Below, piece after piece: positions 1-40,103 of a DNA stretch of 40,103 nucleotides. Every line of letters begins with the position of its first letter. Position 1 is the stretch's first letter. Position numbers and translations under genes: made by a program. A model generated the notes under the pieces. It worked only from the letters and a program-made list of their open reading frames with translations, ran no database searches and was not told the origin of the DNA. This DNA is from Anaerofustis stercorihominis (lineage in GTDB: Bacteria > Bacillota > Clostridia > Eubacteriales > Anaerofustaceae). The stretch spans positions 1-40,103 of the forward strand of contig NZ_SPHL01000016.1 in NCBI RefSeq assembly GCF_005844425.1, given 5' to 3'.

Positions 1-623
1 ATATAATCTTTTATATTATTTAAACCAATTTTAAATGAATTTGAAAACAAATTATTTAAAAGACGGTTATCATCTTTCGCTGAAATTGCATAACTACTTA
101 AAGGAATTATATTTAAAAATGAAAAAATAATGCCTAATATAAAAATAAAAAGGAACATTTTAGGTATCATTGATGCAAGAACATTGTATAACATGTTATC
201 AGATACATATGGATAAGCATACATTAATGAATAAATATCCCCTGCTAGAAATAGCATAGCAAAAATAACATATAATATAACACAAGCTAATACAAAAATA
301 AGCTCTATTAATGCAGGAATTAAACATTCTTTAAACCTTGTAAAATATAAGAAAAGATTTGTAATGTTAAATTCTTTTCCATCATCCAATTCAAAAATAA
401 GCCTAAATAAACCTATTGTAAATGCTGCAGAAACATATAAATTTATAATAGAAATTACAATACTTAAAATAAAAGACTCGTCTGCAATGAACCCACCTAT
501 GACAGAAAATGCTAATTGAACCAAATAAACAAGGAAAAATGAACCTATAATATACCAGAATTTTCCTTTAAGTAATTCCTTGGCTCTATCTCTAATTACT
601 GCACGATTAATAAAATTATCCAT
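1..623 (-). CDS. DUF975-like integral membrane protein (partial, 3' end off window)
   Basis: This open frame runs off the window start, so the C-terminus is missing. It starts at an ATG at 621-623 preceded by an AAAGGGG-type ribosome site. The visible ~207 residues begin MDNFINRAVIRDRAKELLKG, the N-terminal pattern of DUF975 proteins (a short amphipathic RxxAKExLKG segment followed by hydrophobic helices). About five membrane segments are visible, and the protein reaches a GLNNIKDY stretch like that before the last helices of the family. Function is unknown for the family. It is the last visible gene of a minus-strand group with the PIG-L deacetylase and a 26-residue peptide; its start is 24 nt after the peptide's stop. 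The family call is by eye. Confidence 0.7.
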   Translation of the reverse strand, partial: MDNFINRAVIRDRAKELLKGKFWYIIGSFFLVYLVQLAFSVIGGFIADESFILSIVISIINLYVSAAFTIGLFRLIFELDDGKEFNITNLFLYFTRFKECLIPALIELIFVLACVILYVIFAMLFLAGDIYSLMYAYPYVSDNMLYNVLASMIPKMFLFIFILGIIFSFLNIIPLSSYAISAKDDNRLLNNLFSNSFKIGLNNIKDY

Positions 624-647
624 ATATATCCCCTTTAATAAATAATA

Positions 648-728
648 TTATTTAAAAAATAAAACCCAAACTGCTAGAGCTGCAACAACCAATCCCTCAA
701 CAATAACCAAAGCTTTTTTTGCGTTCAT
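648..728 (-). CDS. 26-residue single-span membrane peptide
   Basis: A short ORF with start ATG at 726-728 and a strong ribosome site (GGAGG, 7 nt upstream). It encodes two Lys residues near the N-terminus followed by a run of about 18 hydrophobic residues (ALVIVEGLVVAALAVWVLFF) ending in Lys-stop. This is the layout of a small membrane peptide, inner-positive by the positive-inside rule. It sits between the PIG-L gene and the DUF975-like gene on the same strand with short gaps, so the three are probably co-transcribed. No function is recognised. The strong ribosome site and tight packing are the evidence that it is translated; conservation has not been tested. Confidence 0.6.
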   Translation of the reverse strand: MNAKKALVIVEGLVVAALAVWVLFFK

Positions 729-790
729 AATAATCCTCCAAAACAAAAATAATTTGATATAATTATAACATAAAACTATCTAATTACAAG

Positions 791-1624
791 TTATATACTG
801 CTTTCAAAATCCTTAGCATTTACTATCTTTTCGTACTTAATCATCTGTCCATATTTTACAAAAGCTCCGGGTTGAGATTTATATAAATCTAAAAGACCCA
901 TCTTTTCTTCAACCTGTTGTTGAGTTAATGGAGAAAGATAATTGTCAACCTTAAAAAGTTCTCCCTTATCATAATATTTTGTAAAATAAAACAATGTATC
1001 TTTATTTATATATTTATTATATAATCCGGTAGTAATATTATTAACGTATATATGATGAATATGTCCATATTCACCTTCAGGATTATGCGTTACAACCTTA
1101 TTCCAATTTTTATATAACAAAACAGTTTCAATATCCTTTGTTATATAATCCATTACTCCGGCTTCTTTCCAATCAACTCTCCTAAATTTATATGCGTCAG
1201 GATAAGAAAGTACTATACATTTATCATTTGTTTTTTTCATTACATCATTTAGTTCATTATATCTGATATTCCCTGTTTCTTTACCATTTGTAATGCATAA
1301 TACCAAATAATCTTCATTAATAAGTTCCATTGCTGACCACAAAGCTTCATCGTCAGGATGAGCTATTATCATTAAATTTTCCACATTTGATAAATCCATT
1401 TTATCCAAATCATCTTTTTTTAAAAAAGGTGATTTTATATGTGCATCATAATTATTATGTAAAACCAATTTTTCATAATCAAGTCCGGCAAATAAAGATT
1501 TAACGGAGTATCGTATTGTCGGATTATATTTTATATTACCGCCAAGCAAAAGAACAAAAACAAACATCATGAAAATATAAAATAGAATTAAAAATAATAT
1601 TCTTCTCTTTTTTTCCCTCTCCAT
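791..1624 (-). CDS. Membrane-anchored PIG-L/LmbE family deacetylase
   Basis: A zinc-dependent N-acetyl hydrolase of the PIG-L (LmbE) family, 277 residues. A basic N-terminus (MEREKKRR) and one hydrophobic segment (about residues 8-28) anchor it, so the enzyme domain should lie outside the membrane. The HPDDE metal/catalytic signature is at about residues 89-93, and the second motif is visible as THNPEGEYGHIHH further on. The upstream TTG at 1637-1639 gives five more residues, but the ATG at 1622-1624 has GGAG at a good distance, so I chose it. Family members remove acetyl groups from GlcNAc-type sugars in glycolipids, thiols or cell-wall polymers; the substrate here is unknown. The gene begins 16 nt after the CCA end of a tRNA gene on the same strand, with no terminator between. 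Confidence 0.85.
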   Translation of the reverse strand: MEREKKRRILFLILFYIFMMFVFVLLLGGNIKYNPTIRYSVKSLFAGLDYEKLVLHNNYDAHIKSPFLKKDDLDKMDLSNVENLMIIAHPDDEALWSAMELINEDYLVLCITNGKETGNIRYNELNDVMKKTNDKCIVLSYPDAYKFRRVDWKEAGVMDYITKDIETVLLYKNWNKVVTHNPEGEYGHIHHIYVNNITTGLYNKYINKDTLFYFTKYYDKGELFKVDNYLSPLTQQQVEEKMGLLDLYKSQPGAFVKYGQMIKYEKIVNAKDFESSI

Positions 1625-1640
1625 ATTAACAATCTCCAAA

Positions 1641-1715
1641 TGGTACGCCTGAGAGGAGTCGAACCCCCACTAAGCGGGCCGAAGCCGCCTGCTCTATCCA
1701 TTAAGCTACAGGCGC
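1641..1715 (-). tRNA. tRNA-Arg (anticodon TCG)
   Basis: The cloverleaf folds by eye. The acceptor stem GCGCCTG pairs with CAGGCGT (one G-U pair), the anticodon stem GGCGG pairs with CCGCT around loop CTTCGGC, and the T loop is TTCGACT. CCA is encoded. The anticodon TCG reads CGA/CGG. Nothing resembling a terminator separates it from the PIG-L gene downstream, so the primary transcript may be a tRNA-mRNA hybrid. Confidence 0.93.
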
Positions 1716-1733
1716 ACGATAATATAATTTATA

Positions 1734-1762
1734 ATTCTATCATTTATGACTTTCTTCATCAA
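1734..1762 (-). promoter_or_regulatory. Sigma-A promoter for tRNA-Arg(TCG) and possibly the PIG-L group
   Basis: Read on the minus strand: TTGATG (1757-1762), 17-nt spacer, TAGAAT (1734-1739). The predicted transcription start is about ten bases before the mature tRNA 5' end, a normal leader length. Confidence 0.5.
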
Positions 1763-1967
1763 TATTATACACAATTATTAATAAAAATTTAACATTTAAA
1801 AAAATATATATTTTTTATAAATTTATTGTATAAATATATTGAAAAAATACAAATAAAACATTAAAATGCTATTTAGAAATATAAAGTTTTATAAAAAAAT
1901 TTGTTATTAATTCTAATGCATGACAAATGTAACAGTATCGAACTTTTTTAAAAAAAACATAATTTTA
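1763..1967. other. AT-rich intergenic stretch between divergent groups
   Basis: The gene-free gap between the tRNA and the first IIB gene spans 1716-2031. It holds the tRNA promoter, a candidate operator at 1921-1933 and the IIB promoter. The remainder is A/T runs with no ORF carrying a ribosome site and no strong hairpin that I can see. Confidence 0.6.
1921..1933. promoter_or_regulatory. Candidate shared operator, site 1 (TGACAAATGTAAC)
   Basis: TGACAAATGTAAC differs at one base from TGACAATTGTAAC at 11161-11173 and closely resembles TAACAAATGTAAT at 28088-28100. All three lie upstream of sugar-metabolism promoters. Here the site centre is roughly 78 bases before the predicted start of the first IIB transcript. 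Confidence 0.45.
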
Positions 1968-1998
1968 TTGTTTAAATTATTTATATTTATGTTATAAT
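1968..1998 (+). promoter_or_regulatory. Promoter for the first IIB gene
   Basis: TTGTTT at 1968-1973 and a perfect TATAAT at 1993-1998, separated by 19 nt. The long spacer and weak -35 fit a promoter needing an activator. The IIB start codon follows about 33 nt after the -10 box. Confidence 0.5.
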
Positions 1999-2031
1999 AG
2001 TGTTGTGCAAAAGTAACGTGAAAGGATAATT

Positions 2032-2337
2032 ATGATTACTATACTTGTTATATGCGGAAGTGGTGTCGCAACATCAACTTTAGCAGCAGAAAAGCTTAAA
2101 TCAATTTGCAAAGAAGAAAATATTGATATTGAAACTTATCAATGCAAAGTCAGCGATGCCAAAGCAAGAGCAAAAATGATTGATCCAGATATAATCGTTA
2201 CAACCGCTGAATTAAACCAAGAATTTAATATACCTGTCATAAACGGAAAATCATTAATTACAGAAAATGGGATCTCAGAATTTAAAAAAGAATTGTTTTC
2301 CGTTATTGTCAAGCTGTTAAGTTCAAATTCAAATTAA
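2032..2337 (+). CDS. PTS EIIB component, galactitol (GatB) type
   Basis: A cytoplasmic 101-residue IIB phosphocarrier of the galactitol/lactose-like superfamily. It takes phosphate from IIA on a Cys and passes it to the sugar bound by IIC. The phosphorylation loop is VICGSGVATSTLAAEK, with Cys8 as the phosphocysteine. The rest follows the family pattern, including the KVSDAKA segment, PDIIVTTAEL and the C-terminal INGKSLITENGI-type strand/helix. No IIC or IIA is adjacent; the only candidates in the window are the IIC at 7961-9271 and IIA at 27403-27882. It has its own promoter and a candidate operator upstream. The C-terminal tail (VKLLSSNSN) is slightly longer than in its two paralogues here. 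Substrate cannot be told from sequence. Confidence 0.9.
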   Translation: MITILVICGSGVATSTLAAEKLKSICKEENIDIETYQCKVSDAKARAKMIDPDIIVTTAELNQEFNIPVINGKSLITENGISEFKKELFSVIVKLLSSNSN

Positions 2338-2338
2338 G

Positions 2339-2365
2339 TACAAAACGGAATAACCGTTTGTAATA
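2339..2365 (+). promoter_or_regulatory. Hairpin / candidate operator between the two IIB genes
   Basis: Immediately after the IIB stop, TACAAAACGG and CCGTTTGTA pair around AATAA with one bulged A. The right half, TAACCGTTTGTAATA (2351-2365), resembles the other TTAC-N-GTAAT sites. With no U-tract it is a poor terminator. It may be an operator for the second IIB or a 3' end stabilising stem. Confidence 0.35.
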
Positions 2366-2456
2366 AAAGTTGCTTTAAATAAATCTTTTTAAAAGTACAT
2401 ATTTTGGTAAATAATAGGATTTTATTATTTATTTAATTAATGGAGGATTTTATTAT

Positions 2457-2741
2457 ATGAAAACTATTTTAGTTGCATGTGGAACAGGTATTGCTACATC
2501 TACAGTAGCTGCAAAAAAATGTGAAGGAATTTGTAAAGAAGCTGGTATTCAAGTAAAAACAGTTCAATGTAAAGCTGCTGAAACTGCTTCAAAAGTAAAA
2601 GTTATTAAACCAGACGTAATCGTTGGTACAACAGATATTCCTGGAGATATCGGTGATACAGTTCTTTTAAATGGTAGATGCCTACTTACAGGTGTTGGTT
2701 TAAATCAATTCAAAGAAGATTTAATTAACGCTGTTAAATAA
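2457..2741 (+). CDS. PTS EIIB component, galactitol (GatB) type
   Basis: A 94-residue IIB protein. Its phosphorylation loop VACGTGIATSTVAAKK has Cys8 as phosphosite. It is clearly the closest relative of the IIB at 9358-9642: both begin MKTILVACGT and share the KTVQCKAA core and NGR-LTG stretch near the C-terminus. A strong ribosome site (GGAGG) precedes the ATG. It probably serves the same IIC as the other IIBs, or a IIC elsewhere in the genome. A clear terminator follows at 2844-2873. Codon choice (GCT, GGT, few rare codons) looks like that of a well-expressed gene, judged by eye. Confidence 0.9.
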   Translation: MKTILVACGTGIATSTVAAKKCEGICKEAGIQVKTVQCKAAETASKVKVIKPDVIVGTTDIPGDIGDTVLLNGRCLLTGVGLNQFKEDLINAVK

Positions 2742-2843
2742 TTAATTTAATTACATTTTATTTTTAAGTATTTATTGTTAAAAGATTTATCTTAAAGAAC
2801 GAAACACAATTCTATTAGACCGAATGAAATAGTACTTTACATA

Positions 2844-2873
2844 AAGAACAGATTTTTATCTGTTCTTTTTTTG
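2844..2873 (+). terminator. Rho-independent terminator after the second IIB
   Basis: Perfect 10-bp stem AAGAACAGAT / ATCTGTTCTT with a TTTT loop, followed by a run of T. Confidence 0.88.
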
Positions 2874-2882
2874 TTTAAAGAG

Positions 2883-2899
2883 AATTACCATTTGTAATT
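2883..2899. promoter_or_regulatory. Candidate shared operator, site 2 (perfect 6-bp palindrome arms)
   Basis: AATTAC-CATTT-GTAATT, an exact inverted repeat. It is nearly the same as AATTAC-TATT-GTAATT at 11130-11145 in front of another SDR gene. Its centre lies about 69 bases before the predicted transcription start of the SDR at 3024. Confidence 0.5.
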
Positions 2900-2923
2900 T
2901 TTTACAAAAGATAATTATGTTTA

Positions 2924-2953
2924 TTGACACTTTTATTTATAATGTGATATCAT
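2924..2953 (+). promoter_or_regulatory. Promoter for the SDR pair
   Basis: TTGACA at 2924-2929, then TATCAT at 2948-2953 (18-nt spacer). A perfect TATAAT overlaps at 2953-2958 but would need a 23-nt spacer. Confidence 0.55.
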
Positions 2954-3023
2954 ATAATAAAGATAACATTGTTTTAATAGAATTTAAAACAAAAATAAAT
3001 GCAAATAAAAAAGGAGAATTAAA

Positions 3024-3776
3024 ATGTTAACAAACAAAGTCGCAATTGTAACAGGTGCAGGAACAGGCATAGGTAAGGAAGTTGCGAAGCTGTTCGGAAA
3101 AAACCATGCATCTGTTGTGATAAATTACAGATCAAGCGAAAAAGAAGCCAATGAAGTAAAAAAAGAAATTGAACAAATGGGTTCAAAAGCAATAACAGTA
3201 AAAGGTGATATATCCAATTATGATGATTGCAAAAAAATCATAAAAGAAGCTCTTGATGCTTTTGGACATATTGACATTTTAGTTAATAACTCAGGAATGG
3301 GACTTTCAAAAGGTAATATCCTTGATATAACGGATGAAGAATATCATAAAGTAATAAAAACAAACATAGATGGAACATATTATATGACAACACTTACTTT
3401 AAAACAAATGGAAGAACAAGGAACAGGAGGAAGCATTGTAAGCATATCATCTTCTGCGGTTGCACAACCAAGCAGCGGAAACGGTCCATATGCAATGAGT
3501 AAAGCTGCGGTAGAACTTTTAATGCGCTCAATCGCACAAAATCATGGAGTAAACGGTATAAGATGTAATATAGTTGCTCCAGGACCTACAGAAACAAACA
3601 TGGTAAAAGAATTCTTTGATGAAGAAAAGAGAAACAGAGTAACGAAAGAAATTCCTTTAAGACGTTTTGGAGACCCAAAAGAAACAGCTCAAGCTGTATT
3701 ATTTTTCGCAAGTGATATGTCAAGTTATGTAACAGGTCAAAAAATCCACGTCGATGGAGGGAGAACTATAAGATAA
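3024..3776 (+). CDS. Short-chain dehydrogenase/reductase (SDR), polyol/sugar type
   Basis: A classical 250-residue NAD(P)-dependent oxidoreductase. The Rossmann motif TGAGTGIG is at residues 10-17, NNSG at 88-91, and the catalytic Ser (about 143), Tyr156 and Lys160 (YAMSK) are all present. The C-terminal TGQKIHVDGGRT segment is typical of glucose-1-dehydrogenase and FabG-like members. Placed between PTS IIB genes and co-directional with a second SDR 27 nt downstream, it most likely oxidises a sugar alcohol, its phosphate, or a ketose derived from it. The start has GGAG 7 nt upstream. Asn34-Tyr-Arg after strand 2 suggests a preference for NADP over NAD, which is an inference. Confidence 0.88.
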   Translation: MLTNKVAIVTGAGTGIGKEVAKLFGKNHASVVINYRSSEKEANEVKKEIEQMGSKAITVKGDISNYDDCKKIIKEALDAFGHIDILVNNSGMGLSKGNILDITDEEYHKVIKTNIDGTYYMTTLTLKQMEEQGTGGSIVSISSSAVAQPSSGNGPYAMSKAAVELLMRSIAQNHGVNGIRCNIVAPGPTETNMVKEFFDEEKRNRVTKEIPLRRFGDPKETAQAVLFFASDMSSYVTGQKIHVDGGRTIR

Positions 3777-3803
3777 ATTTACAAAATTAAGGAGAACAAT
3801 AAA

Positions 3804-4622
3804 ATGGAAGAAAAACTTTTAGGAAAAGTTGCTTTAATTACAGGAGCTGCAAGAGGCATAGGAAGAGAATATGCTCTTAGACTTGCCAAACTTGGAGCAG
3901 ATGTTGTTATTACAGATTTAGATGTAAAAGCAACAAAATTTAAAGAAAAAGATGTTCTTGCTCCAACCGTAAAAGAAGAAATTGAAGTTTTGGGAAGAAA
4001 ATCAATGGCATTTGAAGGAGATGCAACCGATGATAAATTTGGCAAAATGGTTGTAGATGAAGTAATAAAAGAATTTGGACATATTGATATTTTAATTAAT
4101 AATGTTGGAGGAACAGGAGGAGCAGGACCTGCTCTTGCTACTGAGATGGATACAGATAAATTTGTTCATGCTCTAAATATTAATTTACTTTCAACTTTTA
4201 TTTTCTGTAAATATGTTGGGAAACAAATGAAAAAACAACAAAGCGGTAAAATAATTAATATTTCTTCCGTTGGTGGTTCAGTACCTTTATTTATTACTCA
4301 AGCTCATTATTCTGCAGGCAAAGCAGGTGTGGACTCTTTAACACGTACTTTTGCATTAGAACTTGCTCCATATGGAGTAAACGTAAATGCAGTTGCACCG
4401 GGATATATACATACAGTAAAATGGGATGCTCATTTTGAAGAGCAATTTAGTGAACTTACAGAAAAAGTTCCTATGGGAAGACTTGGTAATACAGAAGACT
4501 GTGCAAAAGTTATCGAATTTTTGGCAACTGATTTATCAGATTACCTAACAGGTCAAACAATATATATTGACGGTGGATTAAAAACTTTAAACCCTTCCTC
4601 TTCAAAACTTAACTTGTACTAA
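3804..4622 (+). CDS. Short-chain dehydrogenase/reductase (SDR)
   Basis: A 272-residue SDR. It has TGAARGIG (13-20), NNVGG (99-103) and the catalytic Ser/Tyr169/Lys173 set (YSAGK). Asp38 after the second strand (ITDLD) suggests NAD as cofactor. An insertion after the second strand (residues ~41-60, rich in Lys and Glu) makes it longer than its upstream neighbour, and it carries a short Ser-rich tail after the final GGLKTL. It is 27 nt downstream of the first SDR with a good AAGGAG site, so the two form an operon. The pair may catalyse successive oxidation and reduction (polyol epimerisation through a ketose), which is a guess from pairing alone. Confidence 0.86.
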   Translation: MEEKLLGKVALITGAARGIGREYALRLAKLGADVVITDLDVKATKFKEKDVLAPTVKEEIEVLGRKSMAFEGDATDDKFGKMVVDEVIKEFGHIDILINNVGGTGGAGPALATEMDTDKFVHALNINLLSTFIFCKYVGKQMKKQQSGKIINISSVGGSVPLFITQAHYSAGKAGVDSLTRTFALELAPYGVNVNAVAPGYIHTVKWDAHFEEQFSELTEKVPMGRLGNTEDCAKVIEFLATDLSDYLTGQTIYIDGGLKTLNPSSSKLNLY

Positions 4623-4637
4623 TTTGTATAAGAACAC

Positions 4638-4666
4638 TTGCAATCATTTGTAATATAAATTATAAT
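4638..4666 (+). promoter_or_regulatory. Promoter for the Cys-less IIB, overlapped by operator-like site 3
   Basis: TTGCAA (4638-4643), 17-nt spacer, TATAAT (4661-4666). The sequence CAATCATTTGTAATA (4641-4655), which shares CATTTGTAAT with site 2, falls inside the spacer. A bound protein there would compete with RNA polymerase. This gives the small gene its own control apart from the SDR pair. Confidence 0.5.
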
Positions 4667-4696
4667 ATTGTAAGTAATAAGAAAAGGAGAATGAAC

Positions 4697-4972
4697 ATGA
4701 AAATTATTATCGCAGCAAGCATGAAAGATGCTAAATTTGCTAAATTTGAAGATTTAATTCACACTAACTGTGGAAAAGATGTTGAAGTTGTAAAATGTAA
4801 CGTTATTACAGATAATATTGAAGAATTAATAGCTTCAGAAACTCCTGATGCTATCGTTAAAGTTGGTGTAAAAGTTCCTGATACAGATATTCCTGTAATT
4901 GATGGATTAGCACTTAACTATCCTCAAATGGGTGCTAAAAAACTTTATGATGCAATCAACAAATTAAAATAA
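4697..4972 (+). CDS. IIB-like protein lacking the phosphocysteine
   Basis: A 91-residue protein that aligns end to end with the active IIB proteins in this window: an N-terminal MKIII strand, the VEVVKCNV segment against VKTVQCKA, TPDAIVKVGV against KPDVIVGTTD, and a similar C-terminal helix. The phospho-acceptor Cys8 is Ser, and the glycine-rich loop GTGIATS is replaced by MKDAKFA. It therefore should not carry phosphate as a normal IIB does. The ATG at 4691 lies only two bases after GGAGA, so I use the second ATG at 4697, seven bases from the site. It has its own promoter and a strong terminator. Roles could be a decoy subunit, a regulator of the PTS, or an unrelated binding function. Confidence 0.8.
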   Translation: MKIIIAASMKDAKFAKFEDLIHTNCGKDVEVVKCNVITDNIEELIASETPDAIVKVGVKVPDTDIPVIDGLALNYPQMGAKKLYDAINKLK

Positions 4973-4979
4973 TAAAAAA

Positions 4980-5002
4980 AGAGAAGATAATCTTCTCTTT
5001 TT
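4980..5002. terminator. Bidirectional terminator
   Basis: AGAGAAGAT and ATCTTCTCT form a 9-bp stem flanked by an A-run on the left and a T-run on the right. It can end both the plus-strand IIB-like gene and the minus-strand rubredoxin-domain operon. Confidence 0.85.
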
Positions 5003-5602
5003 TTATTCTACTCTGAAAAATTTTTCTGCAGGCTGTTTACAAATAGGACAAAGTGCCGGCGGATTCTTTCCTTCATGAATATAACCACATACACTGCATT
5101 TCCATTTCACGATTTCATTTTTTTCATATGAACTTTCTTCATTAAAATTAATTGTATTTAATAAATCTTTTATAATATCCTGAGGAATCGTCTCATCGCC
5201 TATCAAAGATTCTAAGAAAGCTTTTGAATTTCCACTTTGAGGAATCATAAATCCCGCTTCTCTGCTTAGATCCTCTGCAACAAGTCTTGACGATTTTTCG
5301 GCAGCAACCATTAATGCACTGTTACAACTTCTTGCAATGTTTTCCAATTCTATTTTATTTGAAATAATAGCTCTTAATGCTTTTATTGTATCATCTTTTT
5401 TCTTTTGTTGTACAGGTAATTTTTTTGGAACCATTGAAATAGCCGCTGAAGGACATACTTCACTGCATGTGCCACACCCTATACATTTCTCTACATCAAT
5501 AATACTATTTTCTGTATCTGTTGCTCCTGTAGGACAAACATATAAACACAAGCAATCTTTTGTACATAATCTTAAATTACGAACTGCATATTTTTCTGAC
5601 AT
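5003..5602 (-). CDS. Ferredoxin-like protein with C-terminal rubredoxin domain
   Basis: A 199-residue cytoplasmic electron-transfer protein. The N-terminus holds two [4Fe-4S] motifs. The first is unusual, with Cys13-x3-Cys17-x-Cys19-x3-Cys23-Pro; the second is canonical, Cys40-x2-Cys43-x2-Cys46-x3-Cys50-Pro. A Lys-rich linker and a helical middle follow. The C-terminus is a short rubredoxin-type Zn/Fe knuckle (Cys169/172 and Cys185/188) as found at the end of rubrerythrins. A longer frame continues upstream to 5731, but the ATG at 5602 has a GGGAGA site and starts one base from the upstream stop, so I chose it. It probably moves electrons to or from its operon partner in oxygen or peroxide defence; the partner reductase is not in the window. 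Confidence 0.78.
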   Translation of the reverse strand: MSEKYAVRNLRLCTKDCLCLYVCPTGATDTENSIIDVEKCIGCGTCSEVCPSAAISMVPKKLPVQQKKKDDTIKALRAIISNKIELENIARSCNSALMVAAEKSSRLVAEDLSREAGFMIPQSGNSKAFLESLIGDETIPQDIIKDLLNTINFNEESSYEKNEIVKWKCSVCGYIHEGKNPPALCPICKQPAEKFFRVE

Positions 5603-5603
5603 T

Positions 5604-6254
5604 TTACATTCTCCCTTCAACTTTTTCAAACTTCCAATCCGGAACCTTACATACAGGACAAAGTGCCGGTGCGTCTTCCCCCAAATATATAAATCCACAT
5701 ACACTGCAAATCCATACATTTGTTTTTTCAATCATGCTTTCACCTTCTTCTTTATATCTTCTAAGCAAGGAATCCAACATTCTTGTAACTTTTTCTCCCC
5801 ATACCATAACACGTTGTGCACCTCTATCAGAATTTTTTCTTGCTATTTGATTTGCATATGGATAAAGCACATCTAAATCTTTTTGTAAAATATCAAGCAT
5901 ATCATCTATATTACAGTCTTTAACACCTTCACCCTTTTGTAAAAACACTTCTGATAATTTTCTAAATCCATCTGCCTGTTTTTCCATGTATTGTTTTTCA
6001 CATCCCTTTGCCAAATTTGAGCATAAAATGCTCATTTCCATAGCAGACATTTCTTTTGAAACATGAGGTTCATACTCAATTTCATTATTTATTTCTTCTA
6101 CTACTGGTTTAAAATCTGTTTTACTTGCACCACAAAGAGGACATTTCCAATTAGAAGGAAATTCTTCCCATTTTGTTCCAGCCTTAATTCCTTTATCCGG
6201 AATCCCTTTTTCTTCATCATAAACATAACCACATATCTTACAAATATACTGCAT
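5604..6254 (-). CDS. Rubredoxin - helical - rubredoxin-like protein
   Basis: A 216-residue protein with three parts. An N-terminal rubredoxin has Cys5/Cys8 and Cys38/Cys41. The middle (about 60-165) is helical and resembles a rubrerythrin/ferritin-like bundle in spacing, but I do not find the ExxH di-iron ligands. The C-terminal knuckle has Cys183/186 and Cys199/202 and closely matches the end of the downstream gene. The layout recalls reverse rubrerythrin with an extra knuckle and without the di-iron site. Its TAA is one base from the next ATG, so translation is coupled. Likely role: one-electron transfer in oxidative-stress defence. The absence of the di-iron site is by eye. Confidence 0.78.
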   Translation of the reverse strand: MQYICKICGYVYDEEKGIPDKGIKAGTKWEEFPSNWKCPLCGASKTDFKPVVEEINNEIEYEPHVSKEMSAMEMSILCSNLAKGCEKQYMEKQADGFRKLSEVFLQKGEGVKDCNIDDMLDILQKDLDVLYPYANQIARKNSDRGAQRVMVWGEKVTRMLDSLLRRYKEEGESMIEKTNVWICSVCGFIYLGEDAPALCPVCKVPDWKFEKVEGRM

Positions 6255-6302
6255 TTTATTTACCCCTTTTTTTATAATATAACATTATATATAATTATTT
6301 TC

Positions 6303-6317
6303 TGTGACTTAGTCACA
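6303..6317. promoter_or_regulatory. CRP/FNR-type palindrome upstream of the rubredoxin operon
   Basis: TGTGAC-TTA-GTCACA is a perfect inverted repeat of the TGTGA...TCACA class used by Crp/Fnr family regulators, with a centre one base shorter than the classical N6. It lies about 50 bases before the rubredoxin start codon, upstream of AT-rich -10 candidates (TATAAT near 6284). It is just past the CHAP-gene terminator, so it is not needed for termination. Confidence 0.4.
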
Positions 6318-6347
6318 AAAAAAACGGTGCTTTTTTTGCACCGTTTT
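6318..6347 (-). terminator. Terminator of the CHAP hydrolase gene
   Basis: AAAACGGTGC / GCACCGTTTT stem with a poly-T/A loop, then a U-tract on the minus strand. Confidence 0.85.
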
Positions 6348-7535
6348 TTAATAATTAGGAACACCATATCCCATTATATTCCAAGAACCTATAGAATAGC
6401 TTCTTCTTGCACACATATTAGACGTATTACCTTCAATTGTATGTACAGTTCCTCCACTTACATATTCAACTATACCTACATGATTTCCTACTCCATTACC
6501 ATCCCAATCAAAGAATATAATATCTCCCGGAGATGGTTTATAACTTCTGCCTTTCCATCTTCCTCTTGCCTTAAACCAATTAGCTCCATTATCAACATAT
6601 GAGAATTTTGGAATTACGCCGGCTTTAATATAACCTGCCTCATTTGCACACCATGAAACAAAGCATGCACACCATGAAACTCTATAATTAAATCCATACC
6701 AACTCCAGAATTTTTCTCCATTATAATTACCTATTTGAGCTTTTGCAGCATTTACAACAGCTGTACGGCCTCTACCGTAATATGCATTACCACTTGAGTA
6801 ATTACCATTTTTTATATTTTCTTCATATAGTTTATCACTTAACTCAATCGCTTCTTTTTCAAGCATGTCAAGTTGTTCTTCAATCGCTTCGATACTTTCA
6901 TTTGCGTCAGTTAATTGATACTTTTTAGCCTCTGTCAACACATTAAGATCTTCTTTATCAGATTCTAAACCTGCAATTATAGTATCTAACTCTTTCTTAT
7001 CGTCTTCTATTTTTTTTGTTTGCGTTGCAATTTCTGCTTCTGCCTGTTGTAAGTTACTTATTATACTTTGATCATATGAAACTAACTCTTTATAATTAGA
7101 TATATTGCTTATTAAATCAGATAATCCGGAAGAAGAAAAGATTACATCTAAATACCCGCTACCACCATACATATACATAACTTCCATTCTTTGAGCAAAT
7201 ATTTTTTCATATTTTTCCTTCTTCTCTTTTGCTTTATCTAATTTCTTTTGAGCTTCTTCAAGTTCTTTTTCAACTTTATCTCTCTTAGACTCCTGAGTTT
7301 TTATTTTTTTGTTTAATTCAGAAATCTTACTTTCATAATCATCTATTTCGCTTTGAAGTTGATCAGCTTCACTTGATGCATCTTTTAAATCAGATTCTTT
7401 ATTTTCTATTTGTTGTTTTTTCTCTTCTAACTGCTGCTCTGTAGACTTTTTTGCACTAACAGTTACAAATGGAAAATCCATAAAAGCAGTAACACAAAAA
7501 AGCAGTAAAATAATCGCAATAAATTTTTTCTTCAT
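6348..7535 (-). CDS. Secreted PcsB-like coiled-coil CHAP-domain peptidoglycan hydrolase
   Basis: A 395-residue exported protein. A signal peptide (MKKK, hydrophobic stretch, cut near SAKKS) is followed by a long coiled coil (about 30-240, rich in Glu/Lys/Gln). This is broken by a Gly/Ser-rich YMYGGSGYLDVIFSS turn near 121-135, typical of PcsB/CwlO-type proteins that are held inactive until FtsEX or a similar complex activates them. The C-terminal CHAP domain (about 255-395) has the catalytic Cys289 in WCACFVSW and His352 in NHVGIV, with GNTSN further on. It likely cleaves stem-peptide or cross-bridge amides at division or elongation sites. A single-gene unit with its own promoter and terminator. 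Confidence 0.9.
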   Translation of the reverse strand: MKKKFIAIILLLFCVTAFMDFPFVTVSAKKSTEQQLEEKKQQIENKESDLKDASSEADQLQSEIDDYESKISELNKKIKTQESKRDKVEKELEEAQKKLDKAKEKKEKYEKIFAQRMEVMYMYGGSGYLDVIFSSSGLSDLISNISNYKELVSYDQSIISNLQQAEAEIATQTKKIEDDKKELDTIIAGLESDKEDLNVLTEAKKYQLTDANESIEAIEEQLDMLEKEAIELSDKLYEENIKNGNYSSGNAYYGRGRTAVVNAAKAQIGNYNGEKFWSWYGFNYRVSWCACFVSWCANEAGYIKAGVIPKFSYVDNGANWFKARGRWKGRSYKPSPGDIIFFDWDGNGVGNHVGIVEYVSGGTVHTIEGNTSNMCARRSYSIGSWNIMGYGVPNY

Positions 7536-7573
7536 AGTTTCTCCAAAGTTTACTTATAGTTTTAGTCATTATA

Positions 7574-7602
7574 ATGTTATAATATTTTTCATATTTTGTC
7601 AA
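7574..7602 (-). promoter_or_regulatory. Promoter of the CHAP hydrolase gene
   Basis: Minus strand TTGACA (7597-7602), 17-nt spacer, TAACAT (7574-7579). A stronger-looking TATAAT nearby has a less suitable distance. Confidence 0.45.
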
Positions 7603-7674
7603 ATATTTACTATATTTTTCATATTTCTTTAAATTATTTTATAATTTATTTACTTCTATAAATAACAACTTTTA

Positions 7675-7700
7675 ATAAAAAAAACACCTCAATGGTGTTT
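7675..7700 (-). terminator. Terminator after tRNA-Arg(ACG)
   Basis: AAACACC / GGTGTTT stem around a 5-nt loop, with a run of T on the minus strand. Confidence 0.82.
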
Positions 7701-7709
7701 AATGTCGAA

Positions 7710-7786
7710 TGGCGCGCCCTGGAAGATTCGAACCCCCGGCCTTTTGATCCGTAGTCAAACGCTCTATCCAGCTGAGCTAAGGGCGC
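7710..7786 (-). tRNA. tRNA-Arg (anticodon ACG)
   Basis: A full cloverleaf with encoded CCA: acceptor GCGCCCT / AGGGCGC, D arm GCTC...GAGC, anticodon stem TTTGA / TCAAA around CTACGGA, T loop TTCGAAT. The A34 is normally edited to inosine to read CGU/CGC/CGA. It is the second arginine tRNA in 6 kb. A promoter (TTGCAA, 16-nt spacer, TATAAT) is seen at 7834-7861. Confidence 0.95.
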
Positions 7787-7833
7787 ATATATTATATAAA
7801 AATGAAAAAACAATACATATGTATTACCAATCT

Positions 7834-7861
7834 ATTATACCATAAGATTTTGTTTTTGCAA
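7834..7861 (-). promoter_or_regulatory. Promoter of tRNA-Arg(ACG)
   Basis: Minus strand TTGCAA (7856-7861), 16-nt spacer, TATAAT (7834-7839). Confidence 0.55.
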
Positions 7862-7877
7862 TATTAATTTTCAAATT

Positions 7878-7905
7878 AAAAAGGGTCCTCAAACGAGAAC
7901 CCTTT
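7878..7905 (-). terminator. Terminator after the PTS IIC gene
   Basis: AAAGGGT...CTC pairs with GAG...ACCCTTT with small bulges, followed by T-rich sequence on the minus strand. Confidence 0.7.
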
Positions 7906-7960
7906 GGGTGTGACCAGATTAATTATTTAATAATGTACTTTACTTATTTACCAGTTTAAA

Positions 7961-9271
7961 TTAAAGCATAATCCATTTAGCAATTAGGAATGGAATCCAT
8001 GTAATCCATTGAGCACCTAAAGCGATACTTGTAATTTGTGTAGCGCCTTCAGGAACAGCAAGACCTGTGTAGCTTGCAAGACCTGTCATAACATCTGCTG
8101 CGATTGTAGAGAATGTTAGGTAAATTGCACACATAATGATTGTTTCAATAATACCTCTGAATAAGTTACCTTTGTTTGGTAATACAGCACATTGTACATA
8201 GAATACTAATGCAGCTAAGTCTGTTAATGGAAGAACTGTGTTCCATGGTAAGATTATAGCTTCAATGTAAATAATTGGAATAGCAAGTAATGCTAATGAA
8301 ATAACGAATGGGTGACCTGTTGCTACGGCAGCATCAAGACCGATGTATAATTCTTTACCTGGGAATCTCTTTTCAAGGAATGCTTGAGTCATTTCAGAGA
8401 TAGGCATTAAACCTTCCATCAATAATGCAACCATTCTTGGGATAAGAACCATAACGGCAGCGATGTTCATACCATCGATTAACATTTGTTGAATACCTGA
8501 AGCGATAGTTGTACCAGCAGTTGTAAATTGAGCCAAACCTGAAAGAATACAACCGATAACAAATCCCATAATCATTGGTTCACCAAGAAGACCAAGTTTT
8601 TCAGCAATACCTTCACTTGTCCAGTGAATGTCTTTAAGACCAGGAATCATTCCGATTATTTTATCAACAGGATATGTAACGATACAGTTACACATAGATT
8701 GGATATGAGGTAATGAAATACCTTCAAGTCCGAATACTTCAGCACAGTCTGCTTGTACCCAGTCAGCAACGATGAATATAATACCCATCATTAATACTGC
8801 TTGACCGATAGCAAATACCCATGCTAATACAGGGTTAGCTTCTCCGCAAACTAAGATAATAGCTGATGCTGTAAATAATACATGCCAGTAATTCCAGATA
8901 TCAACGTCCATTGTTTTTGTCCAGCCTAAAGCTATCATTACAATGTTTGTAATGATTACAGCAATAAATACGAATGGAACAACTTCTGTTGACCAAGCGA
9001 TAGCTGAACCAGCAGCCCAACCAACGTCAAATGCTGTTAATGGGAAGTTTAAGTTTTCAACTAGTTTTGCACCGATAACTGAAATTGCATTAGACATAAT
9101 AGCTATAACAGCGTTAAGTCCAATGAAACCAACACCGAAAGTCATACCAGCTCTTAAAGCTTCACCAAATTTAGCACCTAAGATAAGTCCTAAAATTGTA
9201 AAGATAATAGGCATCATAACTGATGCACCCATGTCAATTATATAACTAAATATAGTTGTTACGACTTGCAT
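7961..9271 (-). CDS. PTS EIIC permease, galactitol (GatC) family
   Basis: A 436-residue, highly hydrophobic membrane protein. It is the sugar-translocating IIC subunit of a galactitol-family phosphotransferase system, which imports a polyol or sugar and phosphorylates it with the phosphate carried by IIB. It shows the family N-terminus (a short cytoplasmic segment, then the FTILGLILGAKFGEALRAG-type region), about eleven to twelve membrane spans and the conserved GEANPVLAW and EGLMPISE stretches. It is the only IIC in the window, although three IIB genes are present. It lies 86 nt downstream of one IIB with a good ribosome site and no terminator between, so the two are co-transcribed from the promoter at 9791-9819. 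Galactitol itself is only one possible substrate; pentitols and other hexitols use the same family. Confidence 0.9.
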   Translation of the reverse strand: MQVVTTIFSYIIDMGASVMMPIIFTILGLILGAKFGEALRAGMTFGVGFIGLNAVIAIMSNAISVIGAKLVENLNFPLTAFDVGWAAGSAIAWSTEVVPFVFIAVIITNIVMIALGWTKTMDVDIWNYWHVLFTASAIILVCGEANPVLAWVFAIGQAVLMMGIIFIVADWVQADCAEVFGLEGISLPHIQSMCNCIVTYPVDKIIGMIPGLKDIHWTSEGIAEKLGLLGEPMIMGFVIGCILSGLAQFTTAGTTIASGIQQMLIDGMNIAAVMVLIPRMVALLMEGLMPISEMTQAFLEKRFPGKELYIGLDAAVATGHPFVISLALLAIPIIYIEAIILPWNTVLPLTDLAALVFYVQCAVLPNKGNLFRGIIETIIMCAIYLTFSTIAADVMTGLASYTGLAVPEGATQITSIALGAQWITWIPFLIAKWIML

Positions 9272-9357
9272 TGTTTTTCTCCTTTAAAATTAAAATTGTT
9301 TGTTTTCTATGTTAAATATTCCCGCCTACGTAAATCTTCTTATAATACCTAATGAAT

Positions 9358-9642
9358 TTAACTTTTTAATGTTTCCAATAATTCATCAATACATTCTTGT
9401 AACTTAATACCTGTTAAGAATGCCCTTCCATTAATTGTTTTGCAAGGGAATGTTCCAGGCAAATCACAAGTTCCTATTACCAAATCAGGTAATATTTCAT
9501 TTGCTTTAGAAGCAGCATCGGCAGCTTTACACTGAACCGTTTTTACTTCAATATTATTTTGTTCGCAAAGTCTTTTTACTTTTTTGGCAACGACTGTAGA
9601 AGTAGCAATTGCTGTTCCACAAGCCACCAATATTGTTTTCAT
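9358..9642 (-). CDS. PTS EIIB component, galactitol (GatB) type
   Basis: A 94-residue IIB with phosphocysteine Cys8 in VACGTAIATSTVVAKK. The usual second glycine of the loop is Ala (GTA instead of GTG). It is first in the operon with the IIC and is therefore the natural partner of that permease. It shares more than half its residues by eye with the IIB at 2457-2741, so the two may be interchangeable or may answer to different IIAs. Strong sigma-A promoter with two operator-like repeats just after the predicted transcription start. Confidence 0.92.
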   Translation of the reverse strand: MKTILVACGTAIATSTVVAKKVKRLCEQNNIEVKTVQCKAADAASKANEILPDLVIGTCDLPGTFPCKTINGRAFLTGIKLQECIDELLETLKS

Positions 9643-9722
9643 ATCTAATCACCCCCGATTAAATCTGTAAGCGAAAAATATTCTAACCTAATTAATTATT
9701 TAATATTAAATTGTCAAGCATC

Positions 9723-9737
9723 TCGATAATCTATCGA
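9723..9737. promoter_or_regulatory. Palindrome in the leader of the IIB-IIC operon
   Basis: TCGATA-ATC-TATCGA, a perfect 6-bp inverted repeat in the untranslated leader, about 55 bases downstream of the predicted start of transcription. It may be a second operator or an RNA stem; no U-tract follows. Confidence 0.35.
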
Positions 9738-9750
9738 AAGGTTTTCATTA

Positions 9751-9787
9751 TTGTTACAATAAAACATCAATGAAACTTTGTTACAAT
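9751..9787. promoter_or_regulatory. Twin operator-like repeats TTGTTACAAT
   Basis: TTGTTACAAT occurs at 9751-9760 and again exactly at 9778-9787, 27 bp apart. Both lie just downstream of the -10 box of the IIB-IIC promoter, the position of a repressor site. The core GTTACA is also present, in another arrangement, in the sites at 1921, 11161 and 28088. Confidence 0.5.
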
Positions 9788-9790
9788 AAT

Positions 9791-9819
9791 AGTATAATAC
9801 TTTAACTTTAATTTGTCAA
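9791..9819 (-). promoter_or_regulatory. Promoter of the IIB-IIC operon
   Basis: Minus strand TTGACA (9814-9819), 17-nt spacer, TATACT (9791-9796). It is close to the sigma-A consensus, so it should be strong unless repressed. Confidence 0.75.
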
Positions 9820-9897
9820 TAAAATATAAAAGTAAAACAACAAATTAAATTACGTTAATATATATTATCTAAAATCAATAATATTACTATTCACATA

Positions 9898-9925
9898 AAA
9901 ATAGGGAGAATGTTCTCCCTATTTT
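9898..9925 (-). terminator. Terminator of the SDR / tail-anchored protein operon
   Basis: AAAATAGGGAGAA / TTCTCCCTATTTT, a perfect 13-bp stem. The stop codon of the upstream gene (9919-9921) lies inside the hairpin. Confidence 0.85.
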
Positions 9926-10308
9926 ATATAAAGCAATAAAAACATCAATAAAATAGCAACTACACTTACATAAAATGAAAATCGTGCCATAGATAGAGCC
10001 TGATCGACCTTTTTTTCTAACATGGCTATTCTTCTTTCCATTAAATCATAAATATCCAATGTTTGATTTTTAGATTTTTCAGCTTCTTCTTCTTTTAAAA
10101 GGTCTATGGGATTAATACCAACATTACCGCCTATTAAAGGAGCAAAAGCTCTTTTTCTTAAACTTTTCTTATAGCTGGCAAGTATTTTTCTTCTATCTTC
10201 TCCACTTGTCGAATCTAAATGAAACTCTTTATCTTCGTTTTTATTCTCTTCGTTCAAATTATCTTTTTCTTTAATATCTATATCTTTGTTTGTATCCATA
10301 TTATACAC
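9919..10308 (-). CDS. Small tail-anchored protein of unknown function, coupled to the SDR
   Basis: 129 residues. The N-terminal half is highly charged and probably disordered (rich in Asn, Asp, Glu, Lys). A middle stretch (RKRAFAPLIGGNVGINPIDLL) looks like a conserved motif, a short coiled coil follows (about 85-105), and the C-terminal 20 residues form one membrane helix. The start is GTG at 10308, overlapping the SDR stop by eight bases, or ATG at 10299. Either way translation depends on the SDR. I do not recognise a family. A tail anchor in tight coupling with a dehydrogenase suggests it could tether or organise a cytoplasmic enzyme at the membrane, but this is inference only. Confidence 0.7.
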   Translation of the reverse strand: MYNMDTNKDIDIKEKDNLNEENKNEDKEFHLDSTSGEDRRKILASYKKSLRKRAFAPLIGGNVGINPIDLLKEEEAEKSKNQTLDIYDLMERRIAMLEKKVDQALSMARFSFYVSVVAILLMFLLLYIK

Positions 10309-11062
10309 TTAAGCTTCTTCCGCCGTCAGCAATAATAACTTCACCATGGATGAATGAAGGTGTATTTAAGAAGTAAACTATATCAGCAACTTCTGTAACA
10401 TCCATAAATCTTCCTAGAGGAACTGAATCTTTTCTCTTTTGTAAAGCTTCTGGATCATCTTTGAATCTTTCAGCCATAAGTGGTGTCATAATTAATGTTG
10501 GAGCAACTGCATTGATTCTTAAACCTGTATCACCAAAGAATCTTGCAAAACTTCTTGTCATAGAAACTACAGCACCTTTACTTGCAGCGTATACAACGCT
10601 TCCGCCACCACCAGTAAATGCAGCTGTTGAAGCAACGTTAACTACTGAAGGAACTTGATCTTGTTCTTTAGCTTTAAGTAATAAGTCAAGTAAAGAAATA
10701 ATCATATGGAAAGGACCATTTACGTTAATTCCCATTGTTCTTTGGAATAAAACTGGGTCTAAGCTGATTTCTTTTGGATCTCCACCAGGACCGATCGCAG
10801 CATTGTTAACTAATGTTGTTAAATAACCGTATTCTTTTTCAACTAATTCAGCAACTTTTTTGCAATCATCTAAATTAGAGATATCGCATTTTACAGCATA
10901 AACTGTAGCGCCTTTTTCTTGTAATTCTTTTTGAGTTTCAATCATACCAGCTTCATCATAATCTACGATGATAACTTCGTAACCTTCTTTAATAAATTTT
11001 TCACAAATAGCTTTACCAATACCTTTGGCTCCGCCTGTAATAACTACATTTTTCTTAGCCAT
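10301..11062 (-). CDS. Short-chain dehydrogenase/reductase (SDR)
   Basis: A 253-residue SDR with TGGAKGIG at residues 9-16, NNAA at 86-89 and the catalytic Ser145, Tyr158 and Lys162 (YAASK). Asp34 after strand 2 (VDYDEA) favours NAD. The C-terminus HGEVIIADGGRSL matches classical SDRs. It has a near-perfect promoter flanked by two operator-like sites related to those of the 3024 SDR and the aldolase, so it is likely part of the same sugar regulon. It is probably a polyol or ketose dehydrogenase; the substrate is not predictable. Confidence 0.88.
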   Translation of the reverse strand: MAKKNVVITGGAKGIGKAICEKFIKEGYEVIIVDYDEAGMIETQKELQEKGATVYAVKCDISNLDDCKKVAELVEKEYGYLTTLVNNAAIGPGGDPKEISLDPVLFQRTMGINVNGPFHMIISLLDLLLKAKEQDQVPSVVNVASTAAFTGGGGSVVYAASKGAVVSMTRSFARFFGDTGLRINAVAPTLIMTPLMAERFKDDPEALQKRKDSVPLGRFMDVTEVADIVYFLNTPSFIHGEVIIADGGRSLSV

Positions 11063-11102
11063 TATTATTTCACTCTCCTAAACATTGTATTTTGTTGTCA
11101 TT

Positions 11103-11131
11103 ATTATATAACATATGAACATCATTGTCAA
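11103..11131 (-). promoter_or_regulatory. Consensus promoter of the SDR at 10301-11062
   Basis: Minus strand TTGACA (11126-11131), 17-nt spacer, TATAAT (11103-11108): both hexamers match consensus. Confidence 0.8.
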
Positions 11132-11145
11132 TTACTATTGTAATT
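11130..11145. promoter_or_regulatory. Candidate shared operator, site 5 (AATTAC-TATT-GTAATT)
   Basis: A perfect 6-bp inverted repeat abutting the -35 hexamer of the SDR promoter, nearly identical to site 2 at 2883-2899. The centre is about 42 bases before the predicted transcription start. Confidence 0.5.
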
Positions 11146-11160
11146 TTTATATTTACATGA

Positions 11161-11173
11161 TGACAATTGTAAC
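11161..11173. promoter_or_regulatory. Candidate shared operator, site 6 (TGACAATTGTAAC)
   Basis: A palindromic core (ACAATTGT) in a sequence one base different from site 1 at 1921-1933. Its centre is about 71 bases before the predicted transcription start, close to the distances seen for the 3024 SDR and the aldolase. Confidence 0.5.
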
Positions 11174-11205
11174 GATTAAAACCTTTTTTATTATTTTGAG
11201 CAAAT

Positions 11206-11232
11206 AAAAAAGGTGCTTAAAGCACCTTTTTT
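11206..11232 (-). terminator. Terminator of the two-epimerase / alcohol dehydrogenase operon
   Basis: AAAAAAGGTGCTT / AAGCACCTTTTTT, a perfect 13-bp stem with a T-run on the minus strand. Confidence 0.88.
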
Positions 11233-11246
11233 AAGTATTTATTTTA

Positions 11247-12299
11247 CTATTTCATTTCTGGGTCAAATAATACTTTGAAACCTGTTACGTTAGCAGCTTT
11301 ATTGAAAGCTTCTTCCCAATCTTCAAGTTTCATAACATCAGATACTAAAGGTTTAATATTGATTTTGCCTGCAGCAACTAAATCAATAGCTCTTCTCCAA
11401 GCTGTTGGTTTTTGAGAAAGTGTACCTTGAATTCTGATTTCTTTTTCTTGAATTCTACCTAAATCTAAGTAATCTGGAGATGGACCATGGAATACGCCCA
11501 TTTGAGAAATTGTACCAGTTTTCTTAACGATGTCAAGACATGTATTTAATGATGGATAAGCACCTGAAGCTTCAACAACAACATCAGCACCATAGCCATC
11601 TGTTAAATCCATAACAAGAGCTTTTAAGTCTTCTTCTTGTTGGTTTACACAGTAATCAATACCTAATGTTTTAGCGATTTCTAATCTGTGTTTATCTTGG
11701 TTGATACCTGTTAATACAACTGTTGAGTTGTTTGCTTTAGCAGCTAAAGCAGCAAGTGTACCGATTGGTCCAGGACCACAAACTACAACAACTTCATCAC
11801 AGTGAGTAGTAGTTGTTTCTCTAACAGCATGGATACCACAAGCTAATACTTCGATTAAAGCACCTTCTTCAAAGCTCATGTTATCTGGCATTGGGATACA
11901 GCTTGTTGAAGGAACTTCTACGTATTCAGCAAAACATCCGTTCTTTTTAGAACCGATACCTAATCTTTCGATACATACGTTTGTGTTACCTACTGCACAG
12001 TTTTTACATTTTCCACATACTTTATATGTAGTCATAACAACAACTCTGTCACCAACTTTAACATCAGTAACATCTTCACCTAGTTTATCAACAACACCAC
12101 AACCTTCATGTCCGATAATTACAGGAAGTTCACCTAATCTATCAGAACCAAATTTCCAGTAAGCTAAGTCTGTAGCGCAGATACCGCCTCTTTTTACTTT
12201 AACTCTTACATAACCTCTTTTAGGTTCTGGAACAGGGAACTCTCTAAGTTCAAGTTGTCTGTCTTCATTTAGGCATAAGCCTCTCATCATTTCACTCAT
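11247..12299 (-). CDS. Zinc-dependent medium-chain alcohol/polyol dehydrogenase
   Basis: 350 residues, MDR superfamily. Catalytic zinc ligands are Cys41 and His64-Glu65 (GHEGCG). The structural zinc set Cys95, 98, 101 and 109 is complete. The Rossmann motif GPGPIG follows near residue 175. It resembles sorbitol, threonine and GatD-like dehydrogenases, acting on secondary alcohols with NAD. Last gene of an operon after two epimerase-family genes, followed by a strong terminator. That context suggests oxidation of a polyol (or its phosphate) to a ketose that the epimerases then process. Confidence 0.88.
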   Translation of the reverse strand: MSEMMRGLCLNEDRQLELREFPVPEPKRGYVRVKVKRGGICATDLAYWKFGSDRLGELPVIIGHEGCGVVDKLGEDVTDVKVGDRVVVMTTYKVCGKCKNCAVGNTNVCIERLGIGSKKNGCFAEYVEVPSTSCIPMPDNMSFEEGALIEVLACGIHAVRETTTTHCDEVVVVCGPGPIGTLAALAAKANNSTVVLTGINQDKHRLEIAKTLGIDYCVNQQEEDLKALVMDLTDGYGADVVVEASGAYPSLNTCLDIVKKTGTISQMGVFHGPSPDYLDLGRIQEKEIRIQGTLSQKPTAWRRAIDLVAAGKINIKPLVSDVMKLEDWEEAFNKAANVTGFKVLFDPEMK

Positions 12300-12319
12300 T
12301 TGAATTGTACCTCTTTCTT

Positions 12320-12994
12320 TTATTTTACTGAGTCTTTCATTTTTTGAATAAGCTCTTTATAATCAGCATCATCACCTTTAAAGATAGATGATGTTCCTGC
12401 CACTAAAACATCTGCGCCTGCTTTTACGCAGTTTGGAATTGTGTTTTCATTAATATTTCCATCAACGGCTATCATTAAATCCGGATTTCTGTCATTTGCC
12501 ATTTTTCTTATATTTTCAATTTTACCAAGAGTTTGTTTGATAAATTTTTGACCGGCAAATCCAGGAGAAACCGTCATTGCAAGAACAATGTCGATATCGT
12601 CGATTAAATATTCAAGTGCATCTTCATTTGTTGCAGGATTTAATGCAACACCTGTTTTTACACCCATTCTTTTAATATCTCTTAATACTCTGTGTATATG
12701 TATAGTACTTTCAGGATGAACGTGAATAAAGTCATTTTCATCTAAAATACTACATAATTTTTCAATATGTTTTTCAGGATGGAACATTGCAAGGTGAACA
12801 TCGAAAGGAATTTTTGTTTTCTTTTTCATATGTTCAAGCATATATATACCCATAGCTATATTTTCAACATAATGCCCGTCCATCATGTCAAAATGAATCA
12901 TGTCTGCACCGGCTTTTTCAAGCTTTTCAAGTTCCCATCCGAACTTCATAGGGTTACCACACATAATTGACGCTGATACTTTTAAATCATTCAT
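12320..12994 (-). CDS. Ribulose-phosphate 3-epimerase family protein, AlsE-like
   Basis: A 224-residue TIM-barrel protein. Family metal and catalytic positions are visible: HFDMMDGHYVEN (first metal site), FDVHLAM, a GVALNPAT strand, LAMTVSPGFAGQKF (phosphate-side loop) and a final VDGNINENT. Canonical Rpe has DGGI at that last site and a SPS start; here they are DGN and SASIMCGN. The ending GADVLVAGTSSIF resembles AlsE (D-allulose-6-phosphate 3-epimerase) more than housekeeping Rpe. VHPE replaces the usual VHxEA. It starts one base after the stop of the next epimerase gene, with a strong site (GGGGAGGA). Likely epimerises a ketopentose or ketohexose phosphate. Confidence 0.86.
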   Translation of the reverse strand: MNDLKVSASIMCGNPMKFGWELEKLEKAGADMIHFDMMDGHYVENIAMGIYMLEHMKKKTKIPFDVHLAMFHPEKHIEKLCSILDENDFIHVHPESTIHIHRVLRDIKRMGVKTGVALNPATNEDALEYLIDDIDIVLAMTVSPGFAGQKFIKQTLGKIENIRKMANDRNPDLMIAVDGNINENTIPNCVKAGADVLVAGTSSIFKGDDADYKELIQKMKDSVK

Positions 12995-12995
12995 C

Positions 12996-13679
12996 TTATT
13001 TGTCCTCCCCTACTGCTTTATGTATTATATCTTTCATTTCTTTTGTTAAAGGTTTATATAAATTTCTATCCCCTTTAAAAATAGCACTTGTTCCGCAAAC
13101 ATAAACATCTGCACCTGCTTTTGCACATCCAGGGATTGTTTCAGGTCCAATATTACCGTCTACTTCAATCAACAAGTCAGGATTATATTTTTCTTTCATT
13201 GCTTTTAAATCAGCAATTTTTTTGTATTGGTTTGGAATGAATTTTTCTCCTGAGCCACCAGGATTAACAGTCATAAGACAAACCAAATCAATATCTTTTA
13301 TAACTTCTTTTAAAACATTTAAGTTAGTAGATGGATTTAAAACAACACCTGCTTTAGAGCCGGCTGCTTTAATAGCCATTATACTTCTGTGTAAATGCTT
13401 TACCGCTTCAGCATGAATACAAATATATTCCGCTCCTGTTTTTGCGATTCTTTCATAATAAGCATCAGGCTCAACAACCATTAAATGAACATCAAATATC
13501 ATATCTGTATATTCTTTCATTGCTTCAAGCATATATAGCCCCATGCCTAAATTATTTACGAATTCACCATCCATTACATCAAAGTGAATCATATCCACGC
13601 CTGCTTCTTTAAGCGCATCTAATTCTTCACCGTATTCTAAAGCATTTCCGCACATAATCGAAGCTGCAATCTTATCCAT
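12996..13679 (-). CDS. Ribulose-phosphate 3-epimerase family protein, AlsE-like
   Basis: 227 residues and a clear paralogue of the gene downstream: both begin with ASIMCGN and carry DGNI in place of DGGI. It has HFDVMDGEFVNN, FDVHLMV, IHAEA, GVVLNPST, LMTVNPGGSGEKF and a C-terminal GADVYVCGTSAIF. The NPGGSG loop differs from the NPGFGGQ of housekeeping Rpe and from the SPGFAGQ of its neighbour, so the two paralogues may have different substrates. First gene of the operon ending at 11206, with its promoter in an unusual inverted repeat (13709-13752). Confidence 0.86.
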   Translation of the reverse strand: MDKIAASIMCGNALEYGEELDALKEAGVDMIHFDVMDGEFVNNLGMGLYMLEAMKEYTDMIFDVHLMVVEPDAYYERIAKTGAEYICIHAEAVKHLHRSIMAIKAAGSKAGVVLNPSTNLNVLKEVIKDIDLVCLMTVNPGGSGEKFIPNQYKKIADLKAMKEKYNPDLLIEVDGNIGPETIPGCAKAGADVYVCGTSAIFKGDRNLYKPLTKEMKDIIHKAVGEDK

Positions 13680-13708
13680 AAATGTTATATCCTTTCATAA
13701 AATTTATA

Positions 13709-13752
13709 CCCTATTATTCTTACATTATTATACCTTTTTTTAATAATAGGGT
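13709..13752. promoter_or_regulatory. Long inverted repeat spanning the epimerase operon promoter
   Basis: ACCCTATTATT (13709-13719) and AATAATAGGGT (13742-13752) are exact 11-bp inverted copies separated by 22 bases, and the -10 hexamer sits between them. One arm overlaps the -35, the other covers about +2 to +12. The arm centres are 33 bp apart, about three helical turns. This arrangement suits cooperative repressor binding. Confidence 0.5.
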
Positions 13753-13755
13753 CAA
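13728..13755 (-). promoter_or_regulatory. Promoter of the epimerase / dehydrogenase operon
   Basis: Minus strand TTGACC (13750-13755), 16-nt spacer, TATAAT (13728-13733). Confidence 0.65.
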
Positions 13756-13767
13756 TAATAAAAACAA

Positions 13768-13804
13768 AATCCTAAAGAAAAGGCAATATGTCTTCCTTAG
13801 GATT
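13768..13804 (-). terminator. Terminator of the epimerase / GatD / RpiB operon
   Basis: AATCCTAA / TTAGGATT stem with a larger loop, followed by a T-rich tract on the minus strand. Confidence 0.65.
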
Positions 13805-13821
13805 ATTGTCTTAAACTAAAT

Positions 13822-14301
13822 TTATTTTGTACGATATTTTGCTTCCATTTCAGCCATTACACCAAGTCTTTCAGTAAATCTTGGTTCTTTTGAATATTCT
13901 GTTTCAATCCAAACTTTAGCTATTTCAGCCATCATTCTTGGAGCAATAACTCTAGCGCCCATAGTTAAAATATTTAGTTTTGTATCGCTTTTAGCAAATT
14001 TAGCTGTAAATAATTCGTTACATACAGCAGCTCTTGCACCTGGAACTTTATTTGCGGCAACAGACATACCGACACCGTTACCACACATTAAAATACCACC
14101 TGTTTCACCTGTTTTGTCATTTACAACTTCAAGAGCAACTTTTTCTGCTATTAAAGAGAATTGAACAGGAGGTTTTGGAGCATCAGGCCCCATATCGATA
14201 ACCTTGATTCCCCAAGATTCTAATTCTTTTATAAGTAATTTTCTTTCTTCGATTGCTGCATGATCAGAACCGATTGCAATAGTTTTAAATTGACCTTCCA
14301 T
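13822..14301 (-). CDS. RpiB/LacA/LacB family sugar-phosphate isomerase
   Basis: A 159-residue aldose-ketose isomerase. It has GSDHAA (11-16), the catalytic Cys73 in LMCGNGVGMSVAANK, and AAVCNELFTA with GARVI near the C-terminus. The usual YPDFA segment is PPVQFSLIA here, so the substrate may be other than ribose 5-phosphate. RpiB-type enzymes interconvert ribose-5-P/ribulose-5-P, allose-6-P/allulose-6-P or galactose-6-P/tagatose-6-P. Its ATG overlaps the stop of the GatD-like gene (TAATG), giving translational coupling. In this setting (epimerase, dehydrogenase, isomerase in one operon) a rare sugar-phosphate is the likely substrate. Confidence 0.88.
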   Translation of the reverse strand: MEGQFKTIAIGSDHAAIEERKLLIKELESWGIKVIDMGPDAPKPPVQFSLIAEKVALEVVNDKTGETGGILMCGNGVGMSVAANKVPGARAAVCNELFTAKFAKSDTKLNILTMGARVIAPRMMAEIAKVWIETEYSKEPRFTERLGVMAEMEAKYRTK

Positions 14302-15374
14302 TATTTTTCTACTCCTTCTGGGAAGAACATAATCTTACCAAATAATGTTTTTCTTTCAAAATTAGCTTTAAATACTTCTTCGATATCATCAAGTGCATAT
14401 CTATGTGTAATTATTGGACTATAATCGATTAATCCTTTTTCAAGTGCTGCTACGGTAGAAGTCCAAGGTTTTCCAGGGAATCCTTGTTGAATAGCATTCC
14501 AAGAACCATATACAGTAAGTTCGCTTCTTCCGATTTTTTCAAAGTATTCTCTTGGAATATTAACATCTCCGTAAGGAATGCCTAAGTATAATACTTTAGC
14601 ACCTTTACATCCAAGACCAAGTACTTGAGCAGATGTGATTGGAGTTCCGCCTGATTCGATAACGATATCAGCGCCTCTTCCGTTTGTTACTTCAAGCACA
14701 CCGTTTCTTGCTGAATTGTAATCATCTATTTTAGATAATACTACATCTGTAGCACCGCATTGTTTAGCCCATTCAAGTTTTTCTTCCATAATATCAATTG
14801 CAATAATTCTTTTAGCACCGAATACTTTTGCAACTAAAATTGAAAGTAATCCAATAGGACCGCAACCCATAACAGCTACATCATCCCCAGGTTGCATCTT
14901 TGTTTTATATAAACCATGATATACAACAGCTGTAGGTTCAATAACAGCAGCTTGTTCATATGTTACATTGTCAGGAATTGGAACAACGTTAACTTCCGGC
15001 ATTGTAATATATTCAGCATAAGCACCGTCTCTTACGGCTCCGATAACTTCAAGTGTCATACATCTTGCATATTCACCTTTTTTACAATATTCACATTCAA
15101 AGCAAGGAAGAGCAGGACAAGCAGTTACTCTGTCACCAGCTTTAAATTTAGTAACGCCTTCACCAACAGCTTCAATTTGTCCGCTGAATTCATGACCAAA
15201 AGTAAAAATTCCTTTTTCAGGGAATTTAGGTCCATGGCTACGATATCTAGATAAGTCAGAACCACAAATACCAACAGCTTTAACTTTAATTAAAACTTCA
15301 CCAGGTTTTGCTTCAGGTTTTGGAACATCTTCTAATCTTAAATCTTGAACTCCATATAGTCTTGCAGCTTTCAT
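14301..15374 (-). CDS. Galactitol/pentitol-phosphate dehydrogenase, GatD-like
   Basis: A 357-residue zinc MDR. Catalytic zinc ligands are Cys37 and His61-Glu62 (FGHEFSG); structural zinc Cys91, 94, 97 and 105 lie in LPCFECEYCKKG. From memory, the arrangement PxLPCFxCxxCxKGxYxxC, the RDGxxAEY stretch and the GSW...PGxxW segment near the C-terminus closely follow E. coli GatD (galactitol-1-phosphate 5-dehydrogenase). It thus most likely oxidises the polyol phosphate delivered by the PTS to a ketose phosphate, using NAD. It lies between an Rpe-family and an RpiB-family gene in one operon. The exact substrate is not determined. Confidence 0.88.
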   Translation of the reverse strand: MKAARLYGVQDLRLEDVPKPEAKPGEVLIKVKAVGICGSDLSRYRSHGPKFPEKGIFTFGHEFSGQIEAVGEGVTKFKAGDRVTACPALPCFECEYCKKGEYARCMTLEVIGAVRDGAYAEYITMPEVNVVPIPDNVTYEQAAVIEPTAVVYHGLYKTKMQPGDDVAVMGCGPIGLLSILVAKVFGAKRIIAIDIMEEKLEWAKQCGATDVVLSKIDDYNSARNGVLEVTNGRGADIVIESGGTPITSAQVLGLGCKGAKVLYLGIPYGDVNIPREYFEKIGRSELTVYGSWNAIQQGFPGKPWTSTVAALEKGLIDYSPIITHRYALDDIEEVFKANFERKTLFGKIMFFPEGVEK

Positions 15375-15404
15375 TTTATTTCATCTCCTTATTTATTAAA
15401 CAAA

Positions 15405-16052
15405 TTATTTATCAGCAGCTTCTCTTAGAGCTTTTAAGTTCTTTTCAACATCTCCTGTGAATGCAAAAGAACCGGCAACAATTACGTTCGCACCAGCATC
15501 AACAAATTCTTTAACATTTTCAGTATTGATACCACCGTCAATTTCAATATCAATATCTCTGTCGCCAATCATTTCTTTAAGTTCTCTAACTTTTTCTACC
15601 ATACCCATGATACATTTTCCGCCACCGCCACCTGGGTTAACAGTCATTAATAGAACCATATCAATATCATCTAAAACGTATTTAAGTACATCAAGTGGAG
15701 TTGCAGGATTTAAAACAACACCGCATTTTACTCCAAAAGATTTAATAAGCATTAAACTTCTGTGTAAATGAGTTGTAGCTTCCGCATGAACAGTAATCAT
15801 TTGAGCTCCGGCTTTAACAATTCTTTCAATGTATCTGTCTGGTTCTCTAACCATCATATGCACATCAAAGAATAAGTCTGTATTTGGTCTAAGCATAGCG
15901 ATTTGATCAGGACCAAATGCGATATTTGGAACATAGTTCCCATCCATTACATCAATATGTAACATTTCTACTTTACAGTCTTCAACAGCTTTAATTTGTT
16001 CGTTTAATCTACCGAAATCAGCTCCGAAAATTGAAGGTGATAATTTTACCAT
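15405..16052 (-). CDS. Ribulose-phosphate 3-epimerase family protein
   Basis: 215 residues and the most Rpe-like of the three epimerases here. It begins KLSPSIFGADF, and has HIDVMDGNYVPN, FDVHMMV, VHAEA, GVVLNPATP and EIDGGINTEN near the C-terminus. The phosphate-side loop is NPGGGGGKCI rather than NPGFGGQSF, an unusual five-glycine run. First gene of an operon with the GatD-like dehydrogenase and RpiB-like isomerase, so it may serve the polyol pathway rather than, or as well as, the housekeeping pentose phosphate pathway. Confidence 0.88.
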   Translation of the reverse strand: MVKLSPSIFGADFGRLNEQIKAVEDCKVEMLHIDVMDGNYVPNIAFGPDQIAMLRPNTDLFFDVHMMVREPDRYIERIVKAGAQMITVHAEATTHLHRSLMLIKSFGVKCGVVLNPATPLDVLKYVLDDIDMVLLMTVNPGGGGGKCIMGMVEKVRELKEMIGDRDIDIEIDGGINTENVKEFVDAGANVIVAGSFAFTGDVEKNLKALREAADK

Positions 16053-16095
16053 TTTTCTTTTCTCCTTTAATTATATTTATTTCTTATTACCAATT

Positions 16096-16124
16096 ATTAT
16101 AAGCATTTATGTAAAAATTTTCAA
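16096..16124 (-). promoter_or_regulatory. Promoter of the epimerase / GatD / RpiB operon
   Basis: Minus strand TTGAAA (16119-16124), 17-nt spacer, TATAAT (16096-16101). Confidence 0.7.
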
Positions 16125-16262
16125 GCATTTTGCATTATTTTCCAAAAGAAAGAAATAATAATATTTTATACGATTTCATCCTTTTTATTTCGCGTTTTTT
16201 TTATTTAATTTATAAATTTTTATGATAATTTTATAAAAAACAATCATAAAAAAATCATGATA

Positions 16263-16291
16263 TTGTAAAAAAAACTTTTAAATGATATCAT
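16263..16291 (+). promoter_or_regulatory. Promoter of the TIGR01212 gene, possibly leaderless
   Basis: TTGTAA (16263-16268), 17-nt spacer, TATCAT (16286-16291). The ATG at 16298 is seven bases after the -10, where transcription would begin, and no ribosome site is visible before it. Confidence 0.4.
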
Positions 16292-16297
16292 ATTTAT

Positions 16298-17242
16298 ATG
16301 AAAGAAAACATAAAAATAAAGTGGGAAGATAAACCTTATTACGCTTTTAATTGCATGTTAAAAGAAAGGTTTAACAGAAAAGTTTACAAAGTTTCAATTA
16401 ACGCAGGAATGACTTGTCCAAACAGAGACGGAAAAATAGATACAAGAGGATGTATATTTTGCAGCAGAGGAGGAAGCGGAGATTTTGCGGGTAAAAGTAA
16501 AGAAAGCATACAAACCCAAATCGACAAACAAATAAAAATAATGCAAAACAAATCCAATGTTTCTGATTTTATTGCTTATTTTCAAGCTTATACAAATACC
16601 TATGCACCACTTGAGTATCTAAAACAAGTCTTTTACGAGGCAATAAATCATCCCAATATTGTTGCTCTTTCCATAGCAACAAGACCGGATTGTTTAGATG
16701 ATAATATTATTGAACTAATAAGCTCACTAAATAAAATAAAACCCGTTTGGATAGAACTGGGACTTCAAACAATACACGAAAAAACCGCAGAATATATAAG
16801 AAGAGGATATGATCTTAAATGTTTTGAGAAAGCTGTAAACAAGTTACGAAAAGAAAACATAGATGTTATTGTCCATACTATTTTAGGACTTCCCGGAGAA
16901 AATAGAAAAGATATAATAGATACAATAGAATACTTAAACAAAAAAGATATACAAGGCATAAAACTTCAGCTTCTTCATGTTCTAAAAAATACAGATCTTG
17001 CAAAAGATTATATAGAAAACAAGTTTAAAGTTTATACCATGGATGAATATATTGATATGGTAATTGACTGTATTGAACATTTAAGAAAAGATATAGTAAT
17101 TCATAGAATAACCGGAGACGGACCAAAGAAAATTCTTATTGCTCCTCTTTGGAGTGGAAACAAAAAGAAAGTATTAAACACTCTTCATCATGAATTTAAA
17201 ATAAGAGAAGCATATCAAGGTAAAAAATACAATAAAAATTAG
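16298..17242 (+). CDS. Radical SAM protein, TIGR01212 (YhcC) family
   Basis: 314 residues. The radical SAM [4Fe-4S] cysteines are Cys40, Cys52 and Cys55 (MTCPNRDG...GCIFCS), the widened CX11CX2C spacing characteristic of this family. The RFNRKVYKVSINAGMTCPNRDG region is strongly family-like, which supports the first ATG even though it lacks a ribosome site. The family is widespread in Bacillota and its substrate is not established to my knowledge. It is a single-gene unit between the epimerase operon (divergent) and the SIS gene (convergent, shared terminator). Confidence 0.88.
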   Translation: MKENIKIKWEDKPYYAFNCMLKERFNRKVYKVSINAGMTCPNRDGKIDTRGCIFCSRGGSGDFAGKSKESIQTQIDKQIKIMQNKSNVSDFIAYFQAYTNTYAPLEYLKQVFYEAINHPNIVALSIATRPDCLDDNIIELISSLNKIKPVWIELGLQTIHEKTAEYIRRGYDLKCFEKAVNKLRKENIDVIVHTILGLPGENRKDIIDTIEYLNKKDIQGIKLQLLHVLKNTDLAKDYIENKFKVYTMDEYIDMVIDCIEHLRKDIVIHRITGDGPKKILIAPLWSGNKKKVLNTLHHEFKIREAYQGKKYNKN

Positions 17243-17327
17243 GTATTAAAAATATTAAAAATACATATTGAAATTTTCTTGTTTTATTTTTATAAATATA
17301 GTCATAAATATAAAATAATAAACAATA

Positions 17328-17358
17328 AAAAACACACTGCTTTTTGCAGTGTGTTTTT
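17328..17358. terminator. Bidirectional terminator
   Basis: AAAAACACACTGC / GCAGTGTGTTTTT, a perfect 13-bp stem with a T5 loop between convergent genes. Confidence 0.9.
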
Positions 17359-17372
17359 ATTATATACATTAA

Positions 17373-17984
17373 TTATTTTTCAAATTCTTCTTTTAATTTT
17401 TCACCCCATGCGCCGCCTTGATGATAGAAGAGAACCTGCTCTCTTGTAACACCTCTGATTTCTTCGCTTACCATAGCTAAAGCATCACCCATCGCAAGAG
17501 TATTTGTTGTTGAAGTTGTAGCATTTACACCTGTTGGACAAGCTTCTTTTTCTACTCCTATATATAATGCAACGTCACATTGCTTTGCAAGTGTAGACTC
17601 TGTATTTCCTGTTAAACAAATTGCTTTTGCTCCAATTGTTTTTGCTGAAGGAATAACCAATTCCTTTAAAATATTTGTCTCTCCGCTGTTTGAAATAGCA
17701 ATAATTAAATCATTTGGCTGAATAGCTCCGATATCCCCGTTTTCGCAGTTGTAAGCACTTAAGAAAAATGCAGGCTTACCTGTACAACAAAGTGTTGCGG
17801 CAATTTTTCTGCTGATTAAACCTGATTTTCCCGTTCCTGTTAAAATAATTTTACCTTTACAGTCAGTTATCATTTCTACGGCTTTAACAAAGTTATCATC
17901 AAGAGAATCCATTAATCTTCCAAGTTCATATCTCTCCATTTCAATAACTTTTTTGCCTTTTGATATTATTTCGTTTTTTTCCAT
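17373..17984 (-). CDS. SIS-domain sugar-phosphate isomerase, arabinose-5-phosphate isomerase type
   Basis: A 203-residue single SIS domain without the CBS pair of full KdsD. The phosphosugar motif GTGKSG is at 50-55, followed by SAYNCENGD, AISNSGET and the C-terminal STTNTLAMGDALAM...FYHQGGAWGEKL, which matches the STTxTLxMGDALAxxL...HPGGxLGxKL pattern of KdsD/GutQ. These enzymes interconvert arabinose-5-P and ribulose-5-P; GutQ is encoded in a polyol operon in E. coli. It has its own promoter with an 18-bp palindrome at the start site. In the sugar-alcohol setting it may feed ribulose-5-P. 6-phospho-3-hexuloisomerase is a less likely alternative. Confidence 0.85.
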   Translation of the reverse strand: MEKNEIISKGKKVIEMERYELGRLMDSLDDNFVKAVEMITDCKGKIILTGTGKSGLISRKIAATLCCTGKPAFFLSAYNCENGDIGAIQPNDLIIAISNSGETNILKELVIPSAKTIGAKAICLTGNTESTLAKQCDVALYIGVEKEACPTGVNATTSTTNTLAMGDALAMVSEEIRGVTREQVLFYHQGGAWGEKLKEEFEK

Positions 17985-18008
17985 GCTAAATCATTCCTTT
18001 TCTGTATC

Positions 18009-18026
18009 TGTATTTATATAAATACA
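18009..18026. promoter_or_regulatory. Perfect 18-bp palindrome at the SIS gene start site
   Basis: TGTATTTAT-ATAAATACA, an exact palindrome directly downstream of the -10 hexamer (18026-18031), where a repressor would block transcription. Not of the same family as the TTAC-GTAAT sites. Confidence 0.5.
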
Positions 18027-18053
18027 TTATATCAATTTTGATGTTTTTTTCAA
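18026..18053 (-). promoter_or_regulatory. Promoter of the SIS gene
   Basis: Minus strand TTGAAA (18048-18053), 16-nt spacer, TATAAT (18026-18031). Confidence 0.65.
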
Positions 18054-18188
18054 TATGTTTCGATTAGTTTCAAAATGAAAATATTTCAAAGTATTTAAAC
18101 TATATCATGATGCTCTCCAATAACAAAACAGCACAATAACTATTTTAATCAACAACCTTTTTATATATATTCTATTTTTATTTAAAAT

Positions 18189-18231
18189 AAAAAGAAAAAA
18201 GAGAGACTATCCTCTCTTTTTTCTTTTTATG
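18189..18231 (-). terminator. Terminator of the giant surface protein gene
   Basis: A perfect 17-bp stem (18189-18205 with 18212-18228, purine-rich on the left, pyrimidine-rich on the right) around ACTATC, followed on the minus strand by further A/T-rich sequence. Confidence 0.85.
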
Positions 18232-21200
18232 CTATTTTCTAAAACGTTTATCTCTGATTAACTTGCTGCTTACAATTCCAATTACCATAAATGAGCATAA
18301 TACCAAGATTATGTATAAATTAATATTATTCATGTCCGAAGTTGCTGCACTGTCGGTATCATCGGAAGATTTACGTGTTTTGTCATCTATAACAACATCT
18401 CTGTAATTAGTTATAGTATAGCCATCATATGTTACCTTATATCCATCAGGGACCTCAACTTCTTTTACGGTATAAACAATTCTTTTATTTAATGAATTGT
18501 ATTCAGGCAGATTTTCAAATACATATTCCCATGTGTTTGTTTTTCCTTTTAAGGTTGCTTCGTCAACTTTTACATTATCTGCATAAAGTTCAACCTTAAT
18601 ATTTTTAGGACGTACTTTATCATAATTATCCATATCATCCCAAACCTTTTTAATAGGAATGTTTATGGTATCATTTAATGTATTTGTAATATTATATCCA
18701 TCATAAGTTACGGCATATTCATCAGGAACAACTTCTTCAACTTCATAAGTGTACTCTTTTCCACTATCATCAGTCACAAGAAGCCCTTCAAATTTATATT
18801 CCCATTCATCGCCATCTTTGCTTATCCATATAGGTTCAAAATCAAGCTTAACTTTATCTTTTCCGTCTATACTTCTAAATATATTAATTTGTATATCTTC
18901 AGGTCTTGTATTGTAAGCATTTGAACTGTCAAGCCATGTTTTTTTACCGGATATTTCTTTTTTACCTATATTGGTTATTGTTGTTTTACCATTCTCATCA
19001 TTATTTAATATGCGATAATCGTAATTTTCTATACCTATTCCGTCTATAGAAATTTCTCTTGCATAATAAGTATATTCGTTGCCTGCTTTGTCATACTTAG
19101 GAAGATTTCGGAATGTCCCTTTCAAATTATTTTTCGTAAGAAGCAATGTCATTTGATTTGAAGTACCGTTTTGCATTACAGGTTCACTGCTGTCATCTCC
19201 GATTTCTCCCGTTGTTCTGTAAAGTCCCACTCGGACGATTCCTTGATTTGCTGATTCAACACCATACCATACCTTTTCAACATTATAGGAAGTAGATTCT
19301 ACATTTGTAAATTCAAATTGTATATAGTTACCTATGCTACTTTCGCCCATACTTTCCTGCAAATATCCGCTTGGCACGGTTTCAAAGACTTTATACTGCG
19401 TATGTCCCTTTATATCAAGCTTGCTTCCGCTCACAACAAGAGGCAAGTCATTCCAAACCGCTTTCCATTCCTCATATTCGTAATAAGGTTTGCTTGGATT
19501 TGAATCCGCCTCTCCATTAAGAGTTACTCTTGCAGGTGTTTTAAAAGATTTCCAAGTCCCGTTTGAAGCAAGGTATTTTATTTCTAAAGTTACATTTGTT
19601 TTATTTGAGGATGGATTCCATTTCTTCAAAGCATAAACTTTTGTTGAATCAAGGGTATTTGTTACTGTATTGCTATTATAAGTTGTTGTATAAGTAGAGT
19701 TATAAGTATTATCTCCATTGTTTCCAACAATATCTTCATCTTTAACATGCCCGTCTGTTAAAGTGTAATTGCTGTCCAGTTCTCTTGCCCTGTATTCATA
19801 TTCATTTCCGTTTACATCAGACTTTGGAAGTCCGCTTACGGTTGTTGTAACACTGTTGTCTTCATCGCTATTAGTTCCATATATGGTTACAATCATATCT
19901 TTACTTGTTTGATTGCTTGCATATATTTCAACATTTTCCCAGTCACCCGCAGCAGATTTCCTTTGTACAATAAAGCTTGCCTGCCATGTATATCCGCTTT
20001 GAGATGTTTTTGGTCTTTGAGAATAAATATTGTTATTATCTCCTACCCAATTCTTCGTAAATTCAAAGCTCGTTGTTTCCAAACGATTATACATAACCCT
20101 TGTAGCATTATTGTTATATGTTGTTTCCGGTTGATCTTTTCCATTTGCCCAGTATGCCGGAGTAAACATTCCTCCGTTAAAGTTATAAATATAACCAGAG
20201 CCATTATTAGTTTCAACGACTGTTACTGTTGTAGGACTTGCTACACTGTCATCACTACCATAATGAATTGTTTTTTCTAAAACTCTGTACTGAAGCCTTG
20301 TAACTTCATTGTTTCGAGCATCTTTTTTTACAATAATTCTTGGTAAATTCGCATAACTTTTATTTACGCCCCATATTGTACTGTCGTTTATTCTTCCGGT
20401 TAAACTTCTATCAAATTGATAACCGTTAAATATTGCATTATAATTCGCTTCGGTTAAATTATCTTTAAAATATTCATAAGCATTTTTATAACTTTTATCC
20501 GAACTATCCATTTCGCTTACTTGAAGTTCAAAATCTACCGTAAGGTCATATCCTAAATAATCATTGTCTATTATATTTCCGTCATTATCTACCCAGTTTT
20601 TACTATATGGAATATTTGTTGTAATATTATTTGATAAATTATTCATAATAATATTACTGTTATCATTTTCTCTCCTATTTTCAGTTACTTTTCCTAAGTA
20701 ACTATTACCACCTGAAGGAGAAACGATATAATTTGAATCAGCAGAAAGAGTTTCTTTCACAACATATTTCCAAACCATACCATTTGGAGCATATTTTTCA
20801 AGCTCACCCATAGCATCACCTGTAATTTCATATGTCCAATTATTTTCACCTTTTTGAGTCCAAGTTATTTCATATAGACTTTCATCAACCTTTTCTTCCG
20901 AAATAGAGTTACCCTGCCCTGGTTGTTCATTTGCATATTTATAAAGGGTAAGCTCAATATCACCAGGTCTAAATCCAAAAGTATCTTTATAATCATTCCA
21001 TACTTTCGTCCCTCTTATATTAACAGTATCTCTCACATCATCAGGTGCATTTACAAATGTTGCACTTGGGGCAGGACCAAACAATGATTCACTTGAAGGA
21101 TATAAATCTCCGGTTTCTATTCCGGCATATGTATCGGTTTTTATATTAGGAATATTTTCTTTTTCCAAATCTGTATTAACAACCCAGTTATCAATACCTC

Positions 21201-24200
21201 CAAGATAATTCTTATTTTCTTCCACTGAATAAACATATTTGGAGCCGTTTGGTGCATATATGTCCAAATCTTCAAATAAAATTTCTTTTTCAAGAGGGTC
21301 TGCCTCTGTTCCCGCATCAGGATTCAAACCAAGCAAATGCTTAGTTTCATACGCATTTTGAACTTCATTTGCCGTCCATGTCTTATACATAACAGCTTCT
21401 TTCTGCGAGGTAGTTCCGTCATTTTTCGTATAAGTACGGTATAGTGTAAATGTTACTCCAGGGAAAGCTTTAGGATCTCCGTTTTCATCAAATGAAAGTT
21501 CCATAAATTTCTTTATTGAAAGCTCGCCTTTTTTACTGTTATATGCATTTTCAACTAAATAAGTATGGTTATCTTTATTGTCAAATACATCTTCTATTGC
21601 AGGATTTGCACCGTCCGCCCAATAAATTTCGCTTTCTTTTAATTCATAAGAATATAGCTTACCGTCTTCATTGTATTTAGGTATTTTCTTTGCCTCTCCT
21701 TGACCGGCATATATAGTATCATTATTTGAATCTAAAGCATTTTCACCCAAATATAATACTTGGAATAAATATGAACCGTTTTTATATATATCTGACCATT
21801 TATCAACCGTTATTGTTGCTACAGGACTTCCATCCCCGCTTTCTGATGCCAGTTTTTGATACAAAGTAAATGTAACGCCAGGCAAGTCTTCATTTGGATA
21901 AGAAGAAGGTACTGCAGACCATATTTTCTGACCTTGAATTGTTAAATCAGAATATATTGTATTTTCAAATATACCGCCTTCAATTAAAGCATAGTTTGCA
22001 TAATCAGATACGTTTGGCTTATCTTGAACATTTGATAAATCAAGCACATAATCTTCATACTTGCTATCTACCTCATCTCTCGTTCCCAAATATATAGGAT
22101 TATTCTGAGCGTTTTCATCAATTACATAATAATTCCCTACCTGATAATCAAACTTTTTAAAATCTACATTAGTTCTTTCAACGGCATAATACATAATTTC
22201 ATATCCCAAATCATCATATTTTGGAACATTATTAAAGAGTACTTTCCATTGATCAACAGGATCACTACCCTCTATATCACTATAAACCCATCTATAATTA
22301 GAAACATACAATGAAGTTTTTTCCTCAACATTTCCATTTTCATCTTTTTCATGAGTTACTTGATAAATATCAAGATACAAGTCCATTCTATGTCCGTTTT
22401 CGAACATATAATCATCTTTCCATACTTTTTCCCATGATAAAGTTTTTGAACCCGTTAATGCATTCCTAATGCTAATATCCTGTGTATCATTTGCAAAATG
22501 ATCTCCGACAGTATACTCACCTGATGTAATAGATGAAGAATACTGACTGTATAATTCATATAATTTTGGATATTTATTCTTTATCGTAGAAAGTGCAACA
22601 TATGTTCCGTTCGAATCTACCCAGACTTCGCTTATTTTATAACTTGCAACAGAACCGGATCTGTTATATTTAGGAAGATTAAAGAAATAACATTTACTAT
22701 TTTCACCGTCTGCCCATAGAATTTTTTGTGTTGATGAAACATTATTTCCATTATTATCTTTTATGGCAACATAGTTATCAGAATTGCCTATAACAACACT
22801 GTCCGCATTATCAACACCGTTTCTTGTTATCTTATAATAAGAAGGATTATTGTCGGTTGCAAAATCAAGCTGAGCAACTAAAGAAAGAGAAACATTTTGG
22901 TTTTCTTCAATATTTTGTAATTCTTTTTGAATCTCACTTCTAAGAGAACCGTCTCCGTCAACCCATGTTTTTTCTACTGTTAAATTTATATTTCCAAGTC
23001 TTCTGTTAACGGCTTTATATACTTTTTCACCGCCTATTTCTTCGCTAGTATATTTTACGTCATATCTATGATATTGTGTCTCATATTGAATTGACGTATA
23101 GTTGGTATCACCTTCGTCATCATATTCATCCGGAGCTTTAGGATTATCATAGTTCGGAGTCTGTCCCTGATCCAAATAATATGTATCCAAAGGAATATTT
23201 GTATCCCCTACTTTTGTTTCCAAAATATAGACGTTCTCTTCATTTAAATTGCCTATACCGACATAATCATACCAAACACCATCACCCAATGTAACTTCAT
23301 TTATTTTTTCATTGGTTTCTCTATTGTATACAGAAATTGTTACATTTTCTCTATGTGCAATATCGCTGTCGTCTATCCAGCCTTTTGCAACAAGTATTCT
23401 ATTTCCAGGTCCCGGTGCATTGACAATAGTTGATTCATATCCTTCTACTGTCCTTGTGGTTTCCATATCAGGTAAATAATCCTGATTTGCTTCTGTTAAG
23501 AAATATTCATACTGCATTCCTTCTTCATTAAATTCATCCAAAGGCGTTACCCTTACCATCCAAGGAGAAATTTCCTGTGCATATATTCCAAGATTAGCAT
23601 TTACCAAAGTTTTATCAGTATCGACAACACCGTCCATTTCAAATACGGCAACGGGATCATCATATGTATATTCATTATTTAACATTTGATAAATATTAAA
23701 CTTAATCTTTGCCCCTGCCGGAGCATTAATCTCATGCCCATCGGCATCATGCCATTTTTTTATCACATCATATTTTATTGTGTTTTCTATGGTATTGGTA
23801 ACAATAGTATGCTGAGGATTATCCTCATCTATTGTCGGAGTTGAAAGAAATTCTATTTCCCTGTTATCCAATGTAAGGGCAAAAGTTCCGCTTCCGTCAG
23901 CATTTGCTTTAAACAGGTTGCTTCCGCCTGCTTTATATACACCGCTTTCAACCCATCTGTATTCAAGTTCCCTGCCTAGATTGTCGTATTTAGGCATAGA
24001 TTTTGTTTTTGTGTCAGTCAAATTTTCTGCATAGAAATCATCCATTACCAAAGTCTGGGTCGTATTAATCCACGTTTGTGTGCCTTTTACTCTTTGTTGT
24101 AATGAGAATTCTACACTGACATCATCAAATCCTGATTGGAAAGATGAAGCTTCCCAAATTTTTGTAACTTCGGTTGAAATGGTTCCTTTTATTCTGTTTG

Positions 24201-26214
24201 TTATAACTCCGCCGTTATATATAAAATCATTATTATTTGCTCTATCTGAAGTGTTTGTAGTATCTTTAATTTCTCCGTTTATATCAACTCTGTCTGTAAT
24301 ATTTCCGTTTTGATCAACACTTCCAAAAACCTGCTCATAATTTTCTGCATTTTCACCTTCAAGATACTCTCTTAAAACATAAAAGTATTCATATCCCTCA
24401 GCGTCATATTTTGGTAAATTAGGACTTCCATTTAATTCAAATTCTATATATTGAAAATCCACTCCATCTTCTAAATCTTTTTGTACTATTTGCCCGTCAT
24501 CATTTCTTACAACAGAAGCAGTTGAAAAAGATGTACCTTCACGATATCTCCATAATTGGAAAATACCGCTTGGTCTATTTTGTTTTGTTTCAGTCGTTCC
24601 ATCATCAAGCCAAACTTTTTTTGCTTCGTAGGTTTTCTCACCTGTTAATGTTAGTATTACAGTTCCTTCACTATATAAATTATCTATCCTAGAGCCATAG
24701 TTAAGAGAAGAAGAATTGTCATAACTTACAGACAAATAATCATCCTCATCAAAAGCATTTTCAACATAAACCTTGTTGTCAGCATTACCTGAACTATCAG
24801 GAATCTCTTCTATATAATAAGTAATTAAAGAGCCATCAATATTATATTTCCATGTATTATCAATAGCTAATGTCATACTGTCATCATCAGGATGATCTGT
24901 TAAATATGTGTTTTCAAATTCTGATAGAATATGCTCTTCATATCTTCTATTTTTTATTTCTATTACAAGACGGAAATCATTTAAAAGGGCATCACTTACT
25001 TCTTCCCAATGATCATTATCCCCCATTCTGGCAACACAAGTAAAGCGAAGGTCTCTAAGTAAAATGTAATACCAGCCTGTATTATCTACAGAAGGATATT
25101 CATTTTTATTTTCATCTGTTACTTCAACCATCGCATATCCGCTTACATCAGTCGGTATGATTTCCCAGCTTACATCATATGAAGTCTTATTTCCATAAAT
25201 ATCTTCATAGGTAACATTCGATGGTAATACACGGTTTCCTGCCGATATAGTATATACTCCAACACCTGTGTTATCTACAGAAAACTTAGGATAAGACTGT
25301 AGCCCCACTTCTTCCATATTGTCTTTGGTTAAAGTTTTATACGTTTTTCCATCAAAAGAGAATTGTAATATAGGCTGAGAATAGGAAGAAATATTAGGTC
25401 TGATTGAAGATTCGTTGTTGTTATCCACCCAAAAAATTTCTTTAGAAAAATTTGTTAAATAGCTATTTATTGTAACACTGTCTTCTATAGCTTTGTTTTC
25501 TAAACTTTCTGTTTCTTTTAAAGCTTTATTTTCTTTAATATCATTATTTAAATCTTCTTTTTGTTCTTCTTTGGTTATTGTAATTTTATTCGTATTTTTT
25601 TCTACATTAACGCCATCAATTGCCTCACTGCTTTGTCCCATTGCATTTACTACAATATCATTTTCATCAACGTTAATTGTAAAAGGAAGCGTTAAACTAC
25701 TTGGCACATTAAATTTATATTGATAAGATAAAGAAGAATTTTCCTTATCAAGTCCAATCACCAAATGAACACTTTTATCTTCTTCCATTTTAGGAAGTAT
25801 ATTATTTCCTAAAGAGTCAAGTCCATTTTCGCTATTTTCTACTTCACTTTTAAAAGCATCTTCATTTAATTTCAATCCATCTTCTGATAATATACCTAAA
25901 GCAATTGCTTCATCATTTGTCAAAACAATCTCAACACTTACAGCATTAATATCTTTGACATTATCAGTATTAAGCTTAGCTTCAATGTTAAGTATCCCTT
26001 CTTGCGAAGAAGTAATTTCACTGTTTTCAAATTCCCAATCTACATATACGTCATTAGTGTCAACTTCTTCAATTACGTTAGAATCTTTTTGTCCATTTGT
26101 ATCAAAAACATCATCTTGAACTTTCGCAAAAATACTCGAGGGCAATGATGTAAAAATAATTAATAAAGACAAAAAAACACAAAACAACCTGTCTTTCAAT
26201 GTTTTCTTTTTCAT
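18232..26214 (-). CDS. Giant Cna_B-repeat surface protein
   Basis: A 2660-residue cell-surface protein. The start is the ATG at 26212-26214 with a GGAGGAAGG site; a longer frame adds 21 residues without support. Residues ~1-30 form a signal peptide (MKKKTLKDRLFCVF..., cut after FA). Residues ~30-530 are a non-repeated region with low-complexity Lys/Glu/Asn stretches. Then about 15 Cna_B-like modules run to ~2600, each starting with a KxWxD-type strand, having an LY or IY strand, an LPKYD turn and a YxVxE...ITN end. They include the Lys, Glu and Asn positions of self-forming isopeptide bonds. The C-terminus has a hydrophobic helix and a basic tail (RDKRFRK), but the sorting motif reads SAATSD instead of LPxTG. 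Likely an adhesin stalk. No sortase gene lies in the window. Confidence 0.93.
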   Translation of the reverse strand: MKKKTLKDRLFCVFLSLLIIFTSLPSSIFAKVQDDVFDTNGQKDSNVIEEVDTNDVYVDWEFENSEITSSQEGILNIEAKLNTDNVKDINAVSVEIVLTNDEAIALGILSEDGLKLNEDAFKSEVENSENGLDSLGNNILPKMEEDKSVHLVIGLDKENSSLSYQYKFNVPSSLTLPFTINVDENDIVVNAMGQSSEAIDGVNVEKNTNKITITKEEQKEDLNNDIKENKALKETESLENKAIEDSVTINSYLTNFSKEIFWVDNNNESSIRPNISSYSQPILQFSFDGKTYKTLTKDNMEEVGLQSYPKFSVDNTGVGVYTISAGNRVLPSNVTYEDIYGNKTSYDVSWEIIPTDVSGYAMVEVTDENKNEYPSVDNTGWYYILLRDLRFTCVARMGDNDHWEEVSDALLNDFRLVIEIKNRRYEEHILSEFENTYLTDHPDDDSMTLAIDNTWKYNIDGSLITYYIEEIPDSSGNADNKVYVENAFDEDDYLSVSYDNSSSLNYGSRIDNLYSEGTVILTLTGEKTYEAKKVWLDDGTTETKQNRPSGIFQLWRYREGTSFSTASVVRNDDGQIVQKDLEDGVDFQYIEFELNGSPNLPKYDAEGYEYFYVLREYLEGENAENYEQVFGSVDQNGNITDRVDINGEIKDTTNTSDRANNNDFIYNGGVITNRIKGTISTEVTKIWEASSFQSGFDDVSVEFSLQQRVKGTQTWINTTQTLVMDDFYAENLTDTKTKSMPKYDNLGRELEYRWVESGVYKAGGSNLFKANADGSGTFALTLDNREIEFLSTPTIDEDNPQHTIVTNTIENTIKYDVIKKWHDADGHEINAPAGAKIKFNIYQMLNNEYTYDDPVAVFEMDGVVDTDKTLVNANLGIYAQEISPWMVRVTPLDEFNEEGMQYEYFLTEANQDYLPDMETTRTVEGYESTIVNAPGPGNRILVAKGWIDDSDIAHRENVTISVYNRETNEKINEVTLGDGVWYDYVGIGNLNEENVYILETKVGDTNIPLDTYYLDQGQTPNYDNPKAPDEYDDEGDTNYTSIQYETQYHRYDVKYTSEEIGGEKVYKAVNRRLGNINLTVEKTWVDGDGSLRSEIQKELQNIEENQNVSLSLVAQLDFATDNNPSYYKITRNGVDNADSVVIGNSDNYVAIKDNNGNNVSSTQKILWADGENSKCYFFNLPKYNRSGSVASYKISEVWVDSNGTYVALSTIKNKYPKLYELYSQYSSSITSGEYTVGDHFANDTQDISIRNALTGSKTLSWEKVWKDDYMFENGHRMDLYLDIYQVTHEKDENGNVEEKTSLYVSNYRWVYSDIEGSDPVDQWKVLFNNVPKYDDLGYEIMYYAVERTNVDFKKFDYQVGNYYVIDENAQNNPIYLGTRDEVDSKYEDYVLDLSNVQDKPNVSDYANYALIEGGIFENTIYSDLTIQGQKIWSAVPSSYPNEDLPGVTFTLYQKLASESGDGSPVATITVDKWSDIYKNGSYLFQVLYLGENALDSNNDTIYAGQGEAKKIPKYNEDGKLYSYELKESEIYWADGANPAIEDVFDNKDNHTYLVENAYNSKKGELSIKKFMELSFDENGDPKAFPGVTFTLYRTYTKNDGTTSQKEAVMYKTWTANEVQNAYETKHLLGLNPDAGTEADPLEKEILFEDLDIYAPNGSKYVYSVEENKNYLGGIDNWVVNTDLEKENIPNIKTDTYAGIETGDLYPSSESLFGPAPSATFVNAPDDVRDTVNIRGTKVWNDYKDTFGFRPGDIELTLYKYANEQPGQGNSISEEKVDESLYEITWTQKGENNWTYEITGDAMGELEKYAPNGMVWKYVVKETLSADSNYIVSPSGGNSYLGKVTENRRENDNSNIIMNNLSNNITTNIPYSKNWVDNDGNIIDNDYLGYDLTVDFELQVSEMDSSDKSYKNAYEYFKDNLTEANYNAIFNGYQFDRSLTGRINDSTIWGVNKSYANLPRIIVKKDARNNEVTRLQYRVLEKTIHYGSDDSVASPTTVTVVETNNGSGYIYNFNGGMFTPAYWANGKDQPETTYNNNATRVMYNRLETTSFEFTKNWVGDNNNIYSQRPKTSQSGYTWQASFIVQRKSAAGDWENVEIYASNQTSKDMIVTIYGTNSDEDNSVTTTVSGLPKSDVNGNEYEYRARELDSNYTLTDGHVKDEDIVGNNGDNTYNSTYTTTYNSNTVTNTLDSTKVYALKKWNPSSNKTNVTLEIKYLASNGTWKSFKTPARVTLNGEADSNPSKPYYEYEEWKAVWNDLPLVVSGSKLDIKGHTQYKVFETVPSGYLQESMGESSIGNYIQFEFTNVESTSYNVEKVWYGVESANQGIVRVGLYRTTGEIGDDSSEPVMQNGTSNQMTLLLTKNNLKGTFRNLPKYDKAGNEYTYYAREISIDGIGIENYDYRILNNDENGKTTITNIGKKEISGKKTWLDSSNAYNTRPEDIQINIFRSIDGKDKVKLDFEPIWISKDGDEWEYKFEGLLVTDDSGKEYTYEVEEVVPDEYAVTYDGYNITNTLNDTINIPIKKVWDDMDNYDKVRPKNIKVELYADNVKVDEATLKGKTNTWEYVFENLPEYNSLNKRIVYTVKEVEVPDGYKVTYDGYTITNYRDVVIDDKTRKSSDDTDSAATSDMNNINLYIILVLCSFMVIGIVSSKLIRDKRFRK

Positions 26215-26810
26215 AACCTTCCTCCATTTCCTGTCTTTTAAATAAATAAACGAACTAAAATATATCAACATGAACAAAATAAAGATAAAAGTAAAAACAT
26301 TAAAATTTTATGTATAAAAATACATTTACAATATGTATGCATTTCCAGAATTTAAGCAACATATATTATTACAAATGAAATTTATAAACTTTGTCAGAAA
26401 ATGTATATATAATGGAACAAATAAAATATATTACATAAAAGAAATTTTTTTAAATAAAAAAGACAAAAAAAATAAATAATAATACTTTGTAAATTTTAAA
26501 TGTATTATTATTTATTTGTTACAATTTGTATATATATTTTATCACAACTTTAAACGTTTAACCATAGTACGTTTTTTTTATAAAATGTACTATGAACATA
26601 TTATTTGATAATATTTCATTTTTAAGTTAAATTATTATAGAACATAAAAATGTAAAACAAAAAATATTTTTTTCCCCATGATGATATAAAATTGTGAAAA
26701 AGAAATATTATGAAAAAAGTTATAAACTGTCAAAAATATTTTTGTTTGAACTTAAAAGTATTTATCTAAATTTTCATAAATCTAAATAAAAATTGATAAT
26801 GAAAATATTA
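26215..26810. other. Long AT-rich gene-free region upstream of the giant surface protein
   Basis: Nearly 600 bases with no ORF that has a usable ribosome site; a 19-codon frame at about 26711 has none. It holds a 32-bp hairpin (26563-26594), several short A/T palindromes and presumably the promoter of the surface protein. I cannot place that promoter with confidence; a weak CTGACA-N18-TGTAAT pair lies near 26370-26400 on the minus strand. This is a long leader for a surface gene and would suit regulated or phase-variable expression, though no invertible repeat pair is visible. Confidence 0.5.
26563..26594. repeat. Isolated 13-bp-arm hairpin
   Basis: CATAGTACGTTTT and AAAATGTACTATG pair (one G-T) around six bases. 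No U-tract follows on either strand, so it is not a normal terminator. It may be an operator or a stem in a long mRNA leader. Confidence 0.5.
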
Positions 26811-26841
26811 AAGGGGAAATATTTTTTATATTTCCCCTTTA
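26811..26841 (-). terminator. Terminator of the IIA operon
   Basis: AAAGGGGAAATA / TATTTCCCCTTT, a perfect 12-bp stem with a T-rich loop, about 75 bases after the stop of the membrane protein gene. Confidence 0.75.
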
Positions 26842-26916
26842 TTTACTTCATTTAAACAAAGCAGCTTAGACACATTTATATAATAGTGTATATCAGAAGT
26901 ATCTGCTTTTATATAT

Positions 26917-27357
26917 TTAATTTTTCTCAGATGCCATCTCTTCTTTTTTATTATTCTTAAACATAGTTACTATGGATTGTCTGTTTATTTTTAAATCTTC
27001 TTCTAAAGCTTGCACTGTTGGTTTTACAATCCACCAGCCTTTTTTAGAAGGTATTCTGTATTTACTTGGTAAATTAGGAACGTGTTCCACCCATTTATCA
27101 TAAATTTGTTTTGATAAATCATCAATACTTATAGATGAATTGTTTTTAAGTATCTTTGAACTTTCAATAAATACAAAATCATTAAAATCTCTTGGTATCC
27201 ATTTTTTCGCACAAACCGCACCATAAAACAGAACACAACCATATAAAAAGCCTATACATCCAATAATATATGTATGCTCAACTATCCATTCATAAATAAA
27301 ATATAGATGTTCGCCAAAAGACATTCGCATCAGAAATTCTACTATTATTAAATACAT
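26917..27357 (-). CDS. Small membrane protein of unknown function, co-transcribed with PTS IIA
   Basis: 146 residues. The first ~20 residues are moderately hydrophobic and a clear membrane helix follows at about 31-50 (YIIGCIGFLYGCVLFYGAV). The rest is a soluble domain of mixed charge with a conserved-looking stretch KKGWWIVKPTVQALEEDLKI and a Lys/Glu-rich tail. I do not recognise a family. It lies 45 nt downstream of the IIA gene on the same strand with AAGGAG before its ATG, so the two form an operon. Physical linkage suggests a role with the PTS (adaptor or regulator at the membrane), but no sequence motif proves it. It is not GutM by eye. Confidence 0.75.
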   Translation of the reverse strand: MYLIIVEFLMRMSFGEHLYFIYEWIVEHTYIIGCIGFLYGCVLFYGAVCAKKWIPRDFNDFVFIESSKILKNNSSISIDDLSKQIYDKWVEHVPNLPSKYRIPSKKGWWIVKPTVQALEEDLKINRQSIVTMFKNNKKEEMASEKN

Positions 27358-27378
27358 TATACGTCTAACTCCTTCTTA

Positions 27379-27394
27379 AAGAGAATATTCTCTT
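27379..27394 (-). other. Intercistronic 16-bp palindrome after IIA
   Basis: AAGAGAAT-ATTCTCTT, perfect, just after the IIA stop, with no U-tract. It could cap the 3' end of an IIA message or be the remains of an attenuator, making IIA more abundant than the membrane protein. Confidence 0.4.
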
Positions 27395-27402
27395 ATAACT
27401 TA

Positions 27403-27882
27403 TTATGCTTCTTCTACTTGTTTAGCTAATTCGTCTTGAACGATTTTCATTATTAACTCTTTATCTTTAGATTCATAAATTGATTTTAATTTATCTTCTT
27501 GTTGAATTAGAGAAATAACTGTTTGTAACATAGCTAATTGTTGATGTGGTTCTTTTAATGCAAGCATAAATAAAATTGAAACTTCGCATTTTTCACCAGC
27601 ACCTGCCATTACTTCAAAAGTAACAGGTTTTTTAAGTGTAGCAACACAAATGCTTTGTTTGTTTACATGTTCAACATCTGTATGAGGAACAGCTACTGCA
27701 AAATCTTCTACAGGTAAACCTGTTGCGAATACTTTTTCTCTTTCTTTTACAGCTTCGATATAGCTTTCTTTTACATAACCAAGATCAAATAATTTATGAG
27801 CAACTTGATCTAATGCATCTAAATTACTATCAGCCTCCACATCGAAAAAAATTAGATCTTTGTTAAATTCTAAATCTGCCAT
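27403..27882 (-). CDS. PTS EIIA component, fructose/mannitol/galactitol (EIIA-2) type
   Basis: A 159-residue cytoplasmic phosphocarrier that receives phosphate from HPr on His67 (AVAVPHTDVEHV) and passes it to IIB. It shows the EIIA-2 fold pattern: a GYVKESYIEAVKEREKVFATGLP helix-turn region, the phosphohistidine strand, ILFMLALKEPHQQLAMLQ and a C-terminal helix. It is the only IIA in the window and 18 kb from the IIC, so it may serve the whole set of IIBs. A strong AAGGAGG site and a consensus promoter with a 17-nt spacer precede it. The divergent neighbour is a class II aldolase. Confidence 0.92.
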   Translation of the reverse strand: MADLEFNKDLIFFDVEADSNLDALDQVAHKLFDLGYVKESYIEAVKEREKVFATGLPVEDFAVAVPHTDVEHVNKQSICVATLKKPVTFEVMAGAGEKCEVSILFMLALKEPHQQLAMLQTVISLIQQEDKLKSIYESKDKELIMKIVQDELAKQVEEA

Positions 27883-27942
27883 TGGTATCTCCTCCTTAAA
27901 CTATCTAAATATAAATAGCTCTTCATATAATTATTTTAATTA

Positions 27943-27971
27943 ATTATAAAAAAAAAATTTTTAAATGTCAA
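27943..27971 (-). promoter_or_regulatory. Consensus promoter of the IIA operon
   Basis: Minus strand TTGACA (27966-27971), 17-nt A/T-tract spacer, TATAAT (27943-27948): a perfect sigma-A match. Confidence 0.8.
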
Positions 27972-28087
27972 TAAGTAAACAGTATACCCTTTTGAACATC
28001 ATCTTTTAAAGTGCCTATATAAACGGTTTTAAAGGTTTAAAAATACAAAAAAATAACATTTTTATATTAAAGTCGATAAATTTAGTG

Positions 28088-28100
28088 TAACAAATGTAAT
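28088..28100. promoter_or_regulatory. Candidate shared operator, site 7 (TAACAAATGTAAT)
   Basis: TAACAAATGTAAT, close to TGACAAATGTAAC at 1921. The centre is about 69 bases before the predicted start of the aldolase transcript. A related AACAAATGTTAT lies within the promoter spacer at 28139-28150. Confidence 0.5.
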
Positions 28101-28127
28101 GGTAAAAAAAATTTTGAACAAAAGTAC

Positions 28128-28156
28128 TTTACAATTAAAAACAAATGTTATATAAT
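28128..28156 (+). promoter_or_regulatory. Promoter of the class II aldolase gene
   Basis: TTTACA (28128-28133), 17-nt spacer, TATAAT (28151-28156). Confidence 0.7.
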
Positions 28157-28194
28157 AACATTAAATTAATAAGAAACATATCCAGGAGGAAAAA

Positions 28195-28893
28195 ATGAGT
28201 CAAGATATTCAACAATTAAGAGAAGCGATTTGTGATGTAGGACGTAAAATGTACGACAGACAACTTTGTTCTACAAATGATGGAAACATCTCAATTAGAT
28301 TAGAAGATGGTAACTTCCTAATCACACCAACAGGTGTATCAAAAGGTTTCATGACACCTGACATGATGTGCATCGTTGACAAAGACGGTAACCTAGTAGA
28401 AGAAAATGGTCCATGGAAAGGAACAAGCGAATTCAAACTTCACTACAAAATCTATCAATTAAGACCAGACGTAAACGCAGTAGTTCATGCTCATCCATTA
28501 TATGGTACAGTATTTGCAGCTGCAAACATGCCTTTAGATAAACCAATCTGTACAGAAGCTGCACTTAACTTAGGTGAAATTCCTGTAATCAAATATGGTT
28601 TACCAGGAACATTCGATATATGCGGAGATATTGAAGATTATATCGAATACCATGATGCAGTACTTATGAGATACCATGGTGCTGTTACATACGGTCCTGA
28701 TGTACTTACAGCATACTACAGAATGGAAAGCTTAGAATTCATCGCTCAACAAGAATTTGCAGCAAGAGCTATGGGAATCGTTGAAAAAGCTACAATTCCT
28801 CAAGATGTTATTGATGAATTATATCAATTAAGAAGAGAAAAATATTCAGCTCCAGATTCAATGGGTCCTCACCACATTGCAAATAAAAAATAA
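28195..28893 (+). CDS. Class II aldolase / sugar-phosphate epimerase, AraD-FucA family
   Basis: A 232-residue zinc enzyme. The zinc ligands are His98 and His100 (VHAHP) and His161 (RYHGAV), and the catalytic acid is Glu79 (GTSEFKLH), all as in L-fuculose-1-phosphate aldolase. It also has TNDGNIS and TPTGVSKG in the phosphate-binding N-terminus. Family members either cleave ketose-1-phosphates to DHAP plus an aldehyde or epimerise ribulose-5-phosphate at C4; the Glu suggests aldolase activity. The ribosome site is excellent (AGGAGG), and codons look strongly biased for high expression (mostly TTC, AAC, CCA). It likely ends the sugar-alcohol pathway encoded further upstream, sharing operator-like sites with it. 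Confidence 0.88.
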   Translation: MSQDIQQLREAICDVGRKMYDRQLCSTNDGNISIRLEDGNFLITPTGVSKGFMTPDMMCIVDKDGNLVEENGPWKGTSEFKLHYKIYQLRPDVNAVVHAHPLYGTVFAAANMPLDKPICTEAALNLGEIPVIKYGLPGTFDICGDIEDYIEYHDAVLMRYHGAVTYGPDVLTAYYRMESLEFIAQQEFAARAMGIVEKATIPQDVIDELYQLRREKYSAPDSMGPHHIANKK

Positions 28894-28906
28894 TTAATTT
28901 TGAATT

Positions 28907-28935
28907 AAAAGAAAGGCTTTTGCCTTTCTTTTTTT
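28907..28935 (+). terminator. Terminator of the aldolase gene
   Basis: AAAAGAAAGGC / GCCTTTCTTTT around TTTT with a long T-run. Confidence 0.88.
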
Positions 28936-28988
28936 ATTATTTAAAATTTTATGTTAAAATATCTATAATAAAAGTATAGAGGTTAATT

Positions 28989-29870
28989 ATGTACGAATTA
29001 ATAAAGGTTGGGAAAAACACTTACTATATAAAAAGCGAAAACAACGTAGGAATTTATAAAATAAATGATAATGAAATATTTTTAATAGACTGTGCGATGA
29101 CAAATATCCAGGCAAATAAAATCCTTGAAATAATAAATAAAAATAACTGGGTATTAAAGGGTATAATAAATACTCATGCTCATGCAGACCATATAGGAAA
29201 TAATAAAATTTTACAAGATAAAACAGGTTGTAAAATATATTCAAGTGAATTTGAAAGCCATTTTATAAAATATACAGTACTTGAACCGGCTTTTATTTAC
29301 GGAGCATATCCACCAAAGAGAATACAAAAAAAGTTTTTAATGGCAACCCCTACTGAAAATTTATCATATAACCTAAAGGAAATCCCAAAGGGAATGGAAA
29401 TAATTAATCTTCCCGGACATAGTTATGACATGATAGGAATAAAAACCGATGATGATATTTATTTTATTGCAGACAGTCTCTTCCCTATAGAAGCTTTAAA
29501 TACTTACCATATCCCAACAATATATAACATAGAAGAATTTCTATATACTCTTGAATATTTAAAAACACTAAAAGGAAAACTTTTCATTCCAACCCATGAA
29601 CAAGCATTAACAGACATAACTGAGCTTATACAAATTAATGAAAATAAAATAAAAGAAGAACTTGACTTAATATGTAAGTTTTTAAAAGTTCCTTTAAGCC
29701 TTAATATGATAACAAAAAAGATGTTTGATTATTATAATATTGAAATCAACTTTGTTGAATATAATCTTGTTGAGGGAACAATAAAAGCTATGTTATCTTA
29801 TTTGATAGATAAAAAGAAAATAGATATAACTTTTAAGGATAATTTTTTATTATATAAATTGAGGAAATAA
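28989..29870 (+). CDS. Metallo-beta-lactamase fold hydrolase
   Basis: 293 residues. The metal-binding HxHxDH motif is at residues 63-68 (THAHADHIG), with a later His in LPGHSYDM, Asp in IADSLF and His in PTHEQA. This is a glyoxalase-II-like thioester or phosphodiester hydrolase architecture. The C-terminal ~80 residues form a winged-helix-like extension seen in some members that act on thioesters. It is three bases upstream of the YgiQ gene (ATG at 29874), so the two are co-translated. Substrate unknown. Confidence 0.85.
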   Translation: MYELIKVGKNTYYIKSENNVGIYKINDNEIFLIDCAMTNIQANKILEIINKNNWVLKGIINTHAHADHIGNNKILQDKTGCKIYSSEFESHFIKYTVLEPAFIYGAYPPKRIQKKFLMATPTENLSYNLKEIPKGMEIINLPGHSYDMIGIKTDDDIYFIADSLFPIEALNTYHIPTIYNIEEFLYTLEYLKTLKGKLFIPTHEQALTDITELIQINENKIKEELDLICKFLKVPLSLNMITKKMFDYYNIEINFVEYNLVEGTIKAMLSYLIDKKKIDITFKDNFLLYKLRK

Positions 29871-29873
29871 AAA

Positions 29874-31778
29874 ATGAAAATAAACAATGAATTTTTAATA
29901 ACAACAAAAAAAGAAATGGAAGAAAGAGGAATATCCCAGCTCGATTTTATTATAGTAACAGGAGATGCCTATATAGACCATCCCTCTTTTGGAACTGCAA
30001 TAATAGGCAGACATCTTGAAAGCCTTGGATTTTCCATAGGTGTTATCCCTCAACCAAACTGGAAAGAAAAAGAATCCTTTATGGTACTTGGCAGACCTAA
30101 ATATGCTTTCCTTGTAAACAGCGGAAATATAGACAGCATGGTAAATCATTATACTGCATCAAAGAAAAAAAGAAACGATGATGCATATACAGAAGGCGGA
30201 GTCGCAGGAAAACGTCCTGACAGAGCCGTAATAGTATATTGCAATATGATAAGAATGGCATACAAAAAAGTTAATATAATAATCGGAGGAATAGAAGCAA
30301 GCCTTAGAAGATTTGCACATTATGATTATTGGGACAACAAAGTGAGACACTCCATACTTACAGACTCCACAGCCGATATGCTGACATACGGAAGCGGAGA
30401 AAAAATACTTGGAGAAATTGCAACAAGACTAAAAAACGGTGAAAACTTAAAAGATATAACCGATGTTAAAGGTTCTTGTTATATGACAAGCGATATAAGC
30501 AATATTGAAGATGCAATTATTATCCCTTCCTATAAAGAAGTATGCTTAGATAAAGAAAAATATAATAAGGCTTTTAAAGTTCAATATCAAAACCAAGACC
30601 CGATAACAGGAAAAACAATAATTCAATTTATGGATAAAACTTATCTTGTCCAAAACCCTCCAATGATGCCCCTAAACAGAGAAGAACTGGATAAAGTATA
30701 CGGACTGTCTTATGCAAGAAAACCTCACCCTATGTACAAAAAAGAAATTCCGGCAATAAAAGAAATTGAGTTTTCCGTTACTTCAAACAGAGGATGCTTT
30801 GGTAACTGCTCTTTTTGCGCTCTAACATTTCATCAAGGAAGAATGGTACAGTCAAGAAGTAAAAAAAGCATAATCGACGAAGTAAAATTGCTTACAAAAA
30901 TAGACGGTTTTAAAGGATATATTCATGATATAGGAGGACCAACAGCAAACTTTAAAAATCCTTCATGTCAAAAACAAATGAAATACGGAACATGTGTTGG
31001 GATAAACAAAACTTGCCTATCTCCTTCTCCTTGCAAAAATTTGGAAGTTGATCACAGCGAATTTTTAGATGTGTTAAGAGCAGCAAGAAATGTAAAAAAC
31101 GTAAAAAAGGTTTTTGTTAGAAGCGGCATAAGATATGATTATCTTCTTTTAGAAAAAGACCCTACGGTTTTAAAGGAACTTGTAAAACATCATATAAGCG
31201 GACAACTTAAAATAGCTCCGGAACATATAAACAATAAAACATTAAAACAAATGGGGAAACCGGGAAGAGAAGTTTACGAAAAATTTGTAGATAAATACAA
31301 CAAAGTAAACAAAGAACTTGGCATGAAACAATATTTGGTTCCATACTTTATTTCATCACATCCGGGATGTACCATACAAGGAGCATTGGAGCTTGCACTG
31401 TATATGAAAAAACATAATATACGACCAAGACAGGTACAGGATTTTTATCCAACACCGGGAACTTTATCAACTTGTATGTTTTATACAGGAAAAAATCCTC
31501 TGACAAATGAAAAAGTATTCGTTCCAAAAACATATGAAGAAAAACAAACGCAGAGAGCTTTTATGCAATATTACAAACCTGAAAACAAAGAAAGAATAAG
31601 AAAAGCTCTTATAAAAATAGGCAGAACAGATTTAATAGGTCCTTATGAAAACTGTTTGGTATTTGAAAAGAGAGAATTTAAAAATAATAAAAACAATAAA
31701 AGAAAAACATCTTCTAAAAAATTAACAAACAAAAGCGGCAAAGGAAAACCAAACAGCAGAAAGAGAAGATATAAATAA
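29874..31778 (+). CDS. YgiQ family radical SAM protein
   Basis: A 634-residue UPF0313/YgiQ protein. An N-terminal B12-binding-like region (VTGDAYIDHPSFG, GGIEASLRR) is followed by the radical SAM Cys triad near residue 310 (NRGCFGNCSFC). Then come a GGPTANF stretch, a second Cys-rich region (SCQ...GTC...CLSPSPC) and DFYPTPGT. The C-terminal ~40 residues are a basic Lys/Arg/Asn/Ser-rich tail that could bind nucleic acid. Full length for the family. Function is not established to my knowledge. Convergent with ksgA, sharing a bidirectional terminator. Confidence 0.92.
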   Translation: MKINNEFLITTKKEMEERGISQLDFIIVTGDAYIDHPSFGTAIIGRHLESLGFSIGVIPQPNWKEKESFMVLGRPKYAFLVNSGNIDSMVNHYTASKKKRNDDAYTEGGVAGKRPDRAVIVYCNMIRMAYKKVNIIIGGIEASLRRFAHYDYWDNKVRHSILTDSTADMLTYGSGEKILGEIATRLKNGENLKDITDVKGSCYMTSDISNIEDAIIIPSYKEVCLDKEKYNKAFKVQYQNQDPITGKTIIQFMDKTYLVQNPPMMPLNREELDKVYGLSYARKPHPMYKKEIPAIKEIEFSVTSNRGCFGNCSFCALTFHQGRMVQSRSKKSIIDEVKLLTKIDGFKGYIHDIGGPTANFKNPSCQKQMKYGTCVGINKTCLSPSPCKNLEVDHSEFLDVLRAARNVKNVKKVFVRSGIRYDYLLLEKDPTVLKELVKHHISGQLKIAPEHINNKTLKQMGKPGREVYEKFVDKYNKVNKELGMKQYLVPYFISSHPGCTIQGALELALYMKKHNIRPRQVQDFYPTPGTLSTCMFYTGKNPLTNEKVFVPKTYEEKQTQRAFMQYYKPENKERIRKALIKIGRTDLIGPYENCLVFEKREFKNNKNNKRKTSSKKLTNKSGKGKPNSRKRRYK

Positions 31779-31811
31779 AAAACATTTTGTGTTTCCACAA
31801 AATGTTTTTTA
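31778..31811. terminator. Bidirectional terminator
   Basis: AAAAAACATTTTGTG / CACAAAATGTTTTTT, a perfect 15-bp stem around TTTC. It overlaps the stop codons of both convergent genes. Confidence 0.88.
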
Positions 31812-32675
31812 TTTATTTATAAAAGAATTTATTTCATTTGAAAGTTTCGCAAATTGCTCTATTGTTATGTTTTCAGCTCTTACTTTTTCATCTAATCCTG
31901 AATTTATCAAAGCTTGTTTTAACAAATCTTTATTTAAAGATAATCCGTTAGCAAGAGAATTAAAAACCATTTTTCTTCTGTTTAAAAAGGCAGCTTTAAC
32001 GACTTTAAAAAATACTTTTTCATCATCAACTTCAATTCCTTCTTTTTTTCTCGGTGTAATTCTAAGCACCGTAGAATCAACCTTCGGCATTGGAACAAAT
32101 ACAGTTTTAGGAACATTAAACAATCTTTCAACATCTGCATAATAATCAACAACAACCGTAAAAGATGAATAATCCTTTGAATTTACTTTTGCGTTAAGCC
32201 TTGTTGCAACTTCTTTTTGAAGCATTACAACAATATTATTAAACTCAACTTCATCTTCCAATACTTTCATAAGAATTGGAGATGTGATGTAATAAGGAAG
32301 ATTTGAAATAAATTTTATTTTTCTTCCTTCTTTTATTTCTTCAGCTAAAATATCTTTTAAATTGGTTTTAAGTATATCTTTATTAATAATTTGTATATTT
32401 TCATATTCACTTAAAGTTTCTTCAAGCATCTCAACAGCTCTTGAATCTATTTCAACAGCATACACTTTATATGCTCTATCTGCTAACTTTTGAGTAAGAC
32501 TGCCCATACCGGGACCGACTTCAAGAACAGCTTCGTCATCTTTTAATTCTAAGGCATCAACAATTTTTAACACTATATTTTCATCTGTTAAAAAATTTTG
32601 TCCTAAATCCTTTTTAAATCTAAAATCATATTTTGATGTTATTTCGTTTATTGTATTTTTATTTGTTGCTTTCAT
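31809..32675 (-). CDS. rsmA: 16S rRNA adenine dimethyltransferase KsgA/RsmA
   Basis: 288 residues. This enzyme dimethylates two adjacent adenines in helix 45 of 16S rRNA during 30S assembly. The sequence shows LGQNFLTD, the SAM motif LEVGPGMGSLTQ (52-63), VEIDSR and the catalytic NLPYYITSP motif near 125, with a C-terminal helical domain ending in IEQFAKLSNEI. Its start is three bases after the flippase stop, so it is cotranscribed with it. Complete and typical for the family. Confidence 0.96.
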   Translation of the reverse strand: MKATNKNTINEITSKYDFRFKKDLGQNFLTDENIVLKIVDALELKDDEAVLEVGPGMGSLTQKLADRAYKVYAVEIDSRAVEMLEETLSEYENIQIINKDILKTNLKDILAEEIKEGRKIKFISNLPYYITSPILMKVLEDEVEFNNIVVMLQKEVATRLNAKVNSKDYSSFTVVVDYYADVERLFNVPKTVFVPMPKVDSTVLRITPRKKEGIEVDDEKVFFKVVKAAFLNRRKMVFNSLANGLSLNKDLLKQALINSGLDEKVRAENITIEQFAKLSNEINSFINK

Positions 32676-32678
32676 ATT

Positions 32679-34244
32679 TTATTTTCCTATAACACTTCTT
32701 ACTTCATTTATATTAAGAACTTTAGTAATATATATTAATGCAAAGTAAACAACAGCAGCAACAATTATTACAATTACAGTTAAAATACTGTTGCCTACAA
32801 AACCCGCAAGGAATGTTTTTAATATAAAACATATAATTCCCATTACGGCTGCACAAAAAAGATTTTTTATAAAAGCCATACCAAGACCTCTATAAGTAGA
32901 ACCAAGGAATTTCTTTATTGCTCTGTAATCAAGACTTGCCACAACAAAGTCAGCGCCTAAAGTTCCAAGAATTGCACCGTAAATATTCAAGAAAGGAATC
33001 TGTATTAATATTACATTTAAAACAAGTTTTATAACACAACCCACAGCTAAATTTTTTACAGGAACTTTTAAAAGTCCAACACCTTGCAATATCCCCTGCA
33101 TTGTAGTTGATATCATAGTAAACACTATGCCAATGGATAACAATCTAAGCATATTTGCTCCGTTAGCATCGCCAAACAATAATGTTGTTACCTCACTTGC
33201 CATAACAATAAGACCGGCAATACAAGGAAGAGCAAGCATTAAAACAACTTTAAAAGTTAAAAATGTTTTTTGTCTTATCTGCTCTGTGTTTTTTCTTACA
33301 AATGATTCAGAAATTGTCGGAACCAAGCTGGCAGCAAGAGATGAAGACAATATAAGAGGTATACTTATAATAGTCTGTGCTCTTTGTGATAATTGCCCCC
33401 ATAAAATCGTTGCTTCTTCAACACTAAATCCTGCCTTTTGTAAAAATGCAGAAACAGTAAATGAGTTAATCAAATTCATTGAAGAAGTAACAAGAGAAGC
33501 AATCGTAATTGGAATTGCAATTGCTGCTAAAATTTTAAGTATGGTTTTTACATCTTCGGTAGACTTTGTTTTTTGATTTTTTATTTGTCTTTTTATTCTC
33601 GGTCTTATCTTTAAAAAACATAAGAATAAGAATAAACTGGCAACCAAAGCACCGGCAGTAGCTCCAAAAGTCGCACCGGCAGCACCAAAAGCAACACCAA
33701 ATTGTTTATATAAAAATACGGCAAGCCCAAGTCCTACAACAACCCTTGTTATTGATTCAACTATTTGTGAAATGCTTGGAGGTGTCATATTTTGCATACC
33801 TTGGAAGAAACCTTTAAATGATGACAAAATACAAACACAAAGAGGCGCAAAAGCCAAACCAAGGATTGAATAATACGTATCTGGATGCCACTTAAATATT
33901 GAAATAAAGAAATGAGCTCCGAATAACATAATAGCTGAACATACTGCACCAATTAAAGCAAGAGTAGTAACAGCAACTTTGAATACTCTGTAAGCTCCAT
34001 CGTATTTTCCTAAACTTATTCTTTCAGAAACCATTTTTGAAATAGCAACCGGAAGTCCTATAACAGAAATAGCAAGTAAAAATGTATATACAGGGTATGC
34101 GTTTCCGTATAACCCCATACCAAAATCGCCAAGAATTCTTACTAAAGGAAGTTTTAAAAACATCCCAAGGAACTTTGCAACTATTCCACCAAAAGCAAGA
34201 ACAGCAGCACCTGTTAAATAATTTTTCTTTTTACTAGCGCTCAA
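32679..34244 (-). CDS. MATE/MOP-type flippase, SpoVB/MurJ (YtgP) family
   Basis: A 521-residue polytopic membrane protein with about 14 spans. The N-terminus LTGAAVLAFGGIVAKFLGMFLKLPLVRILGD and the later TMQGILQGVG and GAILGTLGADFV stretches match the polysaccharide/lipid II flippase group (SpoVB, YtgP, MurJ). It likely flips lipid II or an oligosaccharide lipid. The start is a TTG at 34242-34244, chosen because GGAGG lies eight bases upstream and no ATG is near. Its own promoter is seen at 34277-34304. Which subfamily (MurJ-like or sporulation-like) I cannot tell. Confidence 0.88.
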   Translation of the reverse strand: MSASKKKNYLTGAAVLAFGGIVAKFLGMFLKLPLVRILGDFGMGLYGNAYPVYTFLLAISVIGLPVAISKMVSERISLGKYDGAYRVFKVAVTTLALIGAVCSAIMLFGAHFFISIFKWHPDTYYSILGLAFAPLCVCILSSFKGFFQGMQNMTPPSISQIVESITRVVVGLGLAVFLYKQFGVAFGAAGATFGATAGALVASLFLFLCFLKIRPRIKRQIKNQKTKSTEDVKTILKILAAIAIPITIASLVTSSMNLINSFTVSAFLQKAGFSVEEATILWGQLSQRAQTIISIPLILSSSLAASLVPTISESFVRKNTEQIRQKTFLTFKVVLMLALPCIAGLIVMASEVTTLLFGDANGANMLRLLSIGIVFTMISTTMQGILQGVGLLKVPVKNLAVGCVIKLVLNVILIQIPFLNIYGAILGTLGADFVVASLDYRAIKKFLGSTYRGLGMAFIKNLFCAAVMGIICFILKTFLAGFVGNSILTVIVIIVAAVVYFALIYITKVLNINEVRSVIGK

Positions 34245-34276
34245 ATTAATTTCCTCCTGAAAATAGTACTTCTTCT

Positions 34277-34304
34277 ATTATAAACCCGAATTACTAAAAT
34301 TCAA
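34277..34304 (-). promoter_or_regulatory. Promoter of the flippase-ksgA pair
   Basis: Minus strand TTGAAT (34299-34304), 16-nt spacer, TATAAT (34277-34282), in the 65-bp gap after the pseudouridine synthase gene. Confidence 0.6.
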
Positions 34305-34309
34305 CAATT

Positions 34310-35230
34310 TTAACTCTTTTTTAATTTTCCCATAACAAAAACAACATCTTCGGGAAGCTCTGCTTTAAATTCCACCATCTTTTTACTTCTTGGATGAACA
34401 AAAGATATTGATTTTGCATGTAGAGCTTGATGTGAAATCAGTTCACTTTTGTTTTCGTTATATAATGTATCTCCCAAAATAGGATGTCCTATATAAGCGA
34501 AATGAACTCTTAATTGATGAGTTCTTCCGGTTATAAGTTTTGCCTCAACTAAAGAGTGTCCATTAAATTCCTCAATTACTTTATACTTGGTTATGGATTC
34601 TTTTCCATCTTCACTAACTATTCTTTTTAAAACATGCCCCTCTTCTCTTTTTATAGGAGCTGATATATAGCCTTCTTTTTTATCAAGTATTCCTTCAGCT
34701 ATAAGAAGATATCTTTTATCTATTTCATTTCTTATACTTTGATTTTGTATAAAATGATGAACATACTTATTTTTTGCAATAACAACAAGTCCAGAAGTAT
34801 CCATATCAAGTCTGTTAACAAACCTTGTTTTAAAATGTTTGCCTTCTTTATCCCACTTATAATAAATGGCATTTTGAAGAGTATCGAGAGGATGTGAACG
34901 GGTAACATGAACAACCATACCGCTTTCTTTGTTTATAACCACTATATCATCATCTTCGTATATGATATTTATATCAATTTTACTTGATGGTGCATCAGCT
35001 TTTTCAATAGGGAAAAATATTTTTATATTATCATTTTCTTTTAAAACATCAACAAACAAAGCTTCTTTGTCATTAACAAGAAGCTTTCCCTCTCTTATTA
35101 TATATCTAAAGGTCCTGGAAGAATAATCATATTCTTTTTCCAAAAAAGAATAGATATTCTCCCCTTCATATTCTTTACCTACTGTATATTCGTATACCGT
35201 ACTGAATTTATTAGTATTTATCACTTTCAA
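34310..35230 (-). CDS. RluA-family pseudouridine synthase
   Basis: A 306-residue RNA pseudouridine synthase. An N-terminal S4-like RNA-binding segment (about 25-75) is followed by the catalytic domain with Asp142 in NRLDMDTSG (Asn replaces the more common His before RLD, a frequent variant) and GRTHQLRVHFAYIGHPILGD. The start is TTG at 35228-35230 with AGAGG seven bases before it; it overlaps the end of the VanY gene by 20 bases. The RNA target is not determined. Confidence 0.9.
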   Translation of the reverse strand: MKVINTNKFSTVYEYTVGKEYEGENIYSFLEKEYDYSSRTFRYIIREGKLLVNDKEALFVDVLKENDNIKIFFPIEKADAPSSKIDINIIYEDDDIVVINKESGMVVHVTRSHPLDTLQNAIYYKWDKEGKHFKTRFVNRLDMDTSGLVVIAKNKYVHHFIQNQSIRNEIDKRYLLIAEGILDKKEGYISAPIKREEGHVLKRIVSEDGKESITKYKVIEEFNGHSLVEAKLITGRTHQLRVHFAYIGHPILGDTLYNENKSELISHQALHAKSISFVHPRSKKMVEFKAELPEDVVFVMGKLKKS

Positions 35231-36650
35231 AATATTCCTCTAAAGTTAAATTATTATCATGAATTATTTTTGCTAAATCTTTTCCGACGTATCTTATATG
35301 CCAAGGTTCATAGCTATATCCTGTTATTTTTTCCTTATTTTCAGGGAATCTTATTATAAAACCATATTTATAACAATTTTCTTCAAGCCATTTTCCCGCA
35401 GGAGTATCTCCCAAACTTTCCACAAGCTGGTAATTTACTTCTTTTGTACTTAAATCCATAGAAAGCCCCAATTGATGTTCACTCTCTCCCGGTTTGGCAG
35501 AGTAAAAATTGGCATCTTCTTCATTACCATACTGGGCAATATTATCTTTATAAACATCAACTTGTAAACTATATGACCTAAATCCGCTTACACCATAAAA
35601 TTTATAACCAGAGCTTTGAGCAGCTTTACAAAGTTCTTCAAGTGCTTTTGCAGCATCTTTTCTAAGATACATTACAGATTCATTGGACTGCATAAAATCA
35701 ATATTTGGCTTTACAAGGTCTGAAGGCTTGTAACTTGAAGACAAATGTCTTTCTTTATTAACAACGGCATCATATTCATTAGGGTTAGTTATAATCATAT
35801 TGTTATCAATTTCCTCACTTAAATTATCTTTTATAGTATAAGTATATGATTTACTTAATTTTTTATAACTAACAACCATATTTAAGACACTGCCACTTGT
35901 AACACTATCATCAATATTAATTACATTTTTATTTACACTAACATTATTTTTTAAATTTTCACTTGTCACATTAATTGTAATTAAACTTTTATCTACATTA
36001 TCAATTACTTTATTATTAAAGTGGTCTTCTATGACATTTTGAACATTAAATGCATAATTGGTACCGGTTTTTATAGTCTTTGTATCGACACCTATAATTT
36101 GAGTCTTATATGTTACATCACCTCTTAATGTTACATCTCCTACTACCGTAGTTTTAAAAGGCTTGTAATATGCAATGAAACTAAAAAGAAAAACAGTAAC
36201 AAAAACAAAAGCTATAAAAAATATACGCTTTATTTTTACAATTGTACGTCTTCGTCTTCTTGCAATCCTTCTTCTTGTATAAACCGTCGAAGTACGATAA
36301 CTACCATAAGAAGATCTTCTTTCGTAAGGCTCAACCCTTTTAACCGGTCTTCTTACAGCATTAGGATTTTTCCTAATATGTCTTGTATCTCTTTTATTGG
36401 ATACATTCTCCCTTCCTGCTATCCTTTGTAAAAAAGTACCTATATTATATTTAACTTGTTTTTTTATTCTTTTCAATTGTCTGCTAAGCCCATCATTTCT
36501 TTTTCGAATACGAACTTTTTTCCTTTTATTAGAATGATTTTGTTCATATCGAAAAGAATCAGAGCTTAAAGAGCTACTTTTATTTCTTAAAGTATCTCTC
36601 TTTTTTCCATTAAAAATATCTTTTAATGCTTTTCTTTTCTTTTTACTCAT
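35211..36650 (-). CDS. VanY-family D-Ala-D-Ala carboxypeptidase, membrane-anchored
   Basis: 479 residues. The N-terminal ~140 residues are extremely basic (many Arg/Lys), followed by a single membrane helix (IFFIAFVFVTVFLFSFIAYY, ~145-165), so the catalytic part is extracellular. A beta-rich region (~170-290) precedes the VanY domain, which has GFRSY, the zinc motif SEHQLGLSMD (Ser390, His392, Asp399) and EPWHIRYVG (His451). It trims the terminal D-Ala of peptidoglycan stem peptides. The long basic cytoplasmic region is unusual. The ATG overlaps the aminotransferase stop by eight bases (ATGAGTAA). Confidence 0.9.
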   Translation of the reverse strand: MSKKKRKALKDIFNGKKRDTLRNKSSSLSSDSFRYEQNHSNKRKKVRIRKRNDGLSRQLKRIKKQVKYNIGTFLQRIAGRENVSNKRDTRHIRKNPNAVRRPVKRVEPYERRSSYGSYRTSTVYTRRRIARRRRRTIVKIKRIFFIAFVFVTVFLFSFIAYYKPFKTTVVGDVTLRGDVTYKTQIIGVDTKTIKTGTNYAFNVQNVIEDHFNNKVIDNVDKSLITINVTSENLKNNVSVNKNVINIDDSVTSGSVLNMVVSYKKLSKSYTYTIKDNLSEEIDNNMIITNPNEYDAVVNKERHLSSSYKPSDLVKPNIDFMQSNESVMYLRKDAAKALEELCKAAQSSGYKFYGVSGFRSYSLQVDVYKDNIAQYGNEEDANFYSAKPGESEHQLGLSMDLSTKEVNYQLVESLGDTPAGKWLEENCYKYGFIIRFPENKEKITGYSYEPWHIRYVGKDLAKIIHDNNLTLEEYFESDKY

Positions 36651-37890
36651 CCCATTTGCTTAAAACTTCTTTTATTATTTTTGGTGCTAAAGCACACTTT
36701 TCTTCTCCAACAGCGCAAAGAGCAAATCTAAGCCCTGTTTGAAGAGGAATTACAAAAACATTTTCCTCCATTAATAAATCTGCCGCTTTTACCGGATCTT
36801 TACACGGAATACAAACAAAGAAACCATCTTTGTAAGGATATAACTTAAGGCCTACTTCCTCGCTTTTTTGTAAAAACACATCAGCTCTTCTTCTAAGCAT
36901 TTTTACATAGTGGTCTCTTTCCTTAATAAAATTATTGCCAAGATTTTCATCATTTATAATATCAGTAAGAACTCTCATGGCACCTTTTGTTCCGTTTGAC
37001 CAAGTTCCTCTGTTTGAATGTAAATTTGTATAGAAAAATTCTTTTGCAATTTCTTCTTTTGATGTTACACATAATAAAGCTCCATTTCTAAGTCCATACA
37101 TTGTATAACCTTTTGAAGCAGAGAACGCAAATAAAATAAGAATATTTTCATCAAGACCCGCAAATTTTTCCATAAATTTACGTCTATTAAATTTTTCATC
37201 GCAAAAATCAATATATGCAATATCAACAAGAACAATTATTTTATTGTCTTTATCCTTTGCAGCTTCTTTTAATACTACTAAAATTTCATCCCACTCTTCA
37301 TCTGAAACAGAATATCCTGTTGGATTATGCGCAGGTGTATTAAATATTGTTAAAAGTCTTTTTTGTTTAGTTAAATAATAATTAAACTTTTCTTTAAAAG
37401 CATCAATATCAAGTCCGCCATTTTCGTTAAACATATTATATGTATCGAGTTTTCTTCCGCTTTCAAGACAAATTGTGTTATATGGATCCCAGTATAAACT
37501 TGATGTTATGACCGTATCTCCAATATTTGTATAATTAAATACGCTGTGATGTATTGCTCCTGAACCTCCCGGTGTCGCAACAGCTTCTATATAAGCGTTT
37601 GGCATATGATCTTTAAAACATGCTTTTTTTACGGCCTTTAAAAAATCTTTATCACCTTCAATACTTGCATAAGCAGCTATTTTAGGTGCTTCTAAACTTT
37701 CTAAATAATCATAAACACTTTTAAATGCCACAAAATCTCCGTTATCTTCCAAAAGTACGCCCATTGATGAATTTATCACCTTGTCAGGACCGTATTTTTC
37801 AACGGCTTCGCTTGCCTTTGCTGAAATTGTAAAAATAGTATCATTCTCTACGGGTCTTATCGCATGATCCGCAACCATATTTTTTGACAT
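36643..37890 (-). CDS. PLP-dependent class I/II aminotransferase
   Basis: A 415-residue aminotransferase. It has a TPGGSGAIHHSVFNYTNIGD substrate/cofactor region, NTPAHNPTG (cofactor-binding Asn), VDIAYIDF (Asp and Tyr) and the Schiff-base Lys in SASKGYTMYGLRNG, with GLRFALCAV supplying the carboxylate-binding Arg. It resembles the aromatic/aspartate aminotransferase group. The first in-frame start is at 37920, but the ATG at 37888-37890 has a GGGAGGAG site, so I use that. First gene of an operon with VanY and RluA genes, both overlapping. Substrate amino acid unknown. Confidence 0.88.
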   Translation of the reverse strand: MSKNMVADHAIRPVENDTIFTISAKASEAVEKYGPDKVINSSMGVLLEDNGDFVAFKSVYDYLESLEAPKIAAYASIEGDKDFLKAVKKACFKDHMPNAYIEAVATPGGSGAIHHSVFNYTNIGDTVITSSLYWDPYNTICLESGRKLDTYNMFNENGGLDIDAFKEKFNYYLTKQKRLLTIFNTPAHNPTGYSVSDEEWDEILVVLKEAAKDKDNKIIVLVDIAYIDFCDEKFNRRKFMEKFAGLDENILILFAFSASKGYTMYGLRNGALLCVTSKEEIAKEFFYTNLHSNRGTWSNGTKGAMRVLTDIINDENLGNNFIKERDHYVKMLRRRADVFLQKSEEVGLKLYPYKDGFFVCIPCKDPVKAADLLMEENVFVIPLQTGLRFALCAVGEEKCALAPKIIKEVLSKWDE

Positions 37891-37998
37891 ATCTTCTCCT
37901 CCCACACCATTTAATATCATGATTATATCAAAAATTTTTTTTAAATAGTAGTAATTTAAAAAATTTAAAGTATAATATAGTAAAAGGAGTGATTTAAT

Positions 37999-38334
37999 AT
38001 GAAAATTAACGCAAACAACAGCTATAAACTAGTTAAAGAAGAAGTTAACAACACATACGAAGTATTAAAAGACGGACTTTCTATGGAAGAAATTACAGAC
38101 ATATTACTTCATGATCCCAAAAAACCCGTTATGGGAATGTATAAATTATTCATGACAATTGCAATAGCAAACCTAGAAGCCAGAAATGATATAATGGAAG
38201 ACAGGGTTTTAACTAAAGCAGCTATTTATATGGATTATTTTGCCAATGGCGGAAAACAAGATGAATTTTTTATGACAAAACAAGATTTATTATATGACGA
38301 TCTTGAATTTATAAGAAACAAATATTTAAAATAA
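37999..38334 (+). CDS. Hypothetical protein, helical, 111 residues
   Basis: A small soluble protein predicted to be all-helical. No signal peptide, membrane helix or metal motif is seen, and I recognise no family. The sequence has an amphipathic EEVNNTYEVLKDGLSMEEITDILL segment and a Met-rich middle (KPVMGMYKLFMTIAIANLEA). The start has AAAGGAG 9 bases upstream and a TATAAT at about 37972, so it is very likely expressed as a single-gene unit. A weak hairpin with T-run (38358-38398) follows. Divergent from the aminotransferase operon. Confidence 0.72.
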   Translation: MKINANNSYKLVKEEVNNTYEVLKDGLSMEEITDILLHDPKKPVMGMYKLFMTIAIANLEARNDIMEDRVLTKAAIYMDYFANGGKQDEFFMTKQDLLYDDLEFIRNKYLK

Positions 38335-38357
38335 TCTTATAATTTAATATATAAATA

Positions 38358-38398
38358 ATACCCTGCAAGTATACAAAACTATATTTGTGGGTTTTTTA
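38358..38398 (+). terminator. Probable imperfect terminator after the 111-residue protein
   Basis: ACCCTGCAAGTATA pairs imperfectly with TATATTTGTGGGT, followed by TTTTTT. Confidence 0.5.
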
Positions 38399-38420
38399 TT
38401 AATTAAAACAGGTAAATAAA

Positions 38421-39311
38421 ATGATAAAATCAATTTTAGCTAAAACAATTCTTTCTGGATATAATCAATCAGGTTGGTTTTGTTCAAATTATAATATGAA
38501 TTTATATAGAGGATGTGTGCATGGCTGTATATACTGTGACAGTAGAAGCAACTGCTACAATATCGAAAATTTTGATGAAGTATCATATAAAGAAAATGCT
38601 ATAAATATACTGCAAAATGAGCTACGAAGTAAAAAGAAAAAAGGCGTTATAATGACAGGAGCAATGAGCGACCCCTATAACCCTTTTGAAAAAGAATTAA
38701 ATTTAACAAGAAAATCATTAGAGCTTATTAACAGATATGGTTTTGGTGTAAGTATAATAACAAAATCAGATTTAATCACAAGAGATATCCAAATACTAAA
38801 AGACATAGCGAAACACTCAATAGTCTGTGTGAATATTACCATAACAACTGCATCAGATAACTTAGCAAAAAAAATAGAACCAAATGCGCCATCAAGCACA
38901 AAACGCTTTAAAGCAGTAAAAAAGCTTAGGAGCAATAATATTACAACCGGAGTGTTAATGACCCCAACATTACCATTTATAAATGACACAAAAGAAAATA
39001 TAATCAATATGGTAAAACTTGCAAAAATATATAATGCAAGCTATATTTACGCATATAAAGATTTTTGTGTTTCATTAAGAGATAATCAAAGAATGTATTA
39101 TTATTCAAAACTTGATGAGCTTTTTCCAAAAGTAAAAGACAAATATATTAACACCTTTCAAGATAAATACTGGTGCTGTTCCACAAACAGAGAAAAGCTT
39201 TGGGATATATTTGTAAATGAATGCATAAAAAACAATATTGAATATGACCATAAAAAAATAGATGAAATAATTAAAAAAGGCTATAATAAAACACAAATGA
39301 GTCTATTCTAA
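38421..39311 (+). CDS. Radical SAM protein, SplB-like (COG1533-type)
   Basis: 296 residues. The radical SAM cysteines are Cys32, Cys36 and Cys39 (YRGCVHGCIYCD), the arrangement of the SplB-related group of uncharacterised radical SAM proteins. TGAMSDPYNPFEK and a TKSDLITRDIQIL strand follow, as in that group. The spore photoproduct lyase Cys beyond the triad is not apparent, so I do not call it a true SplB. Followed 17 nt later by the pentapeptide repeat gene, so they are probably an operon. A third radical SAM gene in this window. Confidence 0.85.
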   Translation: MIKSILAKTILSGYNQSGWFCSNYNMNLYRGCVHGCIYCDSRSNCYNIENFDEVSYKENAINILQNELRSKKKKGVIMTGAMSDPYNPFEKELNLTRKSLELINRYGFGVSIITKSDLITRDIQILKDIAKHSIVCVNITITTASDNLAKKIEPNAPSSTKRFKAVKKLRSNNITTGVLMTPTLPFINDTKENIINMVKLAKIYNASYIYAYKDFCVSLRDNQRMYYYSKLDELFPKVKDKYINTFQDKYWCCSTNREKLWDIFVNECIKNNIEYDHKKIDEIIKKGYNKTQMSLF

Positions 39312-39328
39312 AAATAAAGGAAACATAA

Positions 39329-39976
39329 ATGAGCAATATAGATTTAAATTTACATGACTTTATTCAAATAAACGATATACAAAATATAGTCAATGAAGCA
39401 AGAGAAAATGATACTGATATTGAAGAAAAAATCATAAAAAATCAAAACCTTGATAATTATGATTTTTCTAACATAAATTTTAGTGATACTATATTTGAAC
39501 ATTGCAGATTTTTAAATTGTGATTTTGAAAAAAGCGCTTTTGTAAACGTGATTTTCAAAAACTGCGATTTTTCAAATAGCAATTTTAGTGAAGGTTATTT
39601 TTCAAAAATACATTTTGAAAGTTCAAAATTTCTCGGTGGTGATTTTAACAAAGCAATTATAAAAGATGCAGAAATTATACACTCAAATTTGCAATATACA
39701 GTATTCATGCAGACTTCTTTTAATCATGTAAATTTTAATTTTTCTGATTTTACAAACGCAACTATAAGTGATAGCACTATGAAAAAAATTAAAATAAAAG
39801 AATGTAAATTCATTTTAACAAACTTTTTTAATACAAAACTTGCAGGAATTGATTTTTCAACAAGCAATATTGATGGTATAGTTTTATCTGATAATTTTAA
39901 AGAATTAAAAGGAATTAAAGTAAATGAAATACAAGCTATAGAGCTTGCAAAACTTCTTGGAATAAAAATAGTTTAA
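39329..39976 (+). CDS. Pentapeptide repeat protein, Qnr-like
   Basis: 215 residues made of tandem A(D/N)LXX/FxxxxF pentapeptides (DFSNINFSDTIFEHCRFLNC, then CDFSNSNFSEG and so on) forming a right-handed beta-helix. The length and the C-terminal cap ELKGIKVNEIQAIELAKLLGI strongly recall Qnr proteins (about 214-218 residues), which mimic DNA and protect gyrase from quinolones. Whether this one does so is not shown by the sequence; many chromosomal relatives exist. It lies between a radical SAM gene and a GNAT-like gene. Confidence 0.85.
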   Translation: MSNIDLNLHDFIQINDIQNIVNEARENDTDIEEKIIKNQNLDNYDFSNINFSDTIFEHCRFLNCDFEKSAFVNVIFKNCDFSNSNFSEGYFSKIHFESSKFLGGDFNKAIIKDAEIIHSNLQYTVFMQTSFNHVNFNFSDFTNATISDSTMKKIKIKECKFILTNFFNTKLAGIDFSTSNIDGIVLSDNFKELKGIKVNEIQAIELAKLLGIKIV

Positions 39977-39989
39977 AAAGAGGGAAAAT

Positions 39990-40103
39990 ATGAAAATACA
40001 AAAAGTAAATTTAAAGAAAGAACAATATCTTGATCTTTTATATTTAGGAGATGAAAATTACGATTTAATTAAAAAATATCTAAGTAAAAGCGATATGTAT
40101 ATT
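39990..40103 (+). CDS. Start of a GNAT-like protein (partial)
   Basis: Only the first 38 residues are inside the window. The ATG at 39990-39992 has AGAGGG upstream. The opening (MKIQKVNLKKEQYLDLLYLGDEN, then a KYLSKSDMYI strand) resembles the N-terminus of small GNAT acetyltransferases of Bacillota that start with a helix followed by a DLLLLADPSxxxIxxYL stretch. The family is a tentative call. It is 13 bases after the pentapeptide repeat gene and co-directional. Confidence 0.55.
   Translation, partial: MKIQKVNLKKEQYLDLLYLGDENYDLIKKYLSKSDMYI

What the first reader, a model, noticed from the sequence alone, without database searches (positions are those of the whole stretch)
4697..4972. IIB paralogue without its phosphocysteine, under its own promoter
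The protein aligns along its whole length with the active IIBs but has Ser at the Cys8 position and MKDAKFA for the GTGIATS loop, so it should not be phosphorylated in the usual way. It is intact, has a good ribosome site, its own promoter with an operator-like site, and its own terminator, so it looks selected rather than decayed. A non-catalytic IIB could act as a sensor, a competitor for IIC or IIA, or a ligand-binding protein.
Basis: partly seen in the sequence, partly recalled or inferred. Interest (0 to 1): 0.7.

Follow-up and report, generated by a model that had tools for sequence, protein, structure and literature searches.

The report
Conserved cysteine-free relative of PTS IIB
This small gene belongs to a rare but deeply conserved family of proteins that share ancestry with a sugar-uptake phosphate carrier, lack the phosphate-carrying cysteine, and have a different conserved site in the same place, which suggests a sensor or regulator rather than a decayed copy.

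Summary
The ORF (start 4697, stop 4972) is intact, has a good ribosome site, a promoter whose TATAAT is conserved in three related genomes, and its own terminator. It is a homologue of galactitol-type PTS IIB: profile-profile E 7e-9 over its full length, with clean decoys, and a confident model (pLDDT 94) with GatB topology. No Pfam or NCBIfam model recognises it.

It is not one odd paralogue. I found 11 family members in distant Bacillota, and all lack the cysteine. The family is monophyletic (100/100), under strong purifying selection (dN/dS 0.04-0.08), and mostly lies in Gat-PTS/polyol clusters. Its hallmarks are D/N-x-K-x-x-K after strand 1, an Asn after strand 2, and GLxLxYPxMGxxK after strand 4. 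A Thr and a Lys conserved in active IIBs are replaced by invariant Lys and Asn.

Best reading: a non-phosphorylatable IIB relative repurposed as a binding protein, probably for a phosphorylated intermediate, feeding into regulation. The family and its divergence are shown; ligand and partner are inferred. A plain IIA/IIC decoy is disfavoured.

The parts
4697..4972 (+). Cys-less IIB-like protein (91 aa), the finding
4685..4689 (+). ribosome-binding site AGGAG for the ATG at 4697
4638..4666 (+). sigma-70-like promoter TTGCAA-N17-TATAAT; -10 box invariant in four genomes
4638..4653 (.). imperfect dyad TTGCAATCATTTGTAA overlapping the -35; perfect dyad at the same place in L008, absent in the other two Anaerofustis genomes
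4971..5007 (.). terminator hairpin between convergent genes (bidirectional by sequence)
2032..2337 (+). Cys-bearing IIB paralogue 1 (CGSGVATS)
2457..2741 (+). Cys-bearing IIB paralogue 2 (CGTGIATS); its relative lies directly upstream of the Cys-less gene in L008
3804..4622 (+). short-chain dehydrogenase immediately upstream
7961..9271 (-). IIC of galactitol type (EIIC-GAT)
9358..9642 (-). Cys-bearing IIB paralogue 3 (CGTAIATS)
27403..27882 (-). IIA (PTS_EIIA_2) of the same cluster

Best explanation
It is a free-standing relative of galactitol-type IIB that does not carry phosphate in the usual way. The P-loop that holds the phosphocysteine is replaced by a lysine-bearing loop and helix start, and the loop after strand 4 is a fixed GLxLxYPxMGxxK motif, so the old phosphate-transfer face is now a different, tightly conserved site. 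Most likely that site binds a phosphorylated intermediate of the polyol pathway served by the neighbouring Gat-type PTS. The protein would then act as a phosphorylation-independent sensor or regulator of the pathway (of a transporter subunit, an enzyme or a SorC-type regulator), much as the HPr paralogue Crh became a regulator without its catalytic histidine. Shown: homology to IIB, universal absence of the Cys, a monophyletic family, selection, location of the conserved residues by predicted secondary structure, and genomic association. Inferred: clustering of those residues in one pocket (no coordinates were available), an anionic or phosphate ligand (invariant lysines, Asn, Tyr, helix starts), and the regulatory output.
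For: Family against active IIBs: prob 95.8, E 7e-9, decoys clean; the family profile finds Cys-bearing IIBs at E down to 2e-6, and the window's own IIB1 at 3e-4; the active-IIB profile finds the G768-type Cys-less members. Model pLDDT 94.3, pTM 0.85; best structural matches are the EIIB-like domain of 4r6i (Z 9.9) and GatB 5gqs (Z 9.8, 86 residues aligned). Secondary structure matches an active IIB modelled as control. All 11 members lack the Cys; Thr to invariant Lys13 and Lys to invariant Asn35 switches; GLxLxYPxMGxxK invariant. 12 of 17 invariant residues lie on the strand C-terminal edge, hypergeometric p 0.009, descriptive. dN/dS 0.04-0.08. One clade, 100/100. Every genome with it has a Gat IIC (11 of 11). 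Neighbours are an SDR, a SorC regulator, transketolase/FGGY kinase, PfkB kinase, or IIB and IIC.
Against: No ligand or partner is shown. Receiver domains score nearly as well structurally (Z 9.6), so the fold match alone is not specific; homology rests on the sequence profile. The family is small (11 rows, effectively three lineages), so some invariance is shared descent. Neighbours differ between lineages, so no single partner is indicated. In G009 the only IIC found is of another type; that genome is 84% complete. The edge residues were chosen from predicted secondary structure after the invariants were known.
Confidence: 0.45

Rival explanations
1. A protein-binding regulator: the new face docks a fixed protein partner (IIC, IIA, active IIB, a catabolic enzyme or the SorC regulator), without a small ligand, as the EIIB-like domains of MtlR/AtxA-type regulators do.
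For: An EIIB-like regulator domain is the best structural match, and such domains are known to mediate interaction and dimerization (PMC8560693, PMC6148471). Recurrent neighbours are the SorC regulator (three genomes), SDR, FGGY kinase and IIB.
Against: No one neighbour is constant across lineages; the conserved set is rich in lysines and in the loop after strand 4, which would also suit a ligand.
Confidence: 0.3
2. A decoy or competitor that occupies the IIB site on IIA or IIC and throttles uptake.
For: Related fold and same gene cluster; in L008 it lies between IIB and IIC.
Against: The residues conserved in active IIBs, P-loop included, are not retained: none of 13 columns conserved at 90% or more is kept at 90%, and two are switched to other invariant residues. 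A mimic should keep the docking face.
Confidence: 0.1
3. A small enzyme or phosphate carrier using another residue, part of the polyol-phosphate catabolic chain.
For: Embedded between transketolase and FGGY kinase genes in G768; invariant Lys, Tyr, Asn, near-invariant Asp11.
Against: 91 residues without a known catalytic template; Asp11 is Asn in one member; no family match.
Confidence: 0.1
4. A decaying IIB duplicate without function.
For: Absence of the catalytic cysteine; low pairwise identity to the window IIBs.
Against: dN/dS 0.04-0.08, similar to the active IIBs and IIC; invariant motifs across distant Bacillota; own promoter and terminator.
Confidence: 0.02

Closest known systems
GatB, galactitol-type PTS IIB (PF02302; PDB 5GQS, 1TVM)
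   Same: Full-length profile homology, beta-alpha-beta-alpha-beta-beta-alpha topology, location in Gat-type PTS clusters.
   Different: No active-site cysteine, no P-loop; invariant Lys and Asn where IIBs have Thr and Lys; YPxMG motif with a one-residue insertion after strand 4; not detected by PF02302.
EIIB-like domains of PRD regulators (MtlR, AtxA, Mga; PDB 4R6I, 5WAY)
   Same: IIB-like domain used for regulation or interaction; best structural match (Z 9.9).
   Different: Those are C-terminal regions of large DNA-binding regulators and some keep a Cys (MtlR C419; AtxA C402, implicated in dimerization, PMC8560693). This is a free-standing 91-aa protein.
Crh, the HPr paralogue without catalytic histidine (Bacillus; from general knowledge)
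   Same: Principle: a PTS carrier paralogue that lost its phosphocarrier residue and was kept for regulation.
   Different: Unrelated fold; Crh is phosphorylated on Ser46, and nothing comparable is known here.
Response-regulator receiver domains
   Same: Similar alpha/beta topology (Z up to 9.6).
   Different: No conserved Asp at the end of strand 3; no profile similarity to the one receiver protein tested (0.9%).

Membership tests
PTS EIIB, lactose/cellobiose/galactitol type (PF02302) | Match to the family model | tested here: not met
   No Pfam or NCBIfam hit at E<=1, whereas the three active IIBs score 41-53 bits
PTS EIIB, lactose/cellobiose/galactitol type (PF02302) | Sequence homology at profile level | tested here: met
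   hhalign prob 95.8, E 7e-9, decoys at most 4%
PTS EIIB, lactose/cellobiose/galactitol type (PF02302) | IIB fold | tested here: met
   Model pLDDT 94.3; 5gqs Z 9.8, rmsd 2.6, 86 residues; same element order as the active-IIB control; not exclusive, receivers at Z 9.6
PTS EIIB, lactose/cellobiose/galactitol type (PF02302) | Phosphorylatable Cys in the loop after strand 1 | tested here: not met
   Gly or Ala in 11 of 11
PTS EIIB, lactose/cellobiose/galactitol type (PF02302) | Phosphoryl transfer from IIA to sugar via IIC | not testable with these tools
   Needs biochemistry
EIIB-like domain of PRD regulators (MtlR/AtxA/Mga) | Fusion to HTH and PRD domains | tested here: not met
   Free-standing frames of 92-119 codons stop to stop in all members
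EIIB-like domain of PRD regulators (MtlR/AtxA/Mga) | IIB-like fold | tested here: met
   4r6i_A Z 9.9, rmsd 2.4, 83 residues
Response-regulator receiver | Phospho-acceptor Asp at end of strand 3 | tested here: not met
   Strand 3 is residues 52-56; no conserved Asp at its end in the alignment

The most novel reading that the evidence does not exclude
A new class of free-standing 'pseudo-IIB' in which the phosphocysteine site of a PTS carrier was converted into a non-covalent sensor pocket for a phosphorylated sugar alcohol, reporting pathway flux to the transporter or its regulator without being phosphorylated.
Probability: 0.35. Interest if true: 0.75.

Novelty: new variant of a known kind. 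Interest (0 to 1): 0.5.

Why it matters
Catalytically dead paralogues of PTS carriers are known for HPr (Crh), and IIB-like domains occur inside large regulators, but my literature searches aimed at a Cys-less IIB paralogue found no described free-standing one (open-access library only). If the site senses pathway phosphates, it would be a new way for bacteria to couple polyol uptake to internal flux. It also gives a small 91-residue protein on which the question can be tested directly.

Tried and rejected
Pfam and NCBIfam scans of the protein gave nothing. PDB sequence search with the family profile gave only chance-level matches, best E 0.42. Plasmids and viral contigs: none. G144 hits of the family profile are a stretch of 343-347 aa oxidoreductase-like frames and were not counted as members. 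IIC tree: IICs of the Cys-less loci cluster (0 of 500 shuffles as low) but not exclusively; related IICs at other loci of the same genomes (L062, L068) go without a second Cys-less gene, so a strict IIC partnership was rejected. A small protein next to another Gat IIC in the same genome (L022:8932-9252) was tested as a second Cys-less IIB and not supported (4.3% and 0.5%). A common operator for the cluster was tested and is only weakly supported. Literature searches found no free-standing Cys-less IIB.

Full report
Observation. The window lies in an Anaerofustis genome (closest named record A. stercorihominis DSM 28733, L007). The ORF at 4691/4697-4972 is intact; AGGAG at 4685-4689 selects the ATG at 4697, as in the sister genomes. 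The cluster holds three Cys-bearing IIBs (2032, 2457, 9358), a galactitol-type IIC (7961), a IIA (27403), SDRs, zinc alcohol dehydrogenases, RpiB and ribulose-phosphate-epimerase-like enzymes, which suggests a polyol PTS pathway.

Is it a IIB? By itself the protein matches no Pfam or NCBIfam model at E up to 1 and is 18-27% identical to the window's IIBs. Homologues were gathered by genome searches: three Anaerofustis species, a rumen MAG labelled Lachnospiraceae (L008), G009, G020, G027, G030 and, in another class of the same phylum, G768, G806 and G827. Against a profile of 14 active Gat IIBs this family gives hhalign probability 95.8, E 7e-9 over 83 of 91 columns. The reversed profile, eight column shuffles and ten unrelated families from the same loci all stay at 4% or less. 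Searches in both directions agree: the family profile picks up Cys-bearing IIBs, including the window's IIB1 and the IIB near the Cys-less gene in G027, and the IIB profile picks up the G768-type members.

Fold. AlphaFold2 on the 11-row alignment gave pLDDT 94.3 and pTM 0.85, with strands 2-7, 30-35, 52-56, 67-69 and helices 11-25, 41-48, 80-90. The best structural matches are the EIIB-like domain of 4r6i (Z 9.9) and GatB 5gqs (Z 9.8); receiver domains reach Z 9.6, so the fold alone is not specific. A control model of an active IIB shows the same order of main elements and also lists receivers close behind GatB.

What changed. In a joint alignment of 11 Cys-less and 14 active proteins, the Cys column is Gly (7) or Ala (4) and the next is Gly (7) or Ser (4). 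Of 13 columns conserved at 90% or more in IIBs, none is kept at 90% in the Cys-less family. Two are switched to different invariant residues: the P-loop Thr to Lys13, and the Lys after strand 2 to Asn35. Further invariants are Lys16 and G-L-x-L-x-Y75-P-x-M-G-x-x-K82, with Tyr75 on an inserted column. Twelve of 17 invariant residues (Met1 left out) lie on the C-terminal edge of the strands by predicted secondary structure (p 0.009, descriptive).

Selection and history. dN/dS between Anaerofustis species is 0.04-0.08, similar to the active IIBs and IIC (some dS values are near saturation). The Cys-less proteins form one clade against all IIBs sampled, 100/100. The family is rare: 7 of 67 genomes in the order, 4 of 391 in the class sample and 3 of 398 in the phylum sample counting only strong matches, 3 of 22 in the order of G768, 1 of 295 in the order of L008.

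Neighbourhood. All 11 genomes have a Gat-type IIC. In Anaerofustis the gene follows an SDR; in L008 it lies between an active IIB and a convergent IIC; in G020, G027 and G030 it stands alone, convergent with a SorC-type regulator (sugar-binding domain confirmed by Pfam for G027 and G030; the G020 one is assigned by its similar sequence); in G768 it is packed between a transketolase half and an FGGY kinase, and in G806 and G827 it is next to the kinase; in G009 it follows a PfkB kinase. In G009, G020 and G806 the contig ends before any transporter gene. IICs of these loci cluster in the IIC tree, but not exclusively.

Expression signals. The TTGCAA-17-TATAAT promoter is not above chance in number, but its -10 box is invariant in four genomes including L008. 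Terminator hairpins follow the gene in all four although their sequences differ. A dyad over the -35 is perfect in L008, has one mismatch in the window and is lost in the other two Anaerofustis genomes.

Mechanism. The phosphate-transfer face of an IIB has been rebuilt and then held fixed. Invariant lysines, an Asn and a Tyr near helix starts suggest a non-covalent site for an anionic, probably phosphorylated, ligand; the gene's company suggests a polyol-pathway intermediate. The likely output is regulatory. A protein partner instead of a ligand is the main rival. A decoy is disfavoured because a mimic should keep the IIB face. The analogies are Crh among HPr proteins (general knowledge) and the EIIB-like domains of MtlR/AtxA-type regulators (PMC8560693; PMC6148471).

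Verdict. This is a new variant of a known kind: a free-standing, Cys-less relative of IIB with its own conserved site and unknown ligand.

Noticed in passing
window 2891-2908: Perfect 18-base inverted repeat TTTGTAATTTTTTACAAA upstream of the promoter region of the SDR at 3024; its half-site resembles the dyad at 4638-4653.
   Followed up: partly
L022:8932-9252 (G000:C66): A 106-aa protein between a Gat IIC and an amidohydrolase-like gene, IIB-sized, without Cys in the first loop; profile comparison with IIBs was not significant.
   Followed up: partly
window 9919-10308; L018:5166-5453; L019:3488-3775; L016:13958-14386: Small unknown protein with a conserved YKxSxxRAxFxPL stretch and a hydrophobic C-terminus, in the same PTS clusters; no Pfam match for the window or L018 copy.
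   Followed up: no
window 26917-27357; L018:58-474: Unknown protein with an N-terminal hydrophobic stretch, no Pfam match, next to IIA in the window and next to the SIS-domain gene in L018.
   Followed up: no
window 12320-12994, 12996-13679, 15405-16052: Three ribulose-phosphate-epimerase-like genes in one cluster, suggesting that more than one sugar epimer is processed.
   Followed up: no
L007:11939-13243 and 13578-14882: The IIC is tandemly duplicated in A. stercorihominis DSM 28733; the window has one copy here.
   Followed up: no
window 5003-6254: Rubredoxin- and ferredoxin-like genes lie between the Cys-less gene and the CHAP-domain gene; they are absent at this place in L016 and L007.
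   Followed up: no
window 18232-26277: Very large (2681 aa) repeat-rich predicted surface protein inside the polyol cluster.
   Followed up: no
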